Source: Asparagopsis taxiformis (Eukaryota > Rhodophyta > Florideophyceae > Bonnemaisoniales > Bonnemaisoniaceae). From it: DNA of 64,000 nt. The stretch lies in contig JALQPE010000143.1 of assembly GCA_030407315.1 (NCBI GenBank), positions 1-64,000 of the forward strand, read 5' to 3'. Numbering within the stretch: position 1 is the first letter of the stretch; each line of letters begins with the position of its first letter. Made by a program: the position numbers and the translations under genes. Below the pieces are notes generated by a model. It was not told where the DNA came from. It did not search any database and saw nothing but the letters and a program-made list of their open reading frames with translations. This document shows positions 1 through 64,000 of this stretch, one piece after another.

Positions 1-1660
1 GAAGGCGTCAACGCCAGCATTCCCAGCGACTCCCGACGGTTTCTGTTCGCTATGGTTTCGAGCGAGTGGCGTGCGATTTAACATTCGTTCTTTGGACTTA
101 GAAAATTTCGGCGATCTGCTCCCAGGTCAAATTGTGCATTACAAAAATTTGTCATCTGCGAATTGGGCAAGAGGCAACCTGAGGGTGAAACACAATAACC
201 TCAGTTTACATTAATGTAGTGTCCTCCATTGTCCTCTTGAAAACTCGCGCACGGGCACTCTGGAGTACGCTGAACATCGCTAGCGACTCGGAAAACCAAT
301 TGGCCTAGGCCATCATCCATTTCGAGGTCGCCGCGCTCGAGAGGATTTCGCCTAAGTGAGCGCCCTATCACCGATGGCGGGCAATTCTCCTAACTAGTAC
401 AGAAGGCGATGACGCTAGCGTCGCCCGCGTCTGGCAGCAGCCCTGACCCGTAAATCCTGAACAAGTTGCGTTGCGCACAACATCGTCTTCGGACTTGGAG
501 ATATTTTGCAGCTTGCCCTCAAGAGCAGTGGCAGAATGTAATTATCCGCGATGGGATGCACGTACCTTGGACTCTCGACACGCGTGCGTGGATGGTCGCA
601 CGACCCCTCGACTTCCGTCCAGTGGGAACTCTATTGCCAGTTCCATGCGCGAGAGCGATTCTCACTCACCGCTTGCCGGTAAAGATTGTCACTGCGGCTA
701 TCGAGCCGCCTGACAAAAGCGATGACGTCTTGCAAGAGAGCGTCAGTTCGGATGGCGAATTCAGTTGAATTCGCGCAACAGCGAAGGCCGTAGCCACGAA
801 TCGCCCAGAGCGTAAGGCGACTAGCGGCGAAGGCCATCGCGAACGGCCATTATTATGGCACATCATAGCCCCCGGGACACGGTTTCTCACCCACGGGGTG
901 AGTTTTCATCCGACTCCCGAGGGACCTCTTTTGTAGCAGGGGTTAGGTGATGCGTAATTCCTACCCTCGTTGCATAAAGGAATTCATTTGGAAACTCAGC
1001 TTTATTGTTGCACACTACAATGGCTCTCTAAACGCGGGTATTAACTGTCAAGGATTACCTTAGGGTATCAGTTGCTACTACGCGCTTCGAACGGGCTGCG
1101 ACTAACGGCGCGTACGAGTCCGACGAGTCGGCCTGTCCTTGTTAATTGGAGACCCCACGCTCGCTGAAGGGGAAGAGGGCTGAGCCCTTTTACGCCTTCG
1201 GGCGACTCGTTGCCCCGCCGCCGCCACTGCGGCCGCGACTGTCGCCACCGGTGACGTCACATTGAGGCGACGCGTGGCGCGCGTGGGCGATCGAGGGGTC
1301 TTCAACGACTTGCACTGACTCGCCACCAGGGGAGGTTGCGTCAGTGGGTTTAGGAGTTGCCTCCTTTATGCCCTCAGACTCTTTTTCAGTACCCCAGCGG
1401 TGGCGACACCAGTAACACCCGTCGCCGTAGGGGTAGCAACCGCGGAGGTCGGCTTACTCGTGGCGGGTTCGACCACAGCCACAGCCGTAGCAGTTCCCGC
1501 TGCTGTCGGGGCAGGAGCGACCGAGGTCGTCGCCCTGACAGCTTCGACTGCCATTGGTCGGCCGGAGCAGAACCACCCGACGCTACCGCATCGGAAGCGC
1601 CCCTAGCCGACGGTGTAGGAGCGTTGGCAACGGGACGCGCGGCCATGACCGCACCAAGAG
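1..1660. other. Gene-free GC-rich stretch downstream of a decayed Gag-like gene
   Basis: I see no convincing coding region here. Bases near 80-150 and 480-560 look like two diverged copies of the same sequence, sharing a TTCTT..GGACTT..ATATTTT-like pattern about 400 bp apart, so an old tandem duplication is possible. The open frames at 1100-1650 are low-complexity Ala/Arg/Thr-rich readings of GC-rich DNA lying just 3' of the Gag-like remnant, and probably belong to the same dead element. No LTR could be delimited. Confidence 0.4.
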
Positions 1661-1666
1661 GGGCTG

Positions 1667-4317
1667 TTATCGTCTCTTCAGACGTGGCCGCCGGGCAGTC
1701 GCTGCACCCGAGGGTGACGCGGCGGGGACCCCCCGCCCGTGTAAGAACGCCATACCTGGGAAGGCACGCGCGAGCGCGTTACCAGGGAGAGGGCGTGACC
1801 CTTCAACGTCTGCTTGGCGAACGCGTAGGTCTTCTACCGTCATGATGGCGCGTGCGGCCCTAGCGCATATCGTGTTGGACTGCTGGTGCAGATCCCAGAC
1901 CTGACAGAGCGCGCTCTGCAGGGCTAACTCCTGTTCCGCCAAATCACGCGCGTACCCCAGCCGGCTCTTGAACAAGTCATCGTGCTTTCGCTTCAGCAGC
2001 GTGTTCTCAGCCATCAATTCTGCTCGCAGAGTTTCCTTCTCGCCCTTAACCGTCGCCAAGGCAGCTTCGGCTGATACTCGCGCCGCTTCGCTTTGTGCCA
2101 ATCGCTCTCGGCCCGCAGACACCGCGCGCTGGAGCTCTTCCACGCGCTTTTCCAAAGCCGACCAGTCATCATGGTCATGGACGGGAGGGAACGGTCGGAC
2201 GGCCGCGGCCGAGTAACCGACGACGGACCGGCTGAATCAGCCGGGACAGGCTCAACGGTGGCTATTTCTGCCGACGCGTCTGTGGCCGCCGGAGGACGCG
2301 CTGACCTGGGACCCGCGACGGGCAAGCCTGTTTCTTCCCGCGGAAGGAGAGGACGGCCGCCATGGGTCTGATACGATATGCAGTCCTCCACGAGTCGCCC
2401 TAGGGTAACGTAATCCCACCCCTGGCCATCCAACCTCCCATAAGGGGTTGCGCGGCAGTGTATTCGAGGACCCTAAGGGGGATGCCCAACTCGAGGCGTA
2501 CTCCGAACAGGTACGACGATAAGTCGATCGAATGCGAGACCGGGTCCATTGGCACCCACTTGCTCAGCCGACGCGTCGGTTCGTAAGGAGAATTGGGTAG
2601 CGGCACAATGTCCAACCGTCTCCCACGGGAATGTTTCGTGCAAACGATAGAAATGCTCGAGCAACTCGGGCGTGACATCGAAGCACTCGAAATTGCGGAT
2701 GAGTCCGCTAGGCCAGATGGGTGCCTCGACGCCCAAAGAGCGTATCTTCTTGAACATCTCCTCAGGGACCTGGTGCATACGATTTTGCGCCACGATGTTC
2801 TCCAACACGTCGCGGCGTAGTAGCACACCCATTCCGTATGGGCCATCTTGTCTAAAACCCTCGCGAGGGTACCCCCTTCCGAGCTCACCAGGTGTGACGC
2901 TGCGTAGCGGTACACGAGCGGCATCGGGAACAAGACCTCCCATTCGGGGACTTCCATCCAACGGGGTATGCGAGCATAGTAACGTCGACGCAACCTGGTC
3001 GGAATGCGCACGTATTCTACGTCCTTGAACGTGATGACGTAACCCCGCGGACCCGGCCGGAGATGCAGCGGTTGTTACTTGTTTGAGGGAACGTGCGCCG
3101 ACGCTCGTCGCGATACTCCCCACCCCACCGCTGGCGAATCCAGCGCACTGGGAACATTGGAGCCTGGTCCGCCAGTAGACGAATGTCCACCTCAGCGAAA
3201 TCGTCAACCCACGCCCCAAGTTGGTCTAATTTGATCCAACGGGCGATCATTCGAACCATTGGTTCGTCTTCTGGTTCACTGAGGTGATACACGTCGCTCG
3301 GGAAGTTTGGCCGGGATAGTGATACGACATCGGCCATGCTCCATGCGCTTGCGCATTACTTGATCCGCCACGGCGGCCCCGTGAGTTCCTTTGATGCATT
3401 TCGAACCGTTCCAGGACGGGGCGGCGCAACGGCAGGCGTCCGTATGATCGTAGCTGCGGTAACCGGGTGCGCGCGAGAGCTCGGCCCGAAGGCGTCCTGA
3501 TGATGGATGAAGGGTTGCGTGTGAAGCGTCCGCATCCACTCCACCACCCTCGTCTCATGCCCAGGGGCAACTCCAGCCGACGGAGCTACCGGAGGTTCGT
3601 CAACCATAAAGGCCGCGGCGCCCGCGGGGACGGTGACCCGTAATAAGGATCTCGTCGCGTCCCTTTGAGACTCCGGGGTTCCCCCGGTTAATTGAGAGTG
3701 TCCGGGGATGTCTGCCGTCTTGCCCGAGGGCAAAGTGTTGACCAGGTTCAACACCTCACCCAGCTTGGCGGCCATGGCCGGTGACTCAGCTTCGCCAACG
3801 AGGCGAGCCAACGCAGAGTACACTTGTCCCCCAGCGGGGGCCGGGACGGATTCCCGCAGATGACTCCCCAGGGAGACGGCCACGATTACCGTCACTTGTT
3901 ATTCTCGGCGGAGCCGGTACCGAAGGGGAGACGCCCCGTCCCCTGTCGACCGGGAGTTTGGTCCCCCCTGGCTGCAGTGGAGCCAAAACGCGGAGGGCGG
4001 TTGCCGCCACCTGTGGGGGTGAAATACGAAACACCCGAGGGGATGACAGAATCGCGCGCAGGCCGCGGCCGTGGGTGGTTATAGTAATAACTTGGCATCA
4101 CTTCAGTCCCCGCATAAGGGTCAGAAAGGCCTTGCGTGGCTGCTACGGCAGGAGCATAGAGGTCAAGATAAGAGCCCGGCAACGGTTGATGGGCTGCCGC
4201 GCGTGCTGTCACCGCCGAGGCGGTATTGGTCGGAGTACTCGTTGCAGGCAACGAGCGAGTAGACTCCCGAGGGTTGTTGTCGACGTCGCCTTTCGCATCG
4301 GGATGCGGAGGCGTCAT
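1667..4317 (-). pseudogene. Decayed Gag-like gene of a GC-rich retroelement
   Basis: Read on the minus strand, a protein can be followed through several frame changes. It has a Pro/Gly/Ser-rich N-terminal region (4317-3356), a folded-looking middle region (about 3337-2473) and a C-terminal coiled coil rich in Glu/Ala/Leu/Arg (2155-1790). The order matches the intact Gag-like protein at 42399-44663. A middle stretch beginning GMGVLLRRDVLENIV here resembles GRACLLPESTLDFL there by eye. Frame breaks fall near 3892, 3356, 3017, 2830 and 2155, so the gene is not functional as written. No reverse transcriptase, protease or integrase motif was seen. Gag of an LTR element is the best explanation; any other GC-rich repetitive structural protein is possible. 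Confidence 0.5.
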
Positions 4318-4339
4318 GATTCCCCACTCGCTGAATTGG

Positions 4340-4797
4340 ATCGGGATAGGGAAACGGAAGTGACGAGTCGCTGTGAGGAGGAAGAGAAGGAAGGTGGGGG
4401 AGTTGATGGATACATGATACCTGCGCGCAGGAGCGCGCCAGTTTAAGAAGGGGAGAGTGTGGGACTCGTCCCGTATTGCGCTGCGAGCGGTCGCGGGAGG
4501 GACAATTCCAGGCGTCTGGAATGGGCGCCAGGAAGGGTCGCTTAAGCGGTACGCTCGAGAGCGTGAGTGGGTGCTCGATAGGGAATCAGCCGCGAAGAGC
4601 CGCGTTGGGAATCAAGGGCCGCAGGTGGCGTGGCAAGGCAATTGTCGCCCAAGGGCGAATGGGCCGTGCGCCTTGCATTGGCACCGGGCCCACTTGCTTG
4701 TGCGGGCCCTTCGGCGAGCGTGCAACTGTAGCGATATAGGCGCGATTAGTCCCACACGTGTGCAGCGGAGGATTCTCCCGTTTACAGTTGTGCACGA
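4340..4797. other. Gene-free stretch between Gag remnant and satellite block
   Basis: No coding region I can support. The DNA is GC-rich up to about 4740 and then runs into the GGACGTCC-containing terminus described next. Confidence 0.4.
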
Positions 4798-4840
4798 ATC
4801 GTCTGTGTTTTCGGAAGTGGACGCGGACGTCCAGTCTCTC
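4798..4840 (+). repeat. GGACGTCC-bearing element terminus, plus orientation
   Basis: The sequence beginning ATCGTCTGTGTTTTCGG and running through GCGGACGTCC to CTCTAGTAC recurs in inverted orientation at about 22395-22448 and 39925-39976, so these look like termini of one repeat family. No matching direct target duplication was found beside the 4798 and 22448 ends, so I cannot say they bound one element. Confidence 0.5.
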
Positions 4841-4884
4841 TAGTACGGGTCCTAGTCGGCCCCGAGATTTACTAGAACAAATGA

Positions 4885-4928
4885 ACGTCCGCGTCCAAAA
4901 AAAATAAAAATTTTTTGGATGCGGACGT
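4885..4928. repeat. Hairpin of GGACGTCC arms around an A/T-rich loop
   Basis: ACGTCCGCGTCCAAAAAA is followed by a short A-rich loop and then TTTTTTGGATGCGGACGT, giving an 18-bp stem with one mismatch. It sits at the entry to the 43-bp satellite. Confidence 0.7.
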
Positions 4929-5190
4929 CCACTTTCTCTAGTACATATGGCGGAATACTAGGGCCCGACATCCACTTTCTCTAGTACATATGGCGGAATA
5001 CTAGGACCCGACATCCACTTTCTCTAGTACATATGGCGGAATACTAGGACCCGACATCCACTTTCTCTAGTACATTTGGCGGAATACTAGGACCCGACAT
5101 CCACTTTCTCTAGTACGTTTGGCGGAATACTAGGACCCGACATCCACTTTCTCTAGTACGTTTGGCGGAATACTAGGACCCGACATCCAG
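4922..5190 (+). repeat. 43-bp tandem satellite, about six copies
   Basis: The start GACATCCACTTTCTC recurs at 4967, 5010, 5053, 5096, 5139 and 5182, an exact 43-bp period, with a first variant unit carrying GACGTCC at 4924. Units contain CTCTAGTACATATGGCGG and end TACTAGGACCC. Copies differ by a few substitutions (CATATGG, CATTTGG, CGTTTGG). Confidence 0.93.
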
Positions 5191-5311
5191 TATACAATAT
5201 ATCAGCGAAAACCGGGAGGGAAGAAATTACAGCGGATGGTAAATTCAGGGCCCATATCGGACCGTATTTTATTCTCTCATTTAGGAAACTGCTCGTATAC
5301 AATACGTCTCT

Positions 5312-5445
5312 CTAGAATAGGGAATACATATCTGGTCAGAATAGGAAATAAATACCCGGTTAGAATAGGAAATACGTATCCAGCCAGAATACGGAATATG
5401 TATCCAGCCAGAATACGAAATACGTATCCAGCCAGAATACAAATA
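5312..5445 (+). repeat. 24-bp tandem repeat
   Basis: About five or six copies of a unit of the form AGAATAGGAAATACGTATCC plus four bases, period 24. Because 24 is a multiple of three, the array stays open in both directions and makes Tyr/Pro/Ala/Arg/Ile-type repeats. I regard those as by-products rather than genes. Confidence 0.85.
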
Positions 5446-5799
5446 CCTGTCAGCATATCGTCGATCACCCATCTCCCTCACTATCGCGTTCTCCCTACCA
5501 TCCGAACGCCATGCACCACCATCCGCACATACTTCAAGAACCCTCACGACCTAGATTACAAAAAATCCGCTCCTTCCCAATTCCATCCCGCTTTCCTCGA
5601 CACCACCCCAGCCCATTAAATCATCAAGACATCAAACACGAACATGGTCAGCAAAATCTTACACCACTTGAAACCCACTCTCACTTCTATCGTATGCCCA
5701 AAATATACACATACCAGAAACACCTCACAGCTTCATTCCCCATCTTCCTAGATCCCTTCTTCACTCTCCTTCAGTCCTGCCGTTCCTGCTTCACCACTC

Positions 5800-6793
5800 C
5801 TGCATCACATACAAAACATCAAAATCAACCACAACAGTCAGATTCAAAAGCAACGCTTACCACGACAGATATCCTAGAAACTCCCTTACTTACCTCTCAT
5901 CCATCCTACACACAATACAAACCATGATCCAAAAACCTTGCAATGAATAATAAAGTCAGCAGTCCATATCTTCGCAAACAAGTCTTGGTGCTCAGTGAAA
6001 CTTACCTTCTGTCATCAACATTCCTGCATCATCTACACAACATCGGAATCAACCACAACAGTCAGACCCAAACCAACCTTCCCTCGCTGCTTACTTTCAA
6101 AACTCGCACACTTACCTTCGCTCCACACAATACACACCATGACTCAATAGGCTTCCAATGAAAAATATCGCATCAACGGAAATAGTCAGACTCAAAACCA
6201 ACCTTCCCTCGCTGCTTACTTTCAAAACTCGCACACTTACCTTACCTGTTCCATCCTGCACACAATAAAAACCATAAATCACGTAATCGTGTAGCCAAGA
6301 AAAGTAGTCAGCATTCCGCATCTTCGCACAACCGGTCTGGGCGCCCAATGTGACTTACCTTCCGTCATCACTATTCCTCCATCACCTACGCAACATCGGA
6401 ATCAATCGCAACAGTCAGATTGAAAACCAACGTTTCCCTCGCTACATACCCTGAGAACTCGCAAATGTACCTCTCATCCATCCTACACACAATACAAACC
6501 ATGATCCAAAAACCTTGCAATGAATAATAATCAAAGTCAGCAGTCCATATCTTCGCAAAGCACATCTTGGCACTCAATGAAACTTACCTTCCGTCATCAA
6601 CATTCCTGCATCATCTACACAACATTGGAATCAACCACAACAGTCAGACTCAAAACAACCTTCCCTCGCAGCATACTTTCATAACTTCACGTACCTCTCT
6701 TCCATCCTCCGCTCAATACACACCATGAGTCAACATGCTTCCAAGGAAAATATCGCATAAACGGAAATAGTCAGACTCAAACTCCACGCTTCC
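5800..6793 (+). repeat. Degenerate long tandem repeats, no gene
   Basis: Blocks recur along this stretch: the segment starting GCAATGAATAATAA at 5939 reappears near 6517, and the phrase CAACAGTCAGA plus CCTTCCCTCGC appears several times between 5830 and 6790. Period is irregular, about 230-580 bp. I see no coding region. Confidence 0.7.
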
Positions 6794-6919
6794 CTTTGAC
6801 CGCCTTTGCTTTGTTTAGTGTAGAGGATGGAACGAAGGTACGTGCGCGAATCTTGATCAAGATTCGCGCACGTAACTTCATTCCATCCTCTACACTAAAC
6901 AAAGCAAAGGCGGTCAAAG
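6794..6919. repeat. 126-bp near-perfect palindrome with no spacer
   Basis: Left arm begins CTTTGACCGCCTTTGCTTTG at 6794 and right arm ends in its reverse complement at 6919. The centre is TTGATCAA at about 6856. I count two mismatched pairs between the 63-bp arms. Could be a tiny foldback element or the scar of a template-switch event. Confidence 0.9.
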
Positions 6920-7500
6920 AATCTCAGTCGGTGATGAGGGCGGAGTGGAGCCTGCGGCGTCGACCGGACAGCTTTCTGCGTCCGCTTAAGTCTTGCTGTG
7001 CATACTCGAAATCATCGCCGGCAGTGAGATTGAGTATGGCCCAAGCCATGGTCTCTGATTCCCCGAACAATGAGATCCGGATCGAGACAACGAATATAAA
7101 CATATAATCATATATATGAGAATCCATTTGCTTTCCTTACATGATCCGTGGCATATCCGCTGTAAAGCACATTCAGATTCCACGAAGTTCGGAAATAAAA
7201 AAGTTTATTATTACAAATGAATTAATTGAAAATTCATGTCCCAGGGCAGTCGTTCGTCCTTCCATGCACACGTTGCCAGCACGCAATGTGATGTAACAGT
7301 TGGAAATGATTGAACTCTCGGTTAAATTCCACCGTTGGGATGTCAGCTGGAGTGAGCACAAAACTACTACCCACAAAACTACGAACGAACACGTTACATT
7401 CCAAGTCTCGAAAGCACCACAAAAATAAAATTGGTCGCATCTGGACGGCACAGTCTCCCCTGTTCAGCTCGCAATCCTCCCTTTTGCGTCAAAACTCGAC
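6920..7500. other. Stretch before transposase remnant
   Basis: Short open readings exist on both strands (for example 7127-6924 minus) but none has a recognisable domain or a supporting duplicate. Probably decayed flank of the Plavaka-like element that follows. Confidence 0.3.
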
Positions 7501-8874
7501 ATGGAATGCAAGTATGAAGGGTGCTTCTACTACTGCGTAGATGCTTATGCGCTCGCGCTGCATGAGCGAACGTGTCGCTACCGTTTCAACCCCTCTCCCC
7601 AACATTTCAACAACGCTCGTGTCCCTGCCGTCACCCATGAGCCTGCTCGAAACGGCGACCATGATTCCCCGCAACCCAGCTCCCCAGACCCAGAATCTGG
7701 TCGTGCTTCCTCCAGCGACTCACCCTGTGACGCTCCACTGCCACCAACCTCAACCCCCTCCCGCGCAGACCTCCTCGTGCAATCCCTCGCCGCCAGTCTC
7801 ACAACCCTCGAGTACAAGGCCGGCGCTGGCCGCGTGAGCGAAGTCATCACCATCCTACAAGACCCCGCATTCTCCCTAGAAAAGTTCAACAGCGCCGTTC
7901 GCACCGTAGAAGAATGTCGCCACGTTACCGCTTCCATGGTCGAAACACATTTCCGCACCGAAGGTTACAAGAGCCACATCATTCCAGACAAAACTGGTAA
8001 GTACTCGGCACAGCTGTACCTCCGCGACCCAGTCGACATGCTCCGCAGGCAGTTAGCACTGGCTAACGACCAAAATACTCTCTTCCACCCCTCCCACAGA
8101 CCGCCCCAGACGGCACCGCAATATTTTCTCATCCCCTACACACAGAATTCGCGAAAACGCTGCACCAGGTTACTAGACAGCGCGTGCAGCTCTCGGAAGA
8201 TCCACAGGTCGTATGGGCAGAGGAAACTGATCCCACCTTCCTCCTTTGCCGGCCTCCTCCAAGTGTACTCCGACAAGCAGCAGCACAAGCCTCAAGAGCT
8301 CCGCAATCGTCGCATACCCCATACACGTCACACTGCTCAACTTCTCCGCCCCCTCCGTCGCCACTGCATCCGTACCGGCCTCACCATCGTCGGGTATCTT
8401 CCGTACATTGTTAACCCTTCGTCCAACGCCTTGTTCGGTGATGAAATGCCGACAACCTCTAGTTCTGCTAGTCGCGCTCGCAAAATTGATATTCTTCATA
8501 AAGCACTCGAAAAAGTGTTTTCGTCCCTATCCACCGCGTTCTCTTCCGGGTTCCCCTGCACAGACTCCACTGCAACTGCCCGCCAATGCTTTCCCATCCT
8601 AGCCAATTATTGCTGCGACTTTCCAGAGGCCAAAGAGCTGTCATGCACTCGCAACAGCACTACCACCACACATCCCTGCCACCGCTGCTACATCCCGGCC
8701 ACTCAACTTGAATCCACCGCGCCACACCAGCCCCGCTCCCTCGATGATGCACTCTCTGCACGCCAAGAGAGCGCTCAGGAGCTTACGACTGCTCCTCTTG
8801 AAGCTCTCTCCGTCCTCGAACAACACTCTGTCCTCGAAATGACCGCTCTTATACCAAGTAACAGTCCCTTATAG
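7501..8874 (+). pseudogene. Plavaka-like DNA transposase remnant, multiply frameshifted
   Basis: Starts at ATG with a Cys/His cluster (MECKYEGC...HERTC) like the zinc finger at the N-terminus of Plavaka/EnSpm-type transposases. The main frame later gives LLQVYSDK, then GYLP, then ARQCFPILANYC...CTRN...HPCHRC. These match, in order, the family blocks 'YSD', 'VGYLP' and the CxxC finger as I know them. Between about 8125 and 8380 the conserved reading leaves the main frame and returns: TDPTF is in a second frame, and SLKSSAIVAYPIHVTLLNFS is in a third. The main frame happens to stay open through this. The protein stops soon after the CxxC finger and runs into a PAL3 repeat, so most of the catalytic region is missing. 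Dead element; family call moderately secure. Confidence 0.6.
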
Positions 8875-8991
8875 GAGTTGTAGGGGTCAATAGACCCCAC
8901 AACATATTCTCCTTCGAGCCTCTGCACAATGGCTTGCAGTTGGAACTTGCAGAAGCCGATGATGGCCCCGGTCGGGCCGCTGGCCAGTTTC

Positions 8992-9215
8992 TGGGGCCGT
9001 TGTGACCAAATTAGACGACCTGAATTGAATTAAAATTTGGGCTATTCTCAAAAACATGCACATGTGAACATGTTTTTGAGATGGGGGTGTGCCGTACGGC
9101 ACTTTCGACCTCCCAAATCGATGTTTTTTGCAATTTTCTTGGGCCCGAAATTTTAGAATTTCTGGGCTTGCCAGCAATTCAATTGAGTCGGGCATCCATC
9201 GGACGTCCATTTCAG
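8992..9215 (-). repeat. PAL3 repeat copy A
   Basis: Carries the family's 34-nt hairpin (9047-9080) and the perfect palindrome GTGCCGTACGGCAC (9089-9102). Also has the GGACGTCC box and the GCCC..AAATT..GGGC inverted repeat (about 9150-9175). Confidence 0.9.
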
Positions 9216-9902
9216 CTTAGTCTTGTATTGCGCACCTGCACGCATTGCAGCAATGAATCAGGCGAGAGCGCACCGTGCTGCCGTAACGACGAGATGATAT
9301 AGTTTCGGAGTGGTTAGTCAGCCTGGCCGGCAGCAGGATGGCACTGGTTGCAACCATTTTCATCCTGCTACCGCACGGCGCACACACACTGCAGCACGCA
9401 ATTGACGCTTGAGTCAGAGGCGTGGTGTGCAAGCCGTGCGATGCTGTGTATTTGTGTGTGTGTCTGTGTGGTGGTGCTACTGCTGCATGTTGAAGTACTT
9501 CCCAGGTGTACCACTGGTCCACATCTTTTTGGACTGCCACCGCAGACGTACTCCGACGCATGTACATGCATCGGAAACCGACCGAGATAGCAGAGCAGCA
9601 ATCACTGCTGGCTAGACGTCCAAATTTTTGGTAGGCTCGAGGGCAATGGTTGAGTGGCTGACATTCATCGGACGTCTACCGCTGATGGATGAGCTCCGCG
9701 GTAGGTGTAGGTTTCGCGGTGTTGTCCTACAATGCTGGATGTCGAAGACAACGAGTACATCTACTAGACGTCCAGGTTGACCAGCTGAGCAGAGGAATAT
9801 GATGTGGAGATGAAGGCATTGGTGAGGCTGGCAGGAACGGTTTAACAGTATGGGTGTAGTGGGAGAGTGAGGAAGGAGGGGCCGCTCGGGGCACAGGGTG
9901 GC
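9216..9902. repeat. Outer, diverged part of the left inverted arm
   Basis: Sequence pieces here recur reverse-complemented at about 19030-19700, such as the stretch around CCGATGCATGTA and the one around CCTCTGCTCAGCTG, but with many differences. A GT-rich simple repeat (9450-9475) corresponds to a CA-rich one on the other side. No coding region. Confidence 0.6.
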
Positions 9903-10085
9903 TTCTGGGGCCGTTGTGGCCAAATTAGACGACCTGAATTGAATTAAAATTTGGGCTATTCTCAAAAACATGCACATGTGAACATGTTTTTGAGATGGGG
10001 GTGTGCCGTACGGCACTTTCGACCTCCCAAATCGATGTTTTTTGCAATTTTCTTGGGCCCGAAATTTTAGAATTTCTGGGCTTGC
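9903..10085 (-). repeat. PAL3 repeat copy B, outer end of left inner arm
   Basis: Hairpin at 9961-9994 and palindrome at 10003-10016, minus orientation. It mirrors copy C at the end of the right arm. Confidence 0.9.
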
Positions 10086-10944
10086 ATGTTTGTAAAGAGG
10101 GTAGCGAAGGCGATATTAGAGGGAAAAGAGAGGCTGGAAAGTAGAGGAGCGGCTGGTCGTAGCGGCTGAATGCCTTGGAGAGTTGCACTAAATTAGTTTG
10201 TTTAGTTACGCTGGTAAAGAAGTTAAATACGTTCTCGTGTCTCTTGTTCTGGACGATGTGACGGTGTGTGTCATAATGTGGTGGAAGTAAGAGGGTGAGC
10301 ATCGGGGTGGGAGTATGGGACGATATAATCAGATGGAGATGAAGTGCTGGCAGGAATGATACTCTGTGACTGCGAGTCGTGCGCAATGGGAAGAGGGCAG
10401 TGCGACAGATCGTATGTGTAGGAGTAATGGATCAGTGGGTGTGTCGAATAATACGCGAAGCGAAGCAGCATACCTGGCGCAAGGACTGGTGTGGCGATTG
10501 TCGTCTCATTCATTGAAGTGATGGGACGTGCAGTGGAAAACGGGTGGGTGTTGGTTGGGTGGCACATCGAGTGAATCACGGAAAATACGTTTTCCCCTTG
10601 GACGACGCTCTCTGCCCGCATATAGATGCCACGAAGCCATGTGCGGAGACGGGTGTGACGTTCGCGGGCGGTGGTGGGTGAAAACCCATCTTATCGCACC
10701 AGTTTATAGTCTCCTACCTACCCTAGAGCTCTTTTGACGTGCCCAGTCCTAAGTTTCGTACCACTTGATCACTCACATACTATATTTTTATGGTTAAACA
10801 CATTATAATGTGATTCTATAGAATCACAGTTGATGGACAGCATCATATCCGTTTATTGTTGGTGATATAGCGATATAAATTAACTGAGGAGATTGTTGAG
10901 GTTGTACTTCGGGTACGATGTTGAATGTTAGATTAGAATTCCCG

Positions 10945-12075
10945 TCAATATAACTGTACCATCATCCATCCGCTCGCATTCATCCATGTATGGATGGCGT
11001 TTCTCGACATGGCTACTATGTAATTATGAGCGATTGGCAGTGGCAAAGGGAAATCTACTGCGACAACTGTCCACCCAATTGCGTGCAATCTCTTGCTCAT
11101 TAACTCTTCCTCTCGCCCCTCTTCAGTAACTTCTCCACCCCCAATCTCTCCCCATCTCCACCATCTTCCTAATATCTGAACCGCATAAAAACGGCATCCC
11201 TTCTCGTCATAATCCTCCTCAACCATGTGCACTGCCTGCACTTCATTCTCACACCACCCTTGCTGTACAATGTACTCCACTTCAGCACCACTCATAATCT
11301 GTACCGAGGGTTCAAACGCCGCTGTTACATATTTGACCATAAAGTCGTTGCGAACGTTTGCATACAAATATCTCTTCTCAAATGCGCGCAGTGCCGACAA
11401 GAATTTCAATCCTAATATGTTATTATCACTCGACATGGCGACCAGCAATCCATCTTCATCTCTTAATAACAACTCCTTCGCCGTTTCGCCGAAAACATTT
11501 TCCGCCATTCCCATTAAGCCGTCCGGAATGAGCCGATAAACCCCAAAACTTGTGCATCCCAAGGTGCGGACTTGCTACCGAGATAAATCGGCGTCCAATC
11601 AAGTCCGCAACCAGATCCGTTTCCTCATTGTATAGCTTTGCAGCTGCGTACCGCACATACAAACCACCCAACAAGAACCCTACTAAACTGATTGCATTGA
11701 AAATGTCATTCTCTGCAACAATTCTTTGCATATCTTCGGCCAATCTCTAGCCTCCGAGTAGGATACCATCGTGGGTGTTATCCGTATTCACCTTTGTCAC
11801 AAGCACTAATAATTCGCAGCTCGAAGAGCTGTAGCTGCTTGCAGTTCATCCAAGACATATGTAAGGTGTTCTAAAGCACCATGGAGCTCATGAGCGAGGA
11901 CGAGTAGTTCTGTGGGAGGTGCGCGTATGAGCGCGTCATGTGGCAGAACGAGGGGTGGAGACGCTGGACGACGGAGTGCTATTGCGAAAGGAAGACGCAC
12001 GGTAACATTAATCACTATTCCCCTAATTGCCCAACTCGAGTAGTAATTAAGACGACTCTTCCCCGACATGATCAA
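10945..12075 (-). pseudogene. DUF676 serine-esterase-like gene, broken (left copy)
   Basis: In the minus direction the reading begins near 12075 and passes an oxyanion-type segment LVLAHELHG. It then needs a frame change, shows NTHDGILLGG followed by an in-frame TAG, and continues RLAEDMQRIV. Next come ISLVGFLLGGLYVRYAAAK, FISVASPHLG, LLVAMSSDN and RYLYANVRND, the order seen in the DUF676 family of putative alpha/beta-hydrolase lipases. The usual nucleophile elbow GHSLGG reads GFLLGG here, so the catalytic Ser is Leu. With the stop, the frame change and the lost Ser it should be inactive. A mirror copy lies at 16856-17989. In this left copy the last reading frame (11562-10945) runs 205 residues, longer than in the right copy. 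Confidence 0.65.
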
Positions 12076-12285
12076 TCATTCCGTAACCGCACGCTTCATT
12101 GCTCTGTGAAAAAGTGTATCCAACACACTTGTTGCCAGCATGTATGAGAATGGTCGTAGAGCTGAGAGAGCTATCTTACAGATTGTATAATGCGTGTAAA
12201 AGTAGGAGTCTTGATGTTTGTCAAGGATGTCTAAAATTGTAGACAGCGTCGAAAAGATCAGCGCACATGAGCGCTCAGAATACGA

Positions 12286-13622
12286 TTACAAATCGCCTGC
12301 TTCACTCGCGACTGAAATCGAAACCAACATCGCATGAAGAGCTTTTTTCGAATCTTCAACGGCATTCGTCATGATGTGCGGTGTAATAATATTCACATAA
12401 GTCCCGGCACCTAGGAACAACAACGCCTGTAGAAGCAGATCCAGAATACAACATCGATCAGTTTCGCAATGCCAAAATCCATCCAGACGATCCTCATCGG
12501 TGGGCAACGACGATATTTTCATACGCTCCATCAACAAAACCATAACCGCTGCTACTGGACAGGCAGACAGTTTGTGATGACTTCCATAAGGCGTATTCGC
12601 AGTGCAGTCACAAATCAACACGCCCACCCGTCAGCCGCAGCGAGAAAAGCCCTTTCATCGCTAACTCTCAAACACGTCGCCAATAATTGCGAACAGGCGT
12701 CCACAACGACGTTGCTTTCCGCAGATTTGTGTTGCGTCAATTCGCCGGCATTCGCATCCGAAAGGTCGCACATAACCTCTGCAATCGCACGATGAACAGG
12801 ATCCGGGTCTGGCGTGTCCTGCGCGGCATGAAAAGAAGGCTTGAGTTGGGTGCAAATCATGTGCAAAAGCTGATGAGAAGTTTGCGAATAACCGATGACA
12901 TCGCACAGCGCGGCAGCGGCATGTTCTGCAATTTGCGGGATACCAATCGCGGCGATGATTGTCGACAGAATAGCCGGGTCGCTCGAATAGGCCTGCCAGG
13001 CTTGTAAACAAGAGACAGCGGCACGGGCATTACGCAAAGCCGCATGGTCGAGATGGGCAGGAAGATTGGCCTGCAAATTGGCCATCATGAAGAGAGGCGT
13101 CTGCTGAACAACGTGTGCATTTGTGGCACAAAAGCGGTGCAAAGGCTGCGTCTCGGCGTGTTGATACTCGAGCATGACGGCCGACATGACGTGAAATATG
13201 CGCACCTGTTCGTCGGCGAGTACGCAGCGGGGGTCGAGCCACATGGAGATGCGCAGCGACGATTGAAAATGTGCCATCGCAAAGGCGCATGCGCGCGCGA
13301 AGAAATAGAGGGCAGAGGGGTGGTGGAGCGGGAGCGCGAGCGCGAGGGCACGAGGCGGGATTCATAAGGCGTAGATGCGTTGTGGGTCATCGGTGAACAT
13401 CAACCAATCGGTTTGGAATCGACGATGCAGCGTAGTGGCGGCGAACAGAAGCGCGTGTGGCGTCGCATCGGTGTTGATCAATTGTGCGCATATGGAACAT
13501 GTTGATTGGGAATGACGCACGGCGGTGAGATAACGATCGGCTTGCGATATTTTTGTGCCGCGGTCGAGTGTGGGCAAAGCGAGATGCACGTTGGCGAGGG
13601 TGAATTGATGTGTGTTTGTCAT
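12286..13622 (-). pseudogene. Transportin-3/importin-13-like gene, broken (left copy)
   Basis: Starts at ATG 13622. The first 86 residues contain VHLALPTL, ADRYLTAVRHS and LLFAATTLHRRFQTDW, which resemble the N-terminal HEAT region of MTR10/transportin-3/importin-13 nuclear transport receptors. An in-frame TGA at 13362-13364 interrupts the frame, after which the same frame continues (PRALALALPLHH...) to about 12615 with Ala/Leu-rich helices like HEAT repeats. A frame change near 12620 is needed to enter the last piece (12627-12286). Full receptors of this family are near 900-1000 residues, so the copy is also truncated. Mirror copy at 15310-16645. The family call rests on pattern, not alignment. 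Confidence 0.5.
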
Positions 13623-14160
13623 GGATTACGATTAGCGACTTGATCCATGAAAGTGTATGTTGGAAAAATAGTCGGAGCGTGTTGTGGTGTGGGGCGTTTG
13701 GTCAATCTTGCGTTCAGCCTTTCTGTGTGCCTCTCGACCCCATTTCCGGACACCTGTCTCAACACACATTCTGCTCGCCCATTGGCTGTTTCACACGCTG
13801 GTGATGTTTACAATGTCAGCATGTCTCCCAGACTTCGTAACCGACTATGGAATGGTGTGGCCGTATTTTGCGCCTCTCGTCGACGCTCTGCAGAGGTAAT
13901 GTATACGTTGCTGTGCGCCCAAGTGGGCCTTGGTAGATCCAATGAAATTTTGCTCGACTTGGGCGATGGCAGTCAGCTCGGACAGCAAGCCAAGAAGCGT
14001 GGTACAGATGCAAAAGCTGTCAGTATTATTGTTACACTGCCTCAGGTTCTATTGACCTATTTGGTCACCTGTGATGATGGCAGTTGGATTGATGATACAA
14101 GCCTTTTTTCATTGATGAATTTGACACGTCCACTCTGTCCATTTCGGAAGAAATTATACT

Positions 14161-14183
14161 CTCCATGCCCACTGGGCATGGAG
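14161..14183. repeat. Palindrome with 1-nt spacer
   Basis: CTCCATGCCCA, one C, then TGGGCATGGAG: an 11-bp perfect stem. Confidence 0.9.
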
Positions 14184-14210
14184 TACAATACGACTGGCAG
14201 TCGTATTGTA
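14184..14210. repeat. Palindrome with 1-nt spacer, abutting the previous one
   Basis: TACAATACGACTG, one G, then CAGTCGTATTGTA: a 13-bp perfect stem starting on the base after the previous palindrome. Confidence 0.9.
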
Positions 14211-15309
14211 ATGTGTTTATTTTCCAAGGACTGGATATCAACGACCGTGAACTCGTGCCTCTATGGATAGAACGCTGTAATTCTAATTAGTCCGCAGGGT
14301 GCTACTTTTCTTCTAGATCGCATTGAGAGGTTGCAAAGGTTCCCGATGTTGCGAACTTTTGCGTACAATGCTGCCAGGCATGAGAGTCCTGTGCAATTGT
14401 CTCTCTCAATGTTGAGAGACATGACTCAGGAGCTGCAGAATTTATCCAGTACTTTGTTCCAACTTATTCAGAGTGTTTTTTGCATGGTATCAAGATGATA
14501 ATGGTTGAGAATCCTGCTGAACTCCAATTTAGAAGCGTGGAGGACGCCGAATACGCGGACTCCGCGTCACTCATTGTTGCAGACGCAAAGCTCACAGAGG
14601 CAACAGTACGCTCCAGGAGCAAGCGAAGAACACGCACAGAACGGAAGGAGAGAACCGGTGCCTCTCTTGCTGCGGCTAGAAAGAGAACAGGGGTTGCCTT
14701 TGCAGATTCTCTTTTATTCCCAGCCATTGTTGTAGCGAAGGGCAAACGTGAGGCTGAATCTGCTGCTGGACCTCATCGAGCTCCGTGATCGCATCGTTTC
14801 CAGTTACTACTTTTCCGACAACTCTTCCACGATGAAATTAGCAGTGACCAACGATCGCCAATTCACTGCCTATTCTGGATACTTGGGTCAATATTGTACT
14901 GTGTAGATAGTTGATGCACGCTCTGGAATAGTTTATCACACTCTTTCCGACTTGCATCTATGGGCGTTGTTAATATCATCTGAAAGCGGCGGAGACCTCG
15001 AAGCGTTGCGTTTCATCTCAAATTGCAGTGTTTTTTCTGCAACGCAGCAGTACAATGGAATGCTTTCCAAGGAGAAACCAAGACTTGGACGTCACCTGAA
15101 GCAGAGAAGTCATTATCATCGAGTGTATCACCAGCGTGTGAAACAGCCAATGGGCGAGCAGAATGTGTGTTGAGACAGGTGTCCGGAAATGGGGTCGAGA
15201 GGCACACAGAAAGGCTGAACGCAAGATTGACCAAACGCCCCACACCACAACACGCTCCGACTATTTTTCCAACATACACTTTCATGGATCAAGTCGCTAA
15301 TCGTAATCC

Positions 15310-16645
15310 ATGACAAACACACATCAATTCACCCTCGCCAACGTGCATCTCGCTTTGCCCACACTCGACCGCGGCACAAAAATATCGCAAGCCGATCGTT
15401 ATCTCACCGCCGTGCGTCATTCCAATCAACATGTTCCATATGCGCACAATTGATCAACACCGATGCGACGCCACACGCGCTTCTGTTCGCCGCCACTACG
15501 CTGCATCGTCGATTCCAAACCGATTGGTTGATGTTCACCGATGACCCACAACGCATCTACGCCTTATGAATCCCGCCTCGTGCCCTCGCGCTCGCGCTCC
15601 CGCTCCACCACCCCTCTGCCCTCTATTTCTTCGCGCGCGCATGCGCCTTTGCGATGGCACATTTTCAATCGTCGCTGCGCATCTCCATGTGGCTCGACCC
15701 CCGCTGCGTACTCGCCGACGAACAGGTGCGCATATTTCACGTCATGTCGGCCGTCATGCTCGAGTATCAACACGCCGAGACGCAGCCTTTGCACCGCTTT
15801 TGTGCCACAAATGCACACGTTGTTCAGCAGACGCCTCTCTTCATGATGGCCAATTTGCAGGCCAATCTTCCTGCCCATCTCGACCATGCGGCTTTGCGTA
15901 ATGCCCGTGCCGCTGTCTCTTGTTTACAAGCCTGGCAGGCCTATTCGAGCGACCCGGCTATTCTGTCGACAATCATCGCCGCGATTGGTATCCCGCAAAT
16001 TGCAGAACATGCCGCTGCCGCGCTGTGCGATGTCATCGGTTATTCGCAAACTTCTCATCAGCTTTTGCACATGATTTGCACCCAACTCAAGCCTTCTTTT
16101 CATGCCGCGCAGGACACGCCAGACCCGGATCCTGTTCATCGTGCGATTGCAGAGGTTATGTGCGACCTTTCGGATGCGAATGCCGGCGAATTGACGCAAC
16201 ACAAATCTGCGGAAAGCAACGTCGTTGTGGACGCCTGTTCGCAATTATTGGCGACGTGTTTGAGAGTTAGCGATGAAAGGGCTTTTCTCGCTGCGGCTGA
16301 CGGGTGGGCGTGTTGATTTGTGACTGCACTGCGAATACGCCTTATGGAAGTCATCACAAACTGTCTGCCTGTCCAGTAGCAGCGGTTATGGTTTTGTTGA
16401 TGGAGCGTATGAAAATATCGTCGTTGCCCACCGATGAGGATCGTCTGGATGGATTTTGGCATTGCGAAACTGATCGATGTTGTATTCTGGATCTGCTTCT
16501 ACAGGCGTTGTTGTTCCTAGGTGCCGGGACTTATGTGAATATTATTACACCGCACATCATGACGAATGCCGTTGAAGATTCGAAAAAAGCTCTTCATGCG
16601 ATGTTGGTTTCGATTTCAGTCGCGAGTGAAGCAGGCGATTTGTAA
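15310..16645 (+). pseudogene. Transportin-3/importin-13-like gene, broken (right copy)
   Basis: Mirror of the 13622-12286 copy, with ATG at 15310. A single-base deletion relative to the left arm near 15421 breaks the first frame after about 38 residues, so this copy is more damaged at its start. The later frame 15654-16316 (HEAT-like, Ala/Leu rich) and the last piece 16304-16645 are identical in reading to the left copy. The TGA that breaks the left copy is also present (15568-15570 region), so it predates the duplication, whereas the deletion (or the left-arm insertion) came after it. Confidence 0.5.
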
Positions 16646-16855
16646 TCGTATTCTGAGCGCTCATGTGCGCTGATCTTTTCGACGCTGTCTACAATTTTAG
16701 ACATCCTTGACAAACATCAAGACTCCTACTTTTACACGCATTATACAATCTGTAAGATAGCTCTCTCAGCTCTACGACCATTCTCATACATGCTGGCAAC
16801 AAGTGTGTTGGATACACTTTTTCACAGAGCAATGAAGCGTGCGGTTACGGAATGA

Positions 16856-17989
16856 TTGATCATGTCGGGGAAGAGTCGTCTTAATTACTACTCGAGTTGG
16901 GCAATTAGGGGAATAGTGATTAATGTTACCGTGCGTCTTCCTTTCGCAATAGCACTCCGTCGTCCAGCGTCTCCACCCCTCGTTCTGCCACATGACGCGC
17001 TCATACGCGCACCTCCCACAGAACTACTCGTCCTCGCTCATGAGCTCCATGGTGCTTTAGAACACCTTACATATGTCTTGGATGAACTGCAAGCAGCTAC
17101 AGCTCTTCGAGCTGCGAATTATTAGTGCTTGTGACAAAGGTGAATACGGATAACACCCACGATGGTATCCTACTCGGAGGCTAGAGATTGGCCGAAGATA
17201 TGCAAAGAATTGTTGCAGAGAATGACATTTTCAATGCAATCAGTTTAGTAGGGTTCTTGTTGGGTGGTTTGTATGTGCGGTACGCAGCTGCAAAGCTATA
17301 CAATGAGGAAACGGATCTGGTTGCGGACTTGATTGGACGCCGATTTATCTCGGTAGCAAGTCCGCACCTTGGGATGCACAAGTTTTGGGGTTTATCGGCT
17401 CATTCCGGACGGCTTAATGGGAATGGCGGAAAATGTTTTCGGCGAAACGGCGAAGGAGTTGTTATTAAGAGATGAAGATGGATTGCTGGTCGCCATGTCG
17501 AGTGATAATAACATATTAGGATTGAAATTCTTGTCGGCACTGCGCGCATTTGAGAAGAGATATTTGTATGCAAACGTTCGCAACGACTTTATGGTCAAAT
17601 ATGTAACAGCGGCGTTTGAACCCTCGGTACAGATTATGAGTGGTGCTGAAGTGGAGTACATTGTACAGCAAGGGTGGTGTGAGAATGAAGTGCAGGCAGT
17701 GCACATGGTTGAGGAGGATTATGACGAGAAGGGATGCCGTATTTTTATGCGGTTCAGATATTAGGAAGATGGTGGAGATGGGGAGAGATTGGGGGGTGGA
17801 GAAGTTACTGAAGAGGGGCGAGAGGAAGAGTTAATGAGCAAGAGATTGCACGCAATTGGGTGGACAGTTGTCGCAGTAGATTTCCCTTTGCCACTGCCAA
17901 TCGCTCATAATTACATAGTAGCCATGTCGAGAAACGCCATCCATACATGGATGAATGCGAGCGGATGGATGATGGTACAGTTATATTGA
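16856..17989 (+). pseudogene. DUF676 serine-esterase-like gene, broken (right copy)
   Basis: Mirror of the left copy, with the same internal TAG after NTHDGILLGG and the same Ser-to-Leu change in the nucleophile elbow (GFLLGG). Both lesions predate the duplication. Two extra bases in the run near 17741 cut the final frame short (ending at 17764), and one extra G near 17795 shifts it again, so the tail seen in the left copy appears here only as a separate frame at 17789-17989. The lesions shared by both arms and the private ones can be used to order the events. Confidence 0.65.
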
Positions 17990-18854
17990 CGGGAATTCTA
18001 ATCTAACATTCAACATCGTACCCGAAGTACAACCTCAACAATCTCCTCAGTTAATTTATATCGCTATATCACCAACAATAAACGGATATGATGCTGTCCA
18101 TCAACTGTGATTCTATAGAATCACATTATAATGTGTTTAACCATAAAAATATAGTATGTGAGTGATCAAGTGGTACGAAACTTAGGACTGGGCACGTCAA
18201 AAGAGCTCTAGGGTAGGTAGGAGACTATAAACTGGTGCGATAAGATGGGTTTTCACCCACCACCGCCCGCGAACGTCACACCCGTCTCCGCACATGGCTT
18301 CGTGGCATCTATATGCGGGCAGAGAGCGTCGTCCAAGGGGAAAACGTATTTTCCGTGATTCACTCGATGTGCCACCCAACCAACACCCACCCGTTTTCCA
18401 CTGCACGTCCCATCACTTCAATGAATGAGACGACAATCGCCACACCAGTCCTTGCGCCAGGTATGCTGCTTCGCTTCGCGTATTATTCGACACACCCACT
18501 GATCCATTACTCCTACACATACGATCTGTCGCACTGCCCTCTTCCCATTGCGCACGACTCGCAGTCACAGAGTATCATTCCTGCCAGCACTTCATCTCCA
18601 TCTGATTATATCGTCCCATACTCCCACCCCGATGCTCACCCTCTTACTTCCACCACATTATGACACACACCGTCACATCGTCCAGAACAAGAGACACGAG
18701 AACGTATTTAACTTCTTTACCAGCGTAACTAAACCAAACTAATTTAGTGCAACTCTCCAAGGCATTCAGCCGCTACGACCAGCCGCTCCTCTACTTTCCA
18801 GCCTCTCTTTTCCCTCTAATATCGCCTTCGCTACCCTCTTTACAAACATGCAAG

Positions 18855-19060
18855 CCCAGAAATTCTAAAATTTCGGGCCCAAGAAAATTGCAAAAAAACA
18901 TCGATTTGGGAGGTCGAAAGTGCCGTACGGCACACCCCCATCTCAAAAACATGTTCACATGTGCATGTTTTTGAGAATAGCCCAAAAAATAAAGCAATTC
19001 AGGACGTCCGCCGGACATAGGCTTGATTCTAATTTGGCCACAACGGCCCCAGAAGCTACC
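18855..19060 (+). repeat. PAL3 repeat copy C, outer end of right inner arm
   Basis: Palindrome at 18920-18933 and hairpin at 18942-18975. The tail after the hairpin differs from the other copies (AATAAAGCAATTCAGGACG). Confidence 0.9.
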
Positions 19061-19869
19061 AAGCGCCCCGAGCGGCCCCTCCCCGCTCACTTACCCACTC
19101 ACGCCCATCTTGCAGAAACGTTCCTGCTGGCCTCATCCATGCCTTCACATCCACATCATAATCCTCTGCTGAGCTGTTCAGCTTGGACGCTCACTGGAAG
19201 TACTCGTCTTCGACGTCCGCCAATGCAGGACAACACCATGAATACTAAACCCACCGTGGATCTCAGTCATCAACTGTGGGCGTCCTATAAATGACTGCTA
19301 TAGAACCATTGCCCCAAGCCCTCCAGTTTGGACGCTCAGCCAACAGCGATTGCTGCTCTACCTCCTTGGTCGTTCTCCGATGCATGTAAATGCGCCAAAG
19401 TACGACCGATGGGGCAGTCCAAACTTTTTGTACCAGTGCACGCCTAGGGATACCACAAGGTTCGTCATACACACACAAAGACACAAACACACAAAGACAC
19501 AAAGACACAAACACACAAACAACCACGCACTGCAGCACCCAACTTTCGCATGCGTCAGTGATGTGCTGCTGCAGTGTATATGCGCTGTGCGGTAGCAAGA
19601 TTTCCATGCTTGCAGCCATTCACATCCAGACATCCAGCCGCCGACCAGGGAAGCCGTTTGCAGCCGATTCCCCCTTGTCTGCATGGCATCTCGGTGCTGT
19701 CAACACTTGCTTAGTTGCTGCGATGCGAGCAAATGTGCAGCACTAGCCTAACTTGAAATGGACGTCGAGTGGAAGTCCGGCTCGGTTACATTGCTGGTCA
19801 GCCCTGAAATTCTAAAATGTTGGGCTGAGAAATAGCTGCAAAACTGTATCCATGTGCAATACTCGACCA
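19061..19869. repeat. Outer, diverged part of right inverted arm with CA-rich simple repeat
   Basis: Weakly matches 9216-9902 in reverse complement. An (ACACAAAG)-type simple repeat spans about 19465-19525. A truncated PAL3-like head lies at 19695-19850 with TTGAAATGGACGTCG and a mutated second box. No gene. Confidence 0.6.
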
Positions 19870-20095
19870 ACCTGAAATGGACGTCCGGTGAATGTCCAGC
19901 TCAATTGCATTGCTGGCGAGCCCAGAAATTCTAAAATTTCAGTCAGAAAAAAAATGCAAAAATACATCGATTTGGGCGGTCGAAAGTGCCGTACGGCACA
20001 CCCCCATCTCAAAAACATGTTCACATGTGCATGTTTTTGAGAATAGCCCAAATTTCAATTCAAATCAAGGTGTCTAATTTGGCCACAACGGCCCC
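19870..20095 (+). repeat. PAL3 repeat copy D
   Basis: Palindrome 19986-19999; hairpin 20008-20041. It is followed by the family linker GGCCACAACGGCCCCAGG. Confidence 0.9.
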
Positions 20096-20369
20096 AGGAA
20101 CCGGCTGCCGCCCCGACCGGGGTCATCACTGGCTTCGGTAAGCACTAACTGTAAGCCGAAATCGCGTCTTACGAAGGGTCGATTCCAGGCTTCAAGCCCA
20201 AGTTATGCTAGGGAGACATCTTTTTCCCTGTTTCAACATGGTCCCACCTTACATCCTCACGACAAACAACACTCACACATCACGTTACTCATATTCCGTG
20301 CACTTTGTATGAGTAGTGAGCCCGCCTGCTTAGTTGCTGCAATGCATGGATGTGGGCAGCACACGACCA

Positions 20370-20600
20370 ACCTGAAATGGACGTCCGGTGGATGTCCAGC
20401 TCGATTGCACTGCTGGCCAGCCCAAAAATTCTAAAATTTCGGGCAGAAAAAAATTGTGAAAAATCATCGATTTGGGCGGGTCGATTGTGCCGTACGGCAG
20501 ACCCCCATCTCAAAAACATGTTCACATGTGCATGTTTTTGAGAATAGCCCAAATTTCAATTCAAATCAAGGTGTCTAATTTGGCCACAACGGCCCCAGGA
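20370..20600 (+). repeat. PAL3 repeat copy E
   Basis: Palindrome 20487-20500 with one terminal mismatch (GGCAG); hairpin 20509-20542 intact. Copies D and E are joined by about 275 bp of a shared linker, making a short tandem array. Confidence 0.88.
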
Positions 20601-20689
20601 ACCGGCTGCCGCCCCGACCGGGGTCATCACTGGCTTCTGTAAGCACCAACTGTAAGCCAAAATCGCGTCTTACGAAGGGTCGATTTCAG

Positions 20690-22446
20690 GCTCAACACGT
20701 CAGGGACAGGTCTTGGTCCTTGTTTCATCATGGTCCCGCCCTACTCTCTCACGATCAACCTGAAATGGACGTCCGGTGGATGTCGAGCTCGATTGCATTG
20801 CTGGCCAGCCCAGAAATTCTAAAATTTCCGAAAAATCAATTTTGTGGCCCAGCATCTCCTGTGCCGAAAATTCCCGCGCTCACTTTGTTATATACGTCTA
20901 GACGTGTTTCGCACTTGTACGCATCAGGGAAGGCGTCACGGAAGGTTGAGACTACGCTACTTGTGTACCGCGTCGTCTGAAATAGCGAGTAGTGTTTGTT
21001 GTATAGTTGTGGAGTATGCGTCTGGTGGTTTGTAAAGCTTGCAGAACGGGATAGGGATGTGGGTGGCTCCATTTTATGAATACATGAATACAAATATTCA
21101 GGGTTGACGAAGCGGAAAGGCATACGCTCATACATGTATGAGTTTGCATAGTGGAGAAAATATTTACATCGAAATTTACATGGAAGAGATGGAGGTTTTA
21201 AGGATGAGGTATGAGAGGAAGAAAATTCTTCTGTGGTATGAGGATGTGTTCTGTGGGGGGTGGATGGAATCTTGGGATGGGATGGTACAGGGGGAAGTGG
21301 AAATGTACGGAGTGCGGGTTTAGATTGGAGTGTGATTCGGAGAGGAGTGCCGACAAGCATATTATGGGGATTGGGAGACGCTGCGGGGTGTTGGGGTAGT
21401 GAGGGCGGAGGAGGTGTTTAGGTGGGACGTAGGAGGGTGCGGTTGAAGGCCCCGGGAGGAGGGGGTTTTAGGAAAGTGAGGAGAAAGAGGTGGGAAGGGG
21501 GTGGCGTCTGTTCTGGCTGTGGTGAGTGGGGATGTGATGGGAAGAAGAGGGTTATTGTATTTGGGGAGGGAGGAGAGTGGGAGGATGGGTGCGAAGTGGG
21601 GGTTGATATGTGGTTCAGAGCGGGGAGGTTTCTGGGGAGACGGCGGGGGAGCGGGAGCGTGGGCCGGTGGTGGTGGTGGTGGTGTATACGGTATCGAAGA
21701 TGCGGATGGCGTGGGGGCATGGAGCAGCTGAGGGAGGGAGGGGTGGAGCAGGTCGAAGAGTAAGCTGCAGGGGAAGTTTGTGGAGAGGGCGAAGGAGAGG
21801 GGTTGAAGGTAGAGGAGAGAGGGTATTGAAGAACAATACGTTGCAAAGGTGATGGGGGAGAGCATGGTCGAGGGGATAGGGGATGTTTTTCCCTATTCTG
21901 AGGTAGTATGAGGACTGGTTATAAGAAATCTGTACGGTAGAGCAGAAAAGTAGGTATGGAATGGAGGTGTGCACCGTGGAAGCGGGGATAGGTAGCTGAA
22001 AATGCGTTCTAGAGTGGTATTGGGGGTGTTTGAGGTACAGTACGGGGGAGGTGAGCACCAAATGGAAGGGGGTGTGAGCGAGAGGATGAAAAAATTAAAG
22101 ACAAAATTGGAGTCGACCGACAAGGAAAAATAGAGTGGTCGCCGTGATGGATGCGGACATCCATGTCGAGCAAGGCGGCAGAAATTTCTGGGGTCGAAAT
22201 TTTTGAATTTCTGAACCGGCGCCCGTCCTAGGTTGACATAGACATGGCGGAAGTCCATCCCGAGGGGGACATCCGTGGTACTAGAAACAATGAATGTCGC
22301 CCTAGTAATACTAGACGTACTAGACCGCATGGACGTCCGGTTCTAGGCGGACATCCAAAAATACTGGAGAACATGGACGTCCGCCTAGTAATACTAGGTG
22401 TACTAGAGGTTGTGGACGTCCGCATCCATTTCCGAGAACACAGACG
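20690..22446 (+). repeat. Long direct repeat, left copy
   Basis: Nearly the same sequence as 38185-39976. It begins with a truncated PAL3 head (to about 20828), passes a strongly purine-rich plus strand (21200-21850), and ends in clustered GGACGTCC/GGACATCC boxes with CTAGTA motifs (22150-22446). The two copies differ by indels that are not multiples of three (for example inserts near 39140 and 39255 in the right copy), so the open frames inside are not under coding constraint. A short reading KCTECGF...DKHIMG resembles a single zinc finger and is shared by both copies, but its frame context is not. Confidence 0.9.
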
Positions 22447-22501
22447 ATGTTACGGCTAGCCGTTTCTATTAGTTTACACGTAGCAACGTAGCAGCTTACT
22501 C

Positions 22502-23004
22502 TGTAAGGCCCCTGGGCCGCATAAACACCCCACAAGGTCCATTGGACGCCGGACCGGGACCATTGGTCCTGGTCCGGTCCCGGCATTCTCGTTGACCATT
22601 TAAGGTCAACGGATTGACCACTAAGCTACAATAAAGGTAGATCGTCTCGGTTCCAAATCTTTCGACCGTGGTCGTTTAACTTACAACTAAACGGCGGCGG
22701 CAATTCCCTTACCGGATACCCGCTGCTCCGTTTCGATCTCCAATTGGGGATCGCTCGCACATTTCCCCAATTGCCCGCCGCGAGCCTCCTCCGGCGGGGG
22801 TGCACGTGGATTGCCCTAGGGCATTTCGTCTCCACGGTAGTGGAGAACCTTCCCGCTTCTTTTAACGCCGCTAGGCGACCGGGAGGGGCCGTCCGCCCAC
22901 CGGGACAAGGCTGCCGACTGGGAGTGCTGTCGGTTGGCACCCCCAGCCGGTCAACCGAAGCCAACGCCCGCAGGCTTTTCAAACGGTCCCGACCGCTGCC
23001 GTCA
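22502..23004 (+). mobile_element. Candidate LTR followed by a primer-binding-site-like sequence
   Basis: TGGTATCACAGTTGCGG at 23006 begins with the 8 bases typical of a primer-binding site for initiator Met tRNA, and is preceded by ...GTCA and a one-base gap. TG at 22502-22503 could be the start of the LTR. No second copy of this LTR exists in the window, so this is tentative. The segment 22450-23400 is absent from the right direct repeat's flank. A matched A-box-like TAGCTTAGTGG lies on the minus strand at about 22617-22627 without a good B box. Confidence 0.3.
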
Positions 23005-23425
23005 GTGGTATCACAGTTGCGGAATACGTCGTGTGAAAACCACGCGTGGAGGCGACCACAATCCCCGCGGGGATCCATCGCGCTAAGTGCCTAGTTAACC
23101 TTGAGTGGGTTGAGGACGGCCACGGCCGATAGATCCCTCCAGCAGGTTAGATCCAGCCGTCCCGGACTCCGCTCTACCACCCGCTACCGGGTTGGGAGAC
23201 AGGTGTCCGGGCTCCGAGGGATCGATCCACCCGACACAGCCCTCGGGCTACTAGGATCGCACGAGGCGTCAACCTCGTGGAATCGGCGCTCTCACTCGTG
23301 AGTTCGAAGCCTTATCCCTATCCTCTAATCCTCCTCGGAGGTATAATCCATCTACAAGGGCTAAGGTCCTACACCTGCAGTCTCCAAACCTGTTTCAACC
23401 TGTAGAACTCGCTTTCGTTCAGTAT

Positions 23426-23731
23426 ATGACCTGCTTTGCCCCAAAAACCGCTGTGGAAAAATCACTTGGGTGCATTTGTTTAAAGTGGTCCACATGGGAC
23501 CCGGACAACGGATCCGTTGACAGCAATGACACTGCATCCCACAGTGCAGGTGGTCCTTGGTTTGACCTCATTCCTGCATCTACTATATCTGGCACCGTGC
23601 ACATCGTACGAAGTAACTTTCCAGTCAAGCCATTTACGAAACAAATGCACTGGTCGGACCACCGTTTCTATCTCAACCGCTTCTACACCAACACTGATTA
23701 CCAGTTCACAGATGATAATGAAGAAGAATAA
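23426..23731 (+). pseudogene. Fragment resembling the C-terminus of a Plavaka-like transposase
   Basis: An open frame ends DYQFTDDNEEE and holds DLIPASTISGTVHIVRSNF and HWSDHRFYLNRFYTN. The pattern 'LIP...VH.VR...H..Y.LN.F' resembles the last segment of Plavaka/KDZ-type transposases. It has no upstream transposase body here, so it is an orphan fragment. An unrelated small protein cannot be excluded. Confidence 0.35.
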
Positions 23732-23808
23732 ATCTAAATCGCAGCACTCTATTGATAATGTACTACATGATAAGCCTTCTAGTCAACGTCACATTTACTG
23801 CACTAATT

Positions 23809-25350
23809 TCAATCATCCTCCATTACGCCACAACTGTTATCAGCACTGGCTGCATGGCGCCGCTCCATGCCCCCATACTGTGGGGCATTGATTTCGACAT
23901 TCAGGTTTGCACTCAGGTGTCCAGCATATGGGTCAACGACGAAAAGTTCTGCGCCAATTAGTCCTTGCGCAATCACAAAATCCATTACAGCACCGAGGAT
24001 TGACGTAATATGCAATTGAATCCAATCCTCGGACACTAGAACAAGTGATGAGCAACGGTTTACATCATCAACGACATGAACAATTCCAGACCCCTCTCCG
24101 CTTTGCCACACTTCAGCAGCCTCTCTCGTCACAGTACGGCTTGCAAACACATGCCGTGACTGTGCACTAGTCTGCTGTTCGCTCTCGACAACGTCCGTTT
24201 CTTCCCTTGCTTGCGAGCCTTGGAGACAAGACATGCAGTACACCACCATACCAACTAATTGCTGAAAAGCTACCCCCACATATTGACTGTACCTCCTTGT
24301 AAACTCCTTCTGCCGTGCATCTCCTTTCCCCTTCGGTTCATCCAAACACTCCACAGTAGTCACTAGCCAAGCATCCAGGCGCGCCAGCGTTAGTATGCTC
24401 GTCTCTATGTCCATTACTTGTTCTGGTCGTATCGAATACCCCCTGAAGATGTCCAGTACATTCACAGCTACTCGGTTGTTAAACCATACATCACCATTCA
24501 CTTCCATTCCGAAGTTGTCAGGAACCAAGCCTTTGCTGTATCGCAGCTCTGAGAATGGTGCCGTTCGCCACCTCCCCATATCCAAATCACCGTTGCTTTC
24601 CCGTTTCAAAAGCTTCTCAGACGCTTCGCGCTTTTGATCCTCTCGCTCGTCCATCCCAGCTCGCGTCGTCAGCATCGTGCATCTAGACATTAATTTCGTG
24701 TACCCCAGCGAACCGAACAATCTGTCCCTCGCATTACGCTTCCGTGCACTCATCACGTCGGGCAGTTTCTGCGTCACCTTCACTTTCAATTCCTTGCTCC
24801 CCGCCACAGCCTCTTGACAGCACACACGCTGCTCCTCATCGGAAAACACATCACACCACGGACTTTGACGCAGTACGTGTCGCACCAACTCATTCAGCAG
24901 ATCACTCTCGTCTCTGTACGAAGGTGTATACCACTGCAGATTCTTGATAATATAGCCCGGAGGGGTAGCAATATATCCTACACCGTTTTCGCTCCAAAGT
25001 GTCCCTTCTACCGGCTCTACCTCGATGGTACGTCCAGTCCAACGTCTCTGCGTTTGTTCCGCTATAGGGTCCAGCTCCATAGTCTCGTTCTTGCACCACT
25101 TTGTCAGGTTTTCCTCAACCGCCCTAAGAACTCCAAGGTATTTCACAGGAATGGCTTTCTGTATTTTCGACTTACCGCCACCGTGATCACTGATTCTACC
25201 TGTTCTCGCAATTGCAGTAAGGCTGGCATTTTCCGCCTGCAGAGTCTTCACCTTAGCCTCCAACGCAACCATCTCCGTGGTGAGCGCCTTGTTTGCTATG
25301 TCCTGACTAAAAACTTTTTTCCAGCTCCGCGATCTTCTTCTTCTGCGCAT
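23809..25350 (-). CDS. Unknown 513-residue protein, second frame of a coiled-coil pair
   Basis: I recognise no family. The frame begins with a short Arg-rich start (ATG at 25350). From about residue 15 it forms a coiled coil (SQDIANKALTTEMVALEAKV) that continues without interruption the coiled coil ending the upstream frame. The rest looks like a folded alpha-rich protein with Trp and Cys residues (KYLGVLRAVEENLTKWC, WYTPSYRDESDLLNELV, RDRLFGSLGYTKLM). It overlaps the upstream gene (25307-26092) by 44 bp in the plus-1 frame, so the two are probably one product joined by plus-1 frameshifting or were split by an indel in the run GGAAAAAAGTTTTTAG. It is on the same strand as the SET and methyltransferase genes and is separated from them by a PAL3 copy. 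Confidence 0.6.
   Translation of the reverse strand: MRRRRRSRSWKKVFSQDIANKALTTEMVALEAKVKTLQAENASLTAIARTGRISDHGGGKSKIQKAIPVKYLGVLRAVEENLTKWCKNETMELDPIAEQTQRRWTGRTIEVEPVEGTLWSENGVGYIATPPGYIIKNLQWYTPSYRDESDLLNELVRHVLRQSPWCDVFSDEEQRVCCQEAVAGSKELKVKVTQKLPDVMSARKRNARDRLFGSLGYTKLMSRCTMLTTRAGMDEREDQKREASEKLLKRESNGDLDMGRWRTAPFSELRYSKGLVPDNFGMEVNGDVWFNNRVAVNVLDIFRGYSIRPEQVMDIETSILTLARLDAWLVTTVECLDEPKGKGDARQKEFTRRYSQYVGVAFQQLVGMVVYCMSCLQGSQAREETDVVESEQQTSAQSRHVFASRTVTREAAEVWQSGEGSGIVHVVDDVNRCSSLVLVSEDWIQLHITSILGAVMDFVIAQGLIGAELFVVDPYAGHLSANLNVEINAPQYGGMERRHAASADNSCGVMEDD
25307..25320 (-). promoter_or_regulatory. Candidate plus-1 shifty stop
   Basis: In the zero frame the codons are AAA AGT TTT TAG. The T run is five long, so a Phe tRNA on TTT can re-pair one base downstream, after which the frame reads AGT CAG and continues for almost 500 codons. 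The same signature would be left by a one-base indel in the A6 or T5 run. Confidence 0.4.
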
Positions 25351-26092
25351 TGATGCGACTCGCCATTAAATCGATGGATTCCCGCGGATGCAACCTCTCT
25401 GCCCTCACCGTCCCCCCATCTCGCACGCTATCGGGAATATAATGTCCTCCATCGGCAATAGCCTGACGTCGCGGGGGCGTTACGCGCATATTTGGCACCA
25501 ATGACAGTCTGTTGTGACGAGGCCCGCACTCCGGCTGCTCTCTCCCCTCAGTACCACCTGACCGCCGATGATAGTTGGCATCCTGTGAACGTTGCTCAGA
25601 AACAACATCCCTTGCCGCTATCCTCGGGTCCCTGACTGCATTACCTGCTGGGGCTGATGTACTCGGCATAGTTGGCGCAGTGGGGGTCACAGCCTCCAGT
25701 GTCTCGCGAACCCCCGGCTGGGACTCCGTCTGCAGCACCTCCGCATCTGCCAACCCGGGAGGAACTACCTTTGCCATAGCACTCTGCCGCAATTCCAACA
25801 TGTTTTGAGCCACTATCATGTCATCATCATGATGTTCACTGTCCCTGCGAGCACGCTTGCCTCGGTCAAGCCCCATCTCTCTCCGCGCCGTTCCTCCTTC
25901 CTCACTTTCTCGCTGCGGATCCCCAGTTCTGCGCCGTTCCGTCTTGCAACTACCGGACCGTGGTTCAATGCTGCCGGTAGACCCAGACCGCTTCTTCGCG
26001 CGGGATTGTCGGGCACTCGATACAGCAGCTGCTGACCGGTTTTTCTGGAGGCCCGGAGGCTTTGGAGCTTTCTTCGCAATACGCGGCGGCAT
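25307..26092 (-). CDS. Basic, low-complexity protein, first frame of a coiled-coil pair
   Basis: ATG at 26092 (MPPRIAKKAPKPP) is the first methionine of the frame. The 261-residue product is rich in Lys/Arg/Ser/Pro, with basic clusters (AKKRSGS, KRARRDSE) that could be nuclear localisation signals. It has a disordered middle and a C-terminal coiled coil INAQKKKIAELEKSF before TAG at 25307-25309. The frame +1 to it continues the heptad pattern. Architecture (disordered basic N-terminus, coiled coil, folded C-terminus after the shift) recalls Gag-like or nucleic-acid-binding structural proteins. That is only an analogy. Confidence 0.55.
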   Translation of the reverse strand: MPPRIAKKAPKPPGLQKNRSAAAVSSARQSRAKKRSGSTGSIEPRSGSCKTERRRTGDPQRESEEGGTARREMGLDRGKRARRDSEHHDDDMIVAQNMLELRQSAMAKVVPPGLADAEVLQTESQPGVRETLEAVTPTAPTMPSTSAPAGNAVRDPRIAARDVVSEQRSQDANYHRRSGGTEGREQPECGPRHNRLSLVPNMRVTPPRRQAIADGGHYIPDSVRDGGTVRAERLHPRESIDLMASRINAQKKKIAELEKSF

Positions 26093-26319
26093 AATGAAGC
26101 CTTCCCGGAAGCGATGGAAGGATTGAGTTGCACGAGATACAAAAAATTGCTGTATAGTGTCGGTAACCACAACGGTCTGCGATGAACGTTCAGGTCAGGT
26201 CAAGTACCGGAGAATACGCCAACAGTCCAGATTGTATACGGTAGGCAGTCATCAACAGTATTTAATGAGGTACAATTACAGCTGTCGAGCTAGGCCGCGA
26301 GCACCCCTATGTCCGGAAG

Positions 26320-26525
26320 ACGTCCTGATTTGAATTAAAATTTGGGCTATTCCCAAAAACATGCACATGTGAACATGTTTTTGAGATGGGGGTGTGCCGT
26401 ACGGCACAATCGACCTGCGAAATCGATGTTTTTTGCAAGATTTTTTTCTGCCCTAAATTGTAGAATTTCTGGGCTGGACAGCAATGCAACTGAGCTGGAC
26501 ATCCACCGGGCGTCCATTTCAACTT
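26320..26525 (-). repeat. PAL3 repeat copy F, flanking the SET/methyltransferase cassette
   Basis: Minus orientation; hairpin 26352-26385 with one T-to-C change at its end; palindrome 26394-26407. With copy G (30275, plus) it brackets the cassette as an inverted pair. Confidence 0.88.
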
Positions 26526-26749
26526 GGTCGTGTATTTTGCATCGGCACGCATAACAGCAACCAAGCAGTCAGGTTCACTGCTCGGATGAAGTGCAACTGG
26601 ATTGTGAACGATTGGTTTTTGACAGGCGAGTACTGCTGAATAGGTTTCACTCTGGAGTAATGGTGGCTGGACAGGCTGCATTATATGATATACTTCAACT
26701 CTGGAACGTTGCTTTATTTGTAGTCGAAATGAAAACATCTTTCGTGACC

Positions 26750-27673
26750 CTAATTCCATGCTCTAAACGCTGTCCCATAATGAACGTAGAGCTCCTGCCC
26801 TGGACGGATATCGCGGATTGCACGTACTACGATGATCTTCGGATTTTCTAGGTCCTTCGCCTTGAGCTTCTTCCCCGTCGAACCGCTGCTGTAGTTCTCG
26901 ACAAACTCGACGTTGGCCATCCGCCTGGTGTCTTCCGCCGGAGTGTCCTCACCTCGCAAATACCGCGGGTCGTTGATGAACTGCGCCGAACAGAACGGAG
27001 CCGGAACAATCCAAATTGGATGCTCGATGTTTTCGTCGTCCTCCGCTGTTGCATACAGCTTGATGGCATACATCAAGAATGTTTCCTTCGTTATCGCCAT
27101 GTGACCCTCTCCGTACGCGAACCTCATCGACTCCTTGCTCATATCAGAGTACACAACAGTTCCGTAGTATGCACATACTTCGTCGCCAACATTAAATGTC
27201 TGTTCAGCGAAGAGCCCTCTTCCTGCATTTGGATGCTTAATCAGCGATGGTCGAACGCTCAATTTTTTCGCAACACAATCGTGTGCCCGCATCACGCGAG
27301 GGTTTTCAGTTTGCAACCAGCGGCGCAGGGAAGGTGGCCAATAATGTACCGGTTTTTCCATGTGCTCGTGCGACGCAATCGACTCTGGGCACAGCTGCCA
27401 GAGGTACTGCCGAATATATTTCGGGAACCTCTGGTACAGGGGAAGGCCAGGTGGGGGTTCGATGATCCTGCGTTCCCTCTGTGTACGCATCGTGACAGAG
27501 GGGGACGCCAAGAACTTCTCAGCACTCTGTTTCGCTTCTGTCGTGACCCTCATGTCAGTGTTGTTTGAAAGAATTACACGTGACATGAGAGCACACAGCT
27601 TTGGAAGCGATCGTGCCACACACAATTTGTCCATGTCACTGCCGACGAAAACACGGTGCTCAGGCAAGCTCAT
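26750..27673 (-). CDS. SET-domain protein, downstream frame of a methyltransferase-SET pair
   Basis: 307 codons from ATG at 27673. A SET domain occupies roughly residues 138-302: GRGLFA at 151, AYYG at 168, the FINDP/NVEF equivalents of the 'NHxxxPN' AdoMet-binding stretch at 232-257 (His replaced by Asp), and PGQELYVHYG at 291-300 with the usual terminal Tyr. SET domains transfer methyl groups to protein lysines, usually histones. Residues 2-27 (PEHRVFVGSDMDKLC) are not SET sequence. They look like the strand and acidic turn that follow the AdoMet-binding 'FSGTG' loop in amino-methyltransferases, which the upstream frame lacks. The natural product is therefore probably a single methyltransferase-SET fusion. 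Independent start at the ATGA overlap is the alternative. Confidence 0.8.
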   Translation of the reverse strand: MSLPEHRVFVGSDMDKLCVARSLPKLCALMSRVILSNNTDMRVTTEAKQSAEKFLASPSVTMRTQRERRIIEPPPGLPLYQRFPKYIRQYLWQLCPESIASHEHMEKPVHYWPPSLRRWLQTENPRVMRAHDCVAKKLSVRPSLIKHPNAGRGLFAEQTFNVGDEVCAYYGTVVYSDMSKESMRFAYGEGHMAITKETFLMYAIKLYATAEDDENIEHPIWIVPAPFCSAQFINDPRYLRGEDTPAEDTRRMANVEFVENYSSGSTGKKLKAKDLENPKIIVVRAIRDIRPGQELYVHYGTAFRAWN

Positions 27674-29943
27674 AGCTGCTTTCCCGTTGCAAAAGTGCCA
27701 GAGAATGGATCGACAACAATATCACCAGGCTGTGAATGCTGGCTGATCAACTCCATCATGAGAGCGACGCTCTTCTGCTCTGCACGAACTCTGACCGTAG
27801 CACCGGTTGTGCACCTTGTTCGCCACACCATCTCATTCGAATCGATGGCGGGCATATTGATGGTGACGTTGCACCACGCCGGGTACGTGCCGTCCATGTA
27901 TCCGTGGTTCCTATAGGCCACCATCTCGCTTCCGGTCTTGAACGGAACACCTCGCTTCCAGAAGTGGATAGCGACCTCTGCCATGTTCATGCGTTGGTAC
28001 CTCTTCCGCCCCGGCATTTGATAGAGGTGCCCAGGTAGTCGGACAAACAACAGAGGTACTTCGTCAACGAAGAAAACTGAATTCCGAACGACGTCCTCCT
28101 CCTCCTCCTCCACCTCATCCGCACTTTCTTCGCCACTGTGCTGCGATGCTTCGGAGTCCGAATTCATGGACGTAACCTCTTCTTCATCCGACCCGTCATC
28201 ACTGGCAGCAGCATCGGTTGGGCCTTCTGACTGCGGTCCTTTGTACGTTTCCAAGTAATGGAACCATTCGTAGAACTGCAAAACGGAGCAGAACACGATG
28301 CCGTGGCCACCGGGGCGCAACAGCTCGTCAAACACTTCGATGCTAGCCTGCATATCTTCTGCAGTTAGCCTGTCGTACGAAGAGTTGGAATCGTTCCTCT
28401 TACGACGAACATTGTAGGGCGGATCAGTCAGAATGAGCTGAACGTTGCCCGTGATGGGCACGTGTTCTCGGCTCTCGTCGGCACTGACCAAATCTTCGAA
28501 AGGGACGTCGTACACCCGGCAATACTGACTCATTTTCGAAAGAAAGTCCTTTGCGAGAGCCTGCCCTTCACTTTCCTGCTCTTCTGTCGCATGGGGTGAC
28601 GGTGACGGGGGAGACGGCCCTTGGGCAGTAAGACTGGTCCTCCCAGGTCCAAGTTGAAGCCTGGTTGTGTGTCTTGTCGACGGAACCAAACCTCTCCCTC
28701 CTGTGTTGCGACGAGTGGGAGTGTCATCAACCGGCTTGGGGACCTTTTCTGCGTCCGCGGCTTGTGGTGCCGGGCGGAGGACAGCCATAACGTCTTCGTC
28801 GAGGGTGTCAAAGTACGCTGGCAGCTTGTCCGGATTTCCGCTTGACAAGTATATTTCCAGCGCCCCCCAGCGGTCGGACTCCGGCCAGGTGTACAGGTCC
28901 GGGTTGACGATAAGAAACTGCAACCGGTCGAAGAACTTCCTCACAAGGTCCCTAAATGCACTGTGCTGCGCACTGGTTCTTGTCTCTACTTTTCCACCAT
29001 ATCCATCAGGATGAGATAGGGGAGCTTTGTCGTGGTAGAGATCTAGCTTCTGCTCCATCGGTGCGAATAGACCTTCATCGAGCACGTCAAACCAATGCTC
29101 ACTGCTGTCGAAAATGATGTACGGCGCCATCAACTCTTCGAAGCTGGAAAACTTTGCGGCGAAGGCCACATCGGTCCAAGCATGGTATAAAACTTGAACC
29201 ACGTAACAAGCTCGATTAGTGCTTTCCCGATGGGCTGGGACGCGTGCGGCTTCGTTCCCCTCTTCGGCCGCGTCGCCTATTCGGCGACGCGGCAGGTTCT
29301 TGTTGTGATTTCGGATGATAGACAACGCTTGGAAATACATCAATACCTCGAACGTTTCCGGTGGAGCAAGAACGAAGGCGCTTGGTTCCCCGCGCTGCGG
29401 CGCCTGTAGTGGCGAAGGAAGCATGTTACATCCAATAAGGAAGGTCTGCGGCACGATCCCAGAAAGGATGCAGTGCTCAACCCATTGCCCGATACGCTCA
29501 TCCTGTCTTGAAAACTCGGCAATGGGTAATGCCAGACGAACAATCTGCTTGGCTCGCTCAACGTTCATCTCTGCCATGACGATTTCGGCAACATCCGCCT
29601 CGACTCCAGCATTCTTCGAACGACCGCTGAAGGCCATGCTGAGTCGACCTTGCAGCGCCGCAAATTGTTCTTCCGTGCCCTGCGCAACCCAAGCGCCAAG
29701 GTCCGCGTATGTGAAACCTCCCGGCTTGTCCGTCAAGTCTGCGAAACTTGAGTGGGCGAATAAATCCAGCAAGAGGCGGAGGAAGTCTTTGCCAGCGAGA
29801 GTAGTTTCGCGGGCGGCGCGACCTACGTTTCGACGTGTACCCATGTCACTAGAATCCTCCCAAGGGCTAGCGGGTTCGCGCAGAATTGGCACGGTTGCGT
29901 CGTCAACGATCGGATTGCTGTTGCGCCTGCGCTTATTCGTCAT
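27670..29943 (-). CDS. DNA amino-methyltransferase (N6-adenine or N4-cytosine type)
   Basis: 757 codons from ATG at 29943 (MTNKRRRNSN). The first 450 residues are a helical region of unknown function. A basic, Pro/Ser-rich linker follows (about 400-455). The catalytic motif DPPYN is at residues 507-511, then an acidic insert rich in Asp/Glu/Ser (about 575-625), and the AdoMet-binding loop VVDPFSGTFATG at about 743-754, four codons before the stop. The order 'catalytic motif then AdoMet loop' is that of the beta-like group of amino-methyltransferases. The ORF ends inside the AdoMet fold; the missing strand is encoded at the start of the SET frame. The ATGA overlap and the slippery heptamer just upstream suggest a minus-1 fusion. 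Role: methylation of the exocyclic amine of A or C in DNA. Substrate base cannot be decided from sequence. Confidence 0.82.
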   Translation of the reverse strand: MTNKRRRNSNPIVDDATVPILREPASPWEDSSDMGTRRNVGRAARETTLAGKDFLRLLLDLFAHSSFADLTDKPGGFTYADLGAWVAQGTEEQFAALQGRLSMAFSGRSKNAGVEADVAEIVMAEMNVERAKQIVRLALPIAEFSRQDERIGQWVEHCILSGIVPQTFLIGCNMLPSPLQAPQRGEPSAFVLAPPETFEVLMYFQALSIIRNHNKNLPRRRIGDAAEEGNEAARVPAHRESTNRACYVVQVLYHAWTDVAFAAKFSSFEELMAPYIIFDSSEHWFDVLDEGLFAPMEQKLDLYHDKAPLSHPDGYGGKVETRTSAQHSAFRDLVRKFFDRLQFLIVNPDLYTWPESDRWGALEIYLSSGNPDKLPAYFDTLDEDVMAVLRPAPQAADAEKVPKPVDDTPTRRNTGGRGLVPSTRHTTRLQLGPGRTSLTAQGPSPPSPSPHATEEQESEGQALAKDFLSKMSQYCRVYDVPFEDLVSADESREHVPITGNVQLILTDPPYNVRRKRNDSNSSYDRLTAEDMQASIEVFDELLRPGGHGIVFCSVLQFYEWFHYLETYKGPQSEGPTDAAASDDGSDEEEVTSMNSDSEASQHSGEESADEVEEEEEDVVRNSVFFVDEVPLLFVRLPGHLYQMPGRKRYQRMNMAEVAIHFWKRGVPFKTGSEMVAYRNHGYMDGTYPAWCNVTINMPAIDSNEMVWRTRCTTGATVRVRAEQKSVALMMELISQHSQPGDIVVDPFSGTFATGKQL
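27679..27685 (-). promoter_or_regulatory. Candidate minus-1 slippery heptamer G GGA AAG
   Basis: In the methyltransferase frame the codons are ACG GGA AAG CAG CTA TGA. The heptamer fits X XXY YYZ in the correct phase and lies 6 bases upstream of the TGA at 27670-27672. A minus-1 slip makes the product read ...TGKAAMSLPEHRVFVGSD, which restores the methyltransferase fold and runs into the SET domain. Confidence 0.5.
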
Positions 29944-30274
29944 AATGGAATGAGTGGAAATTCGGTACAGGATGGCGACCGCTCGGCGAGACAGTCAAAT
30001 TTGACGACGTATCTCGTGACGTTTGCACTCTTTCGTGAGGAACACTGGTTGATATCGAACGGAACAGAGTATACGGGTACACAGCACTGGAAAGGTCTTG
30101 AAACCCGTAACCGGTGTAGGTAATAAGTTGTGACGGATACGTGGTAGAGAAAAATATTAAAAAGATTGTGATTCCCTGTCTTTGAGTGTTGTACTGCACG
30201 GCCGCCATGGCGGCTGTGACTGCAGTCACATAGGTTGTCACAGGTGCATCACGCTTACCAGGTGAGCGACATCC
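29944..30274. other. Upstream region of the methyltransferase gene
   Basis: About 330 bp, no gene. This is the only candidate promoter region for the minus-strand cassette; no clear TATA element in the expected place was identified. Confidence 0.3.
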
Positions 30275-30475
30275 GGACGGCCACTGGACATGGGGATGTC
30301 CAGCTCAGATGCATTGCTGGCCAGACCAGAAATTCTACAATTTCGGGCAGAAAAAATATTGCAAAAAACATCGATTCGGGCGGTCGATTGTGCCGTACGG
30401 CACACCCCCATCTCAAAAACATGTTCACATGTGCATGTTTTTGAGAATAGCCCAAATTTTAATTCAAATCAGGAT
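30275..30475 (+). repeat. PAL3 repeat copy G
   Basis: Palindrome 30390-30403; hairpin 30412-30445. Inverted partner of copy F across the methyltransferase-SET genes. Confidence 0.9.
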
Positions 30476-30739
30476 GCAGATATTCGTCTTCTAGCATTGT
30501 CAGAACACATTCGTATAACCACATTTGGAGAACCTGAGCCCAGAGCTATCGGTTTTGGCGGGAGCTAAGCCATATCTCATATAATCAGTAACTACTTCCC
30601 GCCAGCTGAGTGGTGGAACCCCTGCTATTTCTACCAACGAGACATACGGGGTGTCAACTCGGCAATCGTATATGATTTGGGTGCTAAATTTATTCAAGAG
30701 ACGAATGGGCTTCGAAAAGGAGCCCAACAACGTTTTCTT

Positions 30740-31080
30740 GTGATCCATGGGTATAGGACTATCTATTCTTCTCCAGGCTTCCACCATAGCCTCCTCCACC
30801 ACCTCCGTTAATGGATCGAATATCCGAACCGCACCTCAACATGCTTTTCTTCTCATCCATGGGTACTGACATCTCCGAGATGTGAGTCACATGTTCTGCA
30901 GGCTTCCACCGTAGCCGCCTCCTCCGCCTCCGTTAATGGCAACAATATCCGAACCGGACCTCAACATGTTTTTCTTCTCATCCATGGGTACTGACATCTC
31001 ACATGTTCAACATGTGAGATGTCAGTACCGGAGAAGTTCTCCAGGCTTCCTCCGTAGCCACCTCCTCCACCTCCGTCTGT
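30740..31080 (-). repeat. Degenerate tandem repeat, Gly-rich on the minus strand
   Basis: Three units share TCCATGGGTA, CAGGCTTCC and a GCC(T/G)CCTCC-type block that reads as Gly-Gly-Tyr-Gly-Gly on the minus strand. Frames do not line up across units and stops intervene, so it may be a dead Gly-rich gene. A minus-strand frame at 30802-30500 follows it and is unrecognised. Confidence 0.55.
30987..31029. repeat. Palindrome with 1-nt spacer inside the third unit
   Basis: A perfect 21-bp stem (GGTACTGACATCTCACATGT... and its reverse complement) with a single C at 31008. The neighbouring unit has only one arm-like copy. Confidence 0.9.
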
Positions 31081-31604
31081 GGGAATCAACACAACATCAC
31101 CACTGCGTCTTACCTCACACCCACATCTCTCCGGGATGAAAACGGACGGACGACATAGGGTTTGTAGACGTTTAGAATCTTGTTAGAAAAAAGTAAACGA
31201 AAGAGAACTTCTCTTTCATTGAATGATATCTCGTCCCTGTCGCAATATGTTCCATTTTCAATTTCTCGGGTTGCACACCCATCATGGGGATGAAGGCCTG
31301 GATCGAACCCTCCGAGGGTCTTCGATGGATAGGACAGATAGTGGAAGGCTTTTAAGCCTGTGACCAAGCGGCTATTGATTGGTTGGAGGAAGGAAATTAC
31401 AGAGGAAATATAGCTGAGTACGGTGCTCGCGATAGCTGTTAGGTTAAAGTCAAATATGTTTTTCGATTATTTTTCGTACGGAAATGCCTTGCAAAAGACG
31501 ATGCTTTGTCGTTCTCCTGGAGGGAGTCCGTTGCATTGCACTCAATTCGAGAGCATCGTCATGAAGGAGAGGATTCTTTCTGCTTGTTAGAATCGGTTTA
31601 GAGC
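31081..31604. other. Gene-free stretch
   Basis: No coding region or recognised repeat supported, apart from short open readings without a domain. Confidence 0.3.
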
Positions 31605-31806
31605 AGATAGCTAATGCATTACTGGCCAGCCCAGAAATTGTAGAATTTCGGGCAGCAAAAATATTGTAAAAACCTTGATTTGGGCGGTCGATTGTGCCGT
31701 ACGGCACACCCCCATCTCGAAAACATGTTCACATGTGCATGTTTTTGAGAATAGCCCAAATTTTAATTCAAATCAGGGTGTCTAATTTGGCCACAACGGC
31801 CCCAGG
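31605..31806 (+). repeat. PAL3 repeat copy H
   Basis: Palindrome 31694-31707; hairpin 31716-31749 with one A-to-G change in the left stem. Confidence 0.88.
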
Positions 31807-31964
31807 CACCGGCCGCCGCCCCCGAGTGGGGTCATCACTGGCTTCTGTAAGCACTAACTGTAAGGCTAAATGGCGTCTGACGAAGGGTCAATTTCAGGCT
31901 CAATACGCCAGGGACAGGTCTTGGTCCTTGTTCCATCATGGTCCCACCCACTCTCTCACGACCA

Positions 31965-32195
31965 ACCTGAAATGGACGTCCGGTGGATGTCCAGCTCGAT
32001 TGCACTGCTGGCCAGCCCAGAAATTCTAAAATTTCGGGCACAAAAAAATTGTAAAAAATCAACGATTTGGGCGGGTCGATTGTGCCGTACGGCACACCCC
32101 CATCTCAAAAACATGTTCACATGTGCATGTTTTTGAGAATAGCCCAAATTTTAATTCAAATCAGGGTGTCTAATTTGGCCACAACGGCCCCAGGC
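31965..32195 (+). repeat. PAL3 repeat copy I
   Basis: Palindrome 32082-32095; hairpin 32104-32137. Tandem with H and J through the shared linker. Confidence 0.9.
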
Positions 32196-32454
32196 ACCGG
32201 CCGCCGCCCCGAGTGGGGTCATCACTGGCTTCTGTAAGCACTAACTGTGAGGCTAAATGGCGCCGAAAGATGGGTCGATTCCAGGCTTCAAGCCTAAGTT
32301 ATGCTAGGGAGAAATCTTCTTCCGTGTTTCATAATGGTCCCGCCTTACTCCCTCAACACAAACAATACTCACCCATCACGTTACTCATATTCCGTGCACT
32401 TTATATTAGTAGTGAACCCGCCTGCTTAGTTGCTGCAATGCGTGGATGTAGGCA

Positions 32455-32670
32455 GCACACGACCAACCTGAAATGGACGTCCGGTGGATGTCCAGCTCAG
32501 ATGCACTGCTGGCCAGCCCAGAAATTCTAAAATTTCGGGCACAAAAAATCTTGCAAAAATCAACGATTTGGGCGGGTCGATTGTGCCGTACGGCACACCC
32601 CCATCTCAAAAACATGTTCACATGTGCATGTTTTTGAGAATAGCCCAATTTTAACTCAAATCAGGGTGTT
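32455..32670 (+). repeat. PAL3 repeat copy J, just upstream of the ParB/oxygenase gene
   Basis: Palindrome 32583-32596; hairpin 32605-32638. It ends about 340 bp before the next start codon. Confidence 0.9.
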
Positions 32671-33008
32671 CCCCGGATAAAGGGGTGCTCGCAGCCGCCC
32701 CAAAAGCCGCCTAGCTTGACAGCTGTAATTTTAACACATTACACATCAAGGACACTGCCTGCTTCACGCCACCTCGTCAGGTTTCGAGAGCCCGACTCGG
32801 GCCCGTTCCGAACGGACACTCACATCTCGATTGCCTGTCTTGCATTCCAGCGGTCACGATAGGTGTGTACCTAACAAAATTTCGGTTGTATTGTGTTATT
32901 ATTTCCAGCGATTGGCGTTCACGACAATTCTTCAACGTGAAACATACCATCCACATCACTCGAATACGTCAACGTCAACCATCTCTTTTCCTTTCCAACT
33001 CAACAACC

Positions 33009-36000
33009 ATGGCGGATACGCATTTCAGCAGTTTGTTTTCAACGGTTTGCGGCGATCAAGTGAGCGCGTCAGCGGAGTCGCGCGGACTCAAGCGCGGCGT
33101 CGATGTCGACTTGTTTGCGGACGTGGACGGTGCGGCTGTGCATATTGGGACGGCTTCGGTGAGCACTGCTGGTGGCGATGTTGGCCTTCCGCGCACGCTG
33201 CACAACCACAAGCTGCCGGAAACCGACGAGGCGGACTATATCGTCGTGCGCAACATTGCGACTAAGGACAAGTTCAAGGACCTCCCGTTCCCGTACATGT
33301 TTGATGGCGCCGAGGGACCGCCGGAGACGATGGGTGGAGCATACGCCGCGGCGTTTTACCCTTGGGATACTCGTATGATGCGCCCCGCTGCGGAGGATGG
33401 CCCTAGCGACATTCGTACCCCTGCTGCAGCGTCAAACTTCAACGCAGCGACGAACCAGGCCAGCTCGGGACGGATGCCCAGTACCGGTCCGGCAGGCGAA
33501 ATCACTGGTTCGGGGGGTACGAAGCATCCAGCACGCTCCGTCCCGGTTTCGGGAGGCACGAAGCGCCCTGCTCGCTCTGTCAGAGCCTCCAGTGGAGGCA
33601 CGAAGCACCCTGCTCGCTCTGCTAGAGCCTCCAGTGGAGGCACGAAGCACCCTGCTCGCTCCAACGTCACCGAAGCTACTACGCAGGACGTAACCGAGGT
33701 GGACGACGAACCGGAGGTGGCGGAAAGCATTCGTGAGCAGCAGGGGACGCAAATTACGGTGCCCAAGTTTGTGACGTCGGATTACGTCGGACAAGGAGCG
33801 ACTGTGTTGGTGAGGCAGCTAGTGGAACCGGCCGTGACCCTTCGGGATGTGAAAGAAGACCACGTGGAGGACCTGCGCAACAATATGTTGGCTGTGGGGT
33901 ATGTGAGCTCTTCGCGTATCACTGTGACGGTGCTGAGGTCGCAGAACACGCATCTGTCCGCCGACACGCGTCTGTTCCAGAATGGCAAATTCCATGCCAA
34001 TGCGAACGTGACCGTGATCGACGGACTGCATCGTCTCAATGCTATGCATAGCATTGCGGATGACTTCACGCGCCTCACCCGTATGCACAGAACCAAGCTG
34101 CCACAGGACGCAAACCGCTTGCGCTGGGTTACTCAGCCTCTGGATGTGTACTACCTTCGCCGCAAGGACGACAGTGATCTTCAGCCTCATGAGATCATCC
34201 ACAAGAGTGCAGAGTCGAACCATACGACTGGGACGCAACTGACGGAGCGCTCCCTGGTTCGAATCTTGTCGTCCATCCAGCAGTTCATCCGTACGATTGC
34301 TGTTGCAAATAACGTGGAAAACGCTGGCGACTTGCGTGAGTCTGATGTCATCCGAACATTGTTCGAGGCGCAGTTCATGGGGATGATGAATTCAACGAAC
34401 ACGGCCCGGCGGTGGACGCGTTTGGCTATAGCAACGCTGAAGCATCCTGTTCTCGACGAAGTGTTGCGTGAGCTGAACAATTCCGAGCGCCGCAACGAGA
34501 TTGGGATAACGCACCTGGACCACAAGATAGTGCGCGAGTTGCTGGAAGAAAACTTTGTCTTCGTCTTGCGTGGTCTTTCGGAGTACTTGAACCCTGCTCA
34601 TGGTGGACGTCCGGATGGACGCTTTGACGTGAACGACTTCTATACATACGTCCGTCGCGTGACTGCAATAGCAAATTCTCTGTACGCTGCGTATGGGCGC
34701 CCAAAGAGTATTATGCGCAAGTCATTTCTGAGCACAGAGATGGCAATTGGGTCGGTTAAGCAGCCGAAGGAGTTGCAATGGCATCTCACCAATGCCATTG
34801 CAATGTATAGAGGGGACGACCGGAGCAGTGAAGTTCGAATGCGACGGAGAACCACGCGTTTACAGGATTTGGAAACGAACTTGAAAGAGTTTTTCAATCC
34901 GACATTGAAGAAGAAGACTAAGGCTCGACGCAAACGCCGCCCTTCTGCTGCCAATGTGAGACTCACTCACAAGAAGCAGCGGAATGTCGAACATGAGCCT
35001 GCTTCGCATGGCATCCGCCGCCGTTCACAGCGACTGCGCTCGACGGGAAGCACACGCCTCGAGGAAGAACAGCCGGTTGCGGTACAACAATCCGCCGGGG
35101 AAGAAGAACAGGCCGTTGTGGATAAACCCACCGATCAACAACAAGCCACTGCTTCCGGTGATGAGGTTGACGAAGACTCCGCCCGTTCCCCCAATTCTGC
35201 CGTTGAGATTGTCCCCCAAGATAACCAACGTGCTGGTGCGACTCCCTCCAACCAAGAATCTGTCCATAACGTTTCGGACGAGGAAGAAAACAACAGTGCA
35301 GATGAGGGCCATGTCAAAAGCAAGGGGGTCCGCGAAGTGACAATTACACTCACTGTTCCGGAAGGAGTCGAAGTCGATGAAGACGGTTACATCGTTCGTG
35401 ACTCTCCTTCTGAACACGACCTCCTGTTCGACGACCGTATGCCATCTCTTCCCGACGATTTCGAAGTCAAAGACCGAGCCGAAGGGCATCATCTGGCGCA
35501 GCGTCCCGCGGACGTCATCGCATCGGTGAGGGTTGGCTGTCTGCCCCCGATTGAGCTCAGGTTGTTATTGGAGAGTGTGGAAATCGATGAGGAGGGCAGA
35601 GAGGTGAGGTATTTGAAGCAAGTGGCGATGGACCCTGTGTTTGAGGGGCTGCATATTCCGGAACAACATCGGGCTCGTCATCTTGTTTTCGAGATCGACA
35701 CCATCTATCCGATGTTTTTCGCAGCGTGGAAGATGGCTGCCAAGGCGATGTGTGAGCCTACATCGACGTTTCTACCCTCGAGGCTGGACTTCGCTCAGGT
35801 TGCGCGAATGTCTACAAGCTGGAAGGATTCGTATGAGGCCGGCACTGGTATGGCGTACTTCCACAATTGCCGAACGGAAATCAACGAGCGAGGGTATACG
35901 GTGATGCACAATTTCGCGGATGTAAGCTACCTCGATGCGTCGGACAAGTTCCCATTTGACTTGGGTCTCATGGAAGAAATTCCTAACCAGGAATTGTTTC

Positions 36001-37007
36001 GGTACTTCTTGGGAACATGGGAGGGTGAGGAGGTGCACAAGGACCCTGGGAACCGGCAGCTGTGGAGTCCCATTGTCAATACTGGGGACGATGAAACAGA
36101 TGAGAAGAACCGGAATGAGGGGAGGGCTCGCTTCACGTCTACGCGCCACTGCCTGGTTGACTATGCCGAGAACGATGAGACGCATATCGACCGGTTCAAG
36201 TTTGTGACGCGGCGAGCCCTGCTGGATGTGTGGTTGGGAATCCTTGTCCGGCTGATAGGGCTGGAGGAGTGCGGTTTACCGGGAGAAAAACTTGTCATGC
36301 CGGCATCTGGGGGACGGTTTTTGATAACGGGAAAGGGGTGTCCTCGGCAGGTCCCACACAATGATTTCCCTGTTCCTCCTCGCGACCGCAAAGATCAACT
36401 TCCGGGTTACTTTGTTATTGCCAACGGAGATGACCCATTCCCTATCTGGGTGTGTCCAGGGTCCCACAAGTACGTCTTTTCCAAAGCGCTGGAATTAGAT
36501 ATGTACGCCAAGACGATGAAGCTGAAGAAGGTAATCGTTCCGCCACGTTCAGTCTTCATCGGTCACGGCCATGTACAACATGCCGGGGCAGGGCATGTCG
36601 ACAGAGTTGTGTCACACACGACAACGAGGTATCACACGTATTTCAGGAATGCGTCGTATCCGATTCCCGACAATGTTTCGTTTGGTTTCATCAGGCGGTT
36701 GGGATTCGAAGAAGAAGTAATCGCCAATGCTCCGCGCCGGTCTGCCAGGCAAAGTCAACCGGCACCTGTCAATGTTCGCCACAAGACAGTTGTTCCCATC
36801 CCGGTCAAGAAAGATCGTAGGCCGAAGACAGGGCAGCTCGGAATCATGCGGATGAAGACGACAGAAGCTCCCAAGAAGAGAACCCTCACACCGGGTGAAG
36901 AATTCATCTTGAGCTATTCAACTCCACGGTTGCCGATAACGCCTATTCTGCCGGGAGATCCTGAATATGATGAGGACGAAGACGAAGAACAATTTTCCGA
37001 CGGCTAG
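33009..37007 (+). CDS. Large protein with a ParB-like motif and a C-terminal 2OG-Fe(II)-oxygenase-like domain
   Basis: ATG at 33009 sits in a strong context (AACAACCATGG); the frame is open upstream but lacks another good start. 1332 residues, intronless. Residues about 165-225 hold four copies of GGTKxPARS. Around 336-342, VIDGLHR within a region of beta strands and basic helices resembles the ParB/Srx nucleotide-binding core ('GxxR'). Residues about 600-860 are Lys/Arg-rich and then Glu/Asp-rich disordered linker. The C-terminal region has H1117-N-D1119, then HGHVQHAGAGH (1186-1195) and R1207: an HxD...H...R arrangement typical of 2-oxoglutarate/Fe(II) dioxygenases. Such enzymes oxidise methylated bases, lysines or small molecules. 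Next to a methyltransferase-SET gene, a demethylase/modifier role is tempting but is inference. Codon use looks intact, with no internal lesion. Confidence 0.7.
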   Translation: MADTHFSSLFSTVCGDQVSASAESRGLKRGVDVDLFADVDGAAVHIGTASVSTAGGDVGLPRTLHNHKLPETDEADYIVVRNIATKDKFKDLPFPYMFDGAEGPPETMGGAYAAAFYPWDTRMMRPAAEDGPSDIRTPAAASNFNAATNQASSGRMPSTGPAGEITGSGGTKHPARSVPVSGGTKRPARSVRASSGGTKHPARSARASSGGTKHPARSNVTEATTQDVTEVDDEPEVAESIREQQGTQITVPKFVTSDYVGQGATVLVRQLVEPAVTLRDVKEDHVEDLRNNMLAVGYVSSSRITVTVLRSQNTHLSADTRLFQNGKFHANANVTVIDGLHRLNAMHSIADDFTRLTRMHRTKLPQDANRLRWVTQPLDVYYLRRKDDSDLQPHEIIHKSAESNHTTGTQLTERSLVRILSSIQQFIRTIAVANNVENAGDLRESDVIRTLFEAQFMGMMNSTNTARRWTRLAIATLKHPVLDEVLRELNNSERRNEIGITHLDHKIVRELLEENFVFVLRGLSEYLNPAHGGRPDGRFDVNDFYTYVRRVTAIANSLYAAYGRPKSIMRKSFLSTEMAIGSVKQPKELQWHLTNAIAMYRGDDRSSEVRMRRRTTRLQDLETNLKEFFNPTLKKKTKARRKRRPSAANVRLTHKKQRNVEHEPASHGIRRRSQRLRSTGSTRLEEEQPVAVQQSAGEEEQAVVDKPTDQQQATASGDEVDEDSARSPNSAVEIVPQDNQRAGATPSNQESVHNVSDEEENNSADEGHVKSKGVREVTITLTVPEGVEVDEDGYIVRDSPSEHDLLFDDRMPSLPDDFEVKDRAEGHHLAQRPADVIASVRVGCLPPIELRLLLESVEIDEEGREVRYLKQVAMDPVFEGLHIPEQHRARHLVFEIDTIYPMFFAAWKMAAKAMCEPTSTFLPSRLDFAQVARMSTSWKDSYEAGTGMAYFHNCRTEINERGYTVMHNFADVSYLDASDKFPFDLGLMEEIPNQELFRYFLGTWEGEEVHKDPGNRQLWSPIVNTGDDETDEKNRNEGRARFTSTRHCLVDYAENDETHIDRFKFVTRRALLDVWLGILVRLIGLEECGLPGEKLVMPASGGRFLITGKGCPRQVPHNDFPVPPRDRKDQLPGYFVIANGDDPFPIWVCPGSHKYVFSKALELDMYAKTMKLKKVIVPPRSVFIGHGHVQHAGAGHVDRVVSHTTTRYHTYFRNASYPIPDNVSFGFIRRLGFEEEVIANAPRRSARQSQPAPVNVRHKTVVPIPVKKDRRPKTGQLGIMRMKTTEAPKKRTLTPGEEFILSYSTPRLPITPILPGDPEYDEDEDEEQFSDG

Positions 37008-37274
37008 ATAGCTTAACAACTACTATTTGGTAAACAATTATCGAGAATATAATCATCTCCTTTATCACTTTCAATCTATGAACCTAGTATAATGTACTTC
37101 CGTTCCATGCTTTCAAACTAGATTGTCCATTCCCTCGTGGGTTGGAGCATGATTTCCAGGACGATTCCCTCACATCTCTAGACTCGATGGTCTATGGTAG
37201 AAATAGCAGAACAATTGGGTTTGTACGTGCTTCATCGCCTACTTGCTTCCGGTAATGTGTGGACGTGCACGATA

Positions 37275-37512
37275 CACGATCAACCTGAAATGGACGTCCG
37301 GTGGATGTCCAGCTCAGATGCATTGCTGGCCAGCCCAGAAATTCTACAATTTCGGGCACAAAAAAATATTGCAAAAAATCATCGATTTGGGCGGGTCGAT
37401 TGTGCCGTACGGCACACCCCCATCTCAAAAACATGTTCACATGTGCATGTTTTTGAGAATAGCCCAAAATTTAATTCTAATCAAGGTGTCTAATTTGGCC
37501 ACAACGGCCCCA
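37275..37512 (+). repeat. PAL3 repeat copy K
   Basis: Palindrome 37402-37415; hairpin 37424-37457. It lies about 270 bp after the ParB/oxygenase stop codon. Confidence 0.9.
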
Positions 37513-37784
37513 GGCACCGGCCGCCGCCCCGAGTGGGGTTGTCACTGGCTTCTGTAAGCACCAACTGTAAGCCAAAATCGCGTCTTACGAGGGTTCGATT
37601 CCAGGCTTTAAGCCTAAGTTATGCTAGGGTGACATCTTTTTCCTTGTTTCATCATGGTCCCGCCTTACTCCCTCAACACAAACAATACTCACCCATCACG
37701 TTACTCATATTCCGTGCACTTTGTATTAGTAGTGAACCCGCCTGCTTAGTTTGTGCAATGCGTCGATGTAGGCAGCACACGACT

Positions 37785-38017
37785 AACCTGAAATGGACGT
37801 CTGGCGGATGTCCAGCTCAGATGCATTGCTGGCCAGCCCAGAAATTCTACAATTTCGGGCACAAAAAAATTGCAAAAAATCATCGATTTGGGCGGGTCGA
37901 TTGTGCCGTACGGCACACCCCCATCTCAAAAACATGTTCACATGTGCATGTTTTTGAGAATAGCCCAAATTTTAATTCAAATCAGGGTGTCTAATTTGGC
38001 CACAACGGCCCCAGGAA
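37785..38017 (+). repeat. PAL3 repeat copy L
   Basis: Palindrome 37903-37916; hairpin 37925-37958. The linker between K and L contains GGGTTCGATTCCAGG (37587-37601), matching a pol III B box. Confidence 0.9.
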
Positions 38018-38140
38018 CCGGAGCCGCCGCCCCGATCGGGGGCTATCACTGGCGTCTGTAAGCACCAACTGTAAGCCGGAACCGGCCGCCGCCCCGATCG
38101 GGGCTATCACTGGCTTCTATAAGCACCAACTGTAAGCCAA

Positions 38141-38175
38141 AATCGCGTCGTGAGACGCGTGAATCGCGTCTCACG
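38141..38175. repeat. Short inverted duplication inside a PAL3 linker
   Basis: CGTCGTGAGACGCG, a 5-nt loop, then CGCGTCTCACGACG. Other linkers have only one arm (CGCGTCTTACGAAGG), so this copy gained the second arm. Confidence 0.8.
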
Positions 38176-38184
38176 ACGGGTCGA

Positions 38185-39976
38185 TTTCAGGCTCAATACG
38201 CCAGGGACAGGTCTTGGTCCTTGTTTCATCATGGTCCCGCCCCACTCTCTCACGACCAACCTGAAATGGACGTCCGGTGGATGTCCAGCTCGATTGCACT
38301 GCTGGCCAGCCCAGAAATTCTAAAATTTCCGAAAAATCAATTTGGTGGCCCAGCATCTCCTGTGCCGAAAATTCCCGCACTCACTTCTGATATACGTCTA
38401 GATGTGTTTCGCACTTGTACGCATCAGGGAAGGAGTCACGGAAGGTTGAGACTACGCTACTTGTGTACCGCGTCGTCTGAAATAGCGAGTAGTGTTTGTT
38501 GTATAGTTGTGGAGTATGCGTCTAGTGGTTTGTAAAGCTTGCAGAACGGGATAGGGATGTGGGTGGCCCTATTTTATGAATACATGAGTACCAATATTCA
38601 AGGGTGACAAAGCGGAAAGGCATACGTTCATACATGTTTGAGATTGCATAGTGGAGAAAATATTTACATCGAAATTTACATGGAGCAGATGGAGGTTTTA
38701 AGGATGAGGTATGAGAGGAAGAAAATTATTCTGTGGTATGAGGATGTGTTCTGTGGAGGGATGCAATCTTGGGATGGTACAGGGGGAGGTGGAAATGTAC
38801 GGAGTGCGGGTTTAGAATGGAGTGTGATTCGGAGAGGAGTGCCGACAAGCATATTATGGGGATTGGGGAGACGCTGCGGGGTGTTGGGGTAGTGAGGGCG
38901 GAGGAGGTGTTTAGGTGGGACCGTAGGAGGGTGCGGTTGAAGTCGCCGAGAGGAGGGGGTTTTAGGAAAGTGAGGAGAAAGAGGGGGAGGGGGTGGCGTC
39001 TGTTCTGGCTGTGGTGAGTGGGGATGTGATGGAGAAGAAGGGGGTTATTGTACTTGGGGAGGGAGGGGAGTGGGAGGAAGGGTGCGAAGTGGGGGGTTGA
39101 TATGTGTTTCAGAGCGGGGAGGTTTCTGGGGAGACGGCGGGGGTGCCACCCCGCAGTGCGGGAGCGTGGGCCGGTGGTGGTGGTGTATACGGTATCGAAG
39201 ATGCGGATGGCGTGGGGGCATGGAGCAGCTGAGGGAGGGAGGGGTGGAGCAGGTCGGGTACGGGATGGGGAGTGAGAGGTTTTGGAAGAGTAAGCTGCAG
39301 GGGAAGTTTGTGTAGAGGGCGAAGGAGAGGGGTTGAGGGTAGAGGAGAGAGGGTATTGAAGAACAATACGTTGCAAAGGTGTTGGGGGAGAGCATGGTCG
39401 AGGAGATAGGGGGTGTTTTTCCCTATTCTGAGGTAGTATGAGGACTGGTTATACGAAATGTGTACGGTAGAGCAGAACAGTAGGTATGGAATGGAGGTGT
39501 GCACCGTGGAAGCGGGGATAGGTAGCTGAAAATGCGTGCTAGAGTGGTATTGGGGGTGTTTGAGGTACAGTACGGGGGAGGTGAGCACCAACTGGAAGGG
39601 GGTGTGAGCGAGAGGATGAAAAAATTAAAGACAAAATTGGAGTCGACCGACAAGGAAAAATAGAGTGGTCGCCGTGATGGATGCGGACATCCATGTCGAG
39701 CACGGCGGCAGAAATTTCTGGGGTCGAAATTTTTGAATTTCTGAACCGGCGCCCGTCCTAAGTGGACATAGACATGGCGGAAGTCCATCCCGAGGGGGAC
39801 ATCCGTGGTACTAGAAACAATGAATGTCGCCCTAGTAATACTAGACGTACTAGACCGCATGGACGTCCGGTTCTAGGCGGACATCCAAAAGTACTGGAGA
39901 ACATGGACGTCCGCCTAGTAATACTAGGTGTACTAGAGGTTGTGGACGTCCGCGTCCATTTCCGAGAACACAAACG
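38185..39976 (+). repeat. Long direct repeat, right copy
   Basis: Partner of 20690-22446. It ends at ...GAGAACACA like the left copy, after which the flanks differ. The gene cassettes at 23.8-37.0 kb lie between the two copies in an arrangement that could be terminal direct repeats or simply two insertions of the same repeat. Confidence 0.9.
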
Positions 39977-39979
39977 CTT

Positions 39980-41310
39980 GCGTTGGGGGGGGCGCGATGC
40001 GTGCTAGAGCCGTCGCTCTTTTCGTTTTCGACACCATACGTTGGTGGAGGCACGAGCGCCAACGAAAGATTGGACGACGAGTCCACGCGCGGACGATCCA
40101 CACGATGTGAAGAGCCACGACTGGCTCGACAGTGTTGACCGTCCCACGGGCAAAGGTGACGACACCACGGGCCACGGACGGACAACACGTCAGATTTTTC
40201 GCGCGAAAAATTATGCTTGGGCCAGCGGGCCATGGACGCACGGTACGAAAAATCGGCCCGATTACAGTGCGCTAATCCGGCCAAATCTCGGGACACGCGT
40301 GCCCCGAGAATTTCGTAATTTTGGCATGTCACGTGAGCCATCGTACGTCCCCGTGGACAGCCGCTGACAACGAGTCGCATCGACCAACGAGGTCAACGCC
40401 AACAGCTCGCGAGCTAACGGCAACGTGACGCCGGAAGGCGGAGAAACGACGTAGGACGGACGCGTCCCCAACGAAGATGGCAACGGCCTCATTACGAAAC
40501 TCCACGCACGAAGCGGAACGAAGCTATACGTTAGCCGACGAATTAGACCAACGGGTCTCGGCGCACGAAGCGCGCGGGAAAAGCGCGCGAAACGACGAGC
40601 CAACGAGGCCGCAACAACGGACGGCGAACCGTTATCGCCATCGTGAGGCACGATGCCGAACACGGTAGCCACGTACGGCAACTACGGAACGACACAACGG
40701 TGTCCTGCCACGCGGGCATAACGAATAACGCGCGAAAGCGAAAATCCCGCCGCCTAGTCGAAACGCACGAGCAAACCCGAAAGGCGGGTAGACCACGTAC
40801 GGTCACGAAGGCTAAGACGCGCACGTCCGCGTCGCAAAACGAGTAAGCTAACGAGCTTAGACCCCGTTCGAATTCGAAGGCGCACGCGCCACCGGCCACG
40901 TTGGCCAGGATACGAGCGCGTACGCGGACGTCGTAACGATAACGACGTAGTACGTCGTAGGTACTACCTCAGCGGGTCGACCCCGCGAAACAAAAATACG
41001 AATACGCGACGGCGTACAAGCTGGTAGCCAACGTAAACGGCACAGCCGAAGGCAACGAGCCGACGAAAAACTGGCTCACGTAACAGCCTCAAACGCCCGC
41101 GGACATGCGAAACGACTTCGTCAATCGCGTCCTCGTCGGGTTCGCAAGTCGAATAAACGAAATTACGCAATGGCGTAGACGGCGAGCATTACGTATGCCC
41201 AGGCGCACGTCGCACCACATAACGGATGAGCTAACGAGACGCTCCTCGGACGCCGCGGCGAACTACGCTGCCACGCGAAGCGGACTAGCGCAACGATTGC
41301 GCCACCGGCT
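39980..41310. other. CpG-rich gene-free stretch
   Basis: No domain recognised. The plus strand is unusually rich in ACG and AACG words (for example around 40380-40760). Frames are open by composition only. It probably belongs to the same GC-rich retroelement as the Gag-like gene to its right. Confidence 0.4.
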
Positions 41311-42090
41311 AACGTGAAGCCGCGGGAACGTGAAGCGCGACGGCGCTAACGATGTTCGCTAATGATGTTAACGGCTATACGAAAAGCCAAGCCCGCCGGC
41401 AAAAACGTTGTCAACGGAACCGCGACGCACCACGACGCACTGCCGCGTACACGCAACGGCGTGAAATGTCAAGCCAACTCACGCGCGAGTCGGCCTGACG
41501 TTTAACGAATTTTCCGTCCAGCTCATCGGAGCAAATTAAAATTGGCACCGACGTGCTACGTGCCAAAGAGCTCGAATGCTCAACGGAATTCGACACCCGA
41601 CGGGGTTATCCGCACGAGAAACGAGGGCGGAAACGAATTCCGAGGTAGTTACAAAATGATAACGCCAGTGGCCAACGTGAAGCCGCGGGAACGTGAAGCG
41701 CGACGGCGCTAATTACGTCAACGGCTATACGAAATGCCAAGCCCGCAGGCAACCACGTCGTCAACGGAACCGCAACGTACGGCGACTAATTGCTGCGTAC
41801 ACGCCACGGCGTAGAACGTCAAACCGACTCACGCACGAGTCGGTCTGACGTTCGACGAATTTTCCGTCCAGCTCCGAGCTGTTGAGCATTCGAGCTCTTT
41901 AGCGCGTAGCACGTCGGTGCTAATTTTAATTTGCTCCGATGACTCATCGGAGCAAATTAAAATTAGCACCGACGTGCTACGCGCTAAAGAGCTCGAATGC
42001 TCAACGGGATTAGACACCCGACGGGGTTATCCGAACGAGAAACGACGGCGGAAACGATCTTCGAGTTAGTTACTAAATGATACGCACGCC
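41311..42090 (+). repeat. Two-unit tandem repeat, about 363 bp
   Basis: AACGTGAAGCCGCGGGAACG begins the units at 41311 and 41674. Both carry GAGTCGG, TTTTCCGTCCAGCTC and GACACCCGACGGGGTTATCC in order. The second unit is longer because it contains the palindrome below. Confidence 0.88.
41881..42005. repeat. Perfect 125-bp palindrome, 62-bp arms, 1-nt spacer
   Basis: Left arm starts GTTGAGCATTCGAGCTC at 41881, the centre base is C at 41943, and the right arm ends GAGCTCGAATGCTCAAC at 42005. I find no mismatch. Unit one of the tandem repeat has only the right-arm version, so the left arm was added by an inverted duplication. Confidence 0.93.
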
Positions 42091-42276
42091 AACGGGCTCT
42101 ACGATCGAGGTTAACGTACCACTCGCAGTGAAAAGCCGCCGCTACGCGCCGCCGCTTTGCCGAATAGTTACGTGTGTTACGAACCTGCCAACGGGCACGC
42201 GCCGCCGCGAACTCGAAGCACGGGCTACGTAAGCCATACGACACCCGACGGGGTAGACGCCATAACAAAAAATTGT

Positions 42277-42305
42277 GGGGAGGGGCTTAACACTAACCCC
42301 TCCCC
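42277..42305 (-). other. G-rich/C-rich hairpin, polypurine-tract-like on the minus strand
   Basis: GGGGAGGGG (42277-42285) pairs with CCCCTCCCC (42297-42305). On the minus strand GGGGGAGGGG lies about 95 bases after the Gag-like stop, where a retroelement polypurine tract could be. No 3' LTR matching 45259-45920 follows. Confidence 0.4.
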
Positions 42306-42398
42306 CAACGCAGACGACCTGCCAGTACGAATTACGAAGCTCAACGGAGCCGTGCGGTTACGCAGAAAACAAGACGAATTTTACGAAGCAGCTCGATG

Positions 42399-44663
42399 CT
42401 AAAGCCGACGTGGCCTACGAACTAACCTAGGAACGACATAGTAGCGACGGGAACGCTTGCCCGCAGGGTCATACGGACCAGGGCCTTCGCCGCGGCTATC
42501 GTGGCTGCGGCTGCGACTGGGCTGAACGAAGCCCGGCGCGTACGGATCGACGGTCTGCGTGACCACGGGGGCTCGCTCGCGACGCGACGCGGGATCCCTA
42601 GCGTAAGGATCCGCAGTCCCGTGACTGCGCGTATCCGAAGGGCGCGCCGAAGCGGGGTCGCGTGGCAGGTACGCCGCTGCGTGACCATACCCGACGGGGT
42701 CGCCGAAGCCGCCGCCACTCGCGTAACCGTAAGGTTCATTACGAACGCCAACGGGCGGTGCGTAACCACGAGCCGCCGCGGCGAGACGCTCGGAAATCGC
42801 GCGTTCCGTTGCCAAGCGGGCAGTCAGGTCCAACGTCTGGGCCCTGAACTCTTCGGCTGCGCGAGCCACGGACGAGATGAGGGAACGAATAACCCAGCCG
42901 TCCGCACGAGGCGGAGCGGCCATCGACGTACCGAGAAGCCGACGGGCATCCTCATCGGAGACGCGGTCGTCCAGGCTCACGAAGCGTGGCGCGCGCTCGG
43001 CCGGCGTGGCCACATCCGGACGACCGACGCGGGCAACGTTGCCCCCTCCCGTAGCCTCGCGTGGCACGATCTCTCGAGGATCCGGCGCACGCGGCGCTTC
43101 GTTTTGATGGCCACGACGGCCAGAACGCGTCCCGCGGGGGCGCTCGTTGCCCCCGAGGCCGCCGAAATAACCGGTACGATTGCCACGACGGCGTTCGGAA
43201 CGGGAAGCGACCCGCAGCACGTAAGCCCCATCGCTGCGCACGGAGACGAACTCCTGGTTATCGCCGCTTGCGTAATCGGGACGTATAACCCGATACTCCG
43301 GCCCCAACGCAAGGGCGCCGCGAGCCTCAGCCAACGCGCTGGTAACGGAGACGAACGTGTCGGAACCGTCCACCGGGATTGCACGAAGCATCTCGTAGTC
43401 GGCCAGGAAGTCCAACGTGGACTCCGGCAGTAGGCACGCGCGCCCGAACACACGACGTTCCACGAACAGCGAGCATGCGAGCATCGCTGCGTGTTCGATA
43501 TCCACGGCCATGAGGAAACGTTCCTTCACGGGGGCAGGCGCGTCCTTCACGGCATCGGTAAAGTAGTGCACCACGCGTGGTAGCAACGTGGACGACCCAC
43601 GGGGGTACGGAAACTCCTCTACTACTTCCGGCAACGGCGGGAAGTAGAGTTCGCTCGGGATGGCCCACGGAGCCGACGCGTGCGACACGCGGTAGTCGTC
43701 CGCGTTCACGTGACGGAGCGCGAAATGGTCGTACGACACCACGCTCTTGGAGATGACGCTCAACGAAAGAGCAGTCTTCCATTCGGCACGTTGCCTTTCG
43801 GAAAGTGTCCGCGGACATACGAAGACGGACGCCACCGAGATGAACGGCGGTTCCTCGGGCGTCCCCTTCCACAGGAACGCGTCCATACGATCGACGTAGA
43901 TCGCGTCGTTGACGTCACGCAACCACGAGCGGTCGCAACGTATCGACGCCGGGATCTGGTAACGTTCCAATCCCGGTGGCCCGTTGGCGAAACGACGCCC
44001 GGCTGCCCGCCCCCACGTATCCTCGGCGGAACGCATGTAGTCGACAACCGCGCGGGCGTCTAGACGATCTTTTGCCAACGTGGCGAGATCGTCATCCGTG
44101 ATACCCACACGGGGCAACGCAGCCCACGCGTGGGTCAGGACGCCTACGTTTAGCGCCGCACCGCCACGTGAGGCGGTGCCGACTGTCCCAACGGGGTCAC
44201 CACCCTCCGGCGAGGGATCCTGGCGAGGGGAACGCGGCGAGCCATCACGACGAGGCACGCCCGTGAGGGCCGCCGCCACAGCACGACGCGAACGAGCGGC
44301 CGCTACCATCGCGTCTACACCCATCGACGGGGCCGCGGCATCCGGAATGATGGGTGACGAATTCCCCGAGTCGGACGCCGTTGCGTCATCATCACGTGGG
44401 GCAACGGCCCTAGCAGCCTCGGCAGGCGTCACGGAAGCCACCAGGCGAGACGGAGCCATCGGGCGAGACGACGAGGCGACGGCCTGCGAAGCAACGGCTT
44501 GACCCGCCCTAACGGATGGGGCGGGCGCGACGGACGCTTCCGTCGCTGGCGCCGCACCGGCTCCGACGAGGGAGGGAGCGCCCTGCGAAGGGTTCCTCGC
44601 TCCACCTCCAGCAGAGCCGGCGGGCCGCGGAGTGTTAGCATCGGTACTACGAGTCGTAACCAT
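42399..44663 (-). CDS. Intact Gag-like protein of a GC-rich LTR element
   Basis: I choose ATG 44663 (MVTTRSTDANTPRPAG); the open frame upstream has no better ATG. 755 residues. Layout: an Ala/Pro/Ser-rich disordered N-terminus (1-180), a folded middle (about 185-470; SWLRDVNDAIYVDRMDAFLW, ELYFPPLPEVVEEFPYPRG, CLLPESTLDFLADYEM), a basic Arg/Gly-rich segment (about 510-580), a short coiled coil (AARATEEF-like, LATERAISERLAAAA) and a Tyr/Pro/Arg/Gly-rich tail. There is no zinc knuckle, protease or reverse transcriptase. It matches the layout of the decayed gene at 1667-4317. It lies about 600 bp inside an LTR (45259-45920) in the orientation expected for a minus-strand element. Gag is the most likely identity; no pol follows, so the element is non-autonomous or truncated. 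Confidence 0.55.
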   Translation of the reverse strand: MVTTRSTDANTPRPAGSAGGGARNPSQGAPSLVGAGAAPATEASVAPAPSVRAGQAVASQAVASSSRPMAPSRLVASVTPAEAARAVAPRDDDATASDSGNSSPIIPDAAAPSMGVDAMVAAARSRRAVAAALTGVPRRDGSPRSPRQDPSPEGGDPVGTVGTASRGGAALNVGVLTHAWAALPRVGITDDDLATLAKDRLDARAVVDYMRSAEDTWGRAAGRRFANGPPGLERYQIPASIRCDRSWLRDVNDAIYVDRMDAFLWKGTPEEPPFISVASVFVCPRTLSERQRAEWKTALSLSVISKSVVSYDHFALRHVNADDYRVSHASAPWAIPSELYFPPLPEVVEEFPYPRGSSTLLPRVVHYFTDAVKDAPAPVKERFLMAVDIEHAAMLACSLFVERRVFGRACLLPESTLDFLADYEMLRAIPVDGSDTFVSVTSALAEARGALALGPEYRVIRPDYASGDNQEFVSVRSDGAYVLRVASRSERRRGNRTGYFGGLGGNERPRGTRSGRRGHQNEAPRAPDPREIVPREATGGGNVARVGRPDVATPAERAPRFVSLDDRVSDEDARRLLGTSMAAPPRADGWVIRSLISSVARAAEEFRAQTLDLTARLATERAISERLAAAARGYAPPVGVRNEPYGYASGGGFGDPVGYGHAAAYLPRDPASARPSDTRSHGTADPYARDPASRRERAPVVTQTVDPYAPGFVQPSRSRSHDSRGEGPGPYDPAGKRSRRYYVVPRLVRRPRRL

Positions 44664-45258
44664 CGTGGTTACGCTGTACACGATAATTACGACGAGTGCA
44701 ACGAGCACGACGACGAGAGCCACGCGGGCTGGACGAAACAAGAGAACGAAAGGAACGGAGGTAGTAGTACCCAGCGGGGGAAAGAGGAAAGGGAGAACGA
44801 AAGGCAACGGCCTGGATGACGATGGTGAGAGGAAGGGTGAGCGACGATCGCTATCACGTTAAGCCGCGGCTTAAATAACCTTCGGACGACCGTTGTCGTA
44901 ATGCCCGCTGGCAGATTCACGAAAGGGCCGCGGCCTGCGCACGTATCGCGCTGAATTGAAGCACACCCGCGTGGTGGAATTGGACACTGCATTCGTTGCA
45001 GGGAAACGCCTAAGCGAGGCATTGACGAACGATGCCAACGGGCGGGCCTCGATGATTACGAAAGAGCCGGAGCGCACGCGCGCGCTCCGGCGCCGTGGCG
45101 ATTCGATCAGCCAACCGGGCCGCGTACGTTTAAACGAGATTTTTCGGGACAACTGCCACGTCCGCAGTTGTACCCGAAAAGGCGCCACGGCCCCGTGTCT
45201 CAGGCGCGTCCTGACGGGCCTCGCGTGGCCGGGACGTCCACGTGTGGGGCTGGGGCTG

Positions 45259-45920
45259 TGTAGTATACGTGGCAATTCCGAAATTACAAATATTTGCGAT
45301 TTCCGCGGAATTCGAATTTCGGCGGACACGACCGGCGACAGCAATGCACGAACATTGCTGGCGAGTGCGCGCGCGCAACCGGCACACGTGTGCAACGAAC
45401 GTACTGGCAACGGACAACGGACCAACGGGTCCCTACGTGCGACCCACAAGGTTCTTTCCCATTCGGGGACGTTACGAGCGGTGTTTACACTGTAAAGCGA
45501 TGCCATCGTGGCTATATAGGTATTGGCATCGTGCCGGGAGGGAAAGGGGACAATACATCGAACGAGCAACGGCTCTAGTCTACGACTGACTTCTACATTT
45601 TACGTTTACGTTTTGCCTAGCGAGGCTTCGTCTCCGTCGAGCTGCGTACTCCCTACCCATCGCCGCACGTAAGGCTGATTGCGTGTAGTGCCTCCAGGCT
45701 TGGTTGAGAGCGCCTCTGGTGACGTACCACCTCGTTTGCTAACGTAATCCTCGCGTGGATTGTTGCGTCGTGACGCTCGTGTCTACTCGCTAACCTATCT
45801 CTACCGTTCTACCTAACATACAGTCAAAACACCAGCGGGTGGACTGTTCGTTTCGTTTCGTAAGGACAGCGTGTCCACTAGCTCGTACCAGCTACTTCGT
45901 CACCGAACTATCGTTCCACA
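45259..45920 (-). mobile_element. LTR (family A) next to the Gag-like gene
   Basis: TG...CA on either strand: plus reading begins TGTAGTATACGTGG and ends GTTCCACA. It is similar along its length to 58219-58893 and 62794-63467. Flanking 5-mers (GGCTG and CATAG) do not match, as expected if this is one LTR of a larger element, here the 5' LTR for the minus-strand gag. I found no convincing primer-binding site next to its inner end. Confidence 0.75.
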
Positions 45921-46498
45921 CATAGAATACAGGTAGTGTAATACATGTTATTATTTTACAGTGTAAAGGCGCTCGTCCAAAATAAATTACCACTTGTGGG
46001 TCAGTCGTAGTGGACCCGAGGTCCGATAAGCACCCAGCTCACCTTTAAGATGGTTTACAGTGAGGGAGGGTCCTACAAGTGTGTCTCGTGGGTAGTTTGA
46101 CGGCTTACCTGACTGGCGAGTCCCGGGCTTCGATTTGGCCAATCATGTGGCAGCACTTGCCTATTCGGGGCAAGCCCAAAATGCCTACTACAGATAGAAG
46201 AGAAAGGAACTTTTGATTTTGGGTTTGGTGCGGGAGATTGTGACCCGTTGATTGCGATCCCTTTTGCGATGCCGTCGGGGTTCGTTGATAATGTGAGAGC
46301 GGGCAGATTTCTGTAGTGATCGTCTAGCAGGGGGAGTGGAAGAAGGACGTTTGAATTTAATTCGATCGCGTAGGTGTTTTCTAGTGACTAATTTAGAGGA
46401 GATGGTGCGTGCAGTATGTTCCTTGTGGAAGGAGAGTGACTTGCGAGGAGAAGCGTTGCTGGAGAGAATTTATATACCTTTATCCTTTGTGGCAGTGG
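45921..46498. other. Gene-free stretch between LTR A and Copia remnant
   Basis: No supported coding region. The minus strand may carry further decayed Copia sequence, but no motif is readable. Confidence 0.3.
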
Positions 46499-47909
46499 CT
46501 AGGACATTTCTGGGGGACGGGGGGATGACGTTCTTGTGATGTATGCCTTGTCATGTTGGAAGACAACATCGTGAGACTTGGTCACTTGGGCAACTGAAAG
46601 GAGGTTGGAGTGAAGATCTGGTCCGACTATAGCCGTATGAGAGGGAAGCAGGACATTGTCATCAATAGGAATGTATATATTGTCACAGTGGGTGATACGA
46701 GATGTGTGTCCATCGCCGGTGCGCGTGCGGGACGAGATTTTTTTCATTCCTGGTACAGGATGGATGAGATGCGACGGGTCAGCACCGGAATCTAAAATCT
46801 AGGATGTACAGAGAGCGGTGCCACAACGTACGGTGTCGTCTGATTCAGCGTCATCGGAGGTGTTTGGATTGTACACGGGATTAGAGAGGTTGGCCTTGCT
46901 CCTGGGTGTCTTCTTGGTGGCTGTAGGATGCCGGGAGGTGGAAGATAGGTATGAATTGCGCAAACGACATTCGGAGGTGGAGTGGTAGAAGGAGCCGTGC
47001 ACAGTGCACCATGGTCCGGAATGGCCAAGAGGGGGTTTGCTGTGGTTTTGCGGATTGGTGCGCCGTGGCAAGGGTGATCTGCGGGTACGGTGGCGAGGTG
47101 AATGACGGGGTTGTACGGAGCGAGGGAGAATTTGGGGTTGTGCGCGTGTGACTGTAGCTGTACGCTTAGTGATCTCGTCGTGCCTGGCCATCATGGCAAC
47201 GATGTGGTCTTTGGATAAGGGGGAGCTAGGATGAAGAGCATTAAGTGTTTCGATTTTCGGGGTAGTTAGCACGAATCATCAACGCGCGTATTTCATTGTG
47301 TTGCGCCACGTAATCGGAGACAGTGAACGAGGATTCTCATTTGATGCTTTGTGATTTTCCGCGAAGGTTTTCATCAGTGTGTTCCGGATTTCGAGCGGTT
47401 AGGTGACTGTGGATCTTGGAGAAAAGAGTGTGCACGGAGCCAGAAAGTTCTACATCCGTAAAGAATGTCATGACTTCCGTGGACAGGGATGGTAGAACGA
47501 GGAGTTGGGCTTGTGAGTTTTTGTCACGATGTAACGCAGCTTCCTCCGGTATGCTAATGTTCGGTACAGCTTGGAGGAGATAGTGGAGTACCTTGTGCAT
47601 TCGCGCATAGTGTTCGATACTGATTCGCCAAGGGATATAGTTGGGGAATGTGAGGAGGGGAATGTCCACCTGATGTTGGGAAGGGAAAGAAGGGGTAGAC
47701 ATCGGAAAAGACGAGATAATGGGCACGGACGGCGTCGGGTGAGTGGGGAGTTGGCGGGAGTTGTCGTCGCCGGATGGTATAGTGTGGCGGGAGTTGTTGT
47801 CGCCGATAGCTGGTAAGGAGCCGGAAAAGGGAGATATGCTGTCAGGGGGATTGGTAATCTGAATATGGATGACGGCTGGTGGGCTTTCGCAGTGTGCATC
47901 TGGGTCCAT
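46499..47909 (-). pseudogene. Copia-type gag and pre-integrase remnant
   Basis: Three minus-strand pieces in two or more frames. 47909-47337 has TFPNYIPWRISIEHYARMHKVLHYL and LSTEVMTFFTDVELSGSVHTLF, typical of the Copia Gag (UBN2-like) domain. A shifted frame gives TVSDYVAQHNEIRALMIRANY. 47272-46799 has a CxxxHGxxxHxxxxC knuckle (CTVHGSFYHSTSEC). 46747-46499 has the protease-to-pre-integrase passage VGPDLHSNLLSVAQVT. Several frame changes and truncation show it is dead. No LTRs were found for it. Confidence 0.75.
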
Positions 47910-47989
47910 AACCTGTGAGGAGGATCAATGTCTCTTGGTTCAGTTTACTGAGCAGGAGCGACGGCGGATGATCTAAGTGCTGGTTGTGT

Positions 47990-49380
47990 ACTGTAATTCA
48001 TAGTGAATATGAAAGTTATTTGTTAGAGCGAAATGACGTAACCCTTCGAGCTGTATAGCTCATGTATCACCACCAGGTATTTCCACCTTCATTTTAACAC
48101 TGATTCAATGTCTCTACTTTCACCTCTACCCTTGGAGTTGGAACTAGCGACCGAATATGGTACGAAATGCTTTCTTCGTGAAAGAAAAGGAAGAGTCAGC
48201 TTCGGAGGACGAGAAGTCATAAATTGACGATAAGAACGGTTGTTGCAGCATTTTTTTGGAAGTGGAGGTCGTTAATATCAGATGCAGGTATCAAACTGTC
48301 GCGGAGTTGCTTTGCAAATTCGCCATCCATTCATCCCCCCCCCCCCTTTTTTGATGTGTGATCTAACGAATTGTTTTCCATATTTCTTCTGTCCAACCAA
48401 TCAGAAAGCGCTGAATACCGGATAAATGGAATGGATGGTTCTATTGGTCCAACTGTCTCGGGCAACGAAGGAATATGATTGGGGCACAGTACGGTTTGAA
48501 GCCGTGGGGTTTCTCTACATTTCCGCCGAGGTATCCCTGTTCTTTTCCGATTTTGGCCACTGGGGAAGCGGTTACTGACGAGCAATTGGCGATTCAAGCA
48601 CTACCCATATAGACTATTTGAATCGATGTTGGTATGTTGTGCACTGCTGAACGTGACACGTCCTGGCAGTGATGCTTTCCTTATGTTATATGTCCGGCCA
48701 ATGGTAGGACAGTTGTCTTCCTCTCGCGTCTCGTTACGTTGGGCAGGAAGAAAGTCTGAAATTGAATACAAAATTCTGGCGGATGCAAGAGTGACTGGGA
48801 TCGGTGGTATATAATGCGAGAAAGTGCCAGCTCAGCTCTCGCAACCACACCAATACTCGTTCCTCCTGACAAGATTGCGACTGTATGGCCAGACGAGTCT
48901 ATTTCCCCGTCAACAAAGTGATGTGGCATATCCTGCTGGAAGGGAAGTATGGTTGAATACTTGCATGCAGAATAACAATCATCAATCCACACGAGTAGGT
49001 TTCAGCTTGCACGAAGAGCCTCCTTTGGCGATGTCAATTCATTATGTATCCGCCAGAGTTGACGATTATATGCCAATTTTATTCACAATTCTTTGTCAGG
49101 GGGATCATGTCAGTTACACAATTAGATCACGTCGTCCTTCGTTCTTCCAAAGTTGCCAGCTCAGTGCAAAATATATCACACCAACTTACATCGTTGTGCC
49201 GAAATAAGCGAGGGAAGGCTTTCCGCAGACGCAGGTAACGGTATTTTACTACACCCTCTTCGCCTCACCCGACCAGACCATTACCGCCCATCTTTATCTC
49301 CCGATGTACATGTATAGCGCATGCCGAGACCACGTTTTCATTAAGCCGACGTGTTTCAATCTCAACTCTCGTCCTTTCCT
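47990..49380. other. Intergenic stretch with a C12T6 run
   Basis: No gene I can support. A run of 12 C followed by 6 T lies at 48335-48352. A plus-strand frame at 48824-49207 has no recognisable domain. The 3' part is upstream sequence of the receptor-like gene that starts at 49381. Confidence 0.4.
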
Positions 49381-51129
49381 ATGCTTCGGCTCTCTGCGAT
49401 TCTCCCTTCTGTGCTTCTAGCACTCACCTGTTTCTCACGTGTTCATTCTATTTCTTCTCCAGTTTCGGGCGAGTACGATTGCGAAGCTCACGACCCCTTT
49501 CAGGGCAAAAGCGAACCTCCCAACTGCCTAGCCCGACTGAAACAATTTCCACAGGAATACGACGTCTGCAGGAATTCAATTTGCTACCTCTTCCTCCAGG
49601 AGCCTCCCTTTATTTTTCTTGACCCTAAACAGTTCAACAGTTCTGCCGAAGCCATTCAATTGCAGAAGCCTTTCAGATGTGGTGATCCGACATCGTTTCA
49701 TCCCTCGCTAGGAGGGATTGCCTTTGAACTTCACCGAGTCACCAGTTCCAGAGACTACTACTGTATGTGGGCTGGTCATGGCAGCAACTGCACCTTCAAC
49801 CAACTCGTTGACTACACACAGATTCAGGCAGATAACGGTTATCAATTCGGTATAACCGGTTTGCTTCTTGAAACCCCCCAGCGCCAATGTCATCATGAGG
49901 CTTCTGCCCCACTAATTGACAACTCAGTTATTATTATCGGCCGCCGTAACACAGAATCACAAAAGGGACAGGACGCCCTCAAGCAACTCATACGGCCTTT
50001 CAACTGGGCTACATGGCTCATCTTCCTTCTTGTTGTCGTTGTTTTTGTCTCTGTTTGTTTCACAATTGCTGTCCGCTTCCATGTGTTTCGCGGGCGCTCC
50101 CTTGTCACTGCGTTTTTCATTTTCACCGGCGAGCGCGATGAGGCGATGGCGTACGAAGCGCAGACACACGCAAGTCGTCATCTTGCATCGCCTTCCAAGT
50201 CTTCGAATCATCTGTACAACATTTCTGAAAGTTCAGATATTGTATTCGCCACAAAGTATGGTTTGTCAATGACTCTTTATCGCATCGCTCTCGTGGCATT
50301 TCTTGGCATTTTCATTCTATTCTATGAGGTTGCTGTCGTTAATTTCCTCTTTCAGCAGCAATCGCTGTTCATTTCACAGTCTGTTCGCGCACTTACTGTT
50401 GAAGAGCTAAAAAAGTATTCGGTACTCAAGGGTTCTGCTTTGGAAAATGTTTGGAACGCCACTGTGAACAGTCAGGAAAATCTAAAATTTCAAGGAGACA
50501 ACGTTCCTTGGGCGAGATGTGATAGCGCGACACAATGTGTAAATTGGACAGAAAGTGGCCGATCTGATTTTGACGTCACTTTCGAGGTGGTTGGTAAGTT
50601 CTTAATTAACGAAGTGTCGTCATGTGACAACCTGACCATATTCGAGACACAGGATGTTCTGTATCAATTCAACGGTGGCTGGTTGTACAATAGTAGGGTG
50701 AATGATACCGATCGCAAGCTCATTGATCGCGAGCTAATTTCCCTGCGCATTGACGGCACTGTCCGTCGATTTATCGAAGATGAAGTTGGTGGCTTTTCGT
50801 GCAGCAGTGGTCTGCGCGCCGACATTGGTCCCATGATCATTTTGGTGCCTTGTCTCATCTTTGTATTTCCGCCGCTGCTTGGTTCTGTTCTTGTATTATT
50901 GCTCTGGAAGCATACGAAAGGACTGGGACGTTCAGTGCATGCAGGTTCGGTCGCAACATCTGTGAGCAATCACAGTGACGAAGTTGATGAGTTTCCGGAT
51001 GTTGAAATGATTGAAGAGTTAGATCCGATAAGTTTGGAAGACGGGGTTGAGCAGTCTCCAAGCTCGACCAATAACGCGGCGGTATCGGATAGTTCAGAAT
51101 CAGCTTCCTGGAAGTCGGCGTTAGGATGA
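49381..51129 (+). CDS. Ionotropic-receptor-like membrane protein, intronless copy
   Basis: ATG 49381 begins a clear signal peptide (MLRLSAILPSVLLALTCFSRV). 582 residues. A Cys-rich extracellular region follows (about 25-205). A membrane segment WATWLIFLLVVVVFVSVCF lies near 215-240, a second at about 305-335 (IALVAFLGIFILFYEVAVVN) followed by SQSVRALTVEELKKYSVLKG, then a Cys-containing extracellular segment, and a last membrane segment near 490-520 (MIILVPCLIFVFPPLLGSVL). The tail is acidic and cytoplasmic. Order and spacing recall the S1-M1-M3-S2-M4 plan of ionotropic glutamate receptors, and the 'vrsLtveel...S' passage resembles the start of S2, but the usual SYTANLAAF gate motif is not present. 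It is paralogous to the convergent gene at 52634-54685. Likely a surface receptor or channel; ligand unknown. Confidence 0.6.
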   Translation: MLRLSAILPSVLLALTCFSRVHSISSPVSGEYDCEAHDPFQGKSEPPNCLARLKQFPQEYDVCRNSICYLFLQEPPFIFLDPKQFNSSAEAIQLQKPFRCGDPTSFHPSLGGIAFELHRVTSSRDYYCMWAGHGSNCTFNQLVDYTQIQADNGYQFGITGLLLETPQRQCHHEASAPLIDNSVIIIGRRNTESQKGQDALKQLIRPFNWATWLIFLLVVVVFVSVCFTIAVRFHVFRGRSLVTAFFIFTGERDEAMAYEAQTHASRHLASPSKSSNHLYNISESSDIVFATKYGLSMTLYRIALVAFLGIFILFYEVAVVNFLFQQQSLFISQSVRALTVEELKKYSVLKGSALENVWNATVNSQENLKFQGDNVPWARCDSATQCVNWTESGRSDFDVTFEVVGKFLINEVSSCDNLTIFETQDVLYQFNGGWLYNSRVNDTDRKLIDRELISLRIDGTVRRFIEDEVGGFSCSSGLRADIGPMIILVPCLIFVFPPLLGSVLVLLLWKHTKGLGRSVHAGSVATSVSNHSDEVDEFPDVEMIEELDPISLEDGVEQSPSSTNNAAVSDSSESASWKSALG

Positions 51130-51432
51130 GTGATGTAGAACACACTATTTATAGGATCAACATGTAATTTATTGCCGGGACTCAACCCCCACATCAATGT
51201 AACTTTGACCCATAAAACTACTAACAGGACCCCACGGCAGACAATTCTAGTCGAATGGAGGCAGTCAAGAGACTTAGCTGCCGTACCAAAAAATTGAACA
51301 TTTTACTACAAATTTATTTGGTGATACATAATCTCGCAATGCTCCGCGCCCACGATCGCGCGTCGGCAGCACGAATTCGGTTCATCCGGCCAGCTAGACA
51401 TCGGTCACTCTTGGCACTGGCTATCTCGCGTC

Positions 51433-52008
51433 ATGTCGTCTCTTGCCTATACCTCGAGTTGCCCTTTGCGTCCACGCGTTTCAAGACGAACGCATTATCC
51501 GCAACTAGCCTTCGCTTCGGCAGCCATTGCGGCATCATCGATTACTGACTCTGAACCCTTTCCGGTAAAGCCGCTGCAATCTCTCGGTCCCACGGAACGT
51601 GTGGTGGATGTGATCGTTGCAACCACATCCAATTTACTGAATGGCGCAATCTACGGTGCATTGTTTGGTCTCTTCTCGGGCGCATGGAGCACAAGATCAT
51701 TTTCGGGCGCCTTTGCTGAAGCGCGAGCGAACAGTAGATCATGGGGTGTGGTCAGCGGAGTGTATGCGGGCCTGCAAACGGCATCTAAAGTTATTCGAAA
51801 TCGCGATGATCGTGTGAATAGCATCGTCGGAGCCTGTGGATCAGGCGCTGCGTTTACCGCCAAAGCGGGTCCGAGAGCTGCTATGCAAGGTTGTGCTTCT
51901 TTTGCGGCATTGAGTTATCTCATTGATGTGCTTACTGCTCCGAAAGAGGCGTCGCAAGACGCGCAAGATCCGAATTCACCTGAAGTTATTTTACGCAAGA
52001 AGCGTTAG
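51433..52008 (+). CDS. TIM17/22/23-family membrane protein
   Basis: 191 residues from ATG 51433. The second half has the family pattern: Gly-spaced hydrophobic helices NLLNGAIYGALFGLFSGAW and GVVSGVYAGLQTASKV, then the signature RNRDDRVNSIVGACGSGAAF, then GPRAAMQGCASFAALSYLID. The family forms protein- or solute-translocating parts of mitochondrial inner membrane and of plastid membranes (Tim17/22/23, complex I B14.7, OEP16). The first 45 residues are Ser/Arg/Pro-rich and could be a targeting extension. Which family member it is cannot be told. It stands alone between the two receptor-like genes, on the same strand as the first, ending about 625 bp from the last exon of the second. Confidence 0.75.
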   Translation: MSSLAYTSSCPLRPRVSRRTHYPQLAFASAAIAASSITDSEPFPVKPLQSLGPTERVVDVIVATTSNLLNGAIYGALFGLFSGAWSTRSFSGAFAEARANSRSWGVVSGVYAGLQTASKVIRNRDDRVNSIVGACGSGAAFTAKAGPRAAMQGCASFAALSYLIDVLTAPKEASQDAQDPNSPEVILRKKR

Positions 52009-52633
52009 CATATTTCTACGTGTCGCCAGTTCGTCAAAGTTTTGCGTGTCACTATTGCAGTTGAAAATATGATCAGTGTGTGATCGACAGGAGGAAGTTT
52101 GTGATTATAGAAGCTGTTGGGAAGGGCAAAACGCAATTTGTAGTGTGCAAGGTGGTCAGCGTGATGAACGTAAAGTGTATGCAGTCAGTTAACGCAAGGG
52201 GTAAGGACGAATATAAAGTGCCGCCGGGGGACAGCAATTGTGATCGAATACTTTGGATGGCATGGCATCTTCAGTCGGCACATGAACGAATTGGCTTGAT
52301 GGGCTGTTTCGCGATTGCACACTCGCCGATGGCATTTGGATTGGTAGCGTGCTGATCGAAAAATAAATGTCGAAAGTAGTTCCGGCGTCTCAGAATGAAC
52401 TGAAGTTCAGTAAGTTTTAAAGAGTTGAACATGCACCAACATGGAACCGAACCAGTACGTTGCTGTTGCGATCGCAAGTGCTGTAGTAACGCCCATATAA
52501 TTGCGCAGCCATTACCATATTCACGCCTCGAATCACAAACGTTGTTCTTGGGACTCGCATTGCAGTCGCTGAGCAGAATGATGAACAAATCGTATTCTAG
52601 TATACAACATAAATAAAGTAGTATGCTATCGTT
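52009..52633. other. Intergenic stretch
   Basis: No coding region supported. Confidence 0.35.
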
Positions 52634-54685
52634 CTACCGTCCAAGCCACATTGCGGTACTACTCTGGGGGCCGTCGAACGCATCATTCACAGCATCGGGA
52701 GCTATGTTGAGTGTCGCAGCACGGGTACTGTCTGTACTACTCACACTTTGCCTGTCAATTTCACTTGGATCTCGATGGCTTTCAGTCTTTGATCCCGCAG
52801 TCTTGCTCATTTGCTCACCGATCATATTCGAACTGCTACTCATTGGTTTCTTCCAACACAGCAGCACTAGGACAGAGCACAGCAGTGGTGGTAAGACAAA
52901 AAGACTACAGGGAATTAGGATGATTAGTGGTCCTATATCCGGACTTGCATTTTCAGCGCATTCAAAATCTCCGATCTCTCGGTCTATCAACTCGCGAATC
53001 TACAGATCAGCGGCATCACGGGTTAGTACACGATAACTTTGCAAGGGAACATAAAGACACATGTCATTCATATACGTACAGTTCCATTAATTCGCAAGGC
53101 AACAATTTCACGATCAATTTGCTTCTTCTGTGTGTTGTTGACATTTCGATTGTACAACCAACCCGCATTGAAATTGTACAGAATATCCTTGGTGCGGAAC
53201 ACAGTGAGTCTTCCTGTGCGAAGGACAAATAGAAATGTGTCAGTACAAGCAGAGTAATAGACCCAGCAAGCATTGCTGTACGACATTCACTTACGGCAAT
53301 CGGACACAGCCTTGATCAGATGTTTGCCAACAATCTCGAAAGTTACGTCGAAGGTAACAGGATGGGTAGGGTCGGCTGCCCATTCAATGCATTGTCTACC
53401 GCTACTGCAACGTTGCCATGGGATGTTTGCCGCATTGCTGCCGTCATACTTGAGGCCTCTCGGATTCACTGTTGAGAAAAATAAATACTGTGGTTAGACA
53501 CAAGATCAAGGATATGTCGAGAAGAATTGTTGCAATCTGTGTATTCATACCTGATGCGTTCCACACATTCTCAAGCGCTGAATTCCGAAGAACAGAGTAT
53601 CTCTGCAGCTCCACAACTGATAATGACCTGACACTTTTGCTCAATTCAAGAGATTGCTGTTGAAAAAGAAAATTGACAACAGCTACTTCATAAAACAGCG
53701 CAAAGATTCCAGCAAACGCAACTAGCGCAATTCGAAAGAGTGTCATGGAAAGACCGTATTTGGTGGCGAATGAGGAGGAATACTTCCTCGGCGGCGAAAC
53801 ATCTTGCGACATTGGGTGTTCGGCAGGTGATTTTTCGCCAAGTATTCTCCTGCGCACACTGTTATACCTGACTTGCTCTCTATACAAACGCGCGTTACGG
53901 CTTTGCATATCATTCTCATGCGCCATAGCCTCGTCGCGCTCGCCCGCAAAAATGAAGAATGCGGTAATTAGAGACCTACCTCGAAAGACATGAAAGCGGA
54001 CGGCGATGGCCAAGCAGACGATGACGAAAAGAAGAATGAATGCGGCGAAAATACCCCAAGCTCCAGCACGAAATGGTTGTGTGAGCTGATATACAGGACC
54101 TGGAGCAATAGCTTTGTCGTCGGTGCTGGAGCCAATAACGATCATGGCATTGTCAATAAACGGTGCACTTGGCTCATGTGTGCATTGGCGACGAGGAGTT
54201 TCCAGCAGGAGTCCAGTTATGGCGAACTGATAATCATTTTGAGCCATCAAGTCTGTAAACTCCACTAGAGCGTTGAAGGAGCATTGGTTGGGATGGCCAG
54301 CCCAAACGCAGTAGCTTTCGCGAGATGAAGTGTTCATGTGCAAGTCGAATGCAATGCCACGGACAGAGGGATGCAGGCTACTTGGCTGACCACATCTGAA
54401 CGGGACTTGGTATTGGGAAGCAGCCTGAGGGGAGTCGTCAAAGACTTTCTTGTCGAGGAAAATGAAGGGTTCCTCGATGATGAATAGGTAGCATATATTG
54501 GTCTTGCAGAGCTCAAAACGAGAAGGCTGTGATGTTAATGTGGAGAGGCAGTTATTAGCGCCAGAAAGACTTTGGAGGGCAACGGAGGGATTGTGGGCGG
54601 CGCAGTTGAACTCTCCGGAAACGCGTGAATTAGCAGTGGACGGATAGGCGAAAATTAGCAAGAAAAGGAAGATGAGTAGGACCAT
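52634..54685 (-). CDS. Ionotropic-receptor-like membrane protein, copy with three introns
   Basis: Exons 54685-53551, 53468-53295, 53213-53080 and 52999-52634. Introns are 82, 81 and 80 bp, all GT...AG, phases 1, 1 and 0. The spliced frame is 602 residues and aligns by eye along its length with the 582-residue neighbour. Examples are GEFNCAAHNPS with GEYDCEAHDPF, AVRFHVFRGRSL in both, FYEVAVVNFLFQQQSL in both, ILYNFNAGWLYN with VLYQFNGGWLYN, and DIGPLIILIPC with DIGPMIILVPC. Start: ATG 54685 opens a signal peptide (MVLLIFLFLLIFAYPSTANS). The intracellular segment between the first two membrane spans is longer than in the paralogue. The two genes converge with the TIM17-family gene between them. 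Function as for the paralogue. Confidence 0.65.
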
Positions 54686-54719
54686 TTGGCAAGTCTGGAA
54701 CCACACCAGAGTGGCAGGT

Positions 54720-55639
54720 TGAGCAGCCGTTGCGACCTAGGAGGAAGGCAATCGATAAGTCAGCAGTGGGAGCGCGTCGAGGGTAGTGATGTCTGGTTAG
54801 ATAAGCGGCATGATCACTAGAACCTTATTGTCTTGCTGGATTATCAGCACTCGTTTTGTGCGCCGTGCCTCGTTGTTCGGTATGTGTTAAATTTTTCTCT
54901 ATCCTCTGCTCAGCCGCCTCTTCAGTTCACATGGCGCCAGAGGTTCAGTACCGGCGTGCTACTGAGTATCCGTGCTTGCCCTCATTGAGTAACACACTTG
55001 CTCCGCTTGGCTTCTTCTCTCCTCGAGTCGCCGAGTCACGCTGTAATGCACATTTTATTTTTATCACCTTTGGCCCATTTATATCGCTTACCCACCGCAT
55101 CTCTCTCAGCCACTTGGCCAGCTTCGTCTCCGAATGGCTTGCCAGAACCATTGATGAAAATAATATTCGATGAGCGACCGTGATCTCCACAGTAACGTTT
55201 TCGAAATTTTTTCGTTATTTAGCATCAAGTTCCAGGACATATATTGTCATGATTCCGCCTGCCACCAATATGATTCTACATGTGGTCCCTGCAAACCGCA
55301 AGCATCAGACACGAGCAGTTTGTTCGATCTCCTAGCTCCCACTATTTCAGCGTAGAATTTCGGGATAACACTACAGCTGTGAACATAAGAAAACGGACGA
55401 GCAAGCGACTGACGGCTAATTAGGATACCAAAAGTCATGCCTGTTTATCGGAGAAACAGAAAAGTAAATTGTCAAGGTTCAATTAAAACTAAAAGTTTGA
55501 AAGATTTCAGTGACACGTGTACTCTTTAGCCAATTGCCTCTCGAGAAGCGGATGCGGTAGCCCAATGCGCGCGAATGAGGCGATCTGTCACTGGTCACAT
55601 CCGGTAAGATGGGTAGCTGGGGACCGTTCCAATACAACA
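54720..55639. other. Intergenic stretch upstream of the minus-strand receptor gene
   Basis: No coding region supported; short readings lack domains. Confidence 0.35.
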
Positions 55640-55890
55640 AATGTGCACGAAATAGAGACCTCCCATTGGCTCAAGTTGATAAGTTATAGTGCTTTTTATA
55701 AGTTGTTGAACTGAGACGACCAGTGCAACTTCTACTCTTCCGCTGCAGTGTGGAGACCTCTTGTGGTATCCGCTGCAGCTGCGAGCCACTGTTAGTATCC
55801 CATCGATTCTTAGCACATCTTTTCACTTCGGACAGATTCCTATATCTGCTTCATACTCCACCAGTACGGTTACCCAAAGAAGTACTTTTA
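55640..55890 (+). repeat. Inverted-repeat pair C, left member
   Basis: The segment with GTGGAGACCTCTTGTGGTAT and CCATCGATTCTTAGCACAT reappears reverse-complemented at about 61566-61760. Probably part of the same nested retroelement as the family-B copies. Confidence 0.75.
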
Positions 55891-55985
55891 GGCTAGCCTT
55901 TCCATTGAACACAGGCGATCCAAAATTACCAGGGTTAGTACCAGATGGATCTGAAAATAGGCAATGAGTCGAAACAGGGGATACT

Positions 55986-56512
55986 ATGCAGTCGACAGAT
56001 AGTGAAGAAGCTCGTTCACCACAGAAACATGATTCGAAACAAACGGTGGTTTGTCCGGAAATAAAAAATCATGTTGTGGGGAATGGAGGTAGCAGGAAAC
56101 AAAGAAGTTGTTGTTTCATGGGAGATTCTGCGCATCCTCGCCTCAAGTGGATAAAGTTGGTTATGATGAAGGGGAGTGTTGCACACCCCCCACACAGATA
56201 ACAACATATTACTCATCTCCAAGCACACACAGCGTGAAGCGTAGGAGAAGTTTCGAAATTGGAAGACGAACTGTTCGGCTTGATGCTTTTGAAGATACAA
56301 TGCGGGATTACAGCAGGATTCAGAAACTAAAGCTAGAAAGAATGGAGGGGAAGACAAAAAGGCGGCTCATGTCATCAGGGACAGACAAAACATTAGCTTC
56401 AGATCGAAGTTTGGAACAAAAAAGCGCCTTTGAAACCAGAACGATGCTTTCATCTGAATTTGAGCTGGACAAGATTATGGTACTTCTAGAACGCGCAGAA
56501 AGAACGCTTTAG
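55986..56512 (+). pseudogene. Unknown reading, two frames, Lys/Arg/Glu-rich
   Basis: The frame from 55986 ends at 56201 and a second frame (to 56512) continues with RRRSFEIGRRTVRLDAFEDT and FELDKIMVLLERAERTL, helical and basic. It may be the small DNA-binding partner that accompanies PIF/Harbinger transposases, but I see no diagnostic Myb motif. A minus-strand frame at 57056-56679 is likewise unrecognised. Confidence 0.25.
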
Positions 56513-57059
56513 TCTACAAAAGAGACAATCTATAGTTTTATCGAGATTGCTCAGGGTTATTACGAGGAAATGGTGAAAATACAAGTAACTGAACAGAGAG
56601 GTTCTCAAAGAAGGAATAAATTACGAATGAAGTCCATAGAGTTTTAGAAAACATTGTCATGGTCTGCAAACTTTTCACTCACTCATGAATCTTTTGACTC
56701 CACGCTAAGTCACTTAGAATTTCCCTTTTGTTAGAAATAGTTCTATCTTTCCGTGTTTCGAAATGGCCAGGTTCTAAAGCCGAACTATGTAAAACTTCAT
56801 TAAGAGCTCGTTTTGCTCGTTCTTCATACTCATTGCTCTCATCCATCACACCAATAAAACATTTAATGCATCCTGTTCTAATGCAGAAAATGTGCTTCTT
56901 CATACAGAGACAAATAAGCTTTGAGTTACGATGGAGAGAGTACTCAAGTTGAAGCGAATGTGTATACGGGATAGCTGAGTGGTAGTTGTTTTCGTTGAAG
57001 GATCGATGATGCCTCCGATCCCCCAAGACCGGAGTTGAGCATGCCTTTTTATACACACC

Positions 57060-57829
57060 ATAGAATTGTAGTTCGATGTCGAACTAATTCTAGAAAATAC
57101 TAATCAAATAAAATTATGTCATCAAAATAAATCTAACATGATGCCATCATGACATCACTCGATGACATAGCCAACTAGATACTTCTAGGCGTAACAGCAA
57201 GTTACTTTCTAGCAGCCTATAGTATATGAGTAAACTTAGTGTAACTTGTAGTGTCTAGAATAAACTAGTTTATGCCGGCCATTGCTGGCATCAGCTTCAG
57301 TTCGTTACACAAGTCCTCCCAGAATTCTCCATCGTGCCATCAACGGCCCGAAAGCTTGTTCGACTTGTACGCGGAATGATGACAGCAAATATGTGGAGTA
57401 CCTATCCTGTTTAGTACATTCAATCCTCACATAATGTCGTACCGCCTGGCGGTCCTCTCATACTGAGTCGTGTCGCATCCCTATTGGGTACCCACTTAAG
57501 GGACGTGCCAATCGGAAGGCTCCAACCAACTGGGCGTTTTTCCTGTAATTGGAACAAGCTCAGGGCTGTAAGAACCCTAATAGGGCCTATAGGCCCTAAC
57601 TAAGAACCCAAAAGGGGCAAATTTTAACTTAAAGGCTGATCAGCTGTCTATTACAATGTAAGCCTTACTGGCAATGACCTCGCGGGTAGGCGATTGCCGT
57701 TATCTGAGTTCTGATTGGTAAACTAACTGCATATTCATTTCTAATCACTAAATTTAGCTTACAGTAGACTTAGTATAATTTTGCCACTAGAATAGCCAGT
57801 AGGCTCGGTTCCTAGAGTAACATAAACTC
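57060..57829. other. Stretch without a recognised gene
   Basis: AT-rich to 57290, then a mixed-composition segment. It includes a short palindrome AGGGCCTATAGGCCCT (57582-57597). One 15-base stretch resembles the sarcin-ricin loop of large-subunit rRNA, but the flanks do not support rRNA. Confidence 0.35.
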
Positions 57830-57894
57830 AAGTGGAATTACGACCCATTGGAAAAGTGGTAGCATACCTACCGTTTATCCCTGACAGGGACAAC

Positions 57895-58213
57895 CTTAGT
57901 GTAGGACCAGCCGAGATGGCGGTCACCAAGAGAGTTCTAGAATCGCTTGCCGTATCAGGGCGTGTTGAACCGGATCGCGCAGTTGAACTTGCGTTTCGCA
58001 CGTTGCTCGGTCGCGGTGGCGATCGGGTGGTACAACGGCGGAACGCACAGGGGTCGATCGCAACACGGGATTCGCGGGCCGGCGCAAGCTGTGATCTCAG
58101 GGTGAGATCACCGTGTAAACTCGAGCTCAACACGATCCACGCAGGGGTCGTAAATCCCTGGCCTAGCGGTATGCGACGCAACGCGCGGTCTCGCGGTGCG
58201 ACGCAATTCGACG
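57895..58213 (-). repeat. Retroelement segment repeated in inverted orientation at 61240-61565
   Basis: TGTAGGACCAGCCGAGATGG at 57899 mirrors CCATCCCGGCTGGTCCTACA at 61544, and similarity continues to the point where solo LTR A interrupts it. The right-hand copy is uninterrupted there, which exposes the insertion site. Confidence 0.8.
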
Positions 58214-58218
58214 GTCGG

Positions 58219-58893
58219 TGTAGTATACGTGGCCAATTCGAAATGGCAATTATTTACGATTTCCGCGGAATTCGAATTTCGGCGGACCCGAGCGATAACA
58301 GCAATGCACGAACATTGCTGGCGCGAGCGTGCGCGCCACCGGCACACGTGTGCAACGAACGTACTGGCACGCGGCCAACGGACCAACGGGTCCCCACATG
58401 CGACCCACAAGGTCCTTTCCCATTTTTGGACGTTACGAGCAGTGTTTACACTGTAAAGCGATGCCATCGTGGCTAAATAGGTATTGGCATCGTGCCGGGA
58501 TGGAAAGGGGACAATTATCGATCGGGCAACGTGCTCTAGTCTACAACTGACTTCTACGTTACGTTTTACGTTTACGCCTAAAGAGGCTTCGTCTCCGTCG
58601 AGCTGCGTACTCCCTGCCCATTGCCACACGTGAGGCTGATCGCGTGTCGTGCCTACGGGTTTGGTTGAGAGCGCCTCCGGTGACGTGCCACCTCGTCTGT
58701 TGACGTAATCCTCGCGTGGATCGTTCGTCGTGACGCCCGTGTCTACCTGCTAACCTATTTACTACCCTATCCTTTCTTTGCTACCAAACAAACAGTCAAA
58801 CACCAGCGGGTGGCACTGTTTCGTCGTCTCGTTCGAAGGACAGCGTGTCCACTGGTTCGTACCAGCTACTCTAGAACTACCTATCCTACCACA
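58219..58893. mobile_element. Solo LTR (family A) with 5-bp target duplication GTCGG
   Basis: TGTAGTATACGTGG...CTACCACA bounded by GTCGG at 58214-58218 and 58894-58898. The host sequence on either side continues as one stretch in the uninterrupted paralogue at 61225-61255. A single LTR with a matching duplication is the product of LTR-LTR recombination. Confidence 0.88.
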
Positions 58894-58898
58894 GTCGG

Positions 58899-59369
58899 TA
58901 AACGCGGCGCGCGCGCACGTACGTCGGCGATCGTGAACAATCCGCTCGAAACGTCGTAACGCAATCAGTCCTCGCGATGCGCTCAACGCTTAACTCGTAG
59001 CCGCGAAAGTGCTGACTGTTTATTGGTAGGGAGCGAAGCAGTGCGACCACTAATAGCTAACTACTTGGAACATACTGTCCTTGTGTGGCCGGCCGGCGGC
59101 GGCCGCACGCTCACACGCAAAAAGGGAAATATTTGGGAAAAAGACTTTCGTCATAAAAAACCCAAAAGGGGAAATTTGCAAAAGGGCTACACGTGGCGCC
59201 GGGCTGATGGTTTCGTTGCAACGTTCGCGCGCACGCGTTCGCATTGAAGCTCCGTGACACGTAATCAAACGCCACGCGTACGCTCGCTTACTAACTAACT
59301 CTGATGCATGCGGACTTAAACGCGCGCACGTTCGCATCGACGCTATCGACCAACTTAAGTAGCGCCACA
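58899..59369 (-). mobile_element. LTR-like repeat, family B, minus orientation
   Basis: In the minus direction it begins TGTGGCGCTA at 59369 and matches 60776-61233 and 63479-64000. Shared features are the AAAGACTTTCGTCATAAAAA-type stretch (reverse) and an AATAAACAG polyadenylation-like signal (as CTGTTTATTGG at 59017-59027). Confidence 0.7.
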
Positions 59370-59669
59370 CTTAGGGTAAGCGAACAGCTCGACGGATTAC
59401 GTCACTCGCTCCATTCATACGCACCTCGCGTGAGCACCCCGATCGCACGACCCCATCTGGGTAGCGATCTATTCTCTCATACGAGACCACCCGCTGGGTA
59501 CACCATAAGGTTCATTTGCTCTACCACTTCCTCTACCGAGGCTAGGGACACCTGTCGGGTGGTTTTGCCAAAGCAGCTGGTTTCCTACCTGCTACACATA
59601 CGGAGTAATGAGCCATTCACTACACACGTACGATTCGTCTCCACAAACCCAGAATACTTCCAGTAATCT

Positions 59670-60640
59670 ACCTTTATTTAGATACTCACCAAGCTCCGAA
59701 ACAGCGTATGCCATGGCGTCATGCGTAGAACCTACGCAACGGGCCGAGAAACAGAGAAAGCGATAATTTGCGTCTACGAGAGCTTATAAAGTTCTTAAAT
59801 AGTATCCCTTGCGACAATAGTAAGCAGCAGGGCGGTTTTTTTTGTTTGGTTTAGCAATTTTTATGGCAATACCATCCAAGCATCCAACACAGTCATTGAG
59901 CGGATTCATATGTCTTCCAGAAGCCCTGAAACTACCCTATAAGAAAAGGAATATGTACCCCTGATATGCTTTAGATGAACCAATGATGTACGTGATATCT
60001 CTACTGTACGCAAGGGATACTTCGCTGATGTCCGGGAGATGAGCGTATGGACATCTCCCGTCCATCATTGGTGTATCGCTATGCGGCCATCAGCTGAAGA
60101 GCAAATGTTCGTTATCCGTACATCAGAGGAACACCATGCATGTCATAGGTTCATCATTCGGCCATCTTTGGTACATCTTTAAGGCTTACTGGGCTATCTG
60201 ATAGACTTTGGAGACCTTTTTGGTCACGGGGAAGGCCTAGTAGAGTCAGTGATTCCGTCAATTTTGCGCACAAGGCATGGGAAATTCGGGAAGTCCCTGA
60301 CGCAGATATACCGAAGAACATACTTTATCCAAATAGCTTCCACCTGCTACAATTCGCAAAGCTACGGCAAGGCGGGCTTATTCATCTATTCTCATGGATT
60401 TCAAAGGTGAGCTTACTGTAGATTGATGGTTTGTAATTTTTCTGGAGAGAGAAAGGAAGTAGTCGAACGCTTCATGGCTTACCCTGAATGTTTTGCAAAA
60501 CTGGGAGGCTGAGAGAGATGATGTAATGAATGAAAAGAATAACAACGGTTCTTGTATGGGCATGGGCTTGTTGTTATGCCATTCTTTTCGAATTACATAA
60601 TCTCCTCTGCGAGAAAAACGGACACCCATCCGATTAGTAA
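59670..60640 (-). pseudogene. PIF/Harbinger transposase remnant
   Basis: The minus strand at 60629-60378 gives FRVSHEAFDYFLSLSRK, like the N-terminal part of Harbinger nucleases. At 59940-59675 it gives VGCLDGIAIKIAKP, AAYYCRKGYYLRTL, an in-frame stop, ALVDANYRFLCFSARCVGSTHDAMAY: the family's 'GCxDGThI', 'Y..RKG....Q...D....F', and 'GStHDs' blocks with two Asp in place. Between them, 59945-60375 has no readable frame, and its end (TTTTCTTATAG before the GCLDG exon) looks like a 3' splice site, so part of the gap may be an intron. One stop plus probable gaps: inactive. Confidence 0.75.
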
Positions 60641-60775
60641 CACCTAGCCAAAATCTTCATCATCACTAGTAAGTATATCATCCATTCCAGTCGAAAAATT
60701 GCTAGATGGTGGGAGTCTAGTATTCTAACTCCAGATTAACCTTCTGGTAGAGTATGAAGCAGATTTAAGAATCTA

Positions 60776-61239
60776 TGTGGCGCAATCTATTTCGTCGACG
60801 CGTGCGCGTTTGCAGCGATTGCGTCGAGTTGAGTCTGCGTGCATCCGCGTTAGTTTGTTAGTGAGCAAGCGTACGCCTGGCGTTACGATTACGTGTCACG
60901 GCGCGTCTGCACGAGCGCGTGCGATTGCGAGCCCAGCGCCACGTGTAGCGATTTCTATGAATTTGCCTTTGTTTTCGCCGTTTGGGTTTTTCATGACGAA
61001 AGTCTTTTTCCCAAATATTTCCCTTTTGCGTGCGGCCGCCGCTGGCCGGCCGCGCAAGGACAGTCTTTCCTCAGTAGTTAACTATTAATGGTCGCACTGC
61101 TTCGAACCCCACCAATAAACAGTCAGCACTTTTGCAGCCACGAGTTAAGCGTCTAGCACGTCGCGAGGACCGATTGCGTTATGACGTTACGTGCGGGTTG
61201 CTCACGATCGCCGACGTACGTGCGGGCGCGCTGCGTATA
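60776..61239 (+). mobile_element. LTR-like repeat, family B, plus orientation
   Basis: Begins TGTGGCGCAATCTATTTCG, contains ATGACGAAAGTCTTTTTCCC and CCAATAAACAGTCAGCAC, and leads into the internal segment at 61240. The 3' boundary is inferred from where similarity to the other copies and the internal segment meet. Confidence 0.65.
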
Positions 61240-61760
61240 CCGAACTTCGAACTGCGTCGCACCGCGATACCACGCGTTGCGTCACACACCACTAGGCTAG
61301 GGATTTACGACCTCTGCGTGGATCACGTTGTGTTTGAGTTTATTCGGTGACCTCCCTCTGAGATCACGACTTGCGCCGGCCCGCGAATCCCGTGTTGCGA
61401 TCAATCCCTGCGCGCCTCCGCTGTTGTACAAACTGGACGCCACCGCGATCGAGCGACGCGCGAAACGCAAGTTCAACAGCGCGATACGGTTCACCTCGCC
61501 CTAGCCCAGAAAGCGACTCTAGAACTCCCCTTAGCGACTGCCATCCCGGCTGGTCCTACAATCTGTCCGAGGTGAAAATATGTGCTGAGAATCGATGGGA
61601 TACTGACGGTGACTTGCGGCTGCAGCGGATACCACAAGAGGTCTCCACATTGCAGCGGAGAAGTGGAGGTTGGAAAGGTCGTCTCAGTTCAAATATTTAT
61701 TAAAAGCATTATAACTTCTCAACTTAAGCAAGCCAACGGGAAGTCTCTATTTGGCGCATA
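61240..61760 (+). repeat. Internal segment plus right member of inverted pair C
   Basis: 61240-61565 mirrors 57895-58218 and 61566-61760 mirrors 55640-55890. No long frame is shared between the copies, so this is likely leader or untranslated retroelement DNA. Confidence 0.7.
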
Positions 61761-62793
61761 CATATGCATACATATATATATCTGTTGTATGGGAACGGCC
61801 CTGAGGATACGAAACCGGAGCTCAAACGGGGCCGGGGATGTCAATTATTTGCATTTTGATGTGCAGAAGGGGAATTAAAGATGATAGGATAGTGTTGGGA
61901 TGCTAAATCATGGTAGCTGTCCTAAACAGTGAATCGTCTGTCGCCGGCCATCAAATACAAACTAGAGCATTAAATTAGGGAACAATATACTGAGACTAGA
62001 AAGTCTGCCTTTTCAACAAGATTTATGTCTTATACATCGCCCCACTGCGAAGCGGTCCCACTTGCCCATTTGTGATAGACCAAGCACACGTCCCTCAAGT
62101 CGACTAGACAACTACCAATTATGACTGCGGAACGTTCGAGCTGTCGCATCCAATCTCAAGCTCGATATCCTTCTCAAAACCCCTGTCATAGGGCAATCTA
62201 ATTCCGAAAATTTTGCAAAATTAAAGCGTTGGAAAGGGAAACCAACTCTACGTATTCTCTGAAGCCAAATCAAGCCCATTTACTCGCAAATCTTCCGAAA
62301 ACACTCGAGCTCCCCCTAAACCCGTCGAGCAGAAAATGCTCCACTCAGTAACCTAACTAACAGCAGCAGATCATCAAATACGCGAAGCCTGTGGCAGAAA
62401 TATTGCTATCCAAGACAGAATTAATATTGTTAAAAATCTCGCCCTGAGCGATAAGAGGAACATCAAGATCCACTATGTCGCTTACCCATACCACGGCAAA
62501 AAGAAGTAGCTCCTATTCATAATTGAAAGAATCAGCTGGAACCCCAATACGCCATGACTCATGAATTGTCACACTAGATCCGCTATCCTCTATTTCAGAA
62601 CTCCCCACCGGCCTTCCCAGAGCCTATGCGGTTATAGAATGAAAATTTGAACAGACCACCGCAGCATAGCTTCCACCATATTCCCTTTAATTCCAGGCCC
62701 ATCGAATCCCTCCCCACCTTCCCAGAAATAACGGATTGAGAATATTGTCTAGAAACGAGGATATAACACAAATGCTCAAAAAGAGCTGATGGT
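61761..62793. other. Gene-free stretch
   Basis: No coding region supported; AT-richer than its flanks. A minus-strand frame at 62864-62595 overlaps the LTR edge and is not considered real. Confidence 0.35.
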
Positions 62794-63467
62794 TGTGGAA
62801 CAATAGTTCGGTGACGAAGTAGCTGGTACGAGCCAGTGGACACGCTGTCCTTTAAACGAAACAACGGAACAGTGCCACCCGCTGGTGTTTGACTGTATTG
62901 GTAGTTAGGAAGGTAGAGTAGAAGGCTAGCGAGTAGACACGAGCGTCACGACGCAACAATCCACGCGAGGATGACGTTCGACAACGAGGTGGCACGTCAC
63001 CGGAGGCGCTCTCGACCAAACCCGTAGGCACGACACGCGATCAGCCTCACGTGTGGCGAGGGGTAGGGAGTGCGCGGCTCGACGGAAACGCAGCCTCGTT
63101 AGGCGGAAACGTAAAACGTAAACGTAGAAGTCAGTCGTAGACTAGAGCCGTTGCTCGTTCTTGTGCTTGTCCCCTTTCCCTCCGGGACGATGCCAATACC
63201 TATTTAGCCACGATGGCGTCGCATTACAGTGTAAACACTGTTCGTAACATCCCCGAATGGGAGAGGACCTTGTGGGTCGTGCGTGTGGACTCGTTGGTCC
63301 GTTGGCCGCGTGCCAGTTCGTTCGCGTTGCACACGTGTGCTGATTGCGCGCGCGCATGCGCCAGCAATGCTCGTACATTGCTGTCGCCGGTCGTGCCCGG
63401 CGCCGAAATTAGAATTCCGCGGAAATCGTAAATATTTGCCATTTTCGAATTGCCCACGTATACTACA
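62794..63467. mobile_element. Solo LTR (family A) with 5-bp target duplication ATGGT
   Basis: TGTGGAACAATAG...TATACTACA on the plus strand, bounded by ATGGT at 62789-62793 and 63468-63472. Same family as 58219-58893, in opposite orientation. Confidence 0.9.
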
Positions 63468-63478
63468 ATGGTGGCTGG

Positions 63479-64000
63479 TTTGGCACAATTTATTTCGTCA
63501 ATCCAATCGCTGCGAACGCGCGCGTCGCGATAAGTCGGCATGCATCCGCCTTAGTTTGTTACCGAGCGAGCGTTCGCGTGGCATCGCCATTACTTGTCAC
63601 GGAACGTCGATGCAAGTGCGCGTGCGAATGTTGCCACGAAATCGCGAGTCCGGCGCCACGTGGAACCCTTTCTACGTAATTTCCCTTTTACTTCCCCTTT
63701 TGGGTTTTTTATGACGAAAGTCTTTTTCCCAAATATTTCCTTTTTTGCGTGCGAGCGAGTGGCCACCAGCCGGCCGCGAAAGGACTGTCTGTCCTGAGTA
63801 GTTACCTAAAACTGGTCGTGCCGCCCTCGCAAGCTACCAATAAACAGCCAGTACATTCGCAGCTACGAGATACCGGTTCAGCGCGTCGCGTTGACCGATT
63901 GCGCTACGACTCTGCGTGCGGGTTGCTCACGATCGCCGACGTTTGCGTGCGCGCCTCGCGTGTACTGATTGTCGAATGTGCCGCACAGCGATACCGCGCG
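63479..64000 (+). mobile_element. LTR-like repeat, family B, running off the window
   Basis: Matches 60776-61255 from TTTGGCACAATTTATTTCG onward, with ATGACGAAAGTCTTTTTCCC at 63711 and CCAATAAACAGCCAGTAC at 63837. The end is cut by the window edge. Confidence 0.7.

Follow-up and report, generated by a model that had tools for sequence, protein, structure and literature searches.

A large multicopy DNA transposon with a Plavaka-type transposase carries a predicted DNA methyltransferase fused to a SET domain

Transposons with a single chromatin or DNA-modification enzyme are already known. According to the available part of PMC12730594, fungal DNA transposons, including Plavaka, bear a TET/JBP dioxygenase, and HarbingerS and MuDR transposons of Phytophthora carry a SET histone methyltransferase. 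DNMT-bearing retrotransposons occur in dinoflagellates and charophytes, and Dam-like N6-adenine methylases are found in DIRS elements (PMC5890265, available part). The Plavaka giant repeats of Amoebidium have cargo that includes many tyrosine recombinases (PMC11244446, available part). In bdelloid rotifers, N4CMT combines an SPPY motif with a chromodomain predicted to read histone marks; for this enzyme, a loop between DNA mark and histone mark has been proposed (PMC8885841, available part).

The present study examined a window of 64,000 nucleotides, the whole stretch of DNA that was analysed, in which a mobile element encodes a predicted DNA methyltransferase fused to a SET domain. The element shares with the fungal TET/JBP-bearing Plavaka transposons a Plavaka-type transposase and a cargo enzyme predicted to act on DNA modification. 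However, the element examined here carries a bacterial-type amino-methyltransferase joined to SET, its ParB/dioxygenase-like protein has no Pfam TET/JBP match, the host is apparently a red alga, and the termini are unlike those of PlavakaA and PlavakaB (compared with the available part of PMC12730594). HarbingerS and MuDR are likewise DNA transposons with a SET domain; however, they belong to other transposon lineages, and the part of PMC12730594 that describes them mentions no fused DNA methyltransferase. DIRS and the DNMT-bearing elements are also mobile elements with a DNA methyltransferase, but they are retrotransposons, and the term "SET domain" occurs zero times in the available text of PMC5890265. 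The Amoebidium giant repeats are similarly large, intron-poor, multigene and tied to a Plavaka transposase; the term "SET domain" also occurs zero times in the available text of PMC11244446. In contrast to the bdelloid N4CMT, as described in the available part of PMC8885841, the fusion has a DPPY motif and a predicted mark-writing SET domain, and is borne by a transposon. We found no report of a transposon-borne methyltransferase-SET fusion in the open-access library that was searched. The features of the locus are listed below by their positions in the window.

4800..39976, no strand: whole element with a Plavaka-type transposase, with sharp edges against other copies
4800..4833, plus strand: left terminal inverted repeat, about 34 bp, CGTCTGTGTTTTCGGAAGTGGACGCGGACGTCCA
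4924..5189, no strand: subterminal 43-bp tandem repeat, 6.2 units
7501..8874, plus strand: 5' part of the Plavaka transposase gene, truncated and damaged in this copy (1012 aa in siblings)
23370..23731 (end by offset), plus strand: remaining 3' portion of the transposase gene, covering about residues 892-1012, split off by a rearrangement
23809..26170, minus strand: gene for a coiled-coil protein, two overlapping frames here, a single frame of 627 aa in copy C2140
26750..29943, minus strand: DNA methyltransferase-SET fusion gene, frame broken at the junction here, one frame of 1064 aa in an intact sibling
27679..27685, minus strand: heptamer GGGAAAG and short homopolymer, one base off from nearly all other copies
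32865..37007, plus strand: 1380-aa protein with a DGxHR ParB/DndB-like motif and an HxD...H...R 2-oxoglutarate dioxygenase-like set
39943..39976, minus strand: right terminal inverted repeat, differing from the left one at 3 of 34 positions

The element is a DNA transposon with a Plavaka-type transposase (PF18759, with terminal inverted repeats at sharp edges). PF18759 matched the transposase fragment of the window at 57.2 bits (cut-off 26.3) and was also present in 46 of 48 homologues. When the DNA was compared with that of ten other copies (in twenty stretches of up to 10 kb each), the fusion gene was found to lie inside a large repeat. The view of an earlier note that the gene is part of a nuclear element was supported. 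The edges were scored in 39 other copies. On the left, 24 began at query positions 798-800 (window 4798-4800) and one at 790, seven more had a second piece from 792-800, and the last seven started further in; none of the 39 extended any further outward. On the right, all 39 stopped at query positions 1476-1483 (window 39975-39982). The left inverted repeat was found in the window and in the guessed left-end stretches of five of nine other copies (C2140, C1850, C430, C1665 and C2232), and was absent from the guessed stretches of C284, C613, C348 and C599. The right inverted repeat was seen in the window, in C599 and C1665, and in four of ten joined copies (C613, C284, C2140 and C1850); the stretches of the other joined copies may not reach that far. 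Units related to the left 43-bp repeat were detected near the right end by pairwise alignment, and we infer that the subterminal repeats are likely to be transposase-binding sites.

The element ends are CGTCTGTG..CACAGACG. Fungal PlavakaA and PlavakaB termini are TGT..ACA or CATCA..TGATG (PMC12730594, available part); the ends described here differ from both, and assignment to either fungal subgroup was rejected. The two flanks agree in C2140 (TA/TA) but not clearly in C1850 (TT/TC), C1665 (TT/TG) or the window itself (AT/CT). The element ends may conceal a CG duplication; the target-site duplication of fungal Plavaka is 2-3 bp (PMC12730594, available part).

The sequence indicates that this is a large DNA transposon with several hundred copies in the genome. 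The copy in the window is damaged. In C2140, the transposase is a 1012-aa ORF; in the window, the gene is cut at 8930 and its 3' end resumes past 23370. The interval 8930-23370 is a rearrangement that contains a large perfect palindrome and was absent from the ten siblings compared, in which window position 8930 is followed by approximately 1.27 kb and then by 23370. The window copy also lost the frame of the fusion gene at the junction and has other lesions, and at least one broken gene was present in most of the siblings read. Among ten siblings that had been picked for the methyltransferase-SET gene, this gene was whole in all ten and the transposase was one full-length frame in seven. The coiled-coil gene was whole in one sibling, as was the ParB/dioxygenase gene, which was also whole in the window; some of the sibling stretches end short of the end of the latter gene. 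In a separate survey of the genome, the phycobilisome linker domain PF00427 gave 13 matches above its curated cut-off on ten contigs; among 14 control genomes, only Synechococcus had matches. This result suggests that the host is a red alga.

On the minus strand of the window, the methyltransferase ORF extends from 29943 to 27670 (757 aa) and the SET ORF from 27673 to 26750 (307 aa). The earlier note proposed that the two are joined by programmed -1 frameshifting, with a simple indel as the dull alternative. Its reading of the letters was accurate. GGGAAAG is present at 27685-27679 in the phase G GGA AAG with a stop 6 bases downstream, the methyltransferase ORF ends just past the AdoMet loop, and the next strand of the fold starts the SET ORF in the -1 frame. 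The sequence that carries on in the other frame is a true homologue and completes the AdoMet-binding fold. However, the heptamer is poor evidence for slippage. In-phase XXXYYYZ motifs (Y = A or T) occur twice in the 757 codons of the window and twice, at the same two places, in the intact sibling ORF, where one of them is the junction and is already in frame; the shape of the motif is not rare in this gene.

The other copies were examined by a protein search of the 141.5-Mb genome, in which the window lies on contig C143. Since the best 59 of 3623 first-look methyltransferase candidates were scored, intact copies are favoured in this set. All 58 other copies among the best 59 aligned over residues 1-755 with no stop; 56 of the 58 had frames of 1079-1100 codons, with room for the whole fusion, and two had frames of 899 codons. 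Among the best 129 SET copies scored, the open frame of the window was the shortest (323 codons; the next was 332). At each of the seven sibling loci whose junction was read, the difference from the window was a single base within a short homopolymer. The least biased evidence came from a whole-genome count of exact patterns, which covers copies without other nearby changes: the intact junction occurred 891 times and the window-type junction six times, the window being among the six. The junction was also uninterrupted in all 40 rows of the family alignment (the intact sibling and 39 of 59 homologues). In the neighbouring coiled-coil gene, a longer homopolymer was far more variable than the junction, with length classes of 366 and 502 copies, a pattern that homopolymer indels would be expected to give, and homopolymer length changes are, therefore, common in the assembly.

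Since intact junctions outnumbered window-type junctions to this extent, we concluded that the frame break is a rare one-base homopolymer length variant, arising from mutation or assembly error. The simple indel was the correct explanation of the break. A -1 slip at G GGA AAG, with the methyltransferase alone as the normal product and the fusion as the product of slippage, would account for an in-phase heptamer ahead of a stop and for a fold carried on in the other frame; however, with the in-frame form in 891 of 897 exact junctions and in every aligned relative, and with length changes of homopolymers so common in the assembly, we regard it as extremely improbable. Programmed frameshifting as the general mode of expression was already refuted by the in-frame junctions genome-wide and in relatives, an outcome that the earlier note itself had named as counting against its proposal. 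The relatives carry the fusion in one uninterrupted frame, and the frame change is not conserved among them.

The proposal of a single polypeptide with both DNA methyltransferase and SET domains was upheld. Pfam detected N6_N4_Mtase in the first ORF of the window at 47.3 bits (cut-off 26.7) and SET in the second at 32.8 bits (cut-off 22.4). In the intact sibling, both lie within a single frame of 1064 residues (N6_N4_Mtase at 501-773 and SET at 908-1057, the latter at 29.5 bits against the cut-off of 22.4). In the methyltransferase part, a DPPY motif precedes the AdoMet motif and the fold matches the CcrM-like beta class. By its domain, motif order and fold, the enzyme is a CcrM-like beta-class DNA amino-methyltransferase. 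The DPPY motif points to adenine as the target base, and the methyltransferase is probably of the N6-adenine type. The SET part shows a SET fold with structural matches to SUV420H1 and MLL1. The SET consensus usually reads NH, and ND stands at this position in the fusion.

The ORF was intact, with 1063-1067 residues, in all 15 sibling copies read (17 entries, with two copies entered twice, all drawn from the best matches). Residues 470-1064 were searched against 5.8 billion proteins, with scoring of the 7975 candidates that had the most words in common with the query. Fifty-nine proteins were returned, of which P0002 was 99% identical and the rest were 24-37% identical. The methyltransferase domain was present in all 59, and a precomputed SET domain in 23. 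The query and 39 of these homologues were aligned (40 rows); the remaining 20, for the most part more distant or different in length, were omitted. At a Pfam E-value of 0.01, the methyltransferase was detected in 40 rows and SET in 34. DPP[YF] was retained in 37 rows, with DPPY altered in three. Since both domains recur in this way and the junction is continuous in every row, the alignment indicates that the methyltransferase-SET fusion is an established protein family and not an accident of the window copy. The joined enzyme is both real and unusual.

The SET domain might be a decaying passenger, the DNA methyltransferase alone being of consequence. Pfam did not detect SET in six of the 40 rows, and several SET motifs are missing in six rows (P0034, P0039, P0040, P0041, P0044 and P0050). 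However, AGxGxFA, YYGT and YG are largely retained in the remaining rows at about 30% identity. Furthermore, a comparison among 13 distinct, intact ORFs in this genome showed six silent and four amino-acid changes, giving a pN/pS of 0.19 from few events in copies taken from the best matches. We consider decay of the SET domain to be improbable.

The 1380-aa protein contains DGxHR, a motif typical of ParB- and DndB-type proteins, together with HxD...H...R, which characterizes 2-oxoglutarate Fe(II) dioxygenases. With residues 980-1330 as the query, a search yielded eight proteins with 34-38% identity, and D386, G387, H389, R390, H1165, D1167, H1239 and R1255 were invariant in the nine-row alignment. 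Pfam gave no match for the window protein, and hence no TET/JBP or other dioxygenase match, and no dioxygenase match across the nine family members. DndB (PF14072) was weakly matched in three of the nine (best E-value, 0.016), the window protein not being among them. The fold model was poor (pLDDT 53.9) and fold searches were empty; therefore, the ParB/DndB-like and dioxygenase-like identity stays at the level of motifs, with the putative dioxygenase part read from motif spacing alone.

The genes of the element may also be linked in remote relatives. P0026 (methyltransferase-SET) and P0063 (ParB/dioxygenase) each lie on a single 15,726-base contig in ENA, and P0035 (methyltransferase-SET) and P0096 (Plavaka transposase) each lie on a single 14,025-base contig. 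Linkage was judged from these equal sizes, and chance was tested with jittered lengths. The probability of a coincidence at any length was approximately 0.03 for the P0026/P0063 list pair and 0.24 for the P0035/P0096 list pair; above 10 kb, a limit set after the matches had been seen, it was 0.002 and 0.018, respectively. Since chance is approximately 0.03 in the first case and 0.24 in the second, the evidence for the P0026/P0063 link appears fairly good and that for the P0035/P0096 link only suggestive.

We consider it probable that the locus as a whole is best explained as a transposon whose fused methyltransferase-SET enzyme would mark its own DNA and histones and thereby control its own chromatin. 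The anatomy of the element is visible in its sequence, and the targeting, activity, marks and effect that we infer are as follows. The fused enzyme would be guided to the DNA of the element, perhaps via its helical N-terminal region, and would place a DNA mark on the element and a histone mark on adjoining nucleosomes. Since both marks would be placed by one fused enzyme, both chromatin layers would be set together. The ParB/dioxygenase protein may read DNA and remove or alter the mark. As a net effect, the element would govern its own chromatin, escaping or tuning host silencing. A more elaborate form is tentative: the transposon might carry a private epigenetic kit, in which a joint writer of DNA and histone marks is paired with a DNA-reading, mark-oxidising partner and the resulting state is copied to new insertions.

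Two other roles were weighed for the enzyme. By analogy with the loop proposed for N4CMT, the fusion may silence the element itself and thus limit harm to the host, rather than shield it from silencing. The element reached hundreds of copies, which is unlike strict self-restraint, and we regard this role as rather doubtful. In Dam and Tn10, the methylation state of newly replicated ends gates the transposase. A methyltransferase of the bacterial N6-adenine type, encoded beside a transposase and repeated subterminal sites, might similarly time transposition by marking newly replicated ends and gating the transposase. However, this would leave unexplained why SET is retained in the same polypeptide in 34 of 40 rows, and we consider it unlikely. 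Control by the element of its own chromatin remains our preferred explanation.

A single protein with the potential to write a DNA mark as well as a histone mark, maintained in one frame in remote relatives and present in hundreds of copies, would allow a direct test of whether a mobile element sets its own chromatin state. If active, the fusion would link the methylation of DNA and of histones naturally within one chain. Such an enzyme would, in addition, provide non-5mC DNA methylation in a eukaryote.

The coiled-coil gene on the minus strand of the element (a DNA transposon with a Plavaka-type transposase) occupies two overlapping frames in the window:

25307-26170, minus strand, coiled-coil gene frame
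23809-25350, minus strand, coiled-coil gene frame

A homopolymer in this gene differs in length between copies. In one length class (366 exact matches) the heptamer A AAA AAG falls in phase, ahead of a -1 frame that stays open over as many as about 500 codons. In the other class (502 exact matches) the gene is simply in frame.

A rearranged block at 8930-23370 separates the 5' and 3' parts of the transposase gene. This rearrangement was not observed in any of the ten sibling copies of the element compared from the same genome. The block contains a very large, perfect inverted repeat and two identical ORFs:

11187-13509 and 15422-17744, first pair of repeat arms, 100% identity
10197-11142 and 17792-18737, second pair of repeat arms, 100% identity
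12615-13277 and 15654-16316, identical 220-aa ORFs, mutually inverted

Either a fold-back in the assembly or an inverted duplication of recent origin could account for the block and its inverted repeat.

We also noted a dispersed family of repeats, a few hundred bases in length, between the element genes and within the rearranged block:

30350-32560, 19850-20830, 37240-38080 and 8930-9264, both orientations, dispersed repeat sites

This family is possibly regulatory sequence or a small nested element.

Outside the element, three ORFs were noted:

49351-51129, plus strand, ORF of an inverted pair
53444-54706, minus strand, ORF of the same pair
42399-44807, minus strand, 802-aa ORF

The paired ORFs are similar to each other by eye and seemingly encode a membrane protein. 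No Pfam match was obtained for the 802-aa ORF or for 49351-51129, the only member of the pair searched.

A relative of the ParB/DndB-like and dioxygenase-like protein, a predicted 1380-aa element product, is encoded on WTKN01000141.1, a contig of 3428 bases in a metagenome-assembled genome labelled Moorena (a cyanobacterium). It shows 30% identity across residues 275-1275 of the element protein, and is perhaps a eukaryotic contaminant or a real bacterial copy.
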